This document shows, piece after piece, positions 1-64,000 of a stretch of 64,000 nucleotides of DNA (its first letter is position 1; the number at the start of each line of letters is the position of its first letter). A program made the translations under genes and the position numbers. The DNA lies in NCBI GenBank assembly GCA_022651005.1, contig JALCQD010000001.1:62001-126000 (forward strand), given 5' to 3'. Below the pieces are notes generated by a model. It did not search any database, had not been told where the DNA came from, and worked only from the letters and a program-made list of their open reading frames with translations. This stretch comes from Bifidobacteriaceae bacterium. Lineage in GTDB: Bacteria > Actinomycetota > Actinomycetes > Actinomycetales > Bifidobacteriaceae.

Positions 1-2
1 AA

Positions 3-1529
3 TCAGTGAGATTTTCGCAATATTCGGGCAGCGAGCGCATCGTCAACGCGAGCGCTCAATGAAATGCCAGATTCAGTATAGTCCAAACTCTCGATGACAC
101 CATGCTCGCGAATCTGTTCCACAATGGCACCATCTTCGAAGCCGATGACGGCATCCACCTGGACTTGTGGAACCGGCAGTTCCCGTTCCACCAAGGACTT
201 CAGGACGTCGATGCCCTCGCCGGTCGCAGCACTAACAAAGACAGCATCCGGGAAGAGATTCCGCAAACGGGTTGCGCTCACATCATCGAGTCGATCCACC
301 TTGTTGAACACCAGTTGGGTGCGAATGTTCTCGACCCCAGGGATATCTTCCGTAACGGAATTAACGGCGTCAATCTGATCTTGCGGATTGGCATAGGAGG
401 CATCCACGACGTGCAATATGAGGTCCGAGTCCGCTATCTCTTCCAGCGTCGATTTGAACGCTTCGACCAACTGTGTGGGCAGGTCTCGCACAAATCCCAC
501 CGTGTCGGCGTAGGCGTAAAGCCTCCCGCTGCGGGTCTTCGTGCGCCTCACCGCGGTATCCAGCGTTGCGAACAGTGCATTCTCAACGAGCTCGCCCGAG
601 TTGGTGAGCCTGTTTGTGAGACTTGACTTGCCAGCATTCGTGTAGCCGATGACAGCGACGAGTGGCATGCCCTGACGATGTCGCGAGCCGCGCTTGACCT
701 CACGTGCGGGCGTCATCTTTGCGATGTCTGCCTTCAACTTGGAGATGCGGCGACGAATGCGGCGACGATCCATTTCGATCTTCGTTTCGCCCGGACCGCG
801 CGAACCTATGCCGCCAGCCTGCCCGGCGGCCTGACCGCCTGCCTGACGACTCAATGTGGTACCCCAGCCTCTCAGCCTGGGCAGCATGTACTCCAGTTGC
901 GCCAACTCAACCTGCGCCTTGCCCTCGCGACTCGTGGCGTGCTGAGCAAAGATGTCAAGAATGACGGCCGTGCGGTCCACTACCTTGACGCCTACGATGT
1001 CTTCCAGCGCACGGCGTTGGGAAGGCGGCAAATCCGCGTTCACGATGACGGTGTCCGCTTCCTCGGACGCTACGATGCGCGCGACTTCCTTAGCCTTGCC
1101 TGAGCCAATGTAGCTCGCAGGGTCCGGCTTGAAACGATGCTGCAACAAATCGTCGAGAACCTCAGCCCCGGTTGTATCGGCAAGCGCCGCGAGTTCCCTC
1201 ATGGACTCCTCGGCGTCGGCCTGCGTTGTCTCTTGAGCCGACCAGATGCCAACGAGCACCACGCGCTCGAGACGCACCTTGCGGTACTCGACTTGGTTAA
1301 CGTCCTGAAGTTCAGTGCTTAAACCTGCGATGTGACGCAATGCGTTGCGGGATTCTCGTTCCTCCCACGCTTCCTGCGAGGCTTCACGCTCCCTCTGCTG
1401 TTCTGACGTATCGTTGAGAACCGCAGACTGCTTTTCCAGCAGTTGATCGTCCTGAACGGCCTCATTCTCTTCCACACCGTTCACCTGCGGTAAATTTTGC
1501 TGCGCCAAATTTCGCTTCACGCACACCAT
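3..1529 (-). CDS. hflX: Ribosome-associated GTPase HflX
   Basis: A 508-residue GTPase of the HflX family, complete, with its stop codon 3 bases from the window edge. HflX binds the 50S subunit and can split stalled or heat-damaged ribosomes; this role is known for the family. The N-terminal HflX domain covers about residues 85-270 and ends in the Gly-rich GGIGSRGPGET segment. The G domain follows, with G1 GYTNAGKSSL at 295-304, G3 DTVG at 342-345 and G4 NKVD at 409-412. The first 80 residues are charged and rich in Gln and Glu, an extension not needed for the fold. GAGG sits immediately before the ATG, so the GTG at residue 4 is an alternative start. The gene diverges from the methyltransferase gene. 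Confidence 0.95.
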   Translation of the reverse strand: MVCVKRNLAQQNLPQVNGVEENEAVQDDQLLEKQSAVLNDTSEQQREREASQEAWEERESRNALRHIAGLSTELQDVNQVEYRKVRLERVVLVGIWSAQETTQADAEESMRELAALADTTGAEVLDDLLQHRFKPDPASYIGSGKAKEVARIVASEEADTVIVNADLPPSQRRALEDIVGVKVVDRTAVILDIFAQHATSREGKAQVELAQLEYMLPRLRGWGTTLSRQAGGQAAGQAGGIGSRGPGETKIEMDRRRIRRRISKLKADIAKMTPAREVKRGSRHRQGMPLVAVIGYTNAGKSSLTNRLTNSGELVENALFATLDTAVRRTKTRSGRLYAYADTVGFVRDLPTQLVEAFKSTLEEIADSDLILHVVDASYANPQDQIDAVNSVTEDIPGVENIRTQLVFNKVDRLDDVSATRLRNLFPDAVFVSAATGEGIDVLKSLVERELPVPQVQVDAVIGFEDGAIVEQIREHGVIESLDYTESGISLSARVDDALAARILRKSH

Positions 1530-1672
1530 CCTCAGTATTTCCGCTGTTTATCAGCCCTACAACTATCATCGAGTATAGGCGTGCGCCACCGCGCACAAAA
1601 CGATTCTTCGCATGGCGTCGAGTTCGGCGTCAGGTGGCGTTGCACCGACGTTCCAGACAGACAGGGGTTCCC

Positions 1673-2464
1673 ATGACATCACCGCAGGATAACCGCGCGC
1701 AAAAAGGCGTTAATCCGCGCTATTCCACAGGCGCTCCACATGGAAACGCCAACACTACGCCCACTACACAGCAACAGTATTTCTCAGCGTCACCCGCGTC
1801 AGCGGATACCCGTCACACCACAATGCTCACCCTCCGCGGGCACAAGGTCCCCGTGCAGTTGTCCAATGGCGTCTTTTCCGCAAAAGGTCTCGATAAGGGA
1901 ACCACCGTTCTTCTCAAGCTGGCCCCCACTCCGCCAGCCGAGGGACACTTTCTCGATCTGGGATGCGGCTGGGGGCCAATCGCGCTCAGCCTCGCGCTCG
2001 AGTCCCCGAAGGCGCACATCACGGCTCTCGACGTCAATGAACGCGCACTCGACCTCACTCGCGTCAACGCAAAAGCCCTGGGTCTCCCCGGCATCACACC
2101 CGCGACCGCCGAAGACATTCCCGAGGACGCCCGCTTCGACCTCATCTGGTCCAATCCCCCTATCCGAGTCGGCAAAAAAATCCTTCATGAGCTTCTCCTC
2201 ACCTACCTGCCACGTCTGACACAGGGCGGAGCAGCCTATCTCGTCGTTCAGAAACACCTCGGGGCAGATTCGCTCATCCCCTGGCTCTCGCAGTCCCTCG
2301 GCAGAGATTTCGAAGTATCTCGCTACGACTCCTCCAAGGGTTTTCGCATCATCGAAGTACTCCACACCCCGCAGAATGACAGCGATAGAGCCGCCTCCCA
2401 TAAAGACAACAATGTACATATAAGCGACACTGTCGCAGAAATCGATACTCCTTCTCAGTCATGA
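1673..2464 (+). CDS. RsmC-like class I SAM-dependent methyltransferase
   Basis: A 263-residue protein with a small-domain methyltransferase fold (MTS, PF05175 type) as in RsmC/RlmG rRNA guanine-N2 methyltransferases and YbiN-like proteins. The SAM motif I DLGCGWGPIA lies near residue 95. The catalytic motif NPPIR near residue 160 matches the N-P-P-[YFWI] signature of amino-group methylation on nucleic acid. The first 50 residues are low complexity. I chose the ATG at 1673 because the upstream in-frame ATG at 1634 adds a non-conserved stretch. The stop codon overlaps the hrpA start (ATGA), so the two RNA-handling genes are probably translated together. The exact substrate (16S or 23S rRNA) cannot be told. 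Confidence 0.85.
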   Translation: MTSPQDNRAQKGVNPRYSTGAPHGNANTTPTTQQQYFSASPASADTRHTTMLTLRGHKVPVQLSNGVFSAKGLDKGTTVLLKLAPTPPAEGHFLDLGCGWGPIALSLALESPKAHITALDVNERALDLTRVNAKALGLPGITPATAEDIPEDARFDLIWSNPPIRVGKKILHELLLTYLPRLTQGGAAYLVVQKHLGADSLIPWLSQSLGRDFEVSRYDSSKGFRIIEVLHTPQNDSDRAASHKDNNVHISDTVAEIDTPSQS

Positions 2465-5400
2465 AATTTGATTACCCTCCCCAACTTCCCATCTCCGCAG
2501 CGAAGGACGATATCGTCGAGGCGGTACGTTCCTCGCAAGTCGTCATCGTCTCCGGCCAAACCGGCTCGGGAAAAACTACGCAGATCCCAAAGATGCTGCT
2601 CGAAATGGGACGCGGCACGCACGGCAAACAGATCGTGCACACACAGCCTCGCCGCCTCGCCGCTCGCACCGTCGCCGAACGCATCAGCCAAGAAATGGGC
2701 GTTCGCCTCGGCGATGACGTAGGTTTCCAGGTCCGCTTCACAGACCAGAGCTCCCCCAAAACACGCTTACGCGTGGTTACTGACGGTATTCTCCTTGCTC
2801 AGATCCAACGAGACCCGCATCTCAGCGCCTATGACACCATCATCATCGACGAAGCTCACGAGCGCAGTCTCAACATCGATTTCCTGCTGGGCTATCTCAC
2901 CCAGCTGCTCCATACCCGCCGCGATCTCAAACTCGTCATCACCTCGGCCACCATCGACTCTCAGAAGTTCCAGTCGCACTTCTCGAAGGCACTGGGCCAC
3001 AAGGTCCCCGTCATCGAAGTCTCCGGACGCACCTACCCCGTCGCCATTTACTATGAACCACTAGGCTCAGCACCTGCCTTGCGTCCCGTGCAGGGATTCG
3101 GCAGTGACGACACGCTCAACGATCCCTCGGCGGCAGTGGCACGCGCCACCATGGAACTCCTCGCAGTATCGCGCGGCGAGCGCGGCGCACGCGACCTGCT
3201 CATCTTCGCCTCCGGCGAGCGCGACATCCGAGATTTTGAGACCGCCATTCGCCGCGCCCTCGGCCCCCGCGCCTCCGACATGCGCAGACCCGACGGCGTC
3301 GAAATTCTGCCCCTGTTCGCACGACTGTCTTCTAAGGAACAGCACCGCGTCTTCGACAACCATTCGCACCAGCGCATCATCATCGCCACCAACGTGGCGG
3401 AGACCTCACTCACTGTGCCTGGCATTCGCTACGTCATCGATCCGGGGACCGCACGTATCTCGCGATATTCGAAATCGGCAAAGGTGCAGCGCCTCCCCAT
3501 CGAGGCAATCTCGCAGGCGAGCGCGGACCAGCGCGCGGGACGTACTGGCCGCGTGGCCGACGGCATCGCCATTCGCTTGTACTCCAAGGACGACTACGAC
3601 GCCCGTCCCCGATTCACCGACCCAGAGATTCTGCGTACCTCACTGGGGGCCGTTGTGCTTCACATGCTGTCAGTGGGCGTGGCGCACACCACGGACGACG
3701 TCACGAATTTCGGCTTCATCGACCCGCCCGATACGCGATCCGTTACCGACGGCGTCAACGAGCTGAGCGAGCTGGGTGCCATCACCCGCTCACGAGGCCG
3801 CATGAATCTCACCTCCGTGGGCCGTCAGCTTTCGCGGCTGCCCATCGACGTACGCCTCGGCCGCATGATCATTGCCGCCGCAAAAGATGCCGATGCGACA
3901 ACGCTGGCGTGCATTCTGGTGATCGTGTCATTCCTGAGTCTTCAGGATCCGCGAGAACGCCCCGAGGAGAAGCGCGACGAGGCAGACACGCTTCACCGTC
4001 GCTACGAGGATGAGTCCTCGGACTTCCTCACCATCCTGAATATCTGGGATGCGCTGTTTCAAGCGGACGGTACGCTGAGCAATTCCGCGTTACGCAGACG
4101 CTGCCAGGCAGAGTTCTTCAACTACATGCGCGTGCGTCAATGGCATGACCTTTACGGTCAGCTCACGCAGATGTGCCACGAGCTGCGTTTCAAGACCGGC
4201 ACTCCGGAGCCGGGGTCGCGTCAGGATCTCGCCGTGCGCCAGCTTCCTTCGAACCAGCAGGCGGCTCACTCATTGATTGCCTCTTGGGATGCCGAGTCCA
4301 TTCATCGTTCCATGATGGCAGGGTTGCTCAGCAATCTTGGCATGCAGGTGGTCCGCGAGCCCAAGGCGTCAGATTTTGCGGGGCTGTCGGGCGCCGCGCG
4401 AGCGCGTGCCATTAAGCGTGCCAAGAAGGCTTCGCACAACGATTATCAGGGCGCTCGAGGAACGCATTTCGCCATCTTCCCCGCGTCGGGGGTCTCCCGT
4501 TCCACCCCACCTTGGGTGATGGCTACCGATCTCATGGAGACGTCGCGCCTGTGGGCACGCATGGCGGCTGCGATCGATCCCGCATGGGCAGAGAAGATCG
4601 CTCGCGGACTCACAAAGACCGTGTACTCGGAGCCCCATTGGTCGGCGACGCGCGGCTCGGCAGTTGCCAACGAAAAGGTGCTGCTCTACGGTCTGCCGAT
4701 TGTTGCGGAACGACCCGTGCAGTGGGGACGCATCAACCCCGCTCAGGCCCGTGAATTCCTCATTCGGCAGGGTCTCGTGGAAGGCGAGATTCATCAGCGT
4801 TTCAGCCATGACGAGTTCGTGGCCGCCAACCGGGCGACGCTGGAAGAGTCACAGGAGGACACCAAGCGCACCCGGCATGTCACAGAAGCGGTGAATGACG
4901 AGGATCTCTTCGAGTTCTATGATGCCGTGGTGCCGCGCGAAGCTACCTCGTTGGCGGCATTGGCAAATTGGTGGAAAAAGAATCGTGACAAGAATCCCAC
5001 CCTCTTCGACTTTGACCCCGAGTCCATTACACGCATCGCAGACGCTGACCACGCCTCTCTCGACGATTATCCGAGCACGTGGAAGACGCGGGGAACTGAC
5101 GGCGCTGCAATCGATCTCAAACTCTCGTACGTGTACGATCCCGGAGCTCCCAACGACGGCATCACCGTGCACGTTCCCCTGCATTACCTCATGCGCCTGG
5201 GATCGCAGGAGTTCACGTGGCTGGTGCCCGGTTTCCGTGACGAATTGATTCTTGGAGTCATCCGTTCGCTGCCAAAGACCCTGCGCGTTCAATTCGTACC
5301 TGCACCCGATACGGCGGTTGCCATTGGTGAATGGATTGACGCTCATTACCCACAGGTTCCTGGAGTGGATCGTCTTGGAAGCACCTCTCATACAGAGGGT

Positions 5401-6549
5401 GAAGCCGATACCCCGGGAGGTGCCGATGACGCGGCCTCCGCTGCTCCCGTCTCCTTCTGGGACGCTTTCATGCAGGCTGCCATCGCGACCCGGGGCGCGC
5501 AATTGCACCCGGATATCTTCGATGCCGCCCAGCTCCAACGCTTGCCGGATCATTTGCGGGTCACGTTCAGCGTGGAGGAGACAGCGAAGGATACTGCACA
5601 TGGAACTCACGGTAGGCATTCCAAGCAGCACCGCATCGGGCGCGGTGGGACGAAGGCACAGATAAATGTTCTCGGCACGTCGAAATCGTTGCTGGAGTTG
5701 CAGAATCAGCTTGAAAACCGAGCGGTGGCAGCAGCTCGTACTTCAGTAAGCAAGAAGGCCAAGGCAGCGAAGGATTCGGGAAATCCGCTGCAATCAGCGA
5801 CGCTGCTGCATCAGGCAGGTGCCACGTCGAAGCCACGTGAGGAGATGCTGTGGCAGGTGGCCTATGACCGGCTCAAGCTGCCAGCCGCTCGTATCTCGTC
5901 GCGCTGGCTGAGCCGCGAGGCACTCGTATTGGCGTCAGCTCCTTACAAGAATCGTGAGGCACTCGTGGCAGATCTGCAGATGGCGGCGGTAAAGCGCCTC
6001 ATGCCGGCAATCGCTCAATTGCATGACGATGCTGATCTGGAACAGACGATCTCACTCAACGAGGAGGCGTTTGAGGACACTGTATACGCAGTGGCGCGTG
6101 ATGTTATCACTGCCCTTCGCAAATTTGGCGAAGTACAGAATGAGGTATCGGGTACTGCGCAGCTGCCGTTGCTTGCGGTGCTGCAGTCGATTCGTGATCA
6201 TCTCGCGGATCTTGTGTATCCGGGGTTCATCGCAGCCACTCCCCCTGACGCGCTGCCCGAGCTACCGCGCTATATCACCGCCGATGAGGTTCGCCTGCGG
6301 AAGGCGAAGGCCGATAAAACGCGCGACGTGAAGTGGGCGTGGGAAGCTCACGAAGCTCAGGGAGTGGTCGATGACGCACGTCACCGCCTCGACGCGTTGC
6401 CCGCTGGGCCGGCGCACGATGCGTTGCGATCTACGGTGTCACAGATGCGATGGATGTACGAAGAATTCCTCGTGTCCCTGTGGGCTCAGGAGCTCGGTAC
6501 AAAGTACCCAGCGAGCCTCCAACGACTGAAGAAACTGGCGGCGGAGTAA
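2461..6549 (+). CDS. hrpA: ATP-dependent RNA helicase HrpA (DEAH box)
   Basis: A 1362-residue DEAH-box RNA helicase, the usual length of bacterial HrpA. It has Walker A GQTGSGKT at 32-39, DEAH at 130-133, SATID near 162 and motif VI QRAGRTGR starting at 357. These are followed by winged-helix, helicase-associated (HA2) and OB regions and the long C-terminal DUF3418 region seen only in the bacterial family. HrpA proteins act on stalled translation complexes and mRNA processing (family knowledge). The ATG overlaps the methyltransferase stop by 4 bases. The gene ends before a hairpin at 6564-6594 that separates it from the convergent glnA. Confidence 0.96.
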   Translation: MKFDYPPQLPISAAKDDIVEAVRSSQVVIVSGQTGSGKTTQIPKMLLEMGRGTHGKQIVHTQPRRLAARTVAERISQEMGVRLGDDVGFQVRFTDQSSPKTRLRVVTDGILLAQIQRDPHLSAYDTIIIDEAHERSLNIDFLLGYLTQLLHTRRDLKLVITSATIDSQKFQSHFSKALGHKVPVIEVSGRTYPVAIYYEPLGSAPALRPVQGFGSDDTLNDPSAAVARATMELLAVSRGERGARDLLIFASGERDIRDFETAIRRALGPRASDMRRPDGVEILPLFARLSSKEQHRVFDNHSHQRIIIATNVAETSLTVPGIRYVIDPGTARISRYSKSAKVQRLPIEAISQASADQRAGRTGRVADGIAIRLYSKDDYDARPRFTDPEILRTSLGAVVLHMLSVGVAHTTDDVTNFGFIDPPDTRSVTDGVNELSELGAITRSRGRMNLTSVGRQLSRLPIDVRLGRMIIAAAKDADATTLACILVIVSFLSLQDPRERPEEKRDEADTLHRRYEDESSDFLTILNIWDALFQADGTLSNSALRRRCQAEFFNYMRVRQWHDLYGQLTQMCHELRFKTGTPEPGSRQDLAVRQLPSNQQAAHSLIASWDAESIHRSMMAGLLSNLGMQVVREPKASDFAGLSGAARARAIKRAKKASHNDYQGARGTHFAIFPASGVSRSTPPWVMATDLMETSRLWARMAAAIDPAWAEKIARGLTKTVYSEPHWSATRGSAVANEKVLLYGLPIVAERPVQWGRINPAQAREFLIRQGLVEGEIHQRFSHDEFVAANRATLEESQEDTKRTRHVTEAVNDEDLFEFYDAVVPREATSLAALANWWKKNRDKNPTLFDFDPESITRIADADHASLDDYPSTWKTRGTDGAAIDLKLSYVYDPGAPNDGITVHVPLHYLMRLGSQEFTWLVPGFRDELILGVIRSLPKTLRVQFVPAPDTAVAIGEWIDAHYPQVPGVDRLGSTSHTEGEADTPGGADDAASAAPVSFWDAFMQAAIATRGAQLHPDIFDAAQLQRLPDHLRVTFSVEETAKDTAHGTHGRHSKQHRIGRGGTKAQINVLGTSKSLLELQNQLENRAVAAARTSVSKKAKAAKDSGNPLQSATLLHQAGATSKPREEMLWQVAYDRLKLPAARISSRWLSREALVLASAPYKNREALVADLQMAAVKRLMPAIAQLHDDADLEQTISLNEEAFEDTVYAVARDVITALRKFGEVQNEVSGTAQLPLLAVLQSIRDHLADLVYPGFIAATPPDALPELPRYITADEVRLRKAKADKTRDVKWAWEAHEAQGVVDDARHRLDALPAGPAHDALRSTVSQMRWMYEEFLVSLWAQELGTKYPASLQRLKKLAAE

Positions 6550-6563
6550 AGGAAAAAACAAAC

Positions 6564-6594
6564 GGTGCCCGGAGTCGACTCAGACCCGGGCACC
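6564..6594 (-). terminator. Rho-independent terminator of glnA
   Basis: A 9-bp perfect stem (GGTGCCCGG pairing with CCGGGCACC) with a 13-base loop. Read on the minus strand it is followed by a T-rich run (GTTTGTTTTTT), so it fits glnA termination. On the plus strand there is no T run, but the hairpin also lies just after hrpA. Confidence 0.85.
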
Positions 6595-6622
6595 GAAAGC
6601 ACTAAGTGTTGACCTATCCCTA

Positions 6623-7960
6623 CTACAACCTCGGAAGGTAACGCTGCAACTCGTAAGGCGTGACCTGAAGGCGGTAGTCATCCCACTCCTGGCGCTTATT
6701 GCGCAGGAAGTAGCTGAACACGTGCTCGCCCAAGACATCCGCCACGAAGTCGGACTTTTCCATGATGCGCAACGCCGAATCAAGAGAATCCGGCAGCGGC
6801 TTGATGCCCATTGCCTGACGCTCTGCATCAGTCAGCTCCCACACGTCGTCGCTCGTGGGCTCTTCCAGATCAAGCTGGCGCTCCACTCCGTCGAGGCCCG
6901 CGGCCAGCAACAAGGAGTATGCGAGATACGGATTCACCACCGGGTCCAGCGCGCGGAATTCCATGCGTGCCGAGTTGCCCTTACCCGGCTTATACTGCGG
7001 GATGCGCAGCAGAGCGGAACGGTTATTGTGACCCCAGCAGACGTAGCTCGGCGCCTCAGCACCACCCCACAGGCGCTTGTATGAATTCACGTACTGATTG
7101 GTCACGGCCGTGATTTCTGCGGCGTGATCCAAGATGCCTGCCGCGAATTGGCGTGCGGTTTGGCTCATGTTGAATTCTTCGCCGGCTTCATAGAAGGCGT
7201 TGGCGTCGCCCTCGAACAGGCTCAGGTGGGTGTGCATGCCCGATCCCGGCTCGCCTGACAAAGGCTTGGGCATGAAGCTGGCCTGAATGCCCCGCTCGAG
7301 GCTGATTTCCTTGACCACCGTGCGGAAGGTCATGATGTTGTCGGCTGTGGTCAGCGCATCCGCATAGCGCAGATCGATCTCGTTCTGACCTGGGCCCGCC
7401 TCGTGATGGGAGTACTCCACGGAGATACCCATCTGCTCAAGCATATTGACAGAGGCCCTGCGGAAGTCCATTCCGGAGCTGCGCGGCACGTGATCGAAGT
7501 AACCACCGTGATCGATCGGAACAGGAGGTTGCGAGTAATCCTGCTGCTGCTCGAAGAGATAGAACTCGATTTCCGGATGCACGTAGAAAGTAAAGCCCTT
7601 CTCCTTGGCCTTCGCGAGAGTGCGCTTCATAATGTAGCGTGGGTCGCCCAGCGAGGGCTGCCCGTCGGGGGTCAGCACGTCGCAGAACATGCGAGCCGTA
7701 CCCTGCGGACCTCCACGCCATGGCAGCATCTGGAAGGTCGAGGGATCCGGTTTCACGATCATGTCGTCCTCGGAAACACGCGTCAGGCCCTCAATCGAAG
7801 AGCCATCAAAGCCGAGCCCCTCGTCGAACGCCGACTCCAGCTCTGCGGGAGCGATGGCCACTGACTTGAGCATTCCCAGAACGTCAGTAAACCAGAGACG
7901 AATAAAACGTACGTCGCGTTCCTCAACAGTGCGCAACGCGAATTCTTGCTGCCTATCCAT
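6623..7960 (-). CDS. glnA: Glutamine synthetase, short class I (GlnA2/GSI-alpha type)
   Basis: A 445-residue type I glutamine synthetase (glutamate + ammonia + ATP to glutamine). It has the N-terminal beta-grasp domain (residues 1-105) and the catalytic domain with metal and ammonia motifs such as EAGPGQNEIDLRY and GSGMHTH, then NRSALLRIP and the RMEFR segment. The length is that of the shorter class. The C-terminal region that carries the adenylylated Tyr (NLYDLP) in the longer class here reads DVWELT, so regulation by adenylylation is unlikely. I chose the ATG at 7960, preceded by AGGATAAGG; the longer frame to 8023 adds a non-homologous stretch. It lies 137 bases downstream of priA on the same strand, with its own terminator. 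Confidence 0.93.
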   Translation of the reverse strand: MDRQQEFALRTVEERDVRFIRLWFTDVLGMLKSVAIAPAELESAFDEGLGFDGSSIEGLTRVSEDDMIVKPDPSTFQMLPWRGGPQGTARMFCDVLTPDGQPSLGDPRYIMKRTLAKAKEKGFTFYVHPEIEFYLFEQQQDYSQPPVPIDHGGYFDHVPRSSGMDFRRASVNMLEQMGISVEYSHHEAGPGQNEIDLRYADALTTADNIMTFRTVVKEISLERGIQASFMPKPLSGEPGSGMHTHLSLFEGDANAFYEAGEEFNMSQTARQFAAGILDHAAEITAVTNQYVNSYKRLWGGAEAPSYVCWGHNNRSALLRIPQYKPGKGNSARMEFRALDPVVNPYLAYSLLLAAGLDGVERQLDLEEPTSDDVWELTDAERQAMGIKPLPDSLDSALRIMEKSDFVADVLGEHVFSYFLRNKRQEWDDYRLQVTPYELQRYLPRL

Positions 7961-8097
7961 GTGCCTTATCCTCTCATGGAAATATTTCAAGGCAGTGCCC
8001 ACCACATGAACGCTGCCGCACACTGCTTGTGTGCCTCTTTCTGAAATCTAGCTTACCGGCAGCGTGCACTCACCGAAAGGCGCGTGCAGCGTTGCAA

Positions 8098-8835
8098 TCA
8101 GCGCGTGGCATCCAGCGCTTCCTGAAGGGTGAATGCACGGGCATACAGGGCCTTACCGAGAATCGCCGCGTCCACGTTGTCCGCCTTCAATCCATGGATG
8201 GCACGAAGATCCTCGAGAGACGAGATGCCGCCGGAGGCCGTCACCATAGCGTTCGTGCGCTCGGCAACCTCTGAGAGCAGTGTCAGATTGGGTCCGCTCA
8301 TCATGCCGTCACGGGCCACATCGGTCACCACGTAGCGGGCGCATCCCACCTTGTTAAGGAAGTCAACGGTTTCGAAGAGCTCGCCGCCCTCCTTGACCCA
8401 GCCGCGAGCCGCCAACGTGTGGCCGCGCACGTCAAGGCCTACTGCCACCTTGTCTCCGTACTTAGTGATGGCGGTAGCTGTCCAGTCAGGATTTTCGAGT
8501 GCGGCAGTCCCGATATTGACACGACTTGCGCCCGATTCGAGCGCGGCGTCAAGCGAGTCATCGTCGCGGATTCCTCCGGAGAGCTCGATGTGCACCATGT
8601 CACCGAGGCGATCGGTGATCTCGCGCAGCACAGCACGGTTATCGCCCGTACCGAAGGCGGCGTCAAGATCCACGAGATGAATCCAGCGCGCGCCCGCATC
8701 CGCCCACGCGTACGCAGCCTCCATGGGGCTGCCGTAGTCTGTTTCAGAACCGGAGGCTCCCTGCTTGAGTCGCACTGCCTTGCCGTCTCGTACGTCAACG
8801 GCAGGCAACAAGGTCAGCGATGTGGTATCAGTCAT
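8098..8835 (-). CDS. priA: Bifunctional phosphoribosyl isomerase A (HisA/TrpF)
   Basis: A 245-residue (beta/alpha)8-barrel isomerase of the HisA family. In actinobacteria this enzyme (PriA) isomerises both ProFAR in histidine synthesis and PRA in tryptophan synthesis. Visible motifs are the N-terminal [12 protein letters not shown] phosphate/Asp region, VDLDAAFG near residue 57, and the second phosphate-binding and catalytic segment [13 protein letters not shown] near residue 170. The ATG overlaps the end of hisH by 8 bases, and AGGAG lies upstream. That it is dual-function is inferred from the lineage; no sequence test for TrpF activity was possible. Confidence 0.93.
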
Positions 8836-9481
8836 GAAGGGCTCCTATCCAATTGCTCAACAGCTTTTGACCCGCTTCTGCGGATTTCTCGGGGTGAAAT
8901 TGCGTTCCGTACAAAGCGCCATGCTCAAAGGCGGCCACGAAATGAGACTTTCCGTAATCGCACCACGTAAGGCGGTTGGGTTCAGACGACGTTGCGTTGG
9001 TGGCATCGCCGCGCGCGGTATCTGTGGGAGCACACACTGCGTAGGAATGCACGAAATAGAATCGCTCGTCCTCGATGCCATGGAAAAGTGTGGAATCTTC
9101 GGCCGGGCTCACGGTGTTCCATCCCATGTGAGGCACCACATCGGCATCAAGCCGTTCAACTACGCCACCTGCGTATCCAAGACCGTCAGAACGCGTACCG
9201 CCCTCGACACCAGCCTCGAACATAATCTGCAGGCCCACGCACACTCCGAGGACCGGCCGGGAATCGGAAAGACGATCACGAATCACCCGGTCGCCACCCA
9301 CGGCCTTCAGCCCATCGACGCACGCCTTGAACGCCCCCACGCCGGGAACCACAAGGCCATCTGCCTCATACGCCTGCCGATAATCGGAAGTGAGGGTAAC
9401 ATCCGCACCCACCGCCTGCAGTGCACGCACCATCGACCGCACGTTTCCAAAACCATAGTCAAAGACCACGAGCTGTGTCAT
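8828..9481 (-). CDS. hisH: Imidazole glycerol phosphate synthase, glutaminase subunit HisH
   Basis: A 217-residue class I glutamine amidotransferase that feeds ammonia to HisF. The nucleophile elbow LGVCVGLQ carries the catalytic Cys near residue 80, and the catalytic His/Glu pair is in TQFHPEKS near residue 195. GAGGAG precedes the ATG. It overlaps priA by 8 bases and follows the unknown his-operon gene by 55 bases. The partner hisF is not in this window, so it must lie elsewhere. Confidence 0.95.
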
Positions 9482-9536
9482 GTCTGACTCCTCACTTACT
9501 CGGCGATGTGCTCAACGTCTCGGGTTGCGTACCCGT

Positions 9537-10322
9537 CTACTCGACAATGCCCGTGCCGCCATCGGCGCCCGGGCGGAACTTCGTATGTGCAGCGATGACC
9601 TTCAGGGCCTCTCCCCTGCTCATCGCCCCGGAATCAACAACCGTAAGGCCGTTGGCCTTGAGACCATCGAGATCCGTGCTGCCAATCATGAAGTCCTCCA
9701 CGAATTCGGCAACGTTCATGAAGAGAATCGGCGGAGCGAAATCGGATCCCTGCTCGCCGTTCATCCACAGTTTTGCCTCAAGCTTGTCGGCTCGATTTAC
9801 CGCCAGCACAACGCTCAACCCTGAAATGACAGTGGTGAGATCCTTTGCAGCCGCCTCCGGAGAGGAGCCCGCGAGATTCTTGAGAACCGCCACAGCACCC
9901 TGCTCGGCGCCAATGCAGTAGGCAGACACATCGGCCAGCACGCAAAAGGCACTCAGCAATTCCGGCTGTTGCAACGGCGTAATGAGCATCGCCGCCTTTG
10001 CCTTGTCTCCGAGGATTCCCTCGAGCTCCGCCTCAAGAGGATCGTCAAAAGCGGAAAGATCGTCGGGAGGTACCGATTCCCCAGTCTCACCGACACCGGA
10101 ATTTTCTCCGACGCCCGCAGAAGAGTCTTTCAACCCCTGCGGTCCGTCAGCGCCGAAGCCCTCGAGATCCTTGAAATCTTCCTCGAAACCTTTGAGCGCC
10201 TTGGCAATGTCCTGATCGCTCAAATTGTCAGCGTTGTCCGGATTGTTGGCATTGTTGGCGTTGTCAGATCCGTTAGTATTCCCGGCCTTATTCTGATCGT
10301 TATTATCCGCAGTATCGCTCAC
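9537..10322 (-). CDS. Conserved his-operon protein of unknown function
   Basis: A 261-residue protein I do not recognise with certainty. The first 40 residues are an Asn/Asp/Ala-rich repeat ([12 protein letters not shown]), then an acidic linker to about residue 110. A compact alpha/beta domain follows (about 110-261), with hydrophobic strands such as LSVVLAVNR and [10 protein letters not shown] distant SseB-like fold is possible but not demonstrated. It starts with GTG overlapping the hisB stop (GTGA) and is followed by hisH, so it is made together with the histidine enzymes. No signal peptide or membrane segment is visible. A structural or regulatory role in the pathway is only inferred from position. 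Confidence 0.75.
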
Positions 10323-10918
10323 AGCGCGCCCTTTGTGCTCGGAATGCCCGCCACTCGCGGATCAAGTTCCACGGCGTAGCGCAACGCGCGCGCCAAAGCC
10401 TTGAACTCAGCCTCTGCAATATGGTGCGGATCGCGACCAGCCAATAGCGTCATGTGTAAGCAGATGTCAGCGTGGAAGGCTATGGACTCCATGACGTGGC
10501 GCACCAGAGACCCGGTGAAGTGTCCACCGATCATGGCGTATTCGAAGCCCTCGGGTTCCCCCGTGCACACCGCATACGGCCGCCCCGAGATGTCAACGAC
10601 TGCGCGTGCGAGCGCCTCATCGAGCGGCACAGTGGCATCAGCGAAGCGCACGAGGTGCTTTTTGTCTCCCAGCGCTTGTTTCAGCGCCTCTCCGAAGACG
10701 ATTGCCACGTCCTCCACTGTGTGGTGGGCGTCGATGTCAGTGTCCCCGTGCGCCTTAATGGTCAGATCGATGAGCGAATGCTTGCCCAGCGCTGTCATCA
10801 TGTGGTTATAGAAGGGAACCGAGGTGTCGATGTTCGTCTTTCCGGTTCCATCGAGATTGAGGCTGAGCTCAATGCTCGATTCGGATGTCGTGCGCGTTAT
10901 GCTCGCTGTGCGTGCCAT
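10319..10918 (-). CDS. hisB: Imidazoleglycerol-phosphate dehydratase HisB
   Basis: A 199-residue monofunctional IGP dehydratase, the sixth step of histidine synthesis. It carries both halves of the duplicated fold with the manganese-binding His clusters: [11 protein letters not shown] near residue 68 and [15 protein letters not shown] near residue 167. The length matches the monofunctional enzyme, so there is no fused histidinol-phosphatase domain as in enterobacteria. GGAGGAC precedes the ATG. It follows hisC by 22 bases and overlaps the next gene by 4. Confidence 0.96.
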
Positions 10919-10940
10919 GTGGTGTCCTCCGTGCTTTCCT

Positions 10941-12119
10941 CTACCGAGACTCTACCTCACGCAACACCTCGCCAAGCCCCGTGCGAAATGCCGCCATCTC
11001 CTCGTCGGTTCCCATGCAGACGCGCAGCCATCCATCGGGACCCACCACGCGAATGAGAATGCCGCGATCCAACAGACCTTTGAAGATTGCCTCTCGGTCG
11101 TCAAAGATGCCACCGAACAACAGAAAGTTCGATTGCGACTCCGCGACCTTCAGCGCCTGCCCTTTATACGTTTGCGTGGCCAGCCACGTGGCCGTATCGT
11201 TCCGCACGTCACGTAGGTGTGACACTTGGGCGAGTTGCACATCGGCATGCTCCAGTGCCGCGAGGGCCGCAGCCTGAGTCAGCGCACTGAGATGATATGG
11301 CATACGAACGATGCGCACGGAGTCGATGATGGCCTTGTTGGCGGCCAGGTAGCCCACTCGTGCGCCAGCGTAGGCGAAGGCCTTGCTCAGCGTGCGAGAT
11401 ACTGCCAGGTGGTCGTACTGAGCAATCAGCGGAGCTACGGAATCGACGCCGGGATTACGAAATTCCACGTACGCCTCATCGATGACCACGACCGGATGCG
11501 CTGACGGATCGGCCCCCTCCACGCTCACCTCTGCGCAGGCATCGAGGATCTGACGCGCCTCGTCGTGGCTGAGCGGCGTTCCCGTGGGATTGTTCGGACT
11601 CGTAATGAGCACGATGGCTGGTTTGACGGTGTGGATGGCAGCGAGAGCAGTCTCCATGTTCAAGGAAAAATCGTCATTGCGCGCAACGGTGTCCCACGTG
11701 GTGAAAGTGTCGCGCGCATACTCGGGATACATGGAATAGGTGGGTGCGAAACCCAGCGCAGTTCGCCCAGGTCCTCCGAAAGCTTGGAACAGCTGCAGCA
11801 TGATCTCGTTGCTGCCATTGGCCGCCCACAGTTGCTCCGGAGTCAGCTCGGCATGCGATTCGGCACGCAGGTAGTCGGCGAGTTTCCCACGCAGCTCCAT
11901 GTGCTCACGGTCGGGGTATCGGTTAAGGCCCTTCGCCGCCACGCGCACGCGCTCCACAATGGCATCGATGACCTCCGGTGCCGGAGAGTAGGGATTCTCG
12001 TTGACGTTCAGGCATACGGGAACATTAAGTTGCGGAGCGCCATAGGGCACTTCCCCCACCAAATCGTTCCTCAGCGGAAGAGAGGCGGGAATTGCATCAG
12101 CCACGTTTCCGTCGCTCAT
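10941..12119 (-). CDS. hisC: Histidinol-phosphate aminotransferase HisC
   Basis: A 392-residue fold-type I PLP aminotransferase converting imidazole acetol phosphate to histidinol phosphate. Visible motifs are NVNENPYSP at the N terminus, [12 protein letters not shown] (PLP Asn) near residue 173, [10 protein letters not shown] near 212, and the PLP Lys in [17 protein letters not shown] near 240. The ATG overlaps the hisD stop by 4 bases. Its place in the operon fixes the substrate better than the sequence alone. Confidence 0.95.
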
Positions 12120-13546
12120 GCCGCATTCCCCTGGTTCTGTGCGTCTTGCAATCCTGCCGCCGTCTCCTGTACGTCAAGGGTCTCCTTGTTGTAAGGGTCC
12201 TCTACAAAGCGCGACAGCACTGATTCGCCGTGCGCGGGCAGGTCTTCGGTAACGGCAAAGGTGTTGATCTTGGCGGCGATGGCCTTGAGACCAGCCTCGT
12301 CGTACTCAATGACCTCAACGGGCTTGAGGAACGTGTGCACTCCGAGACCCGATGTGAAACGTGCGGTGCCTCCGGTGGGCAGAACGTGATTCGATCCGGA
12401 CATATAGTCTCCCAGCGGAACCGGCGAGTATCCGCCACGGAAAATGGCGCCCGCGTTGCGGATCTTCGCCACCACCGCATCGTCGTCAGCGGTCTGGATT
12501 TCCAGATGTTCTGCAGCATAGGCGTTGGCTACGGCGATGGAGTGCTCCAGGTCGTCGGTGAGAACAATGGCCGACTGCGAGCCGCCAAGACTCGTGGTGA
12601 CGCGCTCAGCGTGCTCGGTACGGGGCACGCGGCGAGAGAGCTCCTCACGCACAGCGGCGGCGAGGTTCTCGGAATCGGTGATGAGCACGGATCCGGCGAG
12701 CTCGTCATGCTCTGCCTGGCCGATGAGATCCGCAGCCACCCAACCGGGCTTCGCGGTGGAGTCCGCAAGAATGGCGATTTCAGTAGGTCCGGCTTCGGCA
12801 TCGATGCCAACAGTTCCGGAGACCAGGTGCTTGGCGGTAGCCACGAAGATGTTACCCGGGCCTGTGATCTTGTCCACGGGATCGCACAGCACGGCACCGT
12901 CCTGCGGCTCCGATCCCACAGCGCCGTAGGCGAACATGGCGATTGCCTGCGCACCGCCCACCGCGTAGACCTCGTCAACGCCCAGGATGGCACACGTGGC
13001 GAGAATCGTGGAATCGGGAAGCCCCTCGTCGTTATTGCGCGACGGCGGAGTGGTGACGGCGATCGACGTGACGCCCGCAGCCTGTGCGGGGACGACGTTC
13101 ATGATGACGGAGCTGGGGTACACGGCCTTGCCGCCAGGAACATACAGACCCACGCGCTCCACGGGAATCCAGCGTTGGGCGACGCGAGCGCCATCTGCCA
13201 GATCTGTGAAGAAGTCCTTGGGGCGCTGCGACTGGCTCACCTTGCGAATGCGCTCGATGGATTCCTCGATTGCGGCACGCACTGCAGGGTCGAGATTGCG
13301 CGCGGCCTCCTGCAGTGTGGCAGCGGGGATCCTCAGATTCTTGGGACGCACATGATCGAACTTCTCGGCGTAATCGCGCAGTGCAGCGGCACCATGCTCC
13401 TTGACGGCAGAGAGAATGGGCTTTACCAAATCCGAGGCCTCGCTCACCCCCATCTGCGCTCGCGGCATTGCGTCGAGCAGTTGGGCGCGGTTCAGCTGAC
13501 GACCACGCAAATCAATAGTTCCGATGATTGTGTCCTGTGCACTCAT
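12116..13546 (-). CDS. hisD: Histidinol dehydrogenase HisD
   Basis: A 476-residue zinc enzyme that oxidises histidinol twice to histidine with NAD, the last step of the pathway; family members are about 430-450 residues. It shows YVPGGKAVYPSSVIMN, the segment GPGNIFVATAKHLV and AGPTEIAILAD, and the zinc/substrate region QAEHDE. It is the first gene of the operon. No clear Shine-Dalgarno is seen before the ATG (CATAAACTCAAAGC), so the start is less certain than the identity. No T-box or his leader peptide was recognised upstream; only a hairpin at 13591-13619. Confidence 0.95.
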   Translation of the reverse strand: MSAQDTIIGTIDLRGRQLNRAQLLDAMPRAQMGVSEASDLVKPILSAVKEHGAAALRDYAEKFDHVRPKNLRIPAATLQEAARNLDPAVRAAIEESIERIRKVSQSQRPKDFFTDLADGARVAQRWIPVERVGLYVPGGKAVYPSSVIMNVVPAQAAGVTSIAVTTPPSRNNDEGLPDSTILATCAILGVDEVYAVGGAQAIAMFAYGAVGSEPQDGAVLCDPVDKITGPGNIFVATAKHLVSGTVGIDAEAGPTEIAILADSTAKPGWVAADLIGQAEHDELAGSVLITDSENLAAAVREELSRRVPRTEHAERVTTSLGGSQSAIVLTDDLEHSIAVANAYAAEHLEIQTADDDAVVAKIRNAGAIFRGGYSPVPLGDYMSGSNHVLPTGGTARFTSGLGVHTFLKPVEVIEYDEAGLKAIAAKINTFAVTEDLPAHGESVLSRFVEDPYNKETLDVQETAAGLQDAQNQGNAA

Positions 13547-13590
13547 GCTTTGAGTTTATGGGTGGCGGCAGACCAACCGTGCTCTCCGCG

Positions 13591-13619
13591 AGCCTTTCTC
13601 TTACATGGTGAGAAAGGCT
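13591..13619 (-). terminator. Hairpin between membrane-protein gene and hisD
   Basis: A 10-bp perfect stem (AGCCTTTCTC with GAGAAAGGCT) and a 9-base loop, lying 16 bases after the stop of the upstream minus-strand gene and 45 bases before hisD. There is no T run on the minus side, so it may be a weak terminator or a leader hairpin for the his operon. Confidence 0.5.
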
Positions 13620-13635
13620 GTCACGCGGCGGTGTT

Positions 13636-15042
13636 TCACCGAGTAAGTTCCCACCGAGAACCTGCCGTGCTCACGACAAGAGACTGAGCTGAGGCGTCCG
13701 TCGTTTTCTGATAGAGCACCACTGTGGTGTCTTCAACGCCCCCGCTCACTCCTCCAGCTGTCAGCGTCCATCCAGCCACGATCTTTGTACCGGCCGGAGC
13801 GGGAACGGATGTCAGGTCATCAGTGCTAATGCGCGTGGCCTTGGCGTGATGGCTCTGCAGCGTCGTAGAGGTGAATGTCATGGTGGCGCCCTTCGACGTT
13901 TTCCATGTGCCTTGCAGGGCCTTGGGCAACGCGCCGTTGGCGGATTCCAGGTCCGAGTTCTGCGTCTTTTTCTCTTGGGATTTCGTCACTGCTTCGTTCA
14001 CGCCCTTTTGCAGCGCGTCATAGGCATTTTTCACGCTCGTGGCGCTCTTCTCCATTTGGAGGGCGGCTGAGGCAATTTCGGCAGGCGTGCCACTTTCTTT
14101 CGCGTCCAGCAGCTTGGTGCCGTCGTCAAGGCTCGTGGTCACAGCGCTGACAAGCGCACCATCAAGATCTGCATCGGCATCCGTCGCGCTCTCAGAATCG
14201 TCCGAGCTTCCCGAATCATCCGAATCCGAGGTGTTGCTCACGCTGAACTTGTACTTTGATTTTTGAGACGTATAGTTCTTCATCACCAGTCTCGCCTGCT
14301 CTGTGGCGGTGGTGAGACTCGTTTTGGAGGAGGTAAAGAGAGACTTGGCATCAGAGAGGCCAGCCGTCTCTGTCTGGGTGCGCAGACGCTTGGTGACGTT
14401 GGCAAGGCTCGTGTTGTACTCAGTAAGTTGACTGAGCGCCGTGTGCGTCTGAGTCTCATTCGTGGGCGTTACGGAAAAATAGTGCGGCGGCTTATCCAGC
14501 AAAGACTCGGCGGACGACCACGTCTGAGAAAAACTTTCGACTTCACTCGAGTTTGGTAAGGCCTCCGTCAGGGTTTTTAACGGTTCTTTGGCGTCGGAGA
14601 GTACGGTACTCAGAGCGTCCTGCCGTGTGGCGGCCGTCTGTACCGCATTCGCATAGTCCTTGTCGGTGCTCGCTTGCTGGCGAGAGGACGCCACGACGAA
14701 ATAAATCACGCCTGCAATGACCGCACAGCTCACTACGCAGATGATGACCGTCAACGCAATCATCCACCGATGACGCTTCTTTTCTGAGAGAGCGGTCGCC
14801 TCTGCCGCCGCATCCGCAGAGTTCGTCGCGCCAAGGAGACCGCCTGCGGGCGGGATCGACGGTGGCAAAACAACGGTGTCGTCAGCAGCACCAGGTCCTG
14901 AATCTCCTACAGCGGGAAAGGACGAAGTGCTCACGGAATCTAGATCGTCGAGCAGTGACTGATCATCCGCGTCAGTGGAAGTGGTTGAGGAAGAATCCCT
15001 CCGTGCGGCGTCATCGTTGTCACTGCCATGCCATTGCGTCAT
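13636..15042 (-). CDS. Single-pass membrane protein with long extracytoplasmic helical domain, unknown function
   Basis: A 468-residue protein without a recognised family. The first 85 residues are Ser/Asp-rich and presumably cytoplasmic. One membrane segment lies at about 92-115 (core IALTVIICVVSCAVIAG). A Ser/Thr/Lys-rich, mostly helical region follows (115-380) with an acidic SDSDDSGSSDDSESATDADAD linker. The C-terminal domain of about 90 residues (LQGTWKTSKGATMTFTSTTLQ onward in part) resembles small beta-rich lipocalin-like domains that read xGTWK. I chose the ATG at 15042; an in-frame ATG at 15096 would overlap the end of dnaE. It may share the dnaE transcript. Confidence 0.7.
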   Translation of the reverse strand: MTQWHGSDNDDAARRDSSSTTSTDADDQSLLDDLDSVSTSSFPAVGDSGPGAADDTVVLPPSIPPAGGLLGATNSADAAAEATALSEKKRHRWMIALTVIICVVSCAVIAGVIYFVVASSRQQASTDKDYANAVQTAATRQDALSTVLSDAKEPLKTLTEALPNSSEVESFSQTWSSAESLLDKPPHYFSVTPTNETQTHTALSQLTEYNTSLANVTKRLRTQTETAGLSDAKSLFTSSKTSLTTATEQARLVMKNYTSQKSKYKFSVSNTSDSDDSGSSDDSESATDADADLDGALVSAVTTSLDDGTKLLDAKESGTPAEIASAALQMEKSATSVKNAYDALQKGVNEAVTKSQEKKTQNSDLESANGALPKALQGTWKTSKGATMTFTSTTLQSHHAKATRISTDDLTSVPAPAGTKIVAGWTLTAGGVSGGVEDTTVVLYQKTTDASAQSLVVSTAGSRWELTR

Positions 15043-15074
15043 ATCTCTAGAATAAACGCTTTTGTCGCCTCGCC

Positions 15075-18000
15075 CTACTTCGTCTCTTCCATGCAAGAGG
15101 GTCCAAACACTGTTTTGAGCTCCGCGAACAGTGACGTGTCACGCGTGATGCGGAAACCATCGCCGCAGCATAGCTCGATGACGGTTCCGTTGGGTTGCGT
15201 CACGTGCAGCTTCACCTCGCAGTAGCCAGGGAAGGTCTTAAGGATCTGGACGAGTTGGTCAACCTTGGGCTTGACCAATGCAGGCTGCGGAACGGAGATG
15301 ACGATGGGCCTCTCGTCCGCTGCTTCCACCTGTGCCACTTCCATGCCGTTTGCGCGTAAGCTCACCGCTTCCTCTCGAATATCCACGGTGCCCGTGATGC
15401 GCACGACCGTATCCAACTGCATCTCCTCGGCATGCGCCTGATAGGACTTGCCGAAGAAGAGCGCCTGAATCGAGGACTCGAGATCCTCGATGGTCACGAT
15501 GGCCCATGGGTTGCCGGCCTTGGAGACCTTCTTGTCGATGTTGGTGATCATCCCCGCCAAAGTGACGACGGTGCGCTCCCCCAAATCCTTCGCCTTGCCC
15601 ACCAGTTGAGCGATTGACATGTCACGCAGGCCGGCAAGCACTGATGACATGCCCGACAACGGATGGTCCGAGACATAGAGTCCCAGCATTTCGCGCTCAA
15701 AGTTGAGCTTTGTTTTCTTGTCCCATTCGTCAACGTCGGGAACACTGATGGTTGCGTCTCCCAGCGCATCCGCCTTGTCTTCGGGAGCGGAATCGGCAAA
15801 GAGATCAAACTGGCCCTCCGCCTCCTTGCGCCGCAACGGAATGAACTGGTCTACGGCCGTTTCGTGGATGAGATACAGCGCGTGGCGGTTGGGATCGATG
15901 CCATCGAAGGCACCACCCTTGATGAGCGCCTCCACCGTGCGCTTGTTGAGCACAGAGATGGGCACGCGCCGGATGAAGTCGATGAAGTTGACGTACTTGC
16001 CCTTGTCGGTCTCACGCTCCTTGATAATTTCGGCCACGGCCTTGTCGCCCACGTTGCGGATGGCGCCCATGCCGAAACGGATGACGTCGCCCACTGCGGA
16101 GTAGGCATTAACGGACTCGTTGACGTCGGGAGGCAGGATCTTGATGCCCATGCGGCGCGCCTCGCCGAGATAGATGGCGGTCTTGTCCTTGTTCGTGCGT
16201 TCGGACTGAAGCACGGCGGCCATGAATTCCACCGGGTAGTGGGTCTTCAGGTAGGCGGTCCAGTACGAGATGAGGCCGTAGGCTGCGGAATGCGCCTTGT
16301 TGAACGCGTAGCCGGAGAAGGGCACGAGGATGTCCCACACGGCCTGCGCCGCTTCTTCGGAGTAACCATGCTCCTTCATGCCCTTAAAGAACGGAATCTT
16401 CTCGTGTGCCAGAACCTCGGGCTTCTTCTTGCCCATGGCTCGACGCAGGACGTCTGCTGCACCCAGTGAGTAGCCGGCGAGAATACGCGCGGCAGACTGC
16501 ACCTGCTCCTGGTACACGATGAGGCCATAGGTCTCGTCAAGAACAGAGGCCAACGGCTTCTCCACCTCGGGATGGATCGGCGTGATTTTCTGCAGACCGT
16601 TCTTGCGCTTGGCGTAGTTGGTGTGCGAGTCCATATCCATGGGGCCCGGGCGATACAGGGCAATAAGAGCGGAAATATCGTTGAAGTTATCGGGCTTGAG
16701 CTGCTTGAGGAGGGACTGCATGCCGTCGGAATCGAGCTGGAACACACCGAGCGTGTCCCCCCGGCTCAGCAGCTGATAGGTTTCCTTGTCGTCGAGCGGA
16801 ATCTTCTCGATGTCGATGGGAGTCTTGCCGTTGTCCTTGATATTGCGCAGGGCATCGTTGATGACGGCGAGCGTCTTAAGCCCCAGGAAATCCATCTTGA
16901 CGAGGCCGAGGGTTTCGCAGGTGTGGTATTCGAATGCAGTAGTGACGGTGCCATCAGAGCGTTCCATGAGCGGAGCCGTGTCGGTGATGGGATTGGCGGC
17001 CATGATGGTGGCGCACGCGTGCACTCCGGTCTGGCGGATGATGCCTTCGATGCCCGCAGCGCGATCGGTGATCATGCGAACGTCGGGATCCGAGTCGTAA
17101 AGCTCGCGGAATTCACGCGCCTCGGCGTACCGCTTTGATTTAGGGTCAAAGATGTCGTGGATGGAGATATCCTTGCCACCTGTCTGGGCGGGGGGCAAGG
17201 CCTTGGTGATGCGGTCTCCCATGGAGAACTCGTAGCCCATGATGCGCGCGGAATCCTTGAGCGCCTGCTTGGTCTTGATGGTTCCGTAGATGACGCACTG
17301 GGATACCTTGTCGGTTCCGTACTTCTGACCCACGTAGTCCAACACACGCATGCGACCCTCGGGGTCGAAGTCGACGTCGATATCGGGCAGCGACACGCGC
17401 TCTGGGTTGAGGAATCGTTCGAAGATGAGCCCATGCTTGAGGGGGTCCAGCTCGGTGATGCCCATGGCGTACGAGACGATGGAGCCTGCGGCAGAGCCTC
17501 GGCCAGGTCCCACCATGATGCCGTGGTCCTTGGCCCAATTGATGTAGTCGGCAACCACGAGGAAGTAGCCGGGGAACTGCATCTGGCAGATAACGCCACA
17601 TTCGTAGTCCGCCTGCTTGGTGACTTCGGCGGGAACACCCTCCGGATAGCGCTTTTCGAGCCCCTGCTCCACATCGTGGAGGAAAAGGGACGTGGCATCC
17701 CATCCCTCAGGACACGCAAACTGCGGCATGAAGGCGCCGTCTTCGTGGTCGTCGAACATCACGTTGCAACGCTCGGCGATGTCGAGCGTGTTGGTGATGG
17801 CCTCAGGAAAGTCCTTGAACAGTTCGCGCATCTCCTGGGCGGACTTGATGTAATAACCGGAGCCGTCGAACTTGAAACGGTCGGGGTTGTCAAGGCGGTC
17901 TCCGGAATTGATGCAGAGCAGCGAATCCTGAGCATCGGCATCAGAGGCGTTCACATAGTGCGAATCGTTGGTGGCGACGAGCGGAGCGCCGAGCTTGTGC

Positions 18001-18653
18001 GCAATCTCGAGGAGCCCTGACGTCACTTCTTTCTCGATCTTCAGACCGTGATCCATGAGTTCGATGTAGAAGTTGTCCTTGCCGAAGATATCCTGAAACT
18101 CCCCAGCCGCGCGCAAGGCTTCATCGAACTGGCCAAGGCGGAGACGAGTCTGCACAATTCCAGAGGGGCATCCAGTGGTGGCGATAACACCCTCGTGGTA
18201 CTCCTGCAGAAGTTCCTTATCCATGCGAGGCCACTTGCCGAAGCGTCCCTCGAGATTGGCGCGGGAAGAGGCTTTCAAAAGGTTCTTGAGGCCACCGTCG
18301 TCCTGGGCCCACATCGTCATGTGGGTGATGGCACCGCCACCGGAGACGTCGTCGGATTTCTGCGATTCGTTCGTGCGCCACTTCACGCGGGTTCTGTCGC
18401 CGCGCGCGGTTTCGGGTGTCACGTAGGCTTCAATGCCGATGATGGGCTTGATTCCGGCGGCCACCGCCGTGCTCCACATCTCATAGGCACCATGCATATT
18501 GCCGTGGTCCGTAATGGCGACGGCCGGTTGTCCCAGTTCCTTCGCGCGTGCCACCAATTCTTTGATTTTGGAGGCCCCATCAAGCGTGGAGTAATGGGTG
18601 TGCGTGTGCAGATGCACGAAACCTGCGTCAGGTTCAAAGCTCGAGTCGGTCAC
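15075..18653 (-). CDS. dnaE: DNA polymerase III alpha subunit DnaE
   Basis: A 1192-residue replicative polymerase of the DnaE1 type. It has the N-terminal PHP domain (FVHLHTHTHYSTLDG, residues 11-25) and the catalytic palm with PDIDVDFD near residue 425. The finger and thumb regions, a helix-hairpin-helix near 850-900 and an OB-fold domain near 1000-1090 (RTVVTLAGMITNIDKKVS) follow. The start is GTG with a weak upstream SD. It follows the rluD-type gene on the same strand by 28 bases, as in the usual actinobacterial lspA-rluD-dnaE order. Confidence 0.97.
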   Translation of the reverse strand: MTDSSFEPDAGFVHLHTHTHYSTLDGASKIKELVARAKELGQPAVAITDHGNMHGAYEMWSTAVAAGIKPIIGIEAYVTPETARGDRTRVKWRTNESQKSDDVSGGGAITHMTMWAQDDGGLKNLLKASSRANLEGRFGKWPRMDKELLQEYHEGVIATTGCPSGIVQTRLRLGQFDEALRAAGEFQDIFGKDNFYIELMDHGLKIEKEVTSGLLEIAHKLGAPLVATNDSHYVNASDADAQDSLLCINSGDRLDNPDRFKFDGSGYYIKSAQEMRELFKDFPEAITNTLDIAERCNVMFDDHEDGAFMPQFACPEGWDATSLFLHDVEQGLEKRYPEGVPAEVTKQADYECGVICQMQFPGYFLVVADYINWAKDHGIMVGPGRGSAAGSIVSYAMGITELDPLKHGLIFERFLNPERVSLPDIDVDFDPEGRMRVLDYVGQKYGTDKVSQCVIYGTIKTKQALKDSARIMGYEFSMGDRITKALPPAQTGGKDISIHDIFDPKSKRYAEAREFRELYDSDPDVRMITDRAAGIEGIIRQTGVHACATIMAANPITDTAPLMERSDGTVTTAFEYHTCETLGLVKMDFLGLKTLAVINDALRNIKDNGKTPIDIEKIPLDDKETYQLLSRGDTLGVFQLDSDGMQSLLKQLKPDNFNDISALIALYRPGPMDMDSHTNYAKRKNGLQKITPIHPEVEKPLASVLDETYGLIVYQEQVQSAARILAGYSLGAADVLRRAMGKKKPEVLAHEKIPFFKGMKEHGYSEEAAQAVWDILVPFSGYAFNKAHSAAYGLISYWTAYLKTHYPVEFMAAVLQSERTNKDKTAIYLGEARRMGIKILPPDVNESVNAYSAVGDVIRFGMGAIRNVGDKAVAEIIKERETDKGKYVNFIDFIRRVPISVLNKRTVEALIKGGAFDGIDPNRHALYLIHETAVDQFIPLRRKEAEGQFDLFADSAPEDKADALGDATISVPDVDEWDKKTKLNFEREMLGLYVSDHPLSGMSSVLAGLRDMSIAQLVGKAKDLGERTVVTLAGMITNIDKKVSKAGNPWAIVTIEDLESSIQALFFGKSYQAHAEEMQLDTVVRITGTVDIREEAVSLRANGMEVAQVEAADERPIVISVPQPALVKPKVDQLVQILKTFPGYCEVKLHVTQPNGTVIELCCGDGFRITRDTSLFAELKTVFGPSCMEETK

Positions 18654-18681
18654 GCTTCTAATCTAGCGATGAGTCGGACTT

Positions 18682-19611
18682 TCACTCCGCAGGCTGAACG
18701 CCGTCCTCACGCAACACACCCAACGCACGTTGCAAATCCTCAGGATATTCCGACGTCACTGTAGTCCATAGGCGTGTCCTGGGGTGTTTGAATTCCAGAC
18801 TCACTGCATGCAGCCACTGACGGTCGAGTCCCACGCGCTCGCTGAGACGCGGATTGGCGCCGTAGAGCGGATCTCCCACCAGCGGATGGCCGATGGAGCT
18901 GAAGTGCACGCGAATCTGATGGGTGCGGCCGGTTTCGAGGTTGACCTTCACCAGAGTTGCCTCGTCGAGGCGCTCCAGCACGTCATAGTGAGTGATGGCG
19001 GGCTTGCCCACAGGCGTCACCGTGAAACGGAAATCTGCGCTGCGGTCACGGCCGATGGGGGCGTCGATGGTCGCCTTGGCCTGGTCGAGATGCCCCTGCG
19101 CTACGGCGTGATAAATTTTCACGACCTCGTGCTGGGAAAACTGGCGACGCATCTCAACGTAGGCGAGGTCTGACTTGCACACGAGCATGGCACCCGAAGT
19201 CCCCACGTCGAGCCGGCTCACGATGCCTCTCCTGTTCGTGGCGCCCAGCTCCGTGATATGCACACCGCGCTTGAGCAAGCTCCCCAGGACGGTAGGGCCT
19301 TCCCAACCCACAGAAGCGTGCGCTGCCACGCCCACAGGCTTATCGACCACCACAACATCCTCGTCCTCATAGAGGATGCCCATATGCAGAGCTTCGGGCT
19401 CTTCGGGGGCTGGCTTCTCCACGATGTCCAAGCTGAGCACATCCCGTTCGCCCAAGCGGGTGGACTTATCGGCGACGCGCCCCATGATGGATACCTGGTT
19501 GTCGGCAATCAGAGCCCCGGCCTTGGCTCGGGAAACCCCGAGCATCTTGGACAGGGCAACGTCAAAGCGCTGCGACACCAGAGCATCCGGAACCGGAGAG
19601 ACCTTATTCAT
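18682..19611 (-). CDS. rluD: RluA/RluD-family pseudouridine synthase
   Basis: A 309-residue rRNA pseudouridine synthase. An S4-like RNA-binding domain (residues 12-70, with RFDVALSKMLGVSRAKAG) is followed by the catalytic domain, with the RLDVGTSG motif near 148 carrying the catalytic Asp. RTHQIRVHFSSIGHP and GDPLYG follow, characteristic of the RluA/C/D group. I chose the ATG at 19611, which overlaps the end of lspA by 8 bases (ATGAATAA); the longer frame lies inside lspA. The RluD versus RluC assignment is by synteny with lspA. Confidence 0.92.
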   Translation of the reverse strand: MNKVSPVPDALVSQRFDVALSKMLGVSRAKAGALIADNQVSIMGRVADKSTRLGERDVLSLDIVEKPAPEEPEALHMGILYEDEDVVVVDKPVGVAAHASVGWEGPTVLGSLLKRGVHITELGATNRRGIVSRLDVGTSGAMLVCKSDLAYVEMRRQFSQHEVVKIYHAVAQGHLDQAKATIDAPIGRDRSADFRFTVTPVGKPAITHYDVLERLDEATLVKVNLETGRTHQIRVHFSSIGHPLVGDPLYGANPRLSERVGLDRQWLHAVSLEFKHPRTRLWTTVTSEYPEDLQRALGVLREDGVQPAE

Positions 19612-20155
19612 TCTCGCTGCCGTTCCCAACTTTCTTCGCGGTTTTCGCAGAATCCGCAGAGAACGGTTCAGACATGATAACAAGAATCACAATGGCAACG
19701 GCGGCAACTGTGAGATACGCATCCGCCACATTGCCTACAGACCAGCCGTAGTCCAAAAAATCAGTGACTTTGCCATTCAAAAATCCATCCGCATGGATAA
19801 TACGGTCGATGAGGTTACCCGCGGCACCGGCAAACGCGATGCTCAACGCAACCGTCCACTTCACGGACACGGTACGCAGCGCGAATACAGCGAGCACCAC
19901 GCATGCCACAATGGCCGCTACGCTGATAACCCACGTGGACCCTGATCCCATACCAAGCGTGGCGCCTGGGTTATACAGCAGCCGGAAAGACAACGCCCGC
20001 GGAATCACAGTGTGTGAACTACCGTCGGACAGTTGCTCAACGGCAATGAATTTGGTGATCTGGTCGAGGGCAATCAAGGCCACGGCCACGCACACAAAAA
20101 CGGCTACGCGAGTGCGCAGCCGTCCTTGGTGAATCGTTGATGCGGCAGAGCTCAC
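19604..20155 (-). CDS. lspA: Lipoprotein signal peptidase LspA
   Basis: A 183-residue inner-membrane aspartyl protease that cleaves lipoprotein signal peptides before the lipidated Cys. Four membrane segments are visible. The catalytic region contains AGAAGNLIDR near residue 115 and VGNVADAYLTVA near 145 with its Asp. The GTG start overlaps the divIVA stop (GTGA). A substrate in the window is the lipobox protein at 41825-42694. Confidence 0.95.
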   Translation of the reverse strand: MSSAASTIHQGRLRTRVAVFVCVAVALIALDQITKFIAVEQLSDGSSHTVIPRALSFRLLYNPGATLGMGSGSTWVISVAAIVACVVLAVFALRTVSVKWTVALSIAFAGAAGNLIDRIIHADGFLNGKVTDFLDYGWSVGNVADAYLTVAAVAIVILVIMSEPFSADSAKTAKKVGNGSENE

Positions 20156-21558
20156 TGCTCGGCCTTGGAGTCGCCGTCCTGATCTGAGGACGAGGACTGA
20201 GCGTCGTAGTTGTTCGATTCGGAGACCTGCGATGCAAGCTGGCCGAGGAAGTCCTTGAGACGTCCACGGTACTCGGTTTCGAACTTCTTGAGGCCGGAGA
20301 TGTTGCCCTCGATGACCTTGGTGTCTTCGTAGAGCTTTGCCTTGACCTGCTTGGAGTAGTCGTCGGCTGCAGTACGCGTCTGCTGCGAGTAGCCATCGGC
20401 ATCTGTATGAGTCTGTGCTGAATACGCATCGGCAGCATCGTGCGTCTGCTGCGCATAACCGTCAGCGTCGGCGCGGGTCTTCTTGTCATAATCCTGCGCG
20501 TCAGAACGAATCTCGGCGACATAGTTCTCGGCTTCGGAACGCTGCTGGGCAGTTTCCGTGTCCGCCTGGTTGCGAACGCGGTCTGCATACTGATCGGCGT
20601 CCGTATGGATGCGCTTCGAATATTCGTCAGCCTGCGCAACAGTCTCGTCGTGCTTGGACTGGCCTTCATTGATGAGCTGTTCACGAGTGGACTCGCCCTC
20701 GGCGAGCAGCTGTGCCTTCTGTGCCTTGCCCTTGTCCACGTACTGATCGTGGAGCTGCATTGCCAGAGCGAGCATCGCGGTGGCGCGCTCGGGTTCGGAA
20801 CTGGCATCTGCCCCGGCGCCTGCGATTTTCTTCAGGCTTCCGGTTTCTGTGGACGGCTCAACTTTGGAGAGTTGTTCTCGCAAATTTTCCTCGCGTTTCT
20901 TGGCGTCGTTGAGCTGCTCGCTCAGCGCGGTGATCTGTTCCTTGCTCTGTGCGGCCTCCTGCTGCACGCTGTCAAGGCTCTTCAACTGATTGGCAGCAGC
21001 GGCCGCCTGCTCGTTCGACTTGCCGAGCTCGTTCTGTAGCTGAGCGTTGGCGTCCTTGAGGCCGTCACGCTCCTTGGTGAGCTCCTGGAACTGAGCGTTG
21101 AGCTGATCGAACTGCCTCTTCAGAGCCTCAGCGCCATCATTACCCTTGGCCGTCTGTGCAGTGAGCTCGTCAAGCTGAGCGTTGAGCTGAGAGACCTGCG
21201 ACTTGAGCTGGTCATTCTGAGTTCCCAGCGTAGCTGCCTGCTCCTGCGCTTCCTTGAGAGCGGAATCGTCAACAGGCGTCTGCTCCTGAGCGGCCGGGGC
21301 GGCATTTTTCGCAGCCTCAAGCTGGCGCTCCAGGTCAGCGTTCTTCTCAGTCAATTCCGAAATCTTGCTATTGGCTTCCGCAGCGCCAGTGCCCAGTGCC
21401 TGCGTATTGCCGCCGCCCAAAGCGTTCGAGCTGAGAGCCTCAACAGTCTCAGTCACCTCGTCCAGGAAGTGATCGACCTCATCGAGGTCGTAGCCTTCCC
21501 TGAAACGCGTGGTGGTAAACCGATGGTTCCTGATGTCATTAGGTGTCAGCAATGCCAT
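20152..21558 (-). CDS. divIVA: DivIVA-domain polar growth protein (Wag31-like)
   Basis: A 468-residue coiled-coil protein. The N terminus MALLTPNDIRNHRF...GYDLDEVDHFLDEV is the DivIVA lipid-binding domain that senses curved membrane. In actinobacteria (Wag31) it marks the growing poles. The rest is a long helical region rich in Gln and Glu (40-215), then nine 11-residue repeats (see 20338-20634), and a short acidic tail. I chose the ATG at 21558, preceded by GGAG at a good distance; the longer reading adds 17 unrelated residues. The gene normally follows yggT; here the two are separated by the AT-rich cassette. Confidence 0.93.
   Translation of the reverse strand: MALLTPNDIRNHRFTTTRFREGYDLDEVDHFLDEVTETVEALSSNALGGGNTQALGTGAAEANSKISELTEKNADLERQLEAAKNAAPAAQEQTPVDDSALKEAQEQAATLGTQNDQLKSQVSQLNAQLDELTAQTAKGNDGAEALKRQFDQLNAQFQELTKERDGLKDANAQLQNELGKSNEQAAAAANQLKSLDSVQQEAAQSKEQITALSEQLNDAKKREENLREQLSKVEPSTETGSLKKIAGAGADASSEPERATAMLALAMQLHDQYVDKGKAQKAQLLAEGESTREQLINEGQSKHDETVAQADEYSKRIHTDADQYADRVRNQADTETAQQRSEAENYVAEIRSDAQDYDKKTRADADGYAQQTHDAADAYSAQTHTDADGYSQQTRTAADDYSKQVKAKLYEDTKVIEGNISGLKKFETEYRGRLKDFLGQLASQVSESNNYDAQSSSSDQDGDSKAEQ
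20338..20634 (-). repeat. Nine 33-base repeats encoding hendecads in DivIVA
   Basis: The translated segment is nine consecutive 11-residue units of the pattern xADxYxxxxRx (for example DADGYAQQTHD, AADAYSAQTHT, DADGYSQQTRT). The DNA is diverged between units, so this is an old protein repeat and not a slippage-prone array. An 11-residue period favours a straight or right-handed coiled coil. Confidence 0.8.
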
Positions 21559-21723
21559 AAACTTGCTCCACTTCTCAGTGCCCTGTAAGGCAAAAGAATT
21601 TATTTCCACAACGACTTTATCACGCAGCCTTCACACAACGCTGCAACGAGGCGGATTTTCACTTTCCCACTTCCTACTCGTCAGGAATCCATAAGAGAAA
21701 ACACGAAGTTTGAATTAAAAAAC

Positions 21724-21780
21724 TTGCAAATTCGCAAAAATTAATCTAGTATATTTGTTATCTTGATATAGAGATAACAA
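21724..21780 (+). promoter_or_regulatory. Promoter-like region and operator-like palindrome of the AT-rich cassette
   Basis: Just before the first cassette gene there is a perfect 9-bp inverted repeat, TTGTTATCT and AGATAACAA, with an 8-base spacer (21755-21780). Upstream lie TTGCAA (21724-21729) and TAGTAT (21747-21752) with a 17-base spacing, a plausible -35/-10 pair. The palindrome would then sit around the transcription start, where a repressor could act. The rest of the 21559-21802 divergent region shows no gene. Confidence 0.5.
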
Positions 21781-21802
21781 GAATGAAGGTTGACTTTTAC
21801 AC

Positions 21803-22678
21803 ATGGCACTTATCAAGAGACACCGACAAAAGCGAAAGGAAAAAATGACCATCAAAACGCGCCTTGCAGTTCATTCACTAGAAATTTCTAACGACACGAG
21901 TCTTGATAATATCCGACATTTTCTTAACTCATTCCGCAAAGAAACAGAGCTTTCTTTCTCTGCAGAACAGTTCCGCGAAAACGCTCCTGTTGTCCCTCTC
22001 GCCTATATTCGATCTGAGCGGCAGAATGGACTTTCTGAGATTCGACCGCAGAAATTGCACGTAATCGACGATCTTCCACAAAAATACTGGTGGAATCAGA
22101 AGACCACCCAACAACGATTATTATCGAACCGTCAACTGCCGTTTCTGCTCTTACGATACGAAGAATTCACAGCAAAAGATCATACCGAAAATTCTGGAAT
22201 AGCGCCCTTCCCGATTCCATGTTCCGCAGGGGATGTTATGAGCCTCGACTCGATCAAACATTATGGCGCTTTTCAGCAACCTAACGGCCTAAAGTCAAAT
22301 TCATTTGCCGTTATCGAGGCCGTAACAGGAATTGTTTTTCCTCTGTCACCCGGTGCTGAAATCAGAATATGTGATCGATATTTTCCACAACGAATCGAAA
22401 GCGTAAATGTTTATCCCGCCGAATGGGAGAGACGAGCGCGGCAAAGCATCAGACAGTCAAAGTACCGAACACAAAAAACGGAGCCTAAACAAGTGGAGGC
22501 GGATTGGGGCTATGGGTTTGACGAGAGCGCAGCATTGAGCAAGGTTACAGAACTAGAGCACACTCTTGAATCGCTCATTAGTGACGATGGGTCAGCCGAT
22601 TACTTAGAGGTCCAAGAGATTATTCGCAAACAAGCGGCTACCAGTGAACTCTTGGACTGCAAGAAAGGATTGGAATGA
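21803..22678 (+). CDS. Unknown protein, first gene of AT-rich cassette
   Basis: A protein of 291 residues (277 if the ATG at 21845, with AAAGGA before it, is used). I recognise no family. It has a hydrophobic-charged alternating core with strands such as FAVIEAVTGIVFPLSPG and EIRICDRYF, and a charged C-terminal helix (230-291). There is no signal peptide or membrane segment. Codon choice is AT-rich, unlike the neighbouring housekeeping genes, a sign of transfer. It overlaps the next gene by 4 bases (ATGA), so the two likely work as a pair. Confidence 0.65.
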   Translation: MALIKRHRQKRKEKMTIKTRLAVHSLEISNDTSLDNIRHFLNSFRKETELSFSAEQFRENAPVVPLAYIRSERQNGLSEIRPQKLHVIDDLPQKYWWNQKTTQQRLLSNRQLPFLLLRYEEFTAKDHTENSGIAPFPIPCSAGDVMSLDSIKHYGAFQQPNGLKSNSFAVIEAVTGIVFPLSPGAEIRICDRYFPQRIESVNVYPAEWERRARQSIRQSKYRTQKTEPKQVEADWGYGFDESAALSKVTELEHTLESLISDDGSADYLEVQEIIRKQAATSELLDCKKGLE

Positions 22679-23073
22679 ATACAGCCGTTAGGGAAAGACA
22701 AAAATCATCAAGGGTGAAAAGCACCCTGCACACGCATCACGCAAATAGAGAAAAACGATATCAGCATGAAAACGGTTTACCTCCAATTAAAATAAGAGAA
22801 AGTGACCGCGGGAAAGAACCTCACTGCGCATACGCGAACTCATCAAGGAATCCCTGCAGGATGAAAGCCACTTACTTTATCACGACAAAATCCTTCTATC
22901 TTGAAGATCCACGACTCTACACTCGCTATTACTGCTTAAAACATTACGAGGAAGAGCTTGAACAAACCGTTCAAGCTCTATCAAAAGATACTCTTTCAAA
23001 GGAAATTGATTGGTCTATACCCAGGGGGCTTTGCCCGGGCAGATTCAGATATATCAAGTTCGGAAAGATATAG
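22675..23073 (+). CDS. Small Cys/His-containing protein, unknown, coupled to previous gene
   Basis: A 132-residue basic protein of unknown function. The first 50 residues are rich in Arg, Lys and His. The remainder holds a possible metal site built from C51, C61 and the YYCLKHYEEE segment near 87. The start ATG overlaps the stop of the preceding gene by 4 bases. It could be the partner or adaptor of that protein; nothing in the sequence fixes a role. Base composition is low in GC, like the whole cassette. Confidence 0.6.
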   Translation: MNTAVRERQKSSRVKSTLHTHHANREKRYQHENGLPPIKIRESDRGKEPHCAYANSSRNPCRMKATYFITTKSFYLEDPRLYTRYYCLKHYEEELEQTVQALSKDTLSKEIDWSIPRGLCPGRFRYIKFGKI

Positions 23074-23206
23074 GCACTTGTGGTCAGGAATATTTTAGAT
23101 GAGCACCATCAGCTTATTACCGATACAAATTCGGAAGTATATCCAAATCGGAAATAGCAAAAGATAAACCAGTAAATTCGCATCAGAGAAAGGAATCCAT
23201 GAGGAT

Positions 23207-24412
23207 ATGGATATCACAGAACTCAAATCATTCACTTTTGAACCAATTCCAACCAATCCGCCCAAAACAAATATTTTTGAAATAGCCGGCTTCCCTCGTC
23301 GGGAAACTGTTTCGTCAAACGTATTTGCCTTCTTCTTTGACCCAGAAGCAACACATGGGCTAGACGACCTCTTCTTCCAGTCCCTCATTAAGGTTTTACG
23401 AAAAAAGAGTGCGGGAACAGCACTCTTCGAAAGAGCCGCTCCGGAGAATGAAGAGGTTACAGTACAGACGGAAGTCTCGGACGGAAGCGATACACAAAAT
23501 AGAATCGATATCTTACTGCAAACTCCAAGCCTCGTTATCGGCATTGAGAATAAAGTTGACGCCACGCTTTACAACGATCTCGACGATTATCTCAGGAAAG
23601 CAAAGTCGGCAAGTTTTGAGAACGGAGAGTGCGAGACTTGTATCGTTGTGCTGCACGCGTCAGACACCATAGATGTCGGATCTTACAAGACTCTGACTCT
23701 CAGAAAAAACTTTTTCTGTGTCACTTATGACGAGTTTTTCAATGAAGTACTAAAACAAATCGGTAAGAAACTTTTTGACATAGAAAAACGTAGTCTTGAT
23801 CTGCTCGAACAATTTATCGATAACTACAGTCAACGAAGGAATAATATGAAGAATAATAGTGCTAACGAACTCATTTCTCAATTCACGAATCAAGCAAATT
23901 CATTGCAAGACGCAATTGTTGCTGTAGAAAAATCAAAAGCTTTATACGTCCAAGGATGTCTCAAAAAAATAATTTCACTTCAGACCTCTTTCATAGAAAA
24001 AATTAAGGACGAAAATATTTTGGGTATAAAAGTCACCGCTGACGGAATATGGGATGCAGGACACCATATTGCCAGCAAGAATAATGAGACCCATATCAAT
24101 GAAGAGTCTGTTTATGCAGTCCAAACCTTTGATTTGACAAGACCTTCAGATTCAAAGAATCCTTTGATAATTGAATTCTTCTCTCCAATCGATCATGTTT
24201 TTTCCACAAAATCAATTCCTCTTGATTCTTTTTCTAAGATTTATATAAAGGCACATTGGGGCGGAAAGCAATGGAAGCCTGAAAACCAGATTCGAGATTA
24301 TTGGGAAGTTCCTCTCAAGAATGCATCACTCACTGACGATAATGACAAAATCATCAGTGCCCTCATCGAAGAGTATTCGGAAATCATTCAAAGCGTCTCG
24401 ACTATAAATTAA
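23207..24412 (+). CDS. PD-(D/E)XK nuclease superfamily protein (PDDEXK_4-like)
   Basis: A 401-residue protein with the hallmark order of PF14281-type nucleases. FAFFFDPEATHGLDDLFF (residues 44-61) is followed by NRIDILL with D101 and by IGIENKV with E114 and K116, then a DDYLRK helix and a strand CIVVLHAS. D101 and E114-x-K116 would form the metal site. The C-terminal half (residues 215-401) has no recognised domain and ends in a beta-rich segment with a Trp-rich KAHWGGKQWKPE. Such proteins are common in defence and mobile loci, but this one could also be a restriction-type nuclease without a methylase. The start codon has AAAGGA 12 bases upstream. Confidence 0.8.
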   Translation: MDITELKSFTFEPIPTNPPKTNIFEIAGFPRRETVSSNVFAFFFDPEATHGLDDLFFQSLIKVLRKKSAGTALFERAAPENEEVTVQTEVSDGSDTQNRIDILLQTPSLVIGIENKVDATLYNDLDDYLRKAKSASFENGECETCIVVLHASDTIDVGSYKTLTLRKNFFCVTYDEFFNEVLKQIGKKLFDIEKRSLDLLEQFIDNYSQRRNNMKNNSANELISQFTNQANSLQDAIVAVEKSKALYVQGCLKKIISLQTSFIEKIKDENILGIKVTADGIWDAGHHIASKNNETHINEESVYAVQTFDLTRPSDSKNPLIIEFFSPIDHVFSTKSIPLDSFSKIYIKAHWGGKQWKPENQIRDYWEVPLKNASLTDDNDKIISALIEEYSEIIQSVSTIN

Positions 24413-24451
24413 TCTGTAACTGTTTCTTATACTAGATGAAAGGTTGGTCTT

Positions 24452-24817
24452 ATGGAGGTAATGACTATCAAACTCGGCCCTAAAGTGTTAGACCACGATG
24501 AGACCATTCCTCGCGAGTTTTACGGATGGGATCCAGACTGCACGGAAGAGGATTCGTGGCGATCAGGTCAGGGCTGGTGGAAGATTCGTGCGGGACGCGC
24601 AATAGAGTGCGATCTTGCTGTTGTCATGAATGCTGATTGCATGATCGTCGCTGTGGCACGCATCAAGGGCTTGTGGAAAGGCGATTCACGTCACTTACTT
24701 GAGGGGGATTTGCTAAAGGGCCATAAGTGGCTTGGAAAACATGTGAAGCGTAATAACTCTCAGAATCCGATTGCCTATTTCGATCAAAAGGAATTCGAAG
24801 AAGAGATCTTGTACTAA
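24452..24817 (+). CDS. Small Trp-rich protein, last gene of the AT-rich cassette
   Basis: A 121-residue protein of unknown family. Trp residues cluster (WDPDC, SWRSGQGWWKIR). A strand pattern CDLAVVMNADCMIVAVARI leads to GLWKG and ends with NSQNPIAYF. This layout (a W-rich start, a strand asking for a value, then a conserved NP-I-x-Y/F end) resembles small beta proteins seen next to nucleases, but I cannot name the family. A -10-like TATACT lies at 24428-24433, so it may have its own promoter. It ends 23 bases before a strong hairpin. Confidence 0.6.
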   Translation: MEVMTIKLGPKVLDHDETIPREFYGWDPDCTEEDSWRSGQGWWKIRAGRAIECDLAVVMNADCMIVAVARIKGLWKGDSRHLLEGDLLKGHKWLGKHVKRNNSQNPIAYFDQKEFEEEILY

Positions 24818-24840
24818 AGACCAACCAGCACGGACTCGCA

Positions 24841-24875
24841 AATGGGGGTAAGACAGTTACTGTCTTACCCCCATT
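24841..24875. terminator. Bidirectional hairpin between cassette and yggT
   Basis: A perfect 16-bp stem (AATGGGGGTAAGACAG with its complement) and a 3-base loop. It lies between the convergent last cassette gene and yggT, 6 bases after the yggT stop. There is no long T run on either side, but the stem is very stable. Confidence 0.75.
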
Positions 24876-24881
24876 CATTAA

Positions 24882-25160
24882 CTAAATAACCGCCTGCAAA
24901 ACAATCAAAATAAAGTACAACACAATGAAGCTCACATCGAGCCTCACGGGTCCAAGCGGCAGCGATGGCACATACCGCCGCAGAAAACGCAACGGCGGCT
25001 CAGTGAGACCATAAATCACGCGAATGATGTCGTTGACCACTCCACGGGGTCTCCATCCCCGCGCCAGCACAAACACCCAGTCAACGATCATGCGCGCGAA
25101 CAGCACAGTGACATAGGCGCCGAGAATCCATCGGATGATGGAGAGAATGATGAAAAGCAT
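24882..25160 (-). CDS. yggT: YggT-family membrane protein
   Basis: A 92-residue protein with two membrane segments (residues 2-22 and 73-91). The YggT-type core between them includes the RPRGVVNDIIRVIYGLTEPPL segment in part and the conserved LTEPPLRFLRR. YggT (YlmG) proteins lie next to sepF in many Gram-positive bacteria and affect nucleoid or division placement. Order here: ftsZ, sepF, yggT. AGGAG lies 12 bases upstream of the ATG, a long spacing. Confidence 0.85.
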   Translation of the reverse strand: MLFIILSIIRWILGAYVTVLFARMIVDWVFVLARGWRPRGVVNDIIRVIYGLTEPPLRFLRRYVPSLPLGPVRLDVSFIVLYFILIVLQAVI

Positions 25161-25220
25161 CAGATGGAAAAGCTCCTTGCAAAGATTTCTAACGAAAGGT
25201 ATGAACCCTCTTTATACAAA

Positions 25221-25250
25221 AGAATTCCCTCAGTTGCCTGAGGGAATTCT
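25221..25250 (-). terminator. Terminator after sepF
   Basis: A perfect 13-bp stem (AGAATTCCCTCAG with CTGAGGGAATTCT) and a 4-base loop, followed on the minus strand by TTTTGTATAAAG. It sits between sepF and yggT, so it should reduce read-through into yggT. Confidence 0.8.
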
Positions 25251-25268
25251 GAAAGCTGAATGAACTTC

Positions 25269-25736
25269 TTAGTCTGCGAACAGATCGTGGCTCGCGGCCT
25301 GAGGATGCGTGTCCTCAATGCTGATGCTCACCTGCGCGGGGCTGAGAAGGAATACGCGCGGAGTGACACGTTCGATGGAACCTCTCAAGCCAAAGACAAC
25401 ACCCGCAGAGAAATCAACGATGCGGTATGCCACGGACTCAGAGACATCGGTGAGATTGAGAACCACCGGAACACCTTCGCGGATGGCGCGTCCGACTGCC
25501 TGTGCATCGTCGTACGACTTGGGGTGAATCGTGGTGATGCGCGACAGCTGTGCGCGGCTGAACGACGTCTTGGGACGCGTGGCAGTGCTGCTCGGTGCCG
25601 CCACAGGTGTGGCCGTGGACGCTACCGATTGATCCGTGTCAAAGGACTCCTGAGAGTCCTGCACCTGGGAATCGTCGGCCTCACTGACGTCTGCCATACC
25701 GAGGTAGGACATCGCGTTCTTGAAAACACCTGCCAT
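25269..25736 (-). CDS. sepF: Cell division protein SepF
   Basis: A 155-residue FtsZ-binding protein that anchors the Z ring to the membrane in bacteria lacking FtsA. It has an N-terminal amphipathic helix (MAGVFKNAMSYLGM), an acidic Ser/Thr-rich linker, and the C-terminal SepF domain (65-145) with HPKSYDDAQAVGRAIREG and the VVLNLTD strand. AAGGAG lies 7 bases before the ATG. It follows ftsZ by 45 bases. Confidence 0.95.
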   Translation of the reverse strand: MAGVFKNAMSYLGMADVSEADDSQVQDSQESFDTDQSVASTATPVAAPSSTATRPKTSFSRAQLSRITTIHPKSYDDAQAVGRAIREGVPVVLNLTDVSESVAYRIVDFSAGVVFGLRGSIERVTPRVFLLSPAQVSISIEDTHPQAASHDLFAD

Positions 25737-25781
25737 GATTTCTCCTTAGTCTCTTTCAGCCGTCTCGCTCAATACCATCTG

Positions 25782-27080
25782 TCAGCGCAGGAACGCCGGA
25801 ATGTCGATATCTCCCGTGGTGTCATCCTCGTCCGGATTCTGTGGCTGCTGCTGGGCAGGAGCCTGAGCCGGCGCAGCCTGAGCAGGAGCCTTCGTTTGCT
25901 GAGGAGCACTTGCCGGAGCTGCCTGAGCCGGTGCATCCTGCGTGTTGTTCAGCCGGATAGGACGAATGGGGGGAACCTGTACCTTGAGTGGTGCCGACGG
26001 CTGCTCCTCGCCTCCCTGGGGTGCACGGCCTTCCTGAGGCGTGCGATCCGTAGATGCTGCAGATTGCTGCACGTGCACGGCCTCGGACTGTGCTGCACCA
26101 GCCTGAACATTGTTGCCGGGATTCGCGTCGAAACCTGCCGCAATAACCGTGACACGCACATCGTCACCATAGGAATCGTCGAGCGTCAGACCCCAAATAA
26201 TCTGTGCCTCTGGGTGCACCGCATGCTGCACCATCTCGACGGCAGCCTGGGCCTCCTGCATGCCGAGGTCGTACGAGCCAGCGATGTTGACGAGCACGCC
26301 GTGCGCGCCCTCAATGCTCTCTTCGAGCAGCGGGGAACTAATGGCAATCTCGGCGGCCTGTGTGGCGCGGTCCTCGCCGCGTGCCGAACCGATGCCAAAG
26401 AGCGCGGTGCCAGCATCCTTGAGGATGGCGGTGACATCGTTAAAGTCAACGTGAATGTAGGAGTTGGAACTAATAAGATCCGTGACGCCCTGAATCCCAG
26501 ACAGCAGAGCACCGTCGGCAGTCTTGAATGCATCGATGATCGACATGTTGCGATCCGAGAGATCCAGCAGGCGGTCGTTCGGGATGATGATGAGTGCGTC
26601 AACCTCTTTGCGGAGGTTCTCAATACCGGAATCGGCGGAGGCGGAGCGACGCGGTCCTTCGAAGCTGAAGGGACGAGTGACCACAGCGATGGTCAACGCA
26701 CCGAGCTGACGGGCGAGGCGCGCCACGAGAGGAGCTGCGCCTGTACCGGTGCCGCCGCCCTCACCGGCGGTGACGAAGACCATGTCGGCGCCCTTGAGGG
26801 ATTCTTCGATGTCTGCCTGATGATCCTGCGCTGCCTTGGCACCCTTTTCGGGGTCGGCGCCAGCGCCCAGCCCACGGCTGGAGGAATCGGACAAGGAGAT
26901 CTTGATGTCCGCGTTGGATCTCAGGAGATCCTTTGCGTCCGTATTAACGGCGATAAACTCGACGTCCTTCAGACCTTCATCTACCATTCGGTTGAGGGCG
27001 TTTCCGCCCGCTCCGCCTACGCCGACGACCTTGATGTTGGTCTTGTCGCTGAAGTTGTCAGTCTGGGCAATCTCGCTCAC
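25782..27080 (-). CDS. ftsZ: Cell division protein FtsZ
   Basis: A 432-residue tubulin-like GTPase that forms the division ring. GGAGGNALNRM lies at about 22-32, the tubulin signature GGGTGTGAAP at about 105-114, and the T7 loop region VDFNDVTAILKDAG near 211. A long Gln/Ala/Pro-rich linker (330-415) leads to the conserved C-terminal peptide GDIDIPAFLR, which binds SepF. The start is GTG with CAGGAGT upstream. The gene is not preceded by ftsQ or mur genes but by dusB and glyS, so the division cluster is split in this lineage. Confidence 0.98.
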   Translation of the reverse strand: MSEIAQTDNFSDKTNIKVVGVGGAGGNALNRMVDEGLKDVEFIAVNTDAKDLLRSNADIKISLSDSSSRGLGAGADPEKGAKAAQDHQADIEESLKGADMVFVTAGEGGGTGTGAAPLVARLARQLGALTIAVVTRPFSFEGPRRSASADSGIENLRKEVDALIIIPNDRLLDLSDRNMSIIDAFKTADGALLSGIQGVTDLISSNSYIHVDFNDVTAILKDAGTALFGIGSARGEDRATQAAEIAISSPLLEESIEGAHGVLVNIAGSYDLGMQEAQAAVEMVQHAVHPEAQIIWGLTLDDSYGDDVRVTVIAAGFDANPGNNVQAGAAQSEAVHVQQSAASTDRTPQEGRAPQGGEEQPSAPLKVQVPPIRPIRLNNTQDAPAQAAPASAPQQTKAPAQAAPAQAPAQQQPQNPDEDDTTGDIDIPAFLR

Positions 27081-27223
27081 CGTTCACTCCTGTTCATCCA
27101 CACGTGTATCACACACTTTATCGCACTCTGCCTACGAATGTGGTTGATTCTTACATGTACGTAATTTTGTTTTTCTTCGCCGTGTCGCGGGCCTGGACCA
27201 CCGTGCCTCGCCCGCACAGCCTT

Positions 27224-28444
27224 TCAGTACGACGCGTCCATGGGATCGTCGCCGAAAAGTGCCTCTCTCTGCTCGGCTGTCGTCGTGCGGCTGTCGAGCC
27301 AGTTGTATGGCAAGTGCACCTTCTTGGCATAGCGCACGCGACCCCGCGGCTTGTCGAGCGCCTCAACTGGAAGCCGGGCGCTCATGTCGAGGTCAGCCAT
27401 CACTGCCTGAAAATCAGCGATAGTCTCCGACTCCATGAAGCGCTTACGCACGCCGCCGCCCACCGGGAAACCCTTAAGATACCACGCCACATGCTTGCGC
27501 ATATCGTGAACGGCCATATGCTCGTCGCCGTCATAAAAGTCCACCAGCAAGTGCACATGACGCAAAATTACTTCGCACACGTGCTCCAAATCCGGGTTGA
27601 CACGCTCCGAAGAACCGGCAAAGGCGTTCTTGATGTCCTCGAAAAGCCACGGCCTTCCCTGACACCCACGCCCGATCGCCACTCCGTCGCAGCCGGTCTC
27701 CGCCACCATGCGCTCGGCATCCTCTGCCGACCAGATATCGCCGTTGCCAAAAACGGGGACGCTCAGCTCCTGCTTGAGCTGTGCGATGCGTTCCCAGTCG
27801 GAATGTCCGCCGTAATATTCAGCGGTGGTGCGTGCGTGCAGCGTGACTGCCGCGGCCCCCTCTTCCTGAGCGATGTGGCCCGCTTCCAAGAAACTCTCGT
27901 GCTCGTGGTCGATGCCCACGCGAATCTTCGCCGTGACCGGAATACCCGCGGGCCCGCACACGGCGACCGTACGGCGCATGACCTCGGTGAAGAGATCCTG
28001 CTTCCATGGCAGTGCCGAACCGCCACCGCGCCTGGTGACCTTCGGAACGGGGCAGCCAAAGTTCAGATCCACATGGTCCGCCATGTGCTCGTCCACCACG
28101 ATCTTGGCGGCCTGAGCCACAATGGCCGGGTTGACGCCATAGAGCTGCAACGACCGTATTTTTTCCGAGGGCGCAAAGCGACACAGCCGCAGCGCCTTGG
28201 GGTTACGTGCGACGAGAGCTCTGGCCGTGATCATTTCAGCCACATAGAGGCCATCCGGACCATAGCTTTCGCACAGCACCCGGAAGGGCCAGTTGGTGAC
28301 GCCCGCCATGGGTGACAACACAACGGGAGTGGGAACGGTGATGGTGCCCAGTTTCACCGGGTGCAAAACAACGGAGGAAAGGCCGTTGCGGACCTCTCCC
28401 CCGTTGATGTTGTCTCGTGTGTCTGGGACTGCCGAGTTACTCAT
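27224..28444 (-). CDS. dusB: tRNA-dihydrouridine synthase DusB-type
   Basis: A 406-residue FMN enzyme reducing uridine to dihydrouridine in the tRNA D loop. The TIM barrel has [13 protein letters not shown] near residue 50, the catalytic Cys in [17 protein letters not shown] near 122, the FMN phosphate loop [18 protein letters not shown] near 250, and a C-terminal helical RNA-binding part. I chose the ATG at 28444, which overlaps the glyS stop by 8 bases (ATGAGTAA), the same arrangement as rluD on lspA. The next gene downstream is ftsZ after 143 bases. Confidence 0.93.
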
Positions 28445-29954
28445 TTCCTCCGGCTTCAGCAACCTTGACCGGTGCGGACTCGTCCTCGCCGGGTTCCGTG
28501 GCAACATCGGTGCCACCGTCTGCCGCTGCCGTGCCCACGATATTTACTGGGCCTTCTGGGAAGCGCACGCGCTTGTCCGCAATACGCTCGGCCACATAGT
28601 CGGCCACCTTATCGAGGCTTACGCGGGTCTGCTCCATGGTGTCGCGTTCGCGAATAGTGACTGCGTGGTCGTCGATGGTGTCGAAGTCAACGGTGATGCA
28701 CAGGGGTGTGCCAATTTCGTCCTCGCGGCGGTAACGGCGGCCGATGGCACCCGCTTCGTCGTAGTCGATGTTCCAATCGTGCTGACGCAGGTCAGCGGCC
28801 AGATCGTGCGAAATGCCTTGCAACGCCGGCTTCTTGCTGAGAGGAAGTACAGCTGCCTTGACGGGAGCCAGGCGCGGATCGAGGCGCAGCACCGTGCGCT
28901 TGTCAACACCGCCCTTAGTGTTCGGCGCCTCGTCGACGTCATAAGCATCCACAAGGAAGGCCATGAGCGAACGAGTGAGGCCGGCAGCCGGCTCGATGAC
29001 GAACGGGGTGTAGCGCTCTCCCGTTGCCTGATCGAAGTACGAAAGATCCTTGCCGGAGTGCTCGGAATGGGCGCTAAGGTCATAGTCCGTGCGATTTGCG
29101 ATGCCCTCAAGCTCACCCCAGTCTGAACCAGTGAAGCCGAACTTGTACTCGATGTCCACCGTGCGCTTGGAATAGTGAGACAGCTTCTCCTTCGGGTGCT
29201 CAAAGTGACGCAGATTCTCGGGATTGATGCCCAGATCGGTGTACCAGCGGGTGCGGGTGTCGATCCAGTACTGGTGCCAGTCCTCGTCTGTTCCGGGAAC
29301 CACGAAGAATTCCATTTCCATCTGCTCGAACTCGCGGGTGCGGAAGATGAAGTTTCCAGGCGTGATCTCGTTGCGGAAGGACTTGCCCATGTTGGCGATG
29401 CCGAACGGGGGCTTGGAACGAGAGGAGGTCTGCACGTTTGCGAAGTCCACGAAGATGCCCTGCGCGGTTTCGGGGCGCAGATAGTGCACGCTGTTCTCGT
29501 CCTCGACGGGACCCAGGTGTGTCGTCAGCATCATGTTGAAATCGCGCGGCTCCGTCCACTTGCCAACGGTTCCGCAGTCGGGGCAGGGAATGTCGCTCAG
29601 GCCTGCGGGCGCATGGCCGTGCTTGTGCTCGAAGGCTTCTTCGAGAGTATCGGCACGATGGCGCTTGTGGCAGTTGAGGCACTCGATGAGCGGGTCATTG
29701 AAAACCTTCACGTGGCCAGAGGCAACCCACACTTCGGAGGGAAGAATCACAGAGGTATCAACACCGACGACGTCTCCACGTGTAATGACCATGGAGCGCC
29801 ACCACTGGTGCTTGATGTTGTCCTTGAGCGCCACACCCAATGGGCCGTAATCCCATGCCGAACGCGTCCCGCCGTAGATTTCACCTGCTGGGAAAACGAA
29901 CCCTCGGCGCTTCGCCAGAGAGACCACCGCATCCAGTTTCGATTCAGCCACCAT
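28437..29954 (-). CDS. glyS: Glycyl-tRNA synthetase (alpha2 type)
   Basis: A 505-residue class II synthetase of the single-chain type found in actinobacteria, archaea and eukaryotes. Motif 1 region: [17 protein letters not shown]. The zinc site is CLNCHKRH plus IPCPDCG (residues 95-140). Motif 2 is [21 protein letters not shown] in part near 205-225, and motif 3 is [10 protein letters not shown] near 325. The C-terminal anticodon-binding domain covers about 375-480. The ATG at 29954 has GAGGTGC directly before it; the ATG at 29963 is an alternative three codons upstream. Confidence 0.95.
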
Positions 29955-30133
29955 GCACCTCATTCTTTGAGCTTTTCGACTAATTTCGGCCGGGAATCAC
30001 ACAACACACCATACAAGTGCAGACTACCGACGCATGAGCACCGACTTTACCTTTATGTTGTGACAGCACCGTTGGCGTTGGGAGCGAGTAGTTTCGGAAA
30101 TGATGACACGTGGTGCCACGAAAGGACAACGTC

Positions 30134-30484
30134 ATGACAGAAGCTTCGAATACACCTCATCTCAACACCTTGGCCGCTCTCGCCATCGCCCCCAGCGGAG
30201 TGGGCGATGAGCTCAGTGAATATGTGGCCGACGTCGTCAAGGTCATCCGCGACTCCGGACTTCGCAACGAGACCCATTCGATGTTTACCGAAATAGAGGG
30301 CGATTACGACGAGGTGATGGCCGTGGTGCGCAAGGCCACGATGGTCCTCGCCGAAAAGGGCTACCGTACGGGTGTCACTTTGAAGCTCGACATCCGACCC
30401 GGTTTCAGCGGCCAAATGGATCGCAAACCTGCACTCGTCGACGAAATCCTCGCCAAGAAGGCAAAAAACTCACCCGAAAAGTGA
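30134..30484 (+). CDS. Thiamine-binding protein, MTH1187/YkoF family
   Basis: A 116-residue ferredoxin-like alpha/beta protein of the MTH1187 (DUF77) family, which binds thiamine or related ligands as tetramers. Visible family features: LAALAIAPSGVGDELSEYVADVV at the N terminus in part, the SMFTEIEGDYDEVM region, and VTLKLDIRP near the C terminus. AAAGGA lies 8 bases before the ATG at 30134; an earlier in-frame start at 30110 has no such site. It diverges from glyS and converges with uppS. Confidence 0.85.
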   Translation: MTEASNTPHLNTLAALAIAPSGVGDELSEYVADVVKVIRDSGLRNETHSMFTEIEGDYDEVMAVVRKATMVLAEKGYRTGVTLKLDIRPGFSGQMDRKPALVDEILAKKAKNSPEK

Positions 30485-30496
30485 TCTTTTATCACA

Positions 30497-31288
30497 TCAC
30501 TTCTTGACTCCACCGAATCTGCGATCGCGATGAATGTAGTCGTCAATGGCGCGGAAGAACACATCGCGGCCGCAGTCGGGGAATAATTCCGGCACGAAAT
30601 CGAGCTCGGAATACGCCGCCTCCCATGGCAGGAAATTCGACGTGCGCTGCTCTCCTGAGGTGCGAATGACGAGATCTGCATCGGGTATGTCGGGATTATA
30701 GAGGTGCTGAGAGATCATCTTTTCGGTGACTTTCGATCCCTTGATCTCCCCGGATGCAATCTTGCGCGCAATCTGCGTTGCAGCGTCGGCAATTTCCGCG
30801 CGTCCACCGTAGTTAATGCAGAACACCACATCGAGTGTCGTGTTGTTCTTTGTCTTCTCCATGGCCACTTCAAGCTCGTCGATGACGGACTTCCACAGCT
30901 TGGGGCGCCTACCCGACCACCTCACGCGCACACCCCACTCGTTCATCTGATCCACTCGCCGATGAATGATGTCACGCGAAAAGCCCATGAGAAAGCGCAC
31001 CTCAGAGGGCGAGCGCTTCCAGTTCTCCGTCGAAAAGGTATACAGGCTCAAATAGCGCACGCCGGATTCAATCGCCGCGGCAATGGTGTCGAACACCACA
31101 GGCTCCGCGGCCTTATGTCCCTCGGTGCGAACGAGTCCACGCTGTTGCGCCCAGCGTCCATTACCGTCCATGATGACGCCAACGTGGCGCGGCACCTTGC
31201 CCTGCGGGAAATCGGGGACTACCGATGGATCGGAAAATGGAGCCGCCGGAATATCGAGCGAGGTGTAATCAACGTGTTCGAAACTCAT
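30497..31288 (-). CDS. uppS: Isoprenyl (undecaprenyl) diphosphate synthase
   Basis: A 263-residue cis-prenyltransferase that makes the lipid carrier diphosphate for cell-wall synthesis. HVGVIMDGNGRWA at about 36-48 holds the catalytic Asp, SLYTFSTENWKRSP near 90 is the second conserved region, and the C-terminal DLVIRTSGEQRTSNFLPW and ELDFVPELFPD motifs near 210-240 complete the family signature. I chose the ATG at 31288, 2 bases after the recO stop; the longer frame lies inside recO. Confidence 0.95.
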   Translation of the reverse strand: MSFEHVDYTSLDIPAAPFSDPSVVPDFPQGKVPRHVGVIMDGNGRWAQQRGLVRTEGHKAAEPVVFDTIAAAIESGVRYLSLYTFSTENWKRSPSEVRFLMGFSRDIIHRRVDQMNEWGVRVRWSGRRPKLWKSVIDELEVAMEKTKNNTTLDVVFCINYGGRAEIADAATQIARKIASGEIKGSKVTEKMISQHLYNPDIPDADLVIRTSGEQRTSNFLPWEAAYSELDFVPELFPDCGRDVFFRAIDDYIHRDRRFGGVKK

Positions 31289-31290
31289 GA

Positions 31291-32016
31291 TTATGAATGT
31301 ATCAAGTGGGCGGTGCGCAATGGACGTTCCAAATAAAACTGTGCCCACTCCTCCACCAAAGATTCCACGACGCTGTCTGCTGCGGGATCCTGTTTGCAAT
31401 CGTCCCAATTCCCCATGAGCAGCGCAAAGAGTAATTCCGCCTGTTCATGCGTCATGTGGTGGCAATCGGGCGTGCGGTCGTCCGAGCACACCACTCCGCC
31501 AGACGGCACGGAGAACCATTCGAGCTGATCTCGCCGCCCGCACACCACACAGGCGTTGAGCCGAGGGCTCCACCCGGCGCGACGCAGGGAGCGCAGAACG
31601 TAGGATTGCCCGATTTGCCACGACGGCCGTTCTTTGCGTGACAGCGCGGCAAGCGCCCCCACCAGCAGGCGATATTGATCGACAACGGCCTCTTCTTCTG
31701 AGGTCACAAGCTTGTCAGCGGTTTCGACGATGAGATTGGCGTTGAGATATGCATCGTAATCCTGGCAAATGGGGTCGGCATAAGCTCCCACGCATACTGC
31801 CTGGGACACCACATCGAGACTGCGCCCACGAGCCACGAGCAACTGATCGCGCATAAAAGGCTCAAGGCGAGCCCCGAAACGCGACTTTGTGCGCCGGACT
31901 CCCCTCGCAACGGCGCGAATCTTTCCATGGTCGCGGGTCAGCATGGTGATAATGCGATCCGCCTCGCCCAGTTTCACGGTACGAAGGACCACGCCCTCAT
32001 CGGTATAAACCGGCAC
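31291..32016 (-). CDS. recO: DNA repair protein RecO
   Basis: A 241-residue recombination mediator that helps load RecA together with RecR. The N-terminal OB fold (VYTDEGVVLRTVKLGEADRI onward) is followed by a helical part, with a zinc site formed by CVVCGRRD and VVCSDDRTPDCH (about residues 150-185). I chose the GTG at 32016 because AAGGAGG lies 4 bases upstream and the family N terminus begins there; a TTG at 32067 in the same frame has no such site. It is followed directly by uppS. Confidence 0.92.
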   Translation of the reverse strand: MPVYTDEGVVLRTVKLGEADRIITMLTRDHGKIRAVARGVRRTKSRFGARLEPFMRDQLLVARGRSLDVVSQAVCVGAYADPICQDYDAYLNANLIVETADKLVTSEEEAVVDQYRLLVGALAALSRKERPSWQIGQSYVLRSLRRAGWSPRLNACVVCGRRDQLEWFSVPSGGVVCSDDRTPDCHHMTHEQAELLFALLMGNWDDCKQDPAADSVVESLVEEWAQFYLERPLRTAHLIHS

Positions 32017-32100
32017 GCGTCCTCCTTCGCTCGAAATCTTCTTTAGGATAACCGCGGACGCGCCCAAGCCTTCGTCATTCCGCTGTGAGTAGAGGGATCC

Positions 32101-33837
32101 TCAGTAGAGGAACAGCCCCCAATAGGCGAAGACGAGAAGAAGCAGAAGCATTGCAACGGTGACGCAGATGAAATACGCCAGTCCGAGGCGATGTGCCGCC
32201 ACGATGGGGCCGTGTTCCACATCGAGCTTCGGCTCAGGCTCACGCGCCACACGACGCAGCCAACGGAACCATCCGCGTTGGATGCCCTCTTCGATGACCA
32301 CGGCAAAAATGCGTGACCACGCCCACACCACAAAGACCGTGGAAAACTGAACCACGTACCAGCTCCAATAGATCATGCCGGCCGGTTCCGGGGCAGCACC
32401 CCATACGAGATTCACCACGCGCATCACAATCTGACCGAGACCCGCAATGAACAGCAACGCCGATGCGATGGTGGTGGCAGAGATGACGCCGAGCGCCTGC
32501 CCAAAGCCCTTGACAATGCCGGCGGGATTAGGCTTCCGCCTCAGCCGCGCCACGAGTTTCATGATCAAAACGACAAGGGAGAAGATGCCCACGACGAGCA
32601 TGGCGAGCAAGGTGAGACCATGAAGAATAAAGCCGTAGAACGTCAGCGATTTCGAGGCATGAATGTCGTACGGAAGGCCAATCGATTGATAAATGGTGGA
32701 ACCGCCCACCTTTGGCGTGGTCTGAGTGTAGCCTTTGACGATCCCGGAACTCCAGTTTGCGATGTCGTTGAGGTAGTTGTCCGCTAACGCCCCCTCGTGC
32801 TCATCACCGATGTTGAGCACATGGTTGGCGAGCGGATAGCTGCGGATCACAAATTCAGAATTGCCTGCCTTGTGTGCCAGATCCATGACTTTTGACGCAC
32901 CTGATACCTGTGACGTCATCACGTCCTTGGAGCCGTACGCCATGAAAGTCGGAATGGAGAGACTCTGGGCACTGATGGGGTCAATGTCCACGTTGTTGAG
33001 CCCTACAGTGGCCATGTCTGCGCTGAAAATGCGTCGTACAATGCCCTGATAACCGGGGTGAGCACCCACGATCGAGAAGTCTTGGGCAACGAAAAAGCCG
33101 AGTGTCATGCGCGGGCTGAAGAGCATGGGGCTCAGCAGGATCTGGAAGGCCACCTTCGGATCTTCCTTCACAACATACGGAGAGATCCACACGGACTCGC
33201 TCGTCGCATAAATGCCCACCGCTGTGGAGTTGACCGCCGGCATTTTCCGCAGGTAATTCACCACTTGGTCATAGGCACGCGCCGAGGCCGGATAGTCCCG
33301 TGTGAGCACGTTTGTAGACCAGGTGGGCTTGTCGAGCGTTGCGGAGTAGAAACCCGCCGACGCCATTTCGGTGGCAACGTCTTTGAAGGAATCAAATGCC
33401 GTGCCGAAACCGGCACCGTGCATGAAGACAATCCCGGGAGCCTTGCCCGGATAGTTCTTGGGATAACGGATAAGTACGCTGATAACTTGCTTCTCACCAG
33501 TGCTCGGACGCGTGATGGTGAGTGCGACGACCTTCTTGGCTACCTTGTACGTTCCACGTTTCGCCGATGCGGCGCATAATCCCCTCGCTGAGGAAGACGC
33601 ACTCGGGCACGAGACCGACGTCTTTGTAGGCTTCATCGAGACAGCGGTGCTACCTGTGGACGTTGCCATGCTCTGGTCGGTGGGTTCGTTATTCCATTCC
33701 AGCGACGTGATATGAGATACGGAACTCAGTAATCCCATGAGAATGAGAAATATAGGAAGGCTTGCCAGAAGACGTTTGCGGAAGGACCACGGCTGCCGTG
33801 TCGGCTGAGAGGAAGAACTCGTGGTCATCTGAGTCAT
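32101..33837 (-). CDS. Membrane protein with alpha/beta-hydrolase-like extracytoplasmic domain
   Basis: A 578-residue protein. One N-terminal membrane segment (about 22-42) is followed by a large alpha/beta-hydrolase-like domain (about 100-370), with VLIRYPKNYPGKAPGIVFMHGAGFG giving the oxyanion strand in part. The expected nucleophile elbow reads IYATSESVWIS, with Ser but without the usual G-x-S-x-G. A later AYGSKDVM and LANHVLNIG carry candidate Asp and His. The C-terminal part has four membrane segments (about 390-560). A secreted-side esterase or acyltransferase acting on envelope components is an inference. I chose the ATG at 33837 because the longer frame runs through the hairpin at 33877-33918. 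Confidence 0.65.
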   Translation of the reverse strand: MTQMTTSSSSQPTRQPWSFRKRLLASLPIFLILMGLLSSVSHITSLEWNNEPTDQSMATSTGSTAVSMKPTKTSVSCPSASSSARGLCAASAKRGTYKVAKKVVALTITRPSTGEKQVISVLIRYPKNYPGKAPGIVFMHGAGFGTAFDSFKDVATEMASAGFYSATLDKPTWSTNVLTRDYPASARAYDQVVNYLRKMPAVNSTAVGIYATSESVWISPYVVKEDPKVAFQILLSPMLFSPRMTLGFFVAQDFSIVGAHPGYQGIVRRIFSADMATVGLNNVDIDPISAQSLSIPTFMAYGSKDVMTSQVSGASKVMDLAHKAGNSEFVIRSYPLANHVLNIGDEHEGALADNYLNDIANWSSGIVKGYTQTTPKVGGSTIYQSIGLPYDIHASKSLTFYGFILHGLTLLAMLVVGIFSLVVLIMKLVARLRRKPNPAGIVKGFGQALGVISATTIASALLFIAGLGQIVMRVVNLVWGAAPEPAGMIYWSWYVVQFSTVFVVWAWSRIFAVVIEEGIQRGWFRWLRRVAREPEPKLDVEHGPIVAAHRLGLAYFICVTVAMLLLLLVFAYWGLFLY

Positions 33838-33876
33838 TCTGGGGCGGCCTCCCTGATGTCGCTGGTGCGTTTCTGC

Positions 33877-33918
33877 GTGAGAGAGACCGGCCATGTCATC
33901 ACGGCCGGTCTCTCTCAC
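33877..33918 (-). terminator. Hairpin terminator after DivIVA-domain gene
   Basis: A perfect 16-bp stem (GTGAGAGAGACCGGCC with its complement) and a 10-base loop, placed 27 bases after the stop of the minus-strand gene at 33946. No T run follows, but stem length and position fit transcription termination. Confidence 0.75.
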
Positions 33919-33945
33919 AATAATCCTGTAATTCTGTGTGCCCTC

Positions 33946-35502
33946 TCAGGCGTTGGAGTTCTCGTTCCCGTCGCCCTTATCGCTCTTTTTGGCGTCATCT
34001 CCATCTTCTGACGTCTTCGATTCCGAAGACCCTGGCTCCCCGAACGGGAAAGTGAGGCTGGGAATCTCAAAGCTGCTTGTCTGGGTCGTGGTCTGGCTGA
34101 GAACCGAAGAGATGTACTTTTCCGGATCATCGTCACTTGACGCTGCGGATTGAGATGGCTCTTCTTGAGTCTGTGCAGGTTCTGCAGCCTGTGCGGTTTC
34201 TGCAGCCTGCGTAGGCTGTGCTGACTGAACTGGCGCGGAGTCGCGAAGGTGCGCACTCTGCACGGGGCGCTCATGTACTGGGCGCTCCTCTTCCGGAGCG
34301 GGCAGCGGCGCTGCGGGTGCAGGTGCAGCAGGCGTTACGGCTTGGGGTACCGCGCTGCTGGAGGTTTCATTGCGCTCGGAAGCGGGCACAGCGGGCGCGG
34401 CGGTGTGACCGGACTGCGGAGCAAACGACGGAGGAACAGCGGCTGCGGCTTCCTGCGCGCCCTGTGTTGCCTGCCCCTGTTCATGATGAACAAGATCCGA
34501 CAACGAGGAGACTCGCGTGGCCTCCGCCTCGGGCGTCTCAGGTGTCTCGGGCCGTGCTGGCTCTGGCTGCTTTTCAGCGGAATCATCAGTGACCGGCGAG
34601 AATGCCATAGTGCGCTCCCCCGCCGATTCGGGTTCCGAAGTAGGCGTAGAGGGTGCCGGCGTCGCGGCCGGAGACGCAACGGGTGCTGCAACCGCCGCTG
34701 CTGCGGAAGCCGCCGGAGCAAAGGAAATGGGCACGTCGTCAGCGTCGGAATCTGTGGAGGCATTGAGTAGGTGAGACAGATCAGAAACACTTGACTCCTG
34801 CTCGGCAGGCGCAGTAGGCGTCTGAGATGCTTGGGCGGTCTCAAAATCGCCGTCGGTACCAGCGGTGACACGCACGATGGATTCCATGCGCGTCAAAATC
34901 TGAATGATGCGATTGAGGTAAGAGTCAACCGACGCCTCATCGTAGCCATGCTTGCCCTTGCGCTGAGTAAAAATGACGTTGGACACCTGGGCAGCAGTGA
35001 CCTCGTCGGCTCCCTTGACGGATTCCTGAGGTGCGCCCGGTAACGCCAGCTCGCGCGAAATGTGGCTCCATGCTTGATCTACGAGTGTGTCCACCTGCTT
35101 CTTGTCGTAGCTGGCAGTGCGCTTCTCTCCGCTCTTGAAACGTGACTTGAGCGGTTCTTCCGCACGCTCCCGCAAGGTGAGCGCCAGATCGCTTGTCTGC
35201 TGGTTCCACACGGAACGCCCCTGGTGCTGCAGATCCCACTGCGTGTGCTTATCGACAACCGCCTTCTCGAGACGGATGAGGGTGGCATCGACCTGACCAA
35301 TGATGTATCCGTTGCGTTCGAGGTCGAAGGACTGCAGCTGAATCTCCTCCTGCGTGAGGCGAGGCTCGGGCTGTTCATAAAGATCGTGTGCCGTCACGAG
35401 GAAATCGTCAACCTGCGAAACCTTGTAGCCCCACTTGCGCTTGCCTGCGAGACCGATAACAGGAGTCTGCTCCTCAGCCTGTGCTACCTGCTGTTCGCTC
35501 AT
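33946..35502 (-). CDS. DivIVA-domain protein with long Pro/Ala-rich tail
   Basis: A 518-residue protein with two or three DivIVA-like modules in the N-terminal half, each carrying a short G-Y-x-x-x-x-V-D motif: WGYKVSQVDDFL near residue 22, NGYIIGQVDATL near 66, and HGYDEASVDSYLNRI near 185. Residues 230-490 are low complexity, rich in Pro, Ala, Gln and Glu. The end is highly acidic and charged. GGAGG lies 5 bases before the ATG at 35502; the ORF could run further upstream only into the tRNA region. It is a second DivIVA-type scaffold besides 20152-21558. Cell-pole or septum work is inferred. Confidence 0.75.
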   Translation of the reverse strand: MSEQQVAQAEEQTPVIGLAGKRKWGYKVSQVDDFLVTAHDLYEQPEPRLTQEEIQLQSFDLERNGYIIGQVDATLIRLEKAVVDKHTQWDLQHQGRSVWNQQTSDLALTLRERAEEPLKSRFKSGEKRTASYDKKQVDTLVDQAWSHISRELALPGAPQESVKGADEVTAAQVSNVIFTQRKGKHGYDEASVDSYLNRIIQILTRMESIVRVTAGTDGDFETAQASQTPTAPAEQESSVSDLSHLLNASTDSDADDVPISFAPAASAAAAVAAPVASPAATPAPSTPTSEPESAGERTMAFSPVTDDSAEKQPEPARPETPETPEAEATRVSSLSDLVHHEQGQATQGAQEAAAAVPPSFAPQSGHTAAPAVPASERNETSSSAVPQAVTPAAPAPAAPLPAPEEERPVHERPVQSAHLRDSAPVQSAQPTQAAETAQAAEPAQTQEEPSQSAASSDDDPEKYISSVLSQTTTQTSSFEIPSLTFPFGEPGSSESKTSEDGDDAKKSDKGDGNENSNA

Positions 35503-35682
35503 TGAGCCTCCAAATCCTGTGGACATAGACATTCCAACAGTACGCGATAAATGGGACGATTCCGTCGAATAGGTTCCCAGTTCAGCCGGGGACGGAAGGT
35601 TTTGGTAAGCGCTGGCGGGCAACGCTTCGGCAACGTGGCGCCGCGTGCGGCACACGCAACTGTGTGTATTATAGAGTCCGTT

Positions 35683-35755
35683 GCCCCGGTAGCTCAGGGG
35701 ATAGAGCACTTCTCTCCTAAAGAAGGTGTCGTGCGTTCGATTCGCATCCGGGGCA
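35683..35755 (+). tRNA. tRNA-Arg (anticodon CCU)
   Basis: A 73-base cloverleaf. The acceptor stem GCCCCGG pairs with CCGGGGC, with discriminator A. The D arm is GCTC...GAGC and the anticodon stem CTTCT/AGAAG, with loop CTCCTAA giving anticodon CCU. The T arm contains TTCGATT. CCA is not encoded. TATTAT lies about 10 bases before the start as a -10-like box. It reads AGG codons. Confidence 0.95.
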
Positions 35756-35887
35756 CTCTATTCCATCTTTCCACAAGATTCCGGATTCTCGATGGTCGTA
35801 TTCGTGGATTCAAGAGAATGCAATCATCTCTTCAAACGGTGAAGAATCATCAGTCCCTAAGTGCCTCTCAGCCACCACTCGCCCACT

Positions 35888-35940
35888 TTGACAAAAAATT
35901 ATTTTTATTGATAAAATATTTTCAACATTCTTTTTGTGAA
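35888..35940 (+). promoter_or_regulatory. Promoter of the D-serine locus with dyad
   Basis: TTGACA at 35888-35893 and TAAAAT at 35912-35917 with an 18-base spacer form a strong sigma-70-like promoter before dsdX. The palindrome AAAATATTTT (35913-35922) overlaps the -10. An imperfect inverted repeat (TTGACAAAAA and CTTTTTGTGAA) encloses it, a possible operator for the YheO-type regulator encoded downstream. Confidence 0.65.
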
Positions 35941-35963
35941 TGCACACCGACGAAGGAGTCGAA

Positions 35964-37316
35964 ATGGGCACAGGTGCCTTATTGGTGGTGCTACTCATCG
36001 CCATAGCCTTGATCATCTTCCTGATCATCAAAATAAAAATGCATGCCTCAATGGCATTGCTCATCGCAGCATTCTTTGTTGCGTTTGTGACACAAGTCCC
36101 CCTCGGGAAAATAACCGACACAATAGAACAGGGCGTAGGAGATACCTTAGGATTCCTGACCCTCATTATTGGATTCGGTGCAGTTCTGGGAAAGTTGTTG
36201 GAAATCTCTGGCGGGGCGCAACGACTTGCGTCAACGATGCTGAGAACTTTTGGCAAGAAATATGCCACAATCATTATGGCAATTCTTGGTCTTATCTGCG
36301 GTATTCCTGTCTTCGTCGAAGTGGGCTTCGTTCTCCTCGTGCCCCTCGTCTTCGTCGTCGCAAAAGAAGCGGGCATCTCACGCGTCAAGGTCGGTATTCC
36401 ACTTGCTACCGCTCTCATGGTTGTTCATTGCATCCTGCCACCACATCCCGCCGCTACAGCTATTGCGGGTACACTGCACGCTGACATCGGAATGGTGATT
36501 CTGCTGGGTCTGTGCGTTGCTATCCCCTCTCTACTTATTGGCGGACCGCTCTACGCTCATTTCGCCATTCCCGCACACGACGCCGATCTCGAGGAAGTAT
36601 CGGATTCTCAAGCTCCCGCTGCATCGTATGCAGAGAAAGACGAAAAGGATCTTCCTGGCTTCGGCATCACGCTGTTCACCATCCTGCTGCCGCTACTCAT
36701 CATGGTCGTTCGCACCATTTGCGAGCGCACCCTTCCCGCCGATCTCGTCGCCATGAAGTGGATCAACGTCATTGGCAACCCCATCACAGCACTCCTCATT
36801 TCAGTACTGTTTGCCTACTTCTCCCTTGGACTCCACCGTGGCATGAAGCTCGATGCCCTGCAGAAACTCACAGATGGGTCTTTCGGTCCTATCGGCGGAA
36901 TTCTCCTTATCATCGGTGCCGGCGGAGCGTTCAATGCAGTTCTTACGGCCTCTGGAGTTGCCCCTGGACTTGCAGATGCTCTTTCTGGACTTCCCGTTAG
37001 CCCCATCATTCTCGCTTGGCTCATTGCGCTTGTGCTCCACTTTGCGGTTGGATCCGCAACAGTTGCCATGATCAGCGCTGCGGGGATCGTGCTGCCAATG
37101 CTTTCGGCAGATCCGAGCCTTTCGCCCGAGCTGCTCGCCCTTGCAATCGGTGCAGGCGCCATCGGCTTGACCCACGTCACCGATTCGCTGTTTTGGATGG
37201 TAAAGGAATACCTCCATATCAGCGTTCCTCAGGCTTTGAAAACGCTCACCGTCGGAACCACAATTACCTCCGTCGTCGCACTGGGTATGACTCTTCTGCT
37301 CAGCGTTTTCATTTAG
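35964..37316 (+). CDS. dsdX: GntP-family permease, probable D-serine transporter (DsdX-like)
   Basis: A 450-residue proton symporter of the gluconate permease (GntP) family with about 12 membrane segments. Typical features are [20 protein letters not shown] near residue 65-85 in part, the [16 protein letters not shown] motif near 113, and [12 protein letters not shown] near 155. AAGGAG lies 7 bases before the ATG at 35964, so the earlier in-frame start at 35940 is rejected. It is followed after 50 bases by D-serine dehydratase, which points to D-serine over gluconate as substrate; that is inference from context. Confidence 0.85.
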
Positions 37317-37366
37317 TTATACATTTGAAAACTTGTTTTAATCACCATCATCACAAAGGAGTAACA

Positions 37367-38716
37367 ATGGTAGATTCAGTCCTAGGAACGCCCATCGAGG
37401 AATGGACTCAGGAGTTCCCTCTTCTTAACGATCTCATGGAGTGCAAGGAAACGACTTGGTTCAATACAAAATTGAAGCCAACGAGTGAAGCTTTACCGGA
37501 TGTCGGGCTCACGGCGAAGGATATTGACGGCGCTGCTGATCGTCTCAAGCGTTTCGCTCCGCTCATCAAGGAGCTCTTCCCAGCAACAAAGGTGACAGAG
37601 GGAATCATCGAATCACCTCTCGTTGCTGTCCCAGATCAAAAGGATGCACTTGGGGAGCGTTACCAACAGCGTATTCCTGGTCAACTCTGGGCAAAGCTTG
37701 ACTCCGAACTGCCGATCTCTGGCTCTATCAAAGCACGCGGCGGCATCTACGAAGTTCTCAAGCATGCAGAAGATCTCGCCGTCGAGGCAGGGCTCCTCAC
37801 GTATGAGGATGACTATCGAAAGCTCGCTACCCCGGAAATGAAGAAGTTCTTCGGGCAGTACAAGATCGCAGTCGGTTCGACCGGTAATCTCGGCCTTTCC
37901 ATCGGCATCATGAGCGCCGCTCTCGGTTTCGACGCCTCAGTTCACATGTCGGCAGACGCTCGTCAGTGGAAGAAGGATAAGCTGCGTGCCAATGGAGTAC
38001 ACGTTTTCGAATACGAAGACGACTACTCTGTAGCCGTCGCAGCAGGCCGCAAGGAGTCCGAATCAGACCCCAACGCCTACTTCGTCGATGACGAAAATTC
38101 TCCAACATTATTCCTCGGATATGCCGTCGCAGCGCGCCGTCTCGCCGGACAGCTCAAGGCATATGACGTTCGCGTGGACGAAGACAACCCCCTCTTCGTG
38201 TATCTCCCGTGTGGCGTAGGCGGAAGCCCGGGCGGAGTCGCTTTCGGCCTGAAGACAGTCTTTGGAGACAATGTCCATTGCATCTTCCCTGAGCCAACGC
38301 ACTGCCCCTCAATGTTCGTGGGAGTGTACACAGGAAAGCACAACGAAGTCAGCGTCAACGATTTCGGCATAGATAACGTGACTGCGGCGGATGGCTTGGC
38401 ATGCGCCCGCCCCTCACGCTTTGTCGGTAAAGCGATGGAACACCTTCTTGATGGCTTCTACACCATTGACGATGATGAGCTGTATCGCATCGAGGCAAAT
38501 CTTCACGATACATCACACATCGATATCGAGCCTTCGTCTGCGGCTGGATTCGTAGGACCTTGGCGAGTCCTCGACGATATGGAGTACCGCAATCGCCTGG
38601 GTCTCGACGACGTGAAGATGGCGCATGCCACGCACATCGCATGGATAACCGGAGGTTCCATGGTTCCACGAGATGAAATGGCATCATACATCGCAAAGGG
38701 AGAAAGCCTTCTGTAA
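37367..38716 (+). CDS. dsdA: D-serine dehydratase (D-serine ammonia-lyase)
   Basis: A 449-residue fold-type II PLP enzyme turning D-serine into pyruvate and ammonia; the enterobacterial enzyme is about 440 residues. The PLP Lys is in [14 protein letters not shown] near residue 117, the Gly-rich phosphate loop [11 protein letters not shown] near 280, and [12 protein letters not shown] near 170 holds the substrate loop. AAAGGAG lies 6 bases before the ATG at 37367; the reading frame stays open upstream to 37016 but that part overlaps the permease gene out of frame. A terminator follows. Confidence 0.95.
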
Positions 38717-38730
38717 CACTGCCAATGCCG

Positions 38731-38776
38731 GGGCGGTCTCCATGCTCGTATCGGCATGGAGACCGCCCTGTTTTTC
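38731..38776 (+). terminator. Rho-independent terminator after dsdA
   Basis: A perfect 15-bp stem (GGGCGGTCTCCATGC with its complement), an 8-base loop, then TGTTTTTCT. It separates the dsdXA unit from the regulator gene, which must start from its own promoter or by read-through. Confidence 0.92.
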
Positions 38777-38792
38777 TACCACGAGGTGACTC

Positions 38793-39590
38793 ATGAGTGC
38801 GACTAAAAATGACGCCAAAGAAAAAAGACTCTCAAATAACTGGAAAACAGATGATTTTGAAAATTTCCTTGAATATTATGGGGAGGTGGCCACAAAACGA
38901 TCTTCTTCTCCTCGCGAGGAAAAAAGAAAAGATGCCGAGTATATTCGGCAGTTCTTTCCACTTGTCAAGTTCCTCGGTGAGGTCCTCGGATCTGAAACCG
39001 AGGTAGTGTTGCATGATGCCTCACGACCCGATAAATCTGTTGTCGCCATCGCAAACGGGCACGTGTCGGGACGATCTGTGGGCTCCCCTGCAACCGATCT
39101 TATGTTGAAAATCATGGGTGATGGCAACACCGACAACAAGGATTACGTCGTCGGATATGAGGGCAAGACACGACAGAACAAATACAATCTATTATCTTCC
39201 ACTTATTTCATCAGACGCGACGGAAGAATCATAGGAACTCTGTGCATCAATTCGGATCAGACACCTATGTACGCTTTACAGCAGGCGGTCAACCTCATCA
39301 ATCACTCTTATTTCCCAGAGGCTGAATCCTCCGGGGACTCAGAAGCACCACAAGAGGAGAACCTCATCACCTCCGTTGAGGATATTGCCACCCAAGTCAT
39401 CGCTGAAGTAAGCGCCAAAACGGGAGTAACTGCGGCGAAGCTCAGCGCAGAGCAGCGTCTCACAGTAATTCGAGAACTAAGCGATCGTGGCTATTTCAAC
39501 TTCAAGGGTGCCATTGCAAAGGTTGCGAAACAGCTGAACATCTCAGAATCAACAGCATATCGATATCTACGAATGGTTCAAGAAGAGTAG
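38793..39590 (+). CDS. YheO/DauR-type transcriptional regulator (PAS + HTH)
   Basis: A 265-residue regulator. A YheO-like PAS domain covers about residues 50-170 (FFPLVKFLGEVLG, EVVLHDASRPDKSVVAIANGHVSGR in part, YFIRRDGRIIGTLCINSD). A C-terminal HTH_22 domain covers about 205-262 (AEQRLTVIRELSDRGYFNFKG... and ISESTAYRYLRM as the recognition helix). DauR, the best-known member, represses D-arginine use. Placed right after dsdXA, this one most likely controls D-serine use. GAGGTGA precedes the ATG. It is not the LysR-type DsdC of enterobacteria. Confidence 0.88.
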   Translation: MSATKNDAKEKRLSNNWKTDDFENFLEYYGEVATKRSSSPREEKRKDAEYIRQFFPLVKFLGEVLGSETEVVLHDASRPDKSVVAIANGHVSGRSVGSPATDLMLKIMGDGNTDNKDYVVGYEGKTRQNKYNLLSSTYFIRRDGRIIGTLCINSDQTPMYALQQAVNLINHSYFPEAESSGDSEAPQEENLITSVEDIATQVIAEVSAKTGVTAAKLSAEQRLTVIRELSDRGYFNFKGAIAKVAKQLNISESTAYRYLRMVQEE

Positions 39591-39600
39591 GAGCTCCACC

Positions 39601-40020
39601 ATGCAACGCACCATCGTCACGTCCCCAGCAATCCTGTCGCAAAAATCTGAACCGGCCACGAAAAACGATGTCAATGCTGCCCGTGACCTCGCCGATACCC
39701 TCGCCGCGTCAGAAGGTCGCGCCGTAGGCATGGGTGCCAACATGATCGGAATCACCAAGCGCATCATCGTGTTCAAGAACGAGACGGAGAACAACCGCAT
39801 CGTCACCATGTTTAATCCAGAGATCCTGGAAAAGTACGGCCCTTATGAGGCCGAGGAAGAATGCCTGTCACTGGAAGGTTCTCGCACAACAACCCGCTAC
39901 CGCCGCATAACAGTGCAGTATCAAGACGCCGACTTTCACACGCACACGGCCGAGTACGAGGGATGGCCGGCGCAGATTATCCAACACGAAGTTGATCACT
40001 GCGACGGCATTCTCATCTAA
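39601..40020 (+). CDS. Peptide deformylase-like protein with altered active-site motifs
   Basis: A 139-residue member of the deformylase family (removal of the formyl group from nascent proteins). The metal motifs are present: ECLS at 87-90 with C88, and HEVDH at 129-133. However, the first motif, normally GxGxAAxQ, reads AVGMGANMIG (41-50), so the catalytic Gln is replaced by Met, and EGCLS is EECLS. The chain is shorter than typical enzymes (160-200). AGGAG precedes the ATG, 10 bases after the regulator gene. It may be a weak or repurposed deformylase, or act on other formylated peptides. Confidence 0.8.
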   Translation: MQRTIVTSPAILSQKSEPATKNDVNAARDLADTLAASEGRAVGMGANMIGITKRIIVFKNETENNRIVTMFNPEILEKYGPYEAEEECLSLEGSRTTTRYRRITVQYQDADFHTHTAEYEGWPAQIIQHEVDHCDGILI

Positions 40021-40021
40021 T

Positions 40022-40077
40022 ATTCTCATCTGATCGCTCGTACTTTGCCCGAAGATCATGGGCCGAGCGAGGAGAAT
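40022..40077. terminator. Possible hairpin between convergent genes
   Basis: Two paired blocks, ATTCTC/GAGAAT and CGCTCG/CGAGCG, enclose the 55-base gap between the deformylase-like gene and the ABC ATPase gene. There is no T run; the internal loops make it a weak candidate. Confidence 0.35.
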
Positions 40078-40859
40078 CAGTCCAAATTCCTGAAGTACGC
40101 GAAGAACTCCTGGGTCTCCTTGCGCATGGAGTGATCCATTACCTGTGACGGCGTGCCATATTCGGCAACGACGCCTTCCTGCAGCAACACCACCTTGTCG
40201 GCGGCCTTGTGCGCAAAGCTCATCTCGTGGGTAGCCATGAGAATGGTGGCTCCCTGCTCCTTGATCTCCGACACCATGCCGAGCACTTCGCCCACGAGCA
40301 TGGGGTCGAGTGCAGAGGTGATCTCGTCAAGCAGCAGCAGCTCCGGCTCTGTCAGCAGAGCACGCACAATCGCCACGCGCTGCTGCTGCCCACCCGACAG
40401 CTGATCCGGATACGCCCCGGCCTTCTGCTCCATGCCGATGCGCTCCAGCAGCTCCATGGCGCGCTTCTTTGCCTTCGCCGCCGGCCAATGATGCACTTCC
40501 GTGGCGGCGAGCGTCACGTTTCTCAACACGGTCATGTGAGGGAACAGATTGAACTGCTGGAACACCACGCCGATGCGGGAGCGAATCTGGTCCTGGTTGG
40601 CGTGCGGATCCGTGATGTCGGTGTCTCCCAGCCAGATCTGGCCATCGTTGACACGTTCCAGCAAGTTCACGCACTTCATGAGCGTCGATTTACCCGAACC
40701 TGACGGTCCCAGCAGCGCCACCACCTCGTGTGGCTGAATCTCGAAGGACACGCCCTTGAGCACCGCCGGCCCATTCTTGCCATAGGACTTCTTGACGTTG
40801 TCGACCGTGAGAACTGCCGTGCGCTCGCTCTTGCCCGTATTACTGACGATCCCGCTCAT
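40077..40859 (-). CDS. Polar amino acid ABC transporter, ATP-binding protein
   Basis: A 260-residue GlnQ/HisP-type ATPase. Walker A is GPSGSGKST near residue 49, the Q loop VVFQQFNLFPHM near 90, the signature LSGGQQQRVAIVRAL near 148, Walker B LLLLDEITSALDP near 172 (with Ile where most have Pro), and the H loop ATHEMSFA near 205. I chose the ATG at 40859, which overlaps the permease stop by 4 bases. With the permease and binding protein upstream it forms a complete importer. Confidence 0.93.
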   Translation of the reverse strand: MSGIVSNTGKSERTAVLTVDNVKKSYGKNGPAVLKGVSFEIQPHEVVALLGPSGSGKSTLMKCVNLLERVNDGQIWLGDTDITDPHANQDQIRSRIGVVFQQFNLFPHMTVLRNVTLAATEVHHWPAAKAKKRAMELLERIGMEQKAGAYPDQLSGGQQQRVAIVRALLTEPELLLLDEITSALDPMLVGEVLGMVSEIKEQGATILMATHEMSFAHKAADKVVLLQEGVVAEYGTPSQVMDHSMRKETQEFFAYFRNLD

Positions 40860-41683
40860 ACCGCACCTCCGCTCAGCTCGCGCTTGCGCAACTTGTCGGA
40901 ATACCAATCGTTCAAGATGATGAACGGAATGCTCAGAAGAATGAACAGAACGCTGGCCACCACATACGGAGTGAAGTTGTACGACTGAGCCACGTCAATC
41001 TGTGCGGCACGCACGGCGTCGACTGCGCCCAGCACGGAAATAAGGCCAACGTCCTTCTGCATGGAGATGAAGTCGTTCATGAGCGCAGGAGCGATTTTTC
41101 GCAGCGCCTGCGGGATGATGACCAAACGCAGCGTCTTGCCAACAGACAGGCCAAGAGACCGCGCGGAGGCACGCTGGGAAGGATGCACGCCTTCAAGCCC
41201 GGCACGCAGAACCTCCGCCACATAGGCCGCGTATCCCAGAATGATGGCGACGGTTCCGAGAATAGCGGGATCGATGCGTCCCGGGAAAATCTCAAGACCT
41301 GGAATGCCAAAACCGATGAGATACAGGATCACAATCATAGGAATGCCACGCATGACCGTGGTGTACAAGATTGCCAGCATGCGCAGAGGGAAAAGAATGG
41401 CGGATTTCGACGTGCGCAGCAGCGCGATCACAATGGAGAGAATAGCCACGCCCACCACCGCGTAGAGCAGCACCTGAACGTTGAGCCAGAGGCCTTCGAG
41501 CACGTGCGGCAGCGACGACATGAAATACTTGCCCGAGAAGAATGACTCGTGGACTCGCGGCCACCCCGGAGACATTTTGAGCCCCACGACGATGACCAAC
41601 GCCAGCACGACCGAGCTGACGATGCTGGTAATAATCGAACGGATATGCTCGTTGCGCCGCGTGGCCCTGCGCCCGAGCTCCAC
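40856..41683 (-). CDS. Polar amino acid ABC transporter, permease (5' end disturbed)
   Basis: A 275-residue permease of the His/Glu/Gln/Arg three-TM family (about five membrane segments). The EAA loop EVLRAGLEGVHPSQRASARSL, in part near residue 160, meets the ATPase. The readable frame begins at a GTG at 41683 that has no Shine-Dalgarno. In a neighbouring frame just upstream, a 31-codon ORF (41704-41799) looks like the missing N terminus, so the gene probably carries a one-base deletion or a sequence error near 41704-41711. If the shift is real, translation from the GTG may still give a working permease, because all membrane segments are in this part. Confidence 0.85.
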   Translation of the reverse strand: MELGRRATRRNEHIRSIITSIVSSVVLALVIVVGLKMSPGWPRVHESFFSGKYFMSSLPHVLEGLWLNVQVLLYAVVGVAILSIVIALLRTSKSAILFPLRMLAILYTTVMRGIPMIVILYLIGFGIPGLEIFPGRIDPAILGTVAIILGYAAYVAEVLRAGLEGVHPSQRASARSLGLSVGKTLRLVIIPQALRKIAPALMNDFISMQKDVGLISVLGAVDAVRAAQIDVAQSYNFTPYVVASVLFILLSIPFIILNDWYSDKLRKRELSGGAV

Positions 41684-41703
41684 GTCGCTAATTGCTGAAG
41701 TAT

Positions 41704-41799
41704 TCAGTTTGAGGCCCCCGTGTGATCCGGTGTAACAGCAAGCGCCGGAGTCCCTGAGGACACCGGCTGCTTGTTGATTTCACTCACTCGTTCTGACAT
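41704..41799 (-). other. Out-of-frame putative N terminus of the permease gene
   Basis: An ATG at 41799 opens a 31-residue frame, MSERVSEINKQPVSSGTPAL and so on, which stops at TGA 41704-41706. The permease frame upstream of its GTG is open and reads KLNTSAISDVELGRR once one A is added to the AAACTG run (41705-41710). The joined product would be a natural soluble leader before the first membrane segment. Sequencing artefact, phase-variable run and true mutation cannot be told apart here. Confidence 0.5.
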
Positions 41800-41824
41800 C
41801 CCATTAGGTTTCACTTCACCATTT

Positions 41825-42694
41825 TTACTTCAGCTCGGTGACATCCGTGGTGTACTGTGCAAGCCACTTATCTTGCAGTGTTTTAAGGCTACCGTCCTTG
41901 CGCATGCCGTCGATAGCGGCCGAGACCTTGGCGGTGAGCTTGGAACCCTTTGGCAGTACGATCCCCAAGCCAGCAGGCTCTTCTGAACCGGCAATGCGGC
42001 CGAGCACCTTGGCGGACTTCACCTGGCCGGAGTCCACGATGTAGACGCTTTCCACGGTGGAGGTTGCAAGGGCATCGATCTGTCCGGCGTCGAGCGCCTG
42101 GGCAAGTGCGGCGTCATCGTTGAAGGTCTGCACGTTGCTGTTGATCTTCTTCTTTGCCTGCGTATACGCTGGCGTTCCCACCATGGCACCCACGGTGGCA
42201 CCCTTGAGGTCGGAGAGGCTCGTTGCCTTTGCGTACTTGGAATCCTTCTTGACGACAACCGACGTGGTGTCGTTGTAGTAGCTGCTCGAGAAGTCAACGG
42301 CCTTCTTGCGCTCAGCTGTCACAGAGAACTGCTGGATGTTGAGATCCCAGTCCTTGGCACCTGGAGCGATGGCAGCATCGAAGGATGTGCGTGTCCACTT
42401 GACATTTTTCTTGGAGAAACCGAGCTTTTCTGCAACCTTGTAGGCGATTGCGGCCTCGAAGCCCTGACCGGACTCCGGCTTGTTCTTCATGACCCAAGGC
42501 TCGTAGGCGGGGTCACCCGTTGCGATAGTGAGCGTTCCCGGCGTCACCGTCTGCTGGGTGATGTCGCTGCTTGACGCAGTCGAGCTCGAGCTTGCCGACG
42601 AACCGCCACACGCCGAAGCCCCCAATGCGAGCGCCCCTGCAGCAACAACGGCTACCGCAGAACGCACGATCTTCGTGACCGATACAGATAGCAT
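41825..42694 (-). CDS. Polar amino acid ABC transporter, substrate-binding lipoprotein
   Basis: A 289-residue solute-binding protein (SBP_bac_3). The signal peptide MLSVSVTKIVRSAVAVVAAG and following residues end in a lipobox-like LGASAC, with Cys near residue 32 as lipid anchor. The mature part shows IATGDPAYEPWV, GFEAAIAYKVAEKLG, DWDLNIQQFSVTAERKKAVDF and the ligand-facing TSLSDLKGATVGAM. I chose the ATG at 42694 because AGGAGG lies 6 bases upstream. It is the first gene of the SBP-permease-ATPase unit; glutamine or glutamate is a guess at substrate. Confidence 0.93.
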   Translation of the reverse strand: MLSVSVTKIVRSAVAVVAAGALALGASACGGSSASSSSTASSSDITQQTVTPGTLTIATGDPAYEPWVMKNKPESGQGFEAAIAYKVAEKLGFSKKNVKWTRTSFDAAIAPGAKDWDLNIQQFSVTAERKKAVDFSSSYYNDTTSVVVKKDSKYAKATSLSDLKGATVGAMVGTPAYTQAKKKINSNVQTFNDDAALAQALDAGQIDALATSTVESVYIVDSGQVKSAKVLGRIAGSEEPAGLGIVLPKGSKLTAKVSAAIDGMRKDGSLKTLQDKWLAQYTTDVTELK

Positions 42695-42773
42695 TCCAAT
42701 CCTCCTCATAGATCGAATGCGCAAGTGCGCACCACCACACAATAGCGTGCGGCAGCGAAAGGAGCCACCCGCC

Positions 42774-42803
42774 CGCTATCACCAGATTTGATAGCGCGCT
42801 ATC
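42774..42803 (-). promoter_or_regulatory. Operator-like palindrome upstream of the amino acid ABC operon
   Basis: The perfect 14-bp palindrome GATAGCGCGCTATC (42790-42803) and a further CGCTATC at 42774-42780 give three copies of one 7-base half-site in alternating direction, 80-110 bases before the binding-protein start. This is a typical layout for a dimeric repressor site. Confidence 0.55.
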
Positions 42804-42874
42804 GGTGGCCGCCATGTCACGGTCGGCCGCTGAGAGAGTGTGCTCCGCGTCACGTCGCGACACTCACCACATTT

Positions 42875-43363
42875 CTATTCGAGCGTAAAACCGGAGAACA
42901 CGAAGCCCGGCGATACGACGCACGACACCAGGGCGTCGCCGTCCGTGGGCAGCGTGCGCTGCCACACTCCCTTGGGAACAACCACGTGACCTGGGGTCGT
43001 CTTGCTGCCCAAGTTATACACAGTGTCAAGCTCCGGAGTCTCACCCGTTCCGCCGAATCCGATTTTCACCTGTGCCGGACCGTGCCACAGCCAGATTTCG
43101 TCGGCGTCCACCTTGTGCCATTCACTGAAGTCGCCCGCGGGAAGCAGAAAATAGATGAGGGATGAGAGTGGGCGAGCGTCCCGCGATTCCTCTTGCGCCA
43201 CGCTCTCCGACTGCCAATCCCTGTGAAACCATCCGCCCTCGGGATGAGGTTCGAGTCCCAGTCGCGCTATGGTGTCGCGAGCGTCATCGCTCAGCGGCGG
43301 CATCAACTCCGCATGAATGGGAGTGGAGGGCTGCTCGTATCCGTCGCCCTGTCCCGTCGTCAT
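42875..43363 (-). CDS. Cupin_5 (DUF985) family protein
   Basis: A 162-residue small beta-barrel protein of the DUF985/cupin_5 family. It begins with a helical part (DARDTIARLGLEPHPEGGWF) typical of the family and continues with SSLIYFLLPAGDFSEWHKVDADE in part and WLWHGPAQVKIGF, then the WQRTLP and VVSPGFVFSGF strands. Family members are poorly defined; some are thought to bind metal or sugars. Its ATG overlaps the amidohydrolase stop by 4 bases, and that gene in turn overlaps the SAHH-like gene, so three enzymes are made from one transcript. Confidence 0.88.
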   Translation of the reverse strand: MTTGQGDGYEQPSTPIHAELMPPLSDDARDTIARLGLEPHPEGGWFHRDWQSESVAQEESRDARPLSSLIYFLLPAGDFSEWHKVDADEIWLWHGPAQVKIGFGGTGETPELDTVYNLGSKTTPGHVVVPKGVWQRTLPTDGDALVSCVVSPGFVFSGFTLE

Positions 43364-44793
43364 TTGCTGTTCTCCTCCGCTACTGCACCGCCGTTGCCGG
43401 GTGCGTCATCATCACGATCGTCAAAGGCGCCGTCGTTGTAGACGAGACGCCCAGAGATCACTGTGGCCCTATTGGTACCGCCACCGTTGCGCACCAGCCG
43501 TTCCAATGTTTCCTCGATGCCACGCGGCCCGCTGACGTCGGTGTCGATAGCAAAGAACGCGAGGTCGGCTCGCGCACCCGCATTAATCTGCCCGATGCGA
43601 TCTGAGCCCACATTCATTCCCATGGCTTCCGCGCCGCCCAAAGTGAGCATACGAATCAGTCGATGCGACAAATCCGCCTCCTTGTATCCCTGAGAACGGG
43701 CGAGATCAAATAGCTCCGCGCAGTCGTCGAGCACGTCAAGGCTTGGCGAGCTGGACAGCGAATCCGTGCCGATTGACACCAGATTGCCTTCCCTCAAGTA
43801 ATCCGCAATGGGCGCCTCGCTCAAAGTGGAAGTGATGCGATTGGACCGAGGGCACAACGCCACGCTCACACCTCGCTGACGCAAAAGGCGGCGATCCTCC
43901 TTATCCGCGTACACCCCGTGCGCAATATGAACGTCGGGCCCCAAGGCTCCCAGCTGATCCACGAACTGAATCGCCGAAGCGCCAAAGCCATGCTTTTTCA
44001 GCTCGCGGTAGCTCTTCCACTCGTTGTTTTGCCATTCCACGCCTGTGTATGTGGTGAGATCGGCGGGCCTGCTCCCCCGTTCCAGGCGAGTCTCTCCCAA
44101 GTGAATGTGCAGCCTCATGCCCAAGCGTCGCGCAATGTCGGGCATATCGAGGAAGGGCTCGGATTCCAAGGAGTAAGGAGCATGCGGGCTGATGCCCACG
44201 GATTCCAGTCCCATGTCGGAAATGGCAGTGAGACGCTCCACCAGCTGACGCTTGCCTTCTGCGCGCCACTGCTCGTTGGACCAATCCATGATCTCCCAAT
44301 ACGCCACGCCACGCAGTCCCTGGGAGCGTAACGCTCCGATGGCCTCGATATTGGTCACAACATCGGCGGCGGCTGTGGTGCCATTCTCTACGAGCTTGCG
44401 AGCGCCGGCATCCGCCGAATCACGCCAGATACTTGGCGGCTGCTGCGTGAGCGCATCGTAGACCTTGTTGAAACCAAGCTCCCAACCACGGAAGTCCTCG
44501 TAGTCGCCCTTGCCCACCGATTCCATGTTGGTGTATTGCAAATGCGTGTGCGAGTTCACCAGACCGGGCGTCATGATGCCATCCCAGTGGCGCTCCACCA
44601 GGCGCAGTCTCGGCCCGAACTCCTCTTTGAGGGTGCTGATGACCCACTCGCGCGTGCCGATGTTGATGACGCGCCCCTCGTATACCGCTACGGAGCCGTT
44701 TGGAATGACGGGAGCTGTGACCGGAATCACGAGCTGTGCCGAGTAAACGGTGACTTGGGCGCCCCACAGCGCTGTTCCGAAAGCCGGGTTCAT
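43360..44793 (-). CDS. Amidohydrolase of the adenosine-derivative deaminase type (MTA/SAH deaminase-like)
   Basis: A 477-residue metal-dependent amidohydrolase (AtzA/TrzN, MTA/SAH-deaminase group). The metal ligands are seen as HTH in GLVNSHTHLQYT near residue 79, the His in LHIHLGET near 230, the His in VHIAHGVYA near 295, and the Asp in SIGTDSLSSSPS near 343. ISPHAPYS near 198 and CPRSN near 315 fit deaminases acting on nucleoside-like substrates. The start overlaps the SAHH-like gene stop by 4 bases. Context suggests deamination of S-adenosylhomocysteine or a breakdown product; that is inference. Confidence 0.8.
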   Translation of the reverse strand: MNPAFGTALWGAQVTVYSAQLVIPVTAPVIPNGSVAVYEGRVINIGTREWVISTLKEEFGPRLRLVERHWDGIMTPGLVNSHTHLQYTNMESVGKGDYEDFRGWELGFNKVYDALTQQPPSIWRDSADAGARKLVENGTTAAADVVTNIEAIGALRSQGLRGVAYWEIMDWSNEQWRAEGKRQLVERLTAISDMGLESVGISPHAPYSLESEPFLDMPDIARRLGMRLHIHLGETRLERGSRPADLTTYTGVEWQNNEWKSYRELKKHGFGASAIQFVDQLGALGPDVHIAHGVYADKEDRRLLRQRGVSVALCPRSNRITSTLSEAPIADYLREGNLVSIGTDSLSSSPSLDVLDDCAELFDLARSQGYKEADLSHRLIRMLTLGGAEAMGMNVGSDRIGQINAGARADLAFFAIDTDVSGPRGIEETLERLVRNGGGTNRATVISGRLVYNDGAFDDRDDDAPGNGGAVAEENSK

Positions 44794-46304
44794 GCGCGAT
44801 GCTCCTTCTCGCCACTGTTCTCGCTGGCAATTTCGTCTTCAAAGCGGCTCAGCCGCCAATCGTACGGCACAGTGTGCGTCGCCGTGACCTCTTGCCCTCG
44901 CGTCGACAATGCCACACGAGCGATGTGCTCGTCGGCCGAAGAATCCAGTGTCATCAGGCGCTTCTCCAAGCGTCCCCGATGTTTCAGCAGATATCCAATC
45001 GCCATTGTTTGCACAGCGAAACTCAAATCCATGATGTCGATGGGATTGCCATTGCCGGCCGTGTAGTTGACGCCGTCGCCGTCGCTGAGCAGCCTCACCG
45101 TGGAGCCGCCGGGCACGTCGAGATCACGCACTGCGGCGTTGGCACGTGCGAAGCCTGTGATGTCATCGAGGGCAAGCTCGTTGGAAATGCCTCCGATGAC
45201 GCCCAGGATGGCCCGCTCTCGCATACGTCGCATGGTCTCAAGGCTGACGGTGTGGCGCACGCCGGTCGCAGATGTCACCATGTCGACATGGCCCGCAACA
45301 GAGGCGAGGTCCGCGGTCTCAAAGCCATCGAAGACCGCGCGCAAGCATGCCACCGGATCAATATCGCATATGGTGACCTTCGCGCCCAACGCGCGAATGC
45401 GGCGTGCGAAACCCGCACCAACCGGCCCATACCCCACCACGGCAACGGAGGCGCCGGCAAAAGCGTCGGAACCGAGAATGTCGAGCATCGTCGTCACGCA
45501 GGTCTCGCCGGTTCCGTGCGCATTGTCAAAATTCGTTTTCAGCGCGGAATCGTTGACCGCGATAACGGGGTATGTCAGCGCACGGTCACGGTCCATTGCC
45601 GCGAAGGCGCGAACGCCACTGGTGGTTTCCTCCGCTACTCCGATGAGATTCGCCGCCATCTGGGGACGTTCGCGCATCAGAAGTCGTGCAAAACTGGCGC
45701 CATCGTCGATGAGAATGTCCGGCTGAATGTCGTCAAGCAGTTTCAAGGCCTCTGTGCGGCGCCGCTCGGCGGACCACGCGCGCTGGGCCGACACCTCGAT
45801 GCCGCGCTTCTCCAGCTCCTCGATGACGCGGGGATCCGTGGACTCACCGTCACAGTAGATGCCAACAACGGCGCCTGCGGCTGCGAGCTCCTCGAGGAAC
45901 ACGGCAGTCTTAGGTTCCAGAACAATGCTGATGGCGAAGCGCACACCCGTAAGTGCACCATCTGCCGCAAGTTCAGCAATGAGTTTTCTGGTTACCGGCA
46001 TCCGCATGCGAGCGTGGTCGATGGCCTCAGCCCCACTCATTTGCGGCAACGGCGCGGAAGCTTCCTTATCGGTGAAATGTGAGGCATGAGCGGGTAATAC
46101 GGCACCCGTTGCGGCCTCGGCATCTCCTGCTAGCACAGCATCATACGTAAAATCGGCACCGACCTCATCTGCAGCAAGTCTCATGCCCCACTGTTGCGCC
46201 TGTGCCGCAATATCGGAGGCATCCTGCGGAACATATAACGAGGAGCCCGCCAACGAACGGTTCGTATCTCGCGACACCACACGCGCCCACTGCGCAAAAC
46301 TCAT
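44790..46304 (-). CDS. sahH: S-adenosylhomocysteine hydrolase-like protein (divergent)
   Basis: A 504-residue homologue of SAH hydrolase. Kept from the family are the redox and NAD parts: EETTSG (225-230), NDSALKTNFDN with K256, D260 and N261, and the Rossmann loop GYGPVGAG (291-298). Altered are substrate residues: the position of human H55 is Val in VLEPKTAV (128-135), that of H301 is G372, that of H353 is N420 in GNGNP, and C195 is T265. The C-terminal KPDHYRY peptide is missing and about 95 extra residues stand at the N terminus. The start ATG at 46304 has GAAGGGG upstream. It may act on another nucleoside thioether. Confidence 0.85.
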   Translation of the reverse strand: MSFAQWARVVSRDTNRSLAGSSLYVPQDASDIAAQAQQWGMRLAADEVGADFTYDAVLAGDAEAATGAVLPAHASHFTDKEASAPLPQMSGAEAIDHARMRMPVTRKLIAELAADGALTGVRFAISIVLEPKTAVFLEELAAAGAVVGIYCDGESTDPRVIEELEKRGIEVSAQRAWSAERRRTEALKLLDDIQPDILIDDGASFARLLMRERPQMAANLIGVAEETTSGVRAFAAMDRDRALTYPVIAVNDSALKTNFDNAHGTGETCVTTMLDILGSDAFAGASVAVVGYGPVGAGFARRIRALGAKVTICDIDPVACLRAVFDGFETADLASVAGHVDMVTSATGVRHTVSLETMRRMRERAILGVIGGISNELALDDITGFARANAAVRDLDVPGGSTVRLLSDGDGVNYTAGNGNPIDIMDLSFAVQTMAIGYLLKHRGRLEKRLMTLDSSADEHIARVALSTRGQEVTATHTVPYDWRLSRFEDEIASENSGEKEHRA

Positions 46305-46378
46305 GTTGAACCCCTTCGCCTTGGCCAGTGGCAATCACCACCGCAATCGCCCATTAGCCTAGCAAGCGGTCACACCTT

Positions 46379-47320
46379 TCACGTACACGAATATCCGGAA
46401 CGCCAGATCACCGCTCCGCCGATCAGCACCACCGCGCTCGCAGCGACGGCCCACCACGGGAATCCGGGGATATCGGGAGGATCGCCAGCAGAGTCAATGT
46501 CCGCTTGCGGCGTGGGGCTCACGCGCTCCCCTGTCACCAGGATTCGCTGCGAGTTGATGCCAAGCGGCGTGCACGTCACCAGCGTAACGAGGTCCCTGCC
46601 TTCCACCGGCCGCAGTGCCTCGGTTTCGTCGGACTCGACGACCTGCACCTCTACGACCTTGTAGGTGAGCACTTCGTCGAGGATGGTGAGTGTAAAAGTA
46701 TCGTCGTCTTTCACCTTGTTGAGATGAGTAAAGAGCGTGGAGGAGGCCAAACCCCTATGGCCCGTAAGAACCGAGCGTGTTCCAGAGCCTCCCACGGGCA
46801 GTGACGTTCCCTCAAGATGACCGATTCCATTTTTGAGTGTCTCGTCCGACGTGCCGTGGTATATGGGCAAGTCCACGTCGATAGAAGGTATTTTGATGCG
46901 GCCCATGAGGCCTGAAGAATCGACGGAGAGCAGATTGGAGTACGAGAGATCGGCGTCTGCACCAGCGTCCTCGCCGGCACCTTCGCCTGCACCAGATGTG
47001 GCGGAAGGAAGGCGATTATTGGCAGCGACCGCCGCAGAAAACACGAGAGTCTTGTTGTACCGCCGCGCGAGAGCGATCTGCTCACTTGCAGTGGGCTTCG
47101 CCTTCTCGACCTCCCGCGGATAGCGAGCGACGATTTCTGACTGATTGTACTGAGACACCCATGCGGCGGTGCTGGGATAGAGCATGAGCAGCACGCCGCC
47201 ACACACGAGAACGACGATGGCAATTGTGAACCACTGCGGTCGCCAACGCCGAGTACGAGCATCCGCGTTTGCGTTGCCTCGCTCCTGTGCTTTGGGGGCC
47301 GCAGTGGCTTTCAGTGTCAT
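46379..47320 (-). CDS. srtC: Class C sortase (pilin polymerase)
   Basis: A 313-residue membrane transpeptidase that links pilin subunits. There is an N-terminal membrane segment (31-50). The catalytic set is His in LTGHRGL near residue 185, Cys in VTLVTCTP near 248 and Arg in INSQRILVTG near 257. A second membrane segment lies at 287-307. The usual lid motif (Asp-Pro-aromatic) before the catalytic core is not seen; in its place is an acidic Gly/Ala stretch (SGAGEGAGEDAGADAD). Position after the major pilin fits pilus assembly. Confidence 0.92.
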   Translation of the reverse strand: MTLKATAAPKAQERGNANADARTRRWRPQWFTIAIVVLVCGGVLLMLYPSTAAWVSQYNQSEIVARYPREVEKAKPTASEQIALARRYNKTLVFSAAVAANNRLPSATSGAGEGAGEDAGADADLSYSNLLSVDSSGLMGRIKIPSIDVDLPIYHGTSDETLKNGIGHLEGTSLPVGGSGTRSVLTGHRGLASSTLFTHLNKVKDDDTFTLTILDEVLTYKVVEVQVVESDETEALRPVEGRDLVTLVTCTPLGINSQRILVTGERVSPTPQADIDSAGDPPDIPGFPWWAVAASAVVLIGGAVIWRSGYSCT

Positions 47321-47347
47321 CGTCGTCGCCTTCTGTGATTTATCAAC

Positions 47348-47389
47348 CTCCGGTAGGCGGATACTTTTTGCAGCGCCCGCCCACCGGAG
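47348..47389 (-). terminator. Hairpin between major pilin and sortase
   Basis: Paired blocks CTCCGGT/ACCGGAG and GGCGG/CCGCC, with one mismatch and a 16-base loop, lie in the 93-base gap. There is no T run on the minus side. It probably lowers sortase expression relative to pilin or protects the pilin mRNA. Confidence 0.55.
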
Positions 47390-47413
47390 AACTCACATCA
47401 CTATTGTGTTGCT

Positions 47414-48955
47414 TTACTGCTGAGCACTGACGCGCATGCGGTGACGTTTGATGGCGATGAGGCCACCAGCCGTCACCAGCATCGCGATACCGATGCCGAT
47501 GATGACCACAGTTCCCGCCGATCCGGTAAGTGGCAGACCGGGGATGATGGGCGGGTAGTTGGTGATAGTTTCTCTGGTGATATAGGTGCCACCATTTGCC
47601 GAAATTGTCACTTTTCGCGGAGTTGCATCAAGAACGTATCCTGCTGGAGCCACGGTTTCCACAATCCAATAATCTCGGCTCTGTGGATCACCGTTATTGC
47701 CGATCCACAAGAGGCCAAATTCCAGGGTTCCGCCAGCCACTGTGCCATTACCAATAGGACTTTCGCCCTTTGCGCCACTCACGTCATCATAGATCTCGAA
47801 TACCGCGCCATTGAGACTTTCATCCGTATTGCCATCAACTTTCGAAATGATGAGCTTGCCCCATTCAGTGGACTGCACTTCGCTCTTTAGATCATTCTCA
47901 TTGACGAAGGTTTCTGCTTTGTTCTCATACTTACCTACCTCCAACACCTTTGTTTTAAAAGTCAAAACGATATCAAGGCCCATGGAGCCTTCTTTTTTAA
48001 GAGCCTCATCTAGTTTTTTAACACCTTGCTCCGTAAAGATGACAGAAAGCTTATTCCCATTCGTAGCCGATGGATCTACGATGTTGAAGTCTTTCTCTGA
48101 AGAAATCTCGACACCTGCCACACTGACAACTGCCGTTGATTCGACGTATTCAAGTTTGGGATCCAAAGTGTCATCCATTTCGAATCGAATAAGCTCATCG
48201 GTGTCGTTCAATGCAGGAAGTGTCTGAGTTACCGACCAGCCAATGACGCCACCCAAGTGGTCATCAGGATCTTCCGCTTTCTTCACGGGATCCTCCACGG
48301 TGTTGTTCTTAGGATAAGCGTGCACGTCATAGAGCCACTGATTGGTGGCATCGCCATTTTCGTCAACAAGATTGAGAGGAATGGTGACTAAGAATGGCGC
48401 AGTTTTCGTCACAATATCGTGGAGTCCAGAACCTATTTCCTCTATCAAATAGAGCCCCAATGGAAGATTCGAGAAGACTGCAATTCCTTTTTCATTAGTT
48501 CTCTGGATTGGAGTATTCCCTATTCTGAAACCACCATCTTTTATTTCGTTGACTCTATTAGCAACATCCGAGGTTTTAAGATTCTGCCATCCCTCAGCCG
48601 TCGTGAGATTGAAATCAAGTGCTGCACTATCTGGATCATTAGGATCTGCAACTGTACCAAGCACTGCCGTAGCAGTAAAAGTCACTCCTGAAAGCGGCTC
48701 ACCTCCCACCGTCGATTCACCTGCATCGTCTACGAGCTCCATGCCATTATTGACATCTCCAGTTTCGGCTCCATCAAGCTTATGGAGCGTCAATGATCCA
48801 CTCTCAGGTGCGCTCGGATCTGTCGGCTGCACTGAAGATGGCGCCGCTGCCGCCACTCCCGCTCCTCCGAAGAGCCCTGCAAAAATCAATCCTGCCGCTC
48901 CCATCAGCGCAACAGCGCGGTGCTTCCAAGAACGACCTACCTGTGTCTTATCCAT
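47414..48955 (-). CDS. Major pilin subunit with LPLTG anchor (FimA-like)
   Basis: A 513-residue secreted backbone pilin. The signal peptide ends near residue 38 after AAAA. The pilin motif YPKN near residue 213 provides the Lys for the isopeptide link, and an E-box-like ETVAPAGYVLD lies near 434. The end is LPLTG near 472, a membrane segment and a basic tail. Cna_B-type domains are expected in the middle. I prefer the ATG at 48955, with AAAGGA at proper distance, over the GTG at 48964. Base composition is somewhat more AT-rich than in the enzymes around it. Confidence 0.92.
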   Translation of the reverse strand: MDKTQVGRSWKHRAVALMGAAGLIFAGLFGGAGVAAAAPSSVQPTDPSAPESGSLTLHKLDGAETGDVNNGMELVDDAGESTVGGEPLSGVTFTATAVLGTVADPNDPDSAALDFNLTTAEGWQNLKTSDVANRVNEIKDGGFRIGNTPIQRTNEKGIAVFSNLPLGLYLIEEIGSGLHDIVTKTAPFLVTIPLNLVDENGDATNQWLYDVHAYPKNNTVEDPVKKAEDPDDHLGGVIGWSVTQTLPALNDTDELIRFEMDDTLDPKLEYVESTAVVSVAGVEISSEKDFNIVDPSATNGNKLSVIFTEQGVKKLDEALKKEGSMGLDIVLTFKTKVLEVGKYENKAETFVNENDLKSEVQSTEWGKLIISKVDGNTDESLNGAVFEIYDDVSGAKGESPIGNGTVAGGTLEFGLLWIGNNGDPQSRDYWIVETVAPAGYVLDATPRKVTISANGGTYITRETITNYPPIIPGLPLTGSAGTVVIIGIGIAMLVTAGGLIAIKRHRMRVSAQQ

Positions 48956-49025
48956 TGTGCTCACTTCCTTTCATCCCGTGCCGTTGTGTACGACGAAATC
49001 GGTGGTGTGTTGTGTATAGCGCGAA

Positions 49026-51989
49026 CTATTCGCCAGTGTCTGTTGTCGATAAACCACTCGTCGCATGTGTTCTCCTTTGTGTGCGATACAGATGAACTCC
49101 AAAACCAACAATGAGGGTGAGGATCACGGTGAGACCACCCGCAATCCAATAGGCGTCCGAACTCGAGCCACCCGTAAGCGGCAAAGAGGGAATATCAGGA
49201 CGGGTATTCACGAAAGCTGTGTCGAATTGAAAATCCAGCGCTGTTGCCGAAATAGTGAAGGGATACTTCGCGGAATCGAGAACATAGCCGAAAGGTGCCT
49301 CTGTTTCGACAAGCTCGTACTCGCCCCAGGCAAGACCCTCCACTTTGAAAGAACCGGCAGCGGAGTCAGTGTCCTTGCCTTCATACATCTCTTGACCCGT
49401 ATAATCTTCAACGATAATCTCGTCACCTTTTGGAGCAACGGGAGTGATGGTCCAGGTGGATCCCGCCAGAGGGGTTGTGCTCCCGTCAGCACTCTTTTCA
49501 ACTTTCTTCCACGTCACCGTGCCCCTCTTGGCTGTGTTGACAAAAGCTACATCAAAAGAAAATCCTGAGGCCGTAAGCGTGAAAGGATGCGGAGTGCTAT
49601 CAAACACATAACCATCGGGAGCGGATTCTTCGGTGAGCGTGTAGTCCCCTAGTTGCAAGTCCATGACCAAGAAGTGTCCATCCCTGTCGTCCTTGTCTTG
49701 ACCGAGATTATCCTCAATGGTGATCGTTTCGGTGGTTGGTGCCGTTCTCTTCAGGGTCCATGTGGTTCCTCCGAGAGATTCCCCCGAATCGTTTTTCTTC
49801 TGCCACGACACGTTTGCCACATCAGGCTCAGGTAGAGGTTTGTTGGTGTAAACGACCATAACTTCGTCGCCTGATTCGATATCTTCTACCATGAAGTCTG
49901 TCGCAGCAGGAGCCGTAACTTCTACAGGATCACTTGTTGTGCCATCCGCATGCTTGATCGTGTATGTATACTTCACGAACTCGTATCCCGCATACTCAGA
50001 CGGCGTCATGAGCATTCCCTCGTCGATCTTTACGCTGGCATTCTGACCTTCTGGAGTGGTAAATTGCAATGCCCACTGGGCCATATGGGATGCGCCAATG
50101 GTAGGGAGCGTCGAAACAGCACTTCCCGTTGAACAATTGCGCCCGCCAGCCGTGATTTCGCAGAGTTCCACGTCTCCGTTTGCATTATCTGCCGTTTTCT
50201 GCACCTTCATGGGCCATCCGGCAATAGTCGACGGATTGTTCCCATCTGTATCCGTCACGCTTTTTTGGACTCGAATGGATGCCGAGCACTGCGAGCGCTG
50301 CGCGATGGTATGCAATACATCGTCCAGGTCCTCAAAATTAGTGGCATCGTAGGTGTCGGCCACACTGGAAATGGCGTTGAGATTAACACGTGACGCCTCT
50401 GGCATGCCAATGCCGACAGTCAGAACGGATGTTCCTTCCGACTTCAGATAGTTTGCCGAGGCAATCGCCTCCTCTATAGCTCGAAGATCTGTGGCGGAAC
50501 CAATGCCCGCACTGGCGTCTGATAGGTATCGTGTGGGATTGCCATCTGTCAACATGATCACCGCATCCCATTCCGTTCCCACTAAGCGCAACGCATGATC
50601 CCAATTTGTGGCAACATCCTTCACTGCCTGGAATTTATCAATCGCATCCGTCACCGTGGCAATTCCTGCTGCATCCGCTATTGATGTTGCAGGCAACGCC
50701 TGATAGGCCGTCTCGTTAAACCCATAAAGGCCCATGTACGTATTGGTCGACCCGAGCCCTCTGGACGATGCGAAAGACTTGGCGGCATCCTTCATCTTCT
50801 CGATTTCCGTCTCATCGACAGAACCAGATTGATCAATGATCAACGCAACCTTTAATGGATCGTCGGTTAAGCACATTCCCGGGAAAGCGGGATTGTTGCG
50901 AACGTGGGACCATTTCCCAGACACAGTTCGGTACCTGGAATCAGAAATATGAGTTGCCTGAGTAGACAGAGGTGTCGAGACGTTGCCGTCGCCTCCCGAA
51001 ATACGAAAAGCATACCGATACTGACCTATTGAGTCCTGAGTTCCCAAAGCTAAATTGTCAACTTTCGAAAAAGGGTCGGCCACGCTATATTCAAGAATCC
51101 AATACGGCAATCTATCCCAAAACCATCCCGGTGCAACCTTGATACGGCATACGCCATCTTCACGAGTAAAACCGTCTTGCACTCCACCAGTCGTGCAATA
51201 CAAAGCATTGTCCAATGTCGTCGGAAGCGCCGGAGGTGTGCTTGAGGAGCTTTGGACTGCCACGTACACAGCTCCGTTCAACCCTTTGATGGTATCCGTC
51301 GCACCATCACGGTCTCCGGCCGCAGTGACGGTAATGGTTCGCGTCGTACCAGTAGCCCAGTTGTATCCATCTCCGCTTGCGAAGCCTACAACCTCAGAAT
51401 CTTCCTGCTCAGTATCCTCCTTGGTTGAAATTTCATCATCCGACGTCTCATCGAGGGCAGCTTCCTCGTCCTCGCTTTTCTGTGCAGGTTCTTCTTGTTC
51501 CTGTGCGTCAGAGGGCACGTTGGTTTCGGTCGACTCAGCATCGCTCGTTCCGGAGGATTGAGAGGATTCAGGAGATCCAGCCGATTCCGGAGATTCCGTA
51601 TTTGCAGCCTCATTGCTGCCATCTGTCTCCGGAGAGGATTCAGGGGAAGAACCCGAAGACACATCTTCGGACACGCCGTCATCGTTCACTACTTTTGTGC
51701 CATCACCGGCCTGTTCGCCGTCTACGGCCACGTTATCTACTGACGACTTTTCAGACCCATCTGTGTCGTCGTTCGTCGTCGAAGCGTTCGCCACCGTTGG
51801 AGTGGGATCGTTGCCCGGCGGGGACGAATCTCCAGAGGCTTTCACAGGCAGAAGAGATGACACGACGAGAACAATGGCAGCAACAACACTCACAACGAGA
51901 ATGAAACGACTGCGCACGCTGGCAGCATCTTTCCCGGCAAGGATCTTGAGCGGTGCTCCAAGATATTTTCGAAGGGTTTTCGAGAGCAT
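49026..51989 (-). CDS. Large pilus tip adhesin with von Willebrand A domain
   Basis: A 987-residue cell-wall protein. An N-terminal signal/membrane segment (27-50) is followed by a Ser/Glu/Asp-rich stalk (about 55-195) and a beta-rich part. A vWA domain begins near 380 with the metal site DQSGS (DxSxS) and the later MLTDGNPT segment. Two Cna_B-like repeats with ETAP-type E-boxes follow (TEESAPDGYVFD and VETEAPFGYVLD). It ends in LPLTG, a membrane segment and a basic tail. The start is the ATG at 51989 with AGAGGT before it. The first gene of the pilus unit, it is the likely adhesin at the tip; the host or matrix target is unknown. Confidence 0.88.
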   Translation of the reverse strand: MLSKTLRKYLGAPLKILAGKDAASVRSRFILVVSVVAAIVLVVSSLLPVKASGDSSPPGNDPTPTVANASTTNDDTDGSEKSSVDNVAVDGEQAGDGTKVVNDDGVSEDVSSGSSPESSPETDGSNEAANTESPESAGSPESSQSSGTSDAESTETNVPSDAQEQEEPAQKSEDEEAALDETSDDEISTKEDTEQEDSEVVGFASGDGYNWATGTTRTITVTAAGDRDGATDTIKGLNGAVYVAVQSSSSTPPALPTTLDNALYCTTGGVQDGFTREDGVCRIKVAPGWFWDRLPYWILEYSVADPFSKVDNLALGTQDSIGQYRYAFRISGGDGNVSTPLSTQATHISDSRYRTVSGKWSHVRNNPAFPGMCLTDDPLKVALIIDQSGSVDETEIEKMKDAAKSFASSRGLGSTNTYMGLYGFNETAYQALPATSIADAAGIATVTDAIDKFQAVKDVATNWDHALRLVGTEWDAVIMLTDGNPTRYLSDASAGIGSATDLRAIEEAIASANYLKSEGTSVLTVGIGMPEASRVNLNAISSVADTYDATNFEDLDDVLHTIAQRSQCSASIRVQKSVTDTDGNNPSTIAGWPMKVQKTADNANGDVELCEITAGGRNCSTGSAVSTLPTIGASHMAQWALQFTTPEGQNASVKIDEGMLMTPSEYAGYEFVKYTYTIKHADGTTSDPVEVTAPAATDFMVEDIESGDEVMVVYTNKPLPEPDVANVSWQKKNDSGESLGGTTWTLKRTAPTTETITIEDNLGQDKDDRDGHFLVMDLQLGDYTLTEESAPDGYVFDSTPHPFTLTASGFSFDVAFVNTAKRGTVTWKKVEKSADGSTTPLAGSTWTITPVAPKGDEIIVEDYTGQEMYEGKDTDSAAGSFKVEGLAWGEYELVETEAPFGYVLDSAKYPFTISATALDFQFDTAFVNTRPDIPSLPLTGGSSSDAYWIAGGLTVILTLIVGFGVHLYRTQRRTHATSGLSTTDTGE

Positions 51990-52272
51990 CGTACCTCTGC
52001 CTTTCTGTGGTGTTGATGTGATATTTCTGTCAATCAATACACATGGGCTTCTTGCTCTCAGAAATTAAGTTTACATAAGTACTCAATCTGTTGACATCTT
52101 TTCAGCGTGTCGCATTACCTTCAGATCTCAGAAACGTTGGAATATCAGTAAAAGATTTCCCCACGCTCGAGAAGAGGGTTCTATCACCGTGAACGTTCAA
52201 ATTATCTCCCCAAAATCCCTTTGGAGAAACCACCAAACACTCTGTCCAGAAAGTTGCGTCCGCGAACCACTA

Positions 52273-53574
52273 CTACACCGCAAGTAACGCATCCACCGTC
52301 TCAAGCAACGTCGTGATTCCCCCACGGAATTCCTCCGGCTCGGGCAGCAGAGACACGGCCACATACCCATTGCTCACCATGTCAAAGAAATACCCCGGTT
52401 GGGCGGTGGTGGCATGGTCTCGGATCAAAGCGCCCACCAACTCATTCTCATCAATCACGCTGGGGAACCGCAGCAGCACGTTCCATCCGCCCTCGGGTTG
52501 CAGCAGTGACACCACCCCCGAAGAACTCCCCGCCAACGCGGCCTCGAGAGTCACAAGATTCGTGCGCGTTCTTTCACGAATGCGCAACAACTGTGCTGGC
52601 ACCTCTGCGAGCATGCGCGGAATCTGCTCCGCGATGATGCCCGACATCGGCAGAAAATCATCAGCAATCACGTCCAAACGCCGCAGAGCATCCGCAACAT
52701 CGCCCCCTGGTCCCGACACCTGAATCCATCCGACCTTTGCATGCGGCGCCGCCAGCATCTTGGAGAAGCCGTCGAGCCCAAAGGTGAGCACGCGGCTCTC
52801 CCCCGCCACTCTGTGCGGAGTCTCAAGCGGAAGCAACGGGAAGTCGAAGAACACTTCGTCGGCAATAATCGCCATTCCGAACCGTTCACACAGAGTCACC
52901 AGGCGCTCGTAATCCTGCTCCCCCACATAGGATCCCGTGGGATTGTTGGGATTGATGAGTATCAGAGCACGAATCTGCGGCTCGGAGGATTCCTCCTGAT
53001 TGCGCTCCAGCGTGCGCTCGATATCGGGAACGTCGATGGTCCACGAGCCGTCGTAGCGCAGCGGATACGTCACAGCAGTGACTCCCTCGAGCCGGCCGAT
53101 GGATTCGATGAGAGGGTATCCCGGCGTAGGGCACAGCACCGCCTCACCGGGATCGCACAGCAGCTTCATGAGCCATGAATAGGCCTGCGACGTGGAGCTC
53201 GTGAGATAGACGCGCGCCGGGTCCACTGCGTTCGCCTCGCCATGCGCGCCGAACGTGAGGCTCGTGCCCGTCTCCGTTGTGATCTCAACCGTATCGGCCG
53301 GCCGGCCCTGCACCTCGCGCTCCGCGTCTGACCCCTGCGCACGAGCGCTCAGAAATTGTGCGAGCGCCTCACGAGCTGCCACGGGTCCCTTTGGATCGGC
53401 GTTGTACTGCTGCGGGACGCTGATAGGCGCGAGACCATGATGTGTTGGATTCGAATCATTCAGTTGGTACAGCGCAATGCCTTTGCGCTTCGCGGAGTTT
53501 TGGGCCGCGATGATGGGATTCGGCTGGCTGATATCGACCCTACGGGAAAAGTGTACGGACGTAACGTGCCTCAC
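52273..53574 (-). CDS. Class I/II PLP-dependent aminotransferase
   Basis: A 433-residue fold-type I aminotransferase. VYLTSSTSQAYSWLMKLL marks the cofactor pocket, LINPNNPTGSYV near 205 holds the conserved Asn, IADEVFFDF near 232 the Asp, and the PLP Lys is in LDGFSKMLAAP near 262. The GTG start overlaps the stop of the glucokinase gene (GTGA). The substrate is unknown; the family includes alanine and aspartate aminotransferases. The 283-base gap after it (51990-52272) holds the pilus promoter region; I see no gene there. Confidence 0.88.
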   Translation of the reverse strand: MRHVTSVHFSRRVDISQPNPIIAAQNSAKRKGIALYQLNDSNPTHHGLAPISVPQQYNADPKGPVAAREALAQFLSARAQGSDAEREVQGRPADTVEITTETGTSLTFGAHGEANAVDPARVYLTSSTSQAYSWLMKLLCDPGEAVLCPTPGYPLIESIGRLEGVTAVTYPLRYDGSWTIDVPDIERTLERNQEESSEPQIRALILINPNNPTGSYVGEQDYERLVTLCERFGMAIIADEVFFDFPLLPLETPHRVAGESRVLTFGLDGFSKMLAAPHAKVGWIQVSGPGGDVADALRRLDVIADDFLPMSGIIAEQIPRMLAEVPAQLLRIRERTRTNLVTLEAALAGSSSGVVSLLQPEGGWNVLLRFPSVIDENELVGALIRDHATTAQPGYFFDMVSNGYVAVSLLPEPEEFRGGITTLLETVDALLAV

Positions 53575-54347
53575 TTCTGGGCGTGTGCGGAAGTCTGTTT
53601 GCTGGCGAAGTAGCCGGCTCCGATGATTCCGGCATCGTTGAGCAGCGCCGCGGGTACAAGCGGAGTCTCAACGTCGATATAGCGGAAGAATTTTGCTGAT
53701 TTCTTGCTCACCCCGCCGCCCACCACGAAGAGCTCAGGGCTGAAGTATCCCTCGAGACGGGAATAGTATTTAGTGAGGCGTTCGCCCCATTTTTCCCAGC
53801 TCAGATCCTTGCGCGAGCGCGCTGCATCGGATGTGTATTTTTCGGCGTCCTTGCCGTTGAGCTCGAGATGCCCCAGTTCTGTGTTTGGCACGAGGATGCC
53901 GTCGATGATCAACGCTGTGCCAATGCCAGTGCCAAGCGTCGTCGCGATCACCAAACCGTGACGTCCCTTGGCGGCACCAAACTGCACTTCCGCGAGACCT
54001 GCCGCATCCGCGTCGTTGACCACATGAATCTCACGTCCGCTACGTTTGGTAAGCAGCTGATTGATATCAACGCCCACCCATGACTGATCAAGATTGGCCA
54101 TGTAGTCAATGGGCTTGCCCGGCTTAATGGGGGCAGGAAACGCAACGCCAACGGGCGTACCATCTTCCACGTCATATTGATCGAGCAGCTGGGTGACAAT
54201 ACTCGCCACCGCCTCGGGAGTGGAAACCTCAGGCGTAGGGATACGCGTGCGGTCCGCAGCGAAACGTCCGTTCACAAGGTCCACGGGCGCACCCTTGATG
54301 CCCGAGCCACCGATGTCGATTCCAAAAGCTTGTGCGGTAGCAATCAT
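53571..54347 (-). CDS. ppgK: Polyphosphate glucokinase (ROK family)
   Basis: A 258-residue ROK-fold kinase. [17 protein letters not shown] at residues 8-24 is the phosphate loop, [13 protein letters not shown] near 110 is the sugar/catalytic Asp, [11 protein letters not shown] near 137 follows, and ELGHLEL near 157 carries the conserved EHG-like site. Length and motifs match actinobacterial PpgK, which uses polyphosphate or ATP to phosphorylate glucose. GAAAGG precedes the ATG. It lies downstream of the glycosyltransferase gene on the same strand. Confidence 0.92.
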
Positions 54348-54376
54348 GATCTGCCTTTCTCTCTGCCCTGCATCGC

Positions 54377-55360
54377 CTACTTTTCAAGCGGCGGCATGGG
54401 CTCCCAGTCCGGTTGATGCAACAGAGTACGGGAGTCTTTCCACCCGCGCAACAACGCGGGGATGCCGGTTTTCAGCGTCTTGTCGACGGTGACGAGACGG
54501 ATGAGCTCCTTCGCGAAGGTCAGTGCAGTTCCCAGTCCGAAGGCGAGCGGACGGTAGTCGCCGTGCACCATGAAATAGCGTGCCATATAGCCACGGTTGC
54601 GCATGATGTAATAACGGTTCATGTCGGAGGTGGAGTTGAGCTGGCGTACGCCGGCGATGTCGAGATTGCTGATTTCGCGGGTGCGGCGCATCACGAAGTC
54701 CGGAACGATAATGGGATTGGTGATCTTGCTAGCGAGATAGCCGTACAGCGTGTCGTCCCAGTAGATGAAGAAGCGCTTGTCCGGCAGGCCAATCTGCTGA
54801 ATGACGCTGCGCTTGAAGAGACCACCCTCAAAGCAAGCTGTATTCATGACCTTGTAGCCGACTGCGCCAAAGCCAGAGGGCGCGATGGGATCAGGGATGC
54901 CAAGCGGCACCACGAAATGATACTGCCAGTAGAAGGGACCGCCATCGTAGTCGTAGCGCTGTCCCTGAATGACCTCGTGGCTTCCAGCCCATTTTTCGAG
55001 GCGCGCCATGCCCTCGGGCTCGATGGCCACGTCGTCGTCCATGATCCAGAACCATTCGGCCCCGAGGTTGTAAGCCGTCTCGACGCCCTTTGAGAAACCG
55101 CCTGAACCGCCTGAGTTTTCCGTCATGCGAACATACGTCACGCGAGCCTGTGAACCGGACGTGTCCGCAACGGTCTTCCCCCACTGCTCTGTCATCTTGT
55201 CGGAGAAATCGGCAACCATCTTTTCGGTGTCACGAGAGTCCTCGTTGTCCACAATGACAACCCGCCAAGGAGCCTTGGTGGAAGCGAGGATGGAATCGAA
55301 AAGCTTGGTCAGCAACTGCTGACGCTTGTAGGTCACAACGACTATTGCAAGTTTCTCCAT
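54377..55360 (-). CDS. Family 2 glycosyltransferase (GlfT/rhamnosyltransferase-like)
   Basis: A 327-residue GT-A glycosyltransferase. The nucleotide-binding strand is [14 protein letters not shown] at the N terminus, the metal motif MDDDVAI near residue 105 and the ENSGGSGGF loop near 82. Galactofuranosyl or rhamnosyl transferases of cell-wall polysaccharide show the same spacing. There is no membrane segment, so it is a cytosolic or membrane-associated enzyme. The sugar and acceptor cannot be read. Confidence 0.85.
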
Positions 55361-55391
55361 GTGCCCATTCTCTCACCTCGCCCCAACAGAA

Positions 55392-56969
55392 TCAGCGTTG
55401 AGTCGTCGGCTTCTTCGAGCCCTTCACGACGACGGCCGCCAATCCGAGGCTCAGCGCATACACAATCGCCAGCACAATCGACACTGTGGCGAAGCTCGAG
55501 AGGTACGGCTGACCGCTCGTCACCGCCGCCGAACCACCCGGGACTCCCGCGGTATGCGCGGCAAAGGACGCCGAGAAAATGCCCATGGTGATGGTGGTTC
55601 CCAAAGCTCCTCCCACCTGCATGGAGGTCTGTGCGCCACTCACCACGTCGGGGATGTATTCGGGACTCACCAGAGAGAACATGCGCGCCTCAATGGTAGG
55701 AAGGGCGAATGCGACACCCACGAAGGCGACGGTCGCAAAAACTGCCACAACGAGCGCTCCCATGGAGACCTTGGCAAAGGCGAGAAGAACAAAACCAATG
55801 ATCAGCGCACTGATGCCACCAAGAACGGTCGCCTTCGCGCCGAAACGGTCAAACAGGGTACCCGCACACAGCGCAAAGCATTGGGAAATCAGCAGTGGCA
55901 CCATGAGCATTAACGACGAGGTGAACGCGGAAATGCGCAGACCCGGCTCGATGGCCATGGGATAGACCACGGCGAGGCCCATGTTGGCCACCTGCAGCAG
56001 CACGATGAGCGCCATTCCCGCCGCGATGGGAGCCGTTCGCATAATGGCGAGATTGAGCACGGGTGCTGTGTGGGCAGAGGTTGCACCCGACTCCTTCGCC
56101 TCCTGCTCGCGTTTGCCGAGGAGAATCTGGCGATGAGCCCACGCCACGCACACCACGAGACCCACGAGCGTCAAAACCCACCCGAGCCACGACGTCAGGC
56201 TCATGGCAAGTACGTTGATGCCTCCGACGAGCGCAGTGAAGCCAACGATGGACATGAGAACCGACGCCACGTCAAGTCTGCGAGCGCTGCGTTCCGAAAT
56301 GTCCGATACTAAGAAGATTCCGACAATGAGCAGCACAATGGCGGCGATGGAGAGCGGAACAAATAACGTGCGCCAGTTGTAGCCCGCGCTAAGAAGGGAG
56401 CCCGCATAAAGTGGTGCAAAGGACGGCCCGAGACCGATGATGACGCCACACAGAGCGGTTACAAATCCCTGATACTGCGGCTTGGTGAGTTTGAGTGCGC
56501 TGGAGAAAAGGAGGCTCGGCAGCAGACCCGCGCCAAGACCCTCCACCACGCGGCCCACGATGAGCACGGCGAAAGAGGGACTGTGGGCATTGAGCGTGAG
56601 CCCGGCGGCGATGAGCAGCAGAGAGCAGATGAAAACTGCTTTGGTGGAATAGCGGTGAATCACGAAGGCGGCGACGGGCACGGAGATGCTCATGGCCACG
56701 AGAAAGCCGCTCATGGTCCACTGAACCGTGTTGTAGTCCAGTCCCCATTCCTTCATGACGGCCGTGTTCCCCACGGAGAGCACCGTTTCGTTGAAAAGGC
56801 AGAGGAAGCTCGCAACCATCAGTGTCACCAACATCGACTTGCGGAAGCGCGGCTGATGCATCGTGGTTGCTGACGCACTTCCGCGTGCATCGTTCATGCT
56901 ATTCGCACCGTCTGTACCGTCCATACCGTCCGCACCGTTCATCGAGGTCGTTTTTGAGCTCTGTTCCAT
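55392..56969 (-). CDS. MFS drug exporter, DHA2 (14-TM) family
   Basis: A 525-residue transporter with about 14 membrane segments, starting FRKSMLVTLMVASFLCLFNE near residue 45. The conserved Arg-rich VGRVVEGLGAGLLPS (motif B region) lies near 145, then GLGPSFAPLYAGSL. DHA2 members export drugs, dyes or bile salts with proton exchange; no substrate can be stated here. The N terminus (residues 8-40) is low complexity with the 9-base repeats at 56905-56940. Confidence 0.9.
   Translation of the reverse strand: MEQSSKTTSMNGADGMDGTDGANSMNDARGSASATTMHQPRFRKSMLVTLMVASFLCLFNETVLSVGNTAVMKEWGLDYNTVQWTMSGFLVAMSISVPVAAFVIHRYSTKAVFICSLLLIAAGLTLNAHSPSFAVLIVGRVVEGLGAGLLPSLLFSSALKLTKPQYQGFVTALCGVIIGLGPSFAPLYAGSLLSAGYNWRTLFVPLSIAAIVLLIVGIFLVSDISERSARRLDVASVLMSIVGFTALVGGINVLAMSLTSWLGWVLTLVGLVVCVAWAHRQILLGKREQEAKESGATSAHTAPVLNLAIMRTAPIAAGMALIVLLQVANMGLAVVYPMAIEPGLRISAFTSSLMLMVPLLISQCFALCAGTLFDRFGAKATVLGGISALIIGFVLLAFAKVSMGALVVAVFATVAFVGVAFALPTIEARMFSLVSPEYIPDVVSGAQTSMQVGGALGTTITMGIFSASFAAHTAGVPGGSAAVTSGQPYLSSFATVSIVLAIVYALSLGLAAVVVKGSKKPTTQR
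56905..56940 (-). repeat. Four 9-base tandem repeats in MFS gene N terminus
   Basis: Units GCACCGTCT, GTACCGTCC, ATACCGTCC and GCACCGTTC encode NGA-DGM-DGT-DGA on the minus strand. Copy-number change would keep the frame, so the array may vary between strains in the cytosolic N terminus of the transporter. Confidence 0.7.
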
Positions 56970-57012
56970 TCGTCTCTCCCCTACTCGCGCTTGCTACGCT
57001 CACTGCCACATG

Positions 57013-57043
57013 AAAACGACCCATCACGAAGGATGGGTCGTTT
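57013..57043 (-). terminator. Terminator after clpC
   Basis: A 12-bp stem (AAACGACCCATC with GATGGGTCGTTT) and a 6-base loop, followed by TTTT read on the minus strand. It lies 20 bases after the clpC stop. Confidence 0.85.
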
Positions 57044-57062
57044 ATCGATAGGTACTGCTTGC

Positions 57063-59747
57063 TTACTCCTGTGATGCCGCGGGAGCTGCAACAGCCTCTT
57101 CGGGCTGTGCTGCGCCGGCATCGCTGGGAGCGACTGGCGTCTCAGGAGTATCGGGACCTGCGGGACCGTCGGTTCCACCGTCTCCGGCAGAGCCGTCCGA
57201 GTCGCTGCCCGAACCCTTACCGTCATCGCCCTTGCCGCCGTCATTCGCACCATCGGCTGTTTCGCCTTCGATGAAGGGAACGCCTGTGAACGTGAAGTCG
57301 CCCAACAGCCCCTCCCCCTCGGAGTCAACCTTGATGGCCTCGTTGTCGTGCAGCTGTCCCATGAGGATCTGCTCTGAAATGGCATCCTCAATGTCGCGCT
57401 GAATGACACGGCGCAACGGACGTGCGCCCAGCAGAGGATCGAAGCCCTTCTGCGTGAGCAGGTCCTTCGCCTGGTCTGTCAGCTCGATGGACATGTGACG
57501 CTCGAACAGGCGGTGGTTGAGATCGGTGATCTGGAGATCCACGATCGAACGCACCTGTTCCTGCGTCAGCTGCTGGAACACAATGATGTCGTCCAGACGG
57601 TTGAGGAACTCGGGACGGAACTGTTCCTTGAGCTCGCTGGTCACCTGGCTCTTCATGCGCTGGTAGTTCGTCTCAGTGTTGCCACCGACGTTGAAGCCAG
57701 TGTTCTGGGACTTGCCAATGTCGCGGGTTCCGAGGTTGGTGGTCATGATGATGATGGTGTTCTTGAAGTCAACCTTGCGACCCTGACCATCGGTGAGATG
57801 ACCGTCATCCAGCACCTGCAGCAGCGTGTTGAAGATATCCGGGTGCGCCTTTTCGATCTCGTCGAACAGCACCACGGAGAACGGCTTCCTGCGCACCTTC
57901 TCGGTGAGCTCGCCGCCCTCTTCGTAGCCGACGTACCCCGGAGGTGCTCCGAAGAGACGCGAAACCGCGTACTTCTCGGAGAACTCCGACATATCGACAC
58001 GGATGAGCGCGTCCTCATCGTCGAAGAGGAACTGAGCCAGAGACTTTGCCAGCTCCGTCTTGCCGACGCCCGTGGGGCCAGCGAAGATGAACGAACCCGA
58101 AGGACGCCTGGGGTCCTTGAGCCCCACACGTGCACGGCGAATCGAACGGGAGATGGCCGAAATGGCCTCGTCCTGACCGATGACGCGCTTGTGCAGCTCG
58201 TTCTCCATGTTGAGCAGCTTCTTGGATTCGGCCTGAGTGAGCTTGAACACCGGAATGCCCGTGGTGGACGAAATGACCTGTGCGATCACTTCTTCATCGA
58301 CGACCATGGACACGTCGGATTCGCCTTCGCGCCACGCCTTTTCCTTGGTCTTGCGCTCTTCTTCCAGCTTTTCCTGGGAGTCGCGCAAGTCCGCTGCCTT
58401 CTCGAAGTCCTGATCCTCGACCGCCTGGTCCTTGTCTTTCTTGAGCTTGGCGATCTTGGTATCGAGCTCCTTGAGCTCCGGCGGCGCGGTGAGACGCTTG
58501 ATACGCAGGCGCGCTCCTGCCTCGTCGATAAGGTCAATGGCCTTGTCGGGCAAGTTGCGATCCTGAATGTAGCGGCTCGACAGCTCTGCCGCGGCCTGAA
58601 GAGCACCATCCGTGATGGTCACGTGATGATGGTTCTCGTACCGGTCGCGCAGCCCCTTGAGAATCTCGATGGTTTCGGCCACGGAGGGCTCGGGTACCTG
58701 AATCGGCTGGAAACGACGCTCAAGCGCCGCGTCCTTCTCGATGTACTTGCGGTACTCCTCTGTGGTGGTGGCACCGATGGTCTGCAGCTCGCCACGCGCA
58801 AGCATGGGCTTGAGCATGTCGGAAGCACCCAGCGCGCCGTCTGCGGAGCCTGCACCGACGATGGTATGAATCTCGTCGATGAACAGAATAATGTCGCCGC
58901 GGGTCTTGATTTCCTTCATGACCTTCTTGAGGCGTTCCTCGAAGTCGCCACGGTAGCGTGAACCCGCCACCATGGAACCGAGATCAAGAGCATAGACCTG
59001 CTTGTCCTTGAGCGTCTCCGGCACATCCTGATTGTTGATCTTCTGCGCCAAGCCCTCGACTACTGCGGTTTTGCCCACGCCCGGCTCGCCGATCAGTACA
59101 GGGTTGTTCTTGGTACGACGGCTCAGCACCGTCATGACGCGCTCGATTTCCGCGGAGCGCCCGATGACAGGATCGAGCTTGCCGTCTGCCGCCTCAGCGG
59201 TGAGGTTGCGTCCGAACTGATCCAAAATTGCAGAACCGGTCTGCGAATTCTTGTTCGAGACGCCACCCGCATTGGCAAGGTCGCCCTTCGCGCCATCCTG
59301 CCCCTCTTCGTGGGTTCCACGAATCATGTCGATGACGGAGGTGCGCAGATCTGCCAAATCCACGTCCATCTTGATAAGCACCTGCGTGCCCACACCCTCA
59401 CCCTCACGAATGAGACCAAGAAGAATGTGCTCGGTACCGATGTAGCTGTGACCCAGCTGCAGCGCCTCACGCAGGCTCATCTCAAGAACCTGGCGTGCGT
59501 GCGGAGTAAATGGAATATGACCCGAGGGGCTCGCCGAGCCCTTGCCGATCATCTCTTCGACCTGCTCACGAGTCTTGTCGAGTTCGACACCCTTCGCGGC
59601 CAAAGCCTTGGCGGCCACACCCTCACCCTCACGAATGAGACCGAGAAGCAGGTGCTCCGTTCCAATGTAATTATGTTGAAGAGAGCGTGCCTCTTCTTGT
59701 GCGAGGACGATGACTCGCCTCGCCCGGTCTGTGAACCGTTCGAACAT
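57063..59747 (-). CDS. clpC: ATP-dependent Clp protease ATPase ClpC
   Basis: An 894-residue HSP100 unfoldase that feeds ClpP. Two Clp N repeats cover about residues 2-145. AAA1 has Walker A GEPGVGKT near 219, the M domain with coiled coil lies at about 410-480 (UVR-like [16 protein letters not shown]), and AAA2 has Walker [11 protein letters not shown] near 555. ClpC family members are usually about 810-850 residues; here the last 75 residues are a low-complexity Gly/Asp/Ala/Pro tail. GGAAGGA precedes the ATG. The region toward the next gene holds candidate regulatory dyads. Confidence 0.97.
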
Positions 59748-59814
59748 GTATGATTCCTTCCGACAACTGCCAACCACTCTACAGATTTCGGGTGACGTTT
59801 AATCCCAACGTCCC

Positions 59815-59857
59815 GCGAAATTCGCTGTCTGCGCAATGGATGCGCTGTGAGGCGAAA
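59815..59857. promoter_or_regulatory. GC-rich dyads between clpC and the stress-protein gene
   Basis: GCGAAATTCGC (59815-59825) is a near-perfect palindrome. TTCGCTGTCTGCGCAA (59821-59836) and TGCGCTGTGAGGCGAAA (59841-59857) share CGC...GCG spacing like ClgR-type boxes, which control clp genes in actinobacteria. The fit to the consensus is partial, so the regulator is uncertain. Confidence 0.35.
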
Positions 59858-59962
59858 CCCTCGGGCACATCGTCGCCCGTCATTCGTTACAGTGGTGGTA
59901 AGTCACCGCGCACGAACGGTGCCCGTCACGGCACCTCGGACGCACAGCCCAAAGGAGGACTC

Positions 59963-61003
59963 ATGACAGACTCATCGCACCTTTCGAACGCCGCCGCCGA
60001 TCGCACATCCGACCGCATTGTTGTCGGCGTCGACGGCTCCGAAGAATCCTTTGCGGCACTCTCCTGGGCCCTCGACGACGCTAACAGGCTCGACGCCACC
60101 ATCAACGCCGTCTACGGCTGGACTCCTTCGTGGGAAGTCGGCGCCGAGCCCGACAGCAAAGAGGCGTGGGACATGGCGTACGCAAGCATCGAATCCAAGA
60201 TTTCAGAGTGGGTTCAGGACCACTATCCAGACGCTCATAACGGTTCGGATCGCATCATTCTCACCTCCGTTCGGGGATCCGGACAGGCGGCACTTCTGAC
60301 GCTGGGAGCCAATTCTCTTGGAATTGTCGTTGGCAGGCGCAGTCTCAACGCCATTCTGCGCTGGTTCCTGGGGTCAACTTCTGCCTCGCTCGCCCAGGCG
60401 GCCAAGGTTCCGGTCACTATCGTGAGAAAACGCGATCTGGATGAAGACCGGATCATCGAGAAGCATACGCAGAATGATTCCTCTTCCACTTCTGTGCTTG
60501 ACGCCGACGCGCTCACAGCCGCCATCGAAAGGGGCGACAACCTCCAGAAGATCTCAGCTGCGGCACTGCTGAGCAACGGAGAACCGCTCCCCATTGTCGT
60601 GGGAATTGACGGATCCTCAGACTCAGTTCGGGCTTTGCAATTTGCTGTGCAGGCTTCCCAGCGCACTGGCCGGCGCCTGCATATCTTCTTCTGCTGGCAA
60701 ATGCGCGACCTCGGTGTTGTTCCTGGTTATGAAAACGCTGTGGCACCAGTGCAGGTTGCACAGGAATACGCGCAGAAAATCCTTGATCGATCCATTGCCT
60801 CGGCAGAAATCCCCGCCTCTGTGGATTATCGGTCTGCGGCAATGCACATCAGCCCCACAAAGGGACTGACAAGCGCATCGAATTATGCCTATTGGGTCAT
60901 TGTGGGATCGCGAGGTCTGAGTGGTATCGATGCGCGCGTGCTTGGTTCTGTGAGTGGGCAACTCGTCAAGTCGTCACGCTGCACCCTCACCGTGGTGCAC
61001 TAG
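59963..61003 (+). CDS. Tandem universal stress protein
   Basis: A 346-residue protein of two USP domains, about residues 15-160 and 205-346. Each has the family nucleotide loop: GANSLGIVVGRRSLNAILRW in part with LGSTSASLAQAAKVPV in the first, and YWVIVGSRGLSG with LGSVSGQLV in the second. Such tandem proteins bind ATP and respond to growth arrest, hypoxia or stress. I chose the ATG at 59963 because AAAGGAGG lies just upstream; the frame is open earlier without a start site. It diverges from clpC. Confidence 0.9.
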   Translation: MTDSSHLSNAAADRTSDRIVVGVDGSEESFAALSWALDDANRLDATINAVYGWTPSWEVGAEPDSKEAWDMAYASIESKISEWVQDHYPDAHNGSDRIILTSVRGSGQAALLTLGANSLGIVVGRRSLNAILRWFLGSTSASLAQAAKVPVTIVRKRDLDEDRIIEKHTQNDSSSTSVLDADALTAAIERGDNLQKISAAALLSNGEPLPIVVGIDGSSDSVRALQFAVQASQRTGRRLHIFFCWQMRDLGVVPGYENAVAPVQVAQEYAQKILDRSIASAEIPASVDYRSAAMHISPTKGLTSASNYAYWVIVGSRGLSGIDARVLGSVSGQLVKSSRCTLTVVH

Positions 61004-61024
61004 AGCTGCATTCGCCTTCGGTTC

Positions 61025-62107
61025 TCACTCTTCGGTGTCAGAAGCGGAATGAGATTCTGCGTCGACTTCGCTCTCGGCCGCGCTGACCTCGACGGACGCA
61101 TCAGACGTAGCAACAGCTTCGGTAGCGTCCGTGATGTCAGCCGCATCCGTGCCGTCAGAAGTACCTGTGACTTCAGAAGTACCTGTTGCGTCGGCGTTTT
61201 CGAGCACTTCCACTTGACCGACTTCCTCGCGGGGAGCCTGCTTCACTACATCAATATGAAGGTCATCGTAGGCAGGCTTGCGGTCTGGCCACATGCCTTC
61301 GGGTTCCGGAGGCTCAATCTCAGAATGCTCTCCGCACCCATGGTCCAGGGACACCACGCGTCCATCGTCCGGACTCCACTTATTGGCGCAGACGCCAAAC
61401 ATCGTGTCCAGCTCACCTTGCAGCGGCACGAAGAATGCGCAGGTTTCGCACGTGAGCCCGGCGGCGGTCTTTGTGGACAAGGACTTCGGCCCGTGAGGAC
61501 CGTCATACCACCGCTGCGCCACCTGGGAACGACCCAACCGACTCAGCACACGACGACGCGAGAGACGATACTCCTCCACGATGTCCTCGAAGTCCTCAGA
61601 CGAGTCTGCGGCATCGATCGAATCCGCAGCATCAGCGGAAGACTCGGCAGATGACGAACTCGTGCCCTCTGATGTCTCCGGAGTCCCTGAAACCTCCGAA
61701 GATTCCGAAGACTCAGAAGACTCAGACGTTTCCGTCTTGCGGAATCCGTCTTCCAGCCGCTCGTCATCTTTTTCGGTACCGAGCGTGTCGGTAACCGAAA
61801 GGTCAGACGGCAACAAACGCTCGCGCCAGGGAATCCACTTCGGCGGCATCAAGGCGCCCTCAGTGGGGATCAGAGATGATTCGTTAACAGTCCACGAATC
61901 CAACTCCTCGTCGTGATACAGGCTGAGAGCCCACTGCCACTTCTCATAGCCCGCCAAAAGCGAGACAAACCGGAAGTCAACAACGTTGTCTCCCAGCTCC
62001 ACACGGCCCACGAAGTCGCCAACAGCGTCGGCGTCTTCTGCGGTTTCAACGGCTATCGTCCGTGCGATGGCTTCTGGATTCGGTTTCTCTGGCACTTGCT
62101 TATCCAA
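61025..62107 (-). CDS. DUF3027 family protein
   Basis: A 360-residue actinobacterial DUF3027 (PF11228) protein of unknown function. The N-terminal part (residues 1-105) carries FVSLLAGYEKWQWALSLYHD in part and PPKWIPWRERL. A middle acidic Ser/Glu stretch (TSESSESSESSEVS) interrupts the domain. The end of the domain has a possible metal site, CETCAFF, GVCANKWSPDD and HGCGEHS. The last 75 residues are Thr/Asp/Ala-rich. The first codon appears to be TTG (62107), with GTG at 62095 as alternative. It sits 44 bases after a cold-shock gene, as often seen. Confidence 0.85.
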   Translation of the reverse strand: MDKQVPEKPNPEAIARTIAVETAEDADAVGDFVGRVELGDNVVDFRFVSLLAGYEKWQWALSLYHDEELDSWTVNESSLIPTEGALMPPKWIPWRERLLPSDLSVTDTLGTEKDDERLEDGFRKTETSESSESSESSEVSGTPETSEGTSSSSAESSADAADSIDAADSSEDFEDIVEEYRLSRRRVLSRLGRSQVAQRWYDGPHGPKSLSTKTAAGLTCETCAFFVPLQGELDTMFGVCANKWSPDDGRVVSLDHGCGEHSEIEPPEPEGMWPDRKPAYDDLHIDVVKQAPREEVGQVEVLENADATGTSEVTGTSDGTDAADITDATEAVATSDASVEVSAAESEVDAESHSASDTEE

Positions 62108-62151
62108 TCGATAATTGCAATCAGTCGTAACGCTGCGTGAAATCAGTCACG

Positions 62152-62541
62152 TCAGTCTTGAACGTCGAAATCGTCGGCGACAACTCGCAGCATGGCAGCG
62201 AGTTTGCGCGCCTCGTTGGCAGAGGGATAGTGATGGCGTCGCAGCCCATTGCCTGCGGAATCAAGCAACTTAATGAGATCCTCCACAATGGCCGCCATGT
62301 CATCGGCCTGAGGACGCGTCGCGCGCACCACCGAGGGTGCAGGCCCCAGCACCTTCACGTCGAGCGCCTGAGGGCCCTTACGACCATCGGCCTCCGAGAA
62401 TTCAACCTTCGCACCCTTGCGCAGCGTACTCACACCTGCAGGAAGCGCGCTGACGGGCAGGAAGACGTCCCGACCGTCGTCACTTGTGATGAAGCCGTAC
62501 CCCTTCTTTGCGTCGAACCAACGTACCTTACCGCTAGGCAT
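62152..62541 (-). CDS. cspB: Cold-shock domain protein (CspB-like, extended)
   Basis: A 129-residue protein. An N-terminal cold-shock domain (1-65) has RNP1 KKGYGFITSDDG and an RNP2-like DVFLPVSAL, where the usual VFVHFSAI has no His. A C-terminal extension of about 60 helical residues follows (DDMAAIVEDLIKLLD onward), as in actinobacterial forms. It binds single-stranded RNA or DNA (family knowledge). AGAGGTG precedes the ATG. It lies upstream of the DUF3027 gene; the two are likely one unit. Confidence 0.9.
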   Translation of the reverse strand: MPSGKVRWFDAKKGYGFITSDDGRDVFLPVSALPAGVSTLRKGAKVEFSEADGRKGPQALDVKVLGPAPSVVRATRPQADDMAAIVEDLIKLLDSAGNGLRRHHYPSANEARKLAAMLRVVADDFDVQD

Positions 62542-62679
62542 ATCAACACCTCTTAGTTCATGTATTGTTCAGTCGCGCACGCCCTCAATGACATACGCGC
62601 AAACGGTTTCGAAAACCACTCTCATCTACTTTACCCATATTCGGTGACACGCGCGCATTGAGTCATGCGCGAAACCCCA

Positions 62680-64000
62680 CTAATGACGCGGCTGAGATGA
62701 TTCCGGGCGCGTCGCTGAATTATCATGAACAGCCCCGGTTGGAACAGTCGCCGTAATGTCCCGCTTCCCCGCGTCTGCAGCACCTGCGGCATCACTGCCA
62801 GCACCAATGCTGCCAATGCTGCCGCCCAAACCCAACGGCATCTTATCTGTCACAACGTCCTTGGCCGTCATCGCCTTGGTCTTGATCTCGACGCTTCCGC
62901 CAAATCTCGTGGGAAGAGGCAAACCGATGTTGATGGTGAGGCCTCCATGCGGAGTCTGCGTGGCGCAGATGAATCCCGAATGGGCCTTGACCACGGACTT
63001 CGCAATGGCCATGCCCAAGCCCGTGCCACCCTTTTCGCGGGCACGCGACGCGTCCGCGGTATAGAAGCGCTCAAACAGCTGTCCCAGCGCCTCTGGCTTG
63101 ACTCCCGGGCCGTGGTCGGCGAAGCGGATAAAGGCGTATGCCGTGCCGACGCCAGTAGAACCGGCAACCTCAATGGCGTTGATGAATTCGCCGAGAGACT
63201 GCGGATTCGTCCCAAGTTCCGCAAGGTGAGCGGGATCCATGGCCGCTTTCACCACGTTGAGCGAAATCTGCACGGGCGAATCGTCCGGAGTGTAGCAGTG
63301 AATGTTGCCCACAATGTTCGTGAAAACCTGCCGCAGGCGCGTGGAATCGGCAATCACCGTCACCGGAGCAAGCGGCTTCTCCTCGAACTGAGCGAGCGCA
63401 ACCCGCGTGCGCGAACCCGACTGCACACCCACAACGCCGGGCTTAATCGCCAAACTACCCATGGTGACGGGCCTGTGGGGATCCAGAGCGTGCAAGTCCT
63501 CGCCGATATCTGCCAAAACAGTGTCAAGACGCACGTTCTTGGTGACGTCTGCTCCCCTGCCCTCGTCAAGGCGAGCCAGGCTCAGCAAATCTTCCACCAG
63601 CGAAGCCATACGAGTGCTGGACGTCTCAATGCGCCGGATCGCCTCGTCGGCGCGGTCAAGTGCCCCCGGCGAGTTACGCTGCATGCGATACAGCTCTGCA
63701 TAGCCGTGAATGGCGGCAAGCGGCGTCCGCAGCTCGTGGCTGGCGTCAGACACAAACCGCTTCATCTTGTTGGTGCTGTTCTCTTGCTCCTTGAAGCTCT
63801 GTTCAATGCGCGCCAGCATGATGTTCAGCGAGGACGAAAGCGAACCGACCTCCGTGTTCTCGGGCGCGGCGGGAACACGCATCGACAGATCACCGGCGGC
63901 TATCTTTGCCGCGGTTTTCTCGATGCGCTTCAGCGGTGCAAGCGTACGCGAAATGGCGATGGTTCCCAGTGCCATGGCGAGCGCCAAAATGAGGAATCCC
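62680..64000 (-). CDS. Sensor histidine kinase (partial, 5' end outside window)
   Basis: At least 440 residues of a two-component sensor kinase; the start lies beyond the right edge (the frame is open there with a membrane segment ...FLILALAMALGTIAI). After the membrane segment comes a HAMP domain (LAPLKRIEKTAAKIAAGDLS), the H-box SDASHELRTPLAA with the phosphorylated His, the N-box FTNIVGN, and the G-boxes ADHGPGV and KGGTGLGMAIAK. The C-terminal 75 residues are Gly/Ala/Ser-rich and not conserved. The response regulator is not in the window; it may lie to the right. Confidence 0.93.
   Translation of the reverse strand, partial: GFLILALAMALGTIAISRTLAPLKRIEKTAAKIAAGDLSMRVPAAPENTEVGSLSSSLNIMLARIEQSFKEQENSTNKMKRFVSDASHELRTPLAAIHGYAELYRMQRNSPGALDRADEAIRRIETSSTRMASLVEDLLSLARLDEGRGADVTKNVRLDTVLADIGEDLHALDPHRPVTMGSLAIKPGVVGVQSGSRTRVALAQFEEKPLAPVTVIADSTRLRQVFTNIVGNIHCYTPDDSPVQISLNVVKAAMDPAHLAELGTNPQSLGEFINAIEVAGSTGVGTAYAFIRFADHGPGVKPEALGQLFERFYTADASRAREKGGTGLGMAIAKSVVKAHSGFICATQTPHGGLTINIGLPLPTRFGGSVEIKTKAMTAKDVVTDKMPLGLGGSIGSIGAGSDAAGAADAGKRDITATVPTGAVHDNSATRPESSQPRH

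Follow-up and report, generated by a model that had tools for sequence, protein, structure and literature searches.

In Pseudomonas aeruginosa, MTA is handled by deamination first (PA3170), after which methylthioinosine phosphorylase acts on the hypoxanthine nucleoside; this MTA deaminase route was reportedly described by Guan in 2012 and, to our knowledge, includes neither a SAHH-like step nor an importer. In Methanocaldococcus jannaschii, the deaminase DadD converts S-adenosylhomocysteine (SAH) to S-inosylhomocysteine (SIH), which is hydrolysed by SIHH, a divergent member of the SAHH family. Within the HxExK motif, Glu and Lys contact hypoxanthine and His is catalytic, and the SAHHs of T. 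maritima and P. furiosus prefer SIH (PMC10978960). Another histidine, His301, is the gate or catalytic His of SAHH (PMC4647836).

In the window, a 64,000-nucleotide stretch of a Bifidobacteriaceae genome (contig JALCQD010000001.1), a SAHH-like protein (SAHHL), an amidohydrolase (AMID) and a Cupin_5 protein are encoded in this order on the minus strand, with 4-base overlaps at both junctions (Table 1). The coupling of these three genes in the original prediction is real: all three proteins score above the respective Pfam cut-offs and SAHHL and AMID are adjacent in 55 of the 55 loci compared. Together they make up the first three genes of a six-gene unit, the rest of which encodes a PAAT-type ABC importer (40077-42694). 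The full six-gene order, judged from tblastn-based gene content, is found in 50 of the 55 loci, so that, given the invariable adjacency of the pair, the gene order is not due to chance. We propose that the unit is an accessory operon through which an adenine nucleoside of SAH/MTA type, with SAH itself or a near relative as the best candidate, is taken up and broken down via an inosyl route; judging from gene content and conserved residues, the chances that this assignment is correct appear about even. Since an importer is part of the unit, recycling of internal SAH alone is a less likely function than uptake combined with breakdown.

Table 1. Features of the six-gene unit in the window. Residue positions of SAHHL (138-142, 382, 430 and ~14-59) refer to the 514-aa form.
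Feature	Coordinates	Strand	Description
ABC importer ATPase, PAAT family	40077..40907	-	start codon uncertain; GlnQ is the best match, 248.1 bits, under the 379 cut-off
ABC importer permease, PAAT family	40856..41683	-	HEQRo-type; TIGR01726 58.3 vs 42.2 bits
PAAT-type substrate-binding lipoprotein (SBP_bac_3)	41825..42694	-	longest ORF starts at 42742; 91.9 vs 26.4 bits
Cupin_5 (DUF985) protein	42875..43363	-	162 aa; Pfam PF06172 123.1 bits, cut-off 25
AMID	43360..44793	-	477 aa; superfamily with MTA/SAH/5'-deoxyadenosine deaminases
Metal Asp D344 of AMID	43762..43764	-	invariant 9/9
HIHLxE motif of AMID (H229, H231, E234)	44092..44109	-	these three residues invariant 9/9
HxH metal motif of AMID (H82, H84)	44542..44550	-	invariant 9/9
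SAHHL	44790..46304	-	504 aa from ATG 46304; 514 aa from TTG 46334 (longest ORF)
His353 -> Asn in SAHHL	45045..45047	-	residue 430
His301 -> Gly in SAHHL	45189..45191	-	residue 382; gate/catalytic His position
V-L-E-P-K motif of SAHHL	45909..45923	-	residues 138-142; Glu and Lys of HxExK kept, His55 -> Val
N-terminal extension of SAHHL	46158..46295	-	TNRSLAG..., ~residues 14-59; vestige, start of second SAHH NAD-binding domain

The unit is spread over five families of one order and is present in part in a more distant genome elsewhere in the phylum (G301). A phylum search yielded matches in 252 of 396 genomes; 29 of those loci were read, and further units beyond the order may therefore be missed. 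Gene content was derived from tblastn because longest-ORF calling produced false antisense ORFs in these GC-rich loci. The count of 55 sequences leaves out a spurious frame (L124_1) and an intact SAHH copy (L081_1), and a canonical SAHH control (L028) was left out of the residue comparison. No SAH or SAM riboswitch was detected in positions 35000-50000 of the window (E-value mode), where the sole match above the gathering score is a tRNA, and none reached the gathering threshold in loci L040-L046, in which one tRNA was matched.

The SAHHL protein matches both Pfam domains of the family, AdoHcyase (86.2 bits, cut-off 25) and AdoHcyase_NAD (86.4 bits, cut-off 27). With 615.4 bits against NCBIfam NF004009 'adenosylhomocysteinase' (cut-off 485), the protein from the window would receive that name; L047 scores 250.8 bits, under the same cut-off. 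The SAH hydrolysis implied by the name is doubtful because histidines are missing. The HxTxE(Q) adenine motif of SAHH is absent and xLExK or xIExK stands in its place, with Glu57 and Lys59 of HxExK present in all 55 proteins and His55 replaced in all 55 (by Val in 15, Ile in 11 and Thr in 29). Likewise, His301 of the GHF His-Phe molecular gate is lost throughout (Gly in 54, Met in one) and His353 is Asn in 55 of 55. The NAD Rossmann motif and the 3'-oxidation residues Thr157, Lys186, Asp190 and Asn191 are kept in every sequence, Glu156 in 53, and Asp131, which has been assigned to C4' proton chemistry, again in all 55. Several polar residues are specific to SAHHL, namely R217, S239, S355 and T362, and these could substitute for the lost histidines. 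By its predicted active site, SAHHL is neither an ordinary SAHH nor an ordinary SIHH. AlphaFold models of SAHHL and of the substrate-binding protein, each built from two-sequence alignments, had a mean pLDDT of 47.6 and 37.3, respectively, and both were set aside.

In a quick tree that sampled 23 of the 55, the SAHHLs encoded in the units group together as a single clade (SH-aLRT 100). A second group of altered SAHHs (15 sequences from f34 genomes), in which His55 is lost and His301 is replaced by Gly or Ala while His353 is kept, belongs to a separate clade and is not the same as SAHHL; AMID was not matched in the stretches around the five of these 15 genes that were looked at (L082-L086). The N-terminal extension of SAHHL aligns by hhalign with intact SAHH (E 1.8e-6, probability 89.7) and with the truncated partner of L154/L155 (E 1.4e-8). 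In G301, an altered SAHHL adjoins an intact HxExK enzyme in tandem, and a truncated SAHH-type partner chain is encoded in two further genomes (G732 and G619), with a fused vestige in other units. An intact SAHH partner was not found in the 54 units other than that of G301.

The amidohydrolase belongs to its superfamily by Pfam score ( Amidohydro_1, 128.8 bits, cut-off 25), and the full metal and catalytic set, H82, H84, H231, E234, H292 and D344, is present in all nine aligned sequences. The protein falls far under all NCBIfam deaminase cut-offs, with the best score, for 5'-deoxyadenosine deaminase, at 126.7 vs 522 bits, and 63.9 bits for MTA/SAH deaminase, where the cut-off is 779. By profile comparison, 4dyk/4gbd and the MTA/SAH deaminase 4f0r are among its closest relatives of solved structure. 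Profile scores for MTA/SAH-type relatives (93.8, 91.5, 91.4 and 84.0 bits) are nearly equal to those for 8-oxoguanine deaminase (90.8) and atrazine chlorohydrolase (90.5), which, together with the low NCBIfam scores, means that the substrate class of AMID is not fixed.

Several genes linked to the units might be informative with respect to the substrate. A nucleosidase gene is carried by nine of the units, and in all nine products, as well as in L048, SN replaces SD, i.e. Asn takes the place of a purine-contacting Asp that presumably corresponds to Asp197 of E. coli MTAN, which contacts N6/N7 of adenine. The Asp is retained in the MtnN of the window genome and in seven nucleosidases encoded next to luxS. 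In addition, an inosine-uridine nucleoside hydrolase is encoded one gene away from the SAHHL-AMID pair in G732 and G619. These neighbours support a deaminated (inosyl) route. Among the 29 unit-bearing genomes of genus g24, seven have luxS, all beside the unit and all with an Asp-type nucleosidase gene adjoining luxS; in the 23 luxS-bearing unit genomes outside this genus, luxS is not beside the unit by position. The adjacency, confined to one genus, may reflect a single event. Across the 55 unit-bearing genomes, 30 have luxS and 24 have a gene for a full-length SAHH; the two do not occur together, and the only genome with neither is G030, which is 83% complete. Both mtnN (Pfs) and luxS are found in the window genome, which counted against the unit as the SAH recycling route originally predicted; the unit is thus accessory, not the only SAH route of this genome. 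The predicted inosylhomocysteine-type two-step route is supported in part: the base chemistry fits, given the conserved Glu and Lys, the constant presence of AMID, the Asn-type nucleosidase and the luxS neighbourhood in g24, and plain SIH hydrolysis is doubtful, given the three lost histidines and the intact HxExK enzyme kept in G301.

The importer was left out of the earlier three-gene reading. In an alignment of 12 substrate-binding proteins inspected by eye, an Arg is conserved in all 12 and an Asp in six, at positions that we take to be the carboxylate- and amine-binding residues, respectively, of PAAT binding proteins; with the amine-side Asp in just half of the proteins, the ligand need not be an alpha-amino acid, and an attempt to name the ligand from these pocket residues was dropped. 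The relatives of the cupin in the PDB are 1znp, 1yud and 3loi.

In the proposed pathway, the PAAT importer would bring the nucleoside into the cell and AMID, to judge from its superfamily and complete active site, would strip the 6-amino group to produce the inosyl form. SAHHL would hold the hypoxanthine nucleoside via the conserved Glu/Lys pair, oxidise the 3'-OH with bound NAD and abstract the C4' proton, for which the machinery is conserved, and would then expel the 5' group. As SAHHL is without the two histidines that deal with water and the 5' oxygen, elimination without the normal water addition, or a differently handled water addition, is more likely than SIHH-type hydrolysis; the SAH-like substrate and this 5'-chemistry, perhaps elimination without hydration, are what we infer. 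Conceivably, the cupin binds the purine or acts on the keto-sugar that is set free. In some relatives, hypoxanthine may be taken off by an accessory 6-oxopurine nucleosidase or by an inosine hydrolase. The unit occurs in addition to, and not in place of, the housekeeping SAH route. A more specific scenario, which we offer as a tentative one with the balance somewhat against it, is that a SAHH paralogue, the sole SAHH-type protein found in the bifidobacterial carriers, gave up 5'-hydrolysis and became a NAD-dependent lyase of imported inosyl nucleosides. The products would be homocysteine, or a different 5' group, and a nucleoside in 4',5'-didehydro or keto form, which the cupin and the 6-oxopurine nucleosidase would then finish. 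The paralogue would descend from an ancestor with two chains in tandem, of which the partner chain was reduced to the N-terminal vestige.

The same observations can be accommodated in other ways. AMID might make SIH that SAHHL hydrolyses to inosine and homocysteine like the archaeal SIHH, with other residues replacing the lost histidines. This is compatible with the ExK motif and the nearly complete set of redox residues, with the polar residues specific to SAHHL, with the inosine-uridine hydrolase, which suggests an inosine product in two genomes, and with the luxS linkage in g24. However, His55, the base for water and leaving group, and the gate histidine are lost in all 55 proteins, the stand-in residues are only candidates, and the intact HxExK enzyme of G301 would be redundant beside the altered one, so that this possibility seems unlikely. 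Alternatively, SAHHL could release the base, with hypoxanthine leaving from C1' once the 3'-keto form has been made, a known side reaction of SAHH that would have become dominant. Release of the nucleobase on the side is reported for every SAHH set-up that was assayed (PMC10978960), and residues for 5' handling are lost in SAHHL. Such an activity is nevertheless quite improbable given that Asp131, with its C4' role, is kept throughout and that there would be no need for the separate Asn-type nucleosidase (9 of 55) or for the inosine hydrolase encoded close by (2 of 55).

The imported substrate might instead be an N6-modified adenosine, e.g. a tRNA breakdown product such as t6A, from which AMID would remove the N6 group, with the rest of the pathway salvaging inosine. 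There are TRZ/ATZ relatives among the NCBIfam matches of AMID, and the TRZ/ATZ superfamily takes in N6-alkyl aminohydrolases; a ligand with a carboxylate and without a free amine would also fit the binding protein pattern. Against this, it is hard to see what an enzyme with SAHH-type 3'-oxidation and C4'-proton chemistry would do with a nucleoside whose 5'-OH is free, and the pfs-luxS genes next to the unit in g24 suggest SAH, so we regard such a substrate as very doubtful. Finally, SAHHL might have lost all catalytic activity and serve as a partner or regulator left over from a two-chain SAHH, as the tandem in G301, the truncated partner in G732/G619 and the fused vestige elsewhere could indicate. 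We consider this highly improbable, since the NAD motif and the 3'-redox residues are near-invariant over a divergent clade even though none of the other 54 units was found to have an intact SAHH partner.

In the open-licence PMC literature, where absence is weak evidence, we found no paper on the SAHH/amidohydrolase/cupin/ABC transporter set in Bifidobacterium and none on SAH uptake by an ABC transporter or substrate-binding protein, and PMC10978960 was the only one on the inosyl route among the matches listed; the one paper matched for S-inosylhomocysteine by name was a methyltransferase review. An adenosylhomocysteinase has been credited to B. longum BB-46 (PMC8660834) and ahcY is listed for B. 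infantis (PMC8533434); these could be the gene for SAHHL or another one. If the lost histidines mean another reaction, bifidobacterial models that include adenosylhomocysteinase hold a wrong step. In the proposed role, the operon would mean that an SAH-like nucleoside is imported by an ABC transporter, and a route based on hypoxanthine would have to be added for bifidobacteria and related actinobacteria. Should the lyase scenario be true, it would represent a fourth way to open SAH, coupled to SAH uptake.

Compared with SIHH and DadD of M. jannaschii, the unit similarly combines a SAHH-family protein that aligns best with archaeal-type chains and has the Glu and Lys of HxExK with a deaminase-type amidohydrolase. 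In contrast to the archaeal pair, SAHHL is without the motif His, the gate His301 and His353 in 55 of 55 proteins and has the N-terminal vestige of a second NAD domain. The unit also comes with an importer and, in most cases, a cupin, and 54 of the 55 host genomes contain luxS or the gene for a full-length SAHH. The structures 5tov, which we take to be the T. maritima SAHH, and 7r37 from P. furiosus are among the best solved relatives of SAHHL (E 3.9e-62 and 2.2e-60, respectively), but these enzymes keep all three histidines that SAHHL has lost. The MTA route of P. aeruginosa shares with the proposed pathway the deamination followed by an enzyme acting on a hypoxanthine nucleoside, although AMID is only distantly related to 4dyk/4gbd. 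SAH detoxification by Pfs (MtnN) and LuxS concerns the same metabolite class, and its genes lie beside the unit in seven g24 genomes, but that route acts on the adenine form, without deamination or an NAD enzyme.

The three genes that the original prediction had joined by 4-base overlaps, encoding a SAHH-like protein (SAHHL), a deaminase-type amidohydrolase (AMID) and a cupin_5 protein (CUP), are confirmed by the window coordinates, with overlaps at both the SAHHL/AMID and AMID/CUP junctions, and genes for a PAAT-type importer complete the operon in this 2.16 Mb genome. A sortase-like protein and two large LPxTG-type wall proteins (46379-52037, minus strand; translations judged by eye) adjoin the operon and look like a sortase-assembled pilus locus. 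Genes for a GntP-type permease, a D-serine dehydratase-like dehydratase (both judged by eye), a YheO-like PAS_6/HTH_22 regulator and a peptide deformylase (35940-40020, plus strand) form a row that converges on the importer and is also kept in locus L040.

Genes of the SAHHL operon in the window
Feature	Position	Strand	Remark
SAHH-like (SAHHL)	44790-46304	minus	ORF
Amidohydrolase (AMID)	43360-44793	minus	ORF
Cupin_5 (CUP)	42875-43363	minus	ORF
PAAT-type importer binding protein	41825-42694	minus	after CUP
PAAT-type importer permease	40856-41683	minus	
PAAT-type importer ATPase	40077-40907	minus	

When 59 genomes (relatives, the window genome included) were searched with SAHHL and the loci inspected, this type was identified in 9; a profile search of the order (E <= 1e-75) detected it in 49 of 396 genomes. 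The phylum search yielded a match in 252 of 396 genomes, and among the 29 of those loci that were read, SAHHL was found in one distant genome, G301. Combined, these searches gave 55 loci that carry the unit. SAHHL adjoins AMID in all 55, and the order SAHHL-AMID-CUP-binding protein-permease-ATPase is found in 50, with a nucleosidase inserted in some. The exceptions are L042, with transport genes rearranged upstream; L081, the G301 locus, with the importer upstream and a cupin not found; L154 and L155, in which only SAHHL-AMID was found; and L160, with no cupin found at the threshold. The distribution is patchy, the unit being present in G002 and absent from its congener G001 (88% complete). 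In the three g2 genomes examined (L044, L045, L046), the opposite strand encodes two small proteins between the genes for CUP and the binding protein, one of them carboxymuconolactone-decarboxylase-like and the other a second cupin. Locus L048 (G004:C6, 5590-9243) has the same importer type beside an Asn-type PNP_UDP_1 nucleosidase, with no SAHHL, AMID or cupin match in the 20 kb fetched, and may represent an abbreviated form of the pathway.

According to passages of PMC10978960, enzymes preferring S-inosylhomocysteine carry HxExK, with Glu and Lys in contact with hypoxanthine and a His that matters for catalysis, and those preferring SAH carry HxTxE(Q). Passages of PMC4647836 describe His55 as the water-activating base and Asp131 as acting on the C4' proton, and give His301 two tasks, stabilization of the intermediate and control of the gate to the homocysteine channel; because the contact of His353 with the base is made by its backbone, less can be read from its loss. 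Among the 55 SAHHL (excluding the intact copy L081_1 and the spurious frame L124_1), Glu57 and Lys59 of the hypoxanthine motif, Asp131, Thr157, Lys186, Asp190 and Asn191 are invariant, and Glu156 is kept in 53 (Gln in L154 and L155). Position 55 is occupied by Val (15), Ile (11) or Thr (29), position 301 by Gly (54) or Met (1), and position 353 by Asn in all. Residues specific to SAHHL versus three intact chains include P141, R217, S239, S355 and T362, some of which could assume the lost roles.

In a quick IQ-TREE tree of 60 rows, the 23 sampled SAHHL form a single clade (SH-aLRT 100) apart from intact SIHH-type (S-inosyl-L-homocysteine hydrolase) and SAHH-type proteins and from another altered group, in f34 genomes; the exact place of the G301 sequences is unsure because their branches are long. 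This second altered group comprises 15 sequences (L053-L066 and L068), with His55 lost, His301 replaced by Gly or Ala, an Arg after the Asp pair and His353 kept; 14 of the 15 genomes have two or more SAHH matches in the phylum search, and none of the five fetched neighbourhoods showed an amidohydrolase of the AMID type. G301 has the order binding protein, permease, ATPase, intact HxExK enzyme, altered SAHHL, AMID, and carries a full-length ordinary SAHH elsewhere. In G732 and G619, a truncated SAHH lies upstream of SAHHL; of the two copies, that of L155 passes the AdoHcyase_NAD cut-off (28.3 bits against 27) and that of L154 matches no Pfam family, and the pair aligns to intact SAHH (E 1.6e-8). 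Of the 55 SAHHL, 52 are extended at the N terminus; a profile of this extension matches the truncated partner (E 1.4e-8) and, in a 46-column alignment, the beginning of the SAHH NAD domain (E 1.8e-6, probability 89.7). We infer a tandem ancestor in which the upstream partner of SAHHL shrank and fused. G663, which holds both the SAHHL of the unit and full-length SAHH, encodes a third SAHH-type ORF (C1:1829277-1829639; 438 aa, 72 bits to PF05221 over positions 8-134).

The route served by the unit looks inosyl. The metal and HxxE set of AMID is complete and invariant in all nine aligned sequences. By profile, the solved structures closest to AMID are 3lnp and 4dyk/4gbd (PA3170, an MTA deaminase), then 7ww2 (8-oxoguanine deaminase), 4v1x (atrazine chlorohydrolase) and 4f0r (MTA/SAH deaminase), within ten bits of one another, and AMID reaches no curated deaminase cut-off. 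A PNP_UDP_1 nucleosidase is found at the unit in 9 of the 55 loci; in all nine, and in L048, Asn replaces the purine-contacting Asp of MTAN, which the window genome's own MtnN has. Read on the model of purine nucleoside phosphorylases, this Asn suggests, by analogy, that the linked enzymes act on 6-oxopurines. In G732 and G619, an inosine-uridine nucleoside hydrolase lies one gene from AMID on the other strand, past a luciferase-like monooxygenase; downstream of SAHHL-AMID, these loci (L154 1918-5874; L155 1822-5929) include both genes and a sugar-type ABC binding protein. Cupin_5 has a GDP-bound relative in 3LZZ, which a table of PMC11594714 includes, and the window cupin matches the 3loi/3lzz chain (E 7.5e-14). 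According to passages of PMC8704077, little is known about the function of this cupin family, for which a possible phosphoglucose isomerase has been reported.

Of the 55 genomes with the unit, 30 have luxS and 24 have full-length SAHH, with matches far above SAHHL scores (split in G780); the two never occur together, and G030 (83% complete) is without both. Seven of the 29 unit-bearing genomes of genus g24 have luxS, always at the unit (immediately upstream in divergent orientation in six, past the ATPase end in one) and always adjoined by an Asp-type nucleosidase, an arrangement that may reflect one ancestral event. Outside g24, luxS occurs in 23 genomes with the unit and, judged by position, does not lie at it. 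In the window's family, 16 genomes carry the unit and all lack full-length SAHH; the window genome itself has no SAHH ORF besides SAHHL. The two genes for which the original prediction proposed a genome check, luxS and mtnN, are present elsewhere in that genome, along with MetE and an inosine-uridine hydrolase, and the unit therefore supplements a housekeeping SAH route.

Conservation, residue losses and linkage are the observed parts of the mechanism that we consider most likely. The importer would take up a SAH-like nucleoside, which would be deaminated to the inosyl form and bound by SAHHL; 3'-oxidation and C4' deprotonation would follow, and the 5' group would be lost without the usual histidine-assisted hydration. 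Alternatively, SAHHL might release the base, a known side product of SAHH according to a passage of PMC10978960, but this is less likely given that Asp131 is conserved and that nucleosidases are encoded separately. With respect to the substrate, an N6-modified nucleoside remains a rival to the SAH-like compound.

NCBIfam scores the window SAHHL as adenosylhomocysteinase (615.4 bits, cut-off 485), and the more distant L047 protein falls below this cut-off. Passages of PMC8660834 and PMC8533434 credit bifidobacteria with an adenosylhomocysteinase-type gene, which may not be the SAHHL gene. Among the matches listed in the open-licence PMC literature, no paper on this gene set was found. SAHHL lacks two defining SIHH features that were tested, the His of the motif and that of the gate, and is therefore not filed as SIHH. 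Of the inosylhomocysteine-type route originally predicted, SIHH-type hydrolysis is doubtful and the retained Glu and Lys fit, and in its logic the SAHHL-AMID pair is like the pair of the deaminase DadD and SIHH in M. jannaschii.
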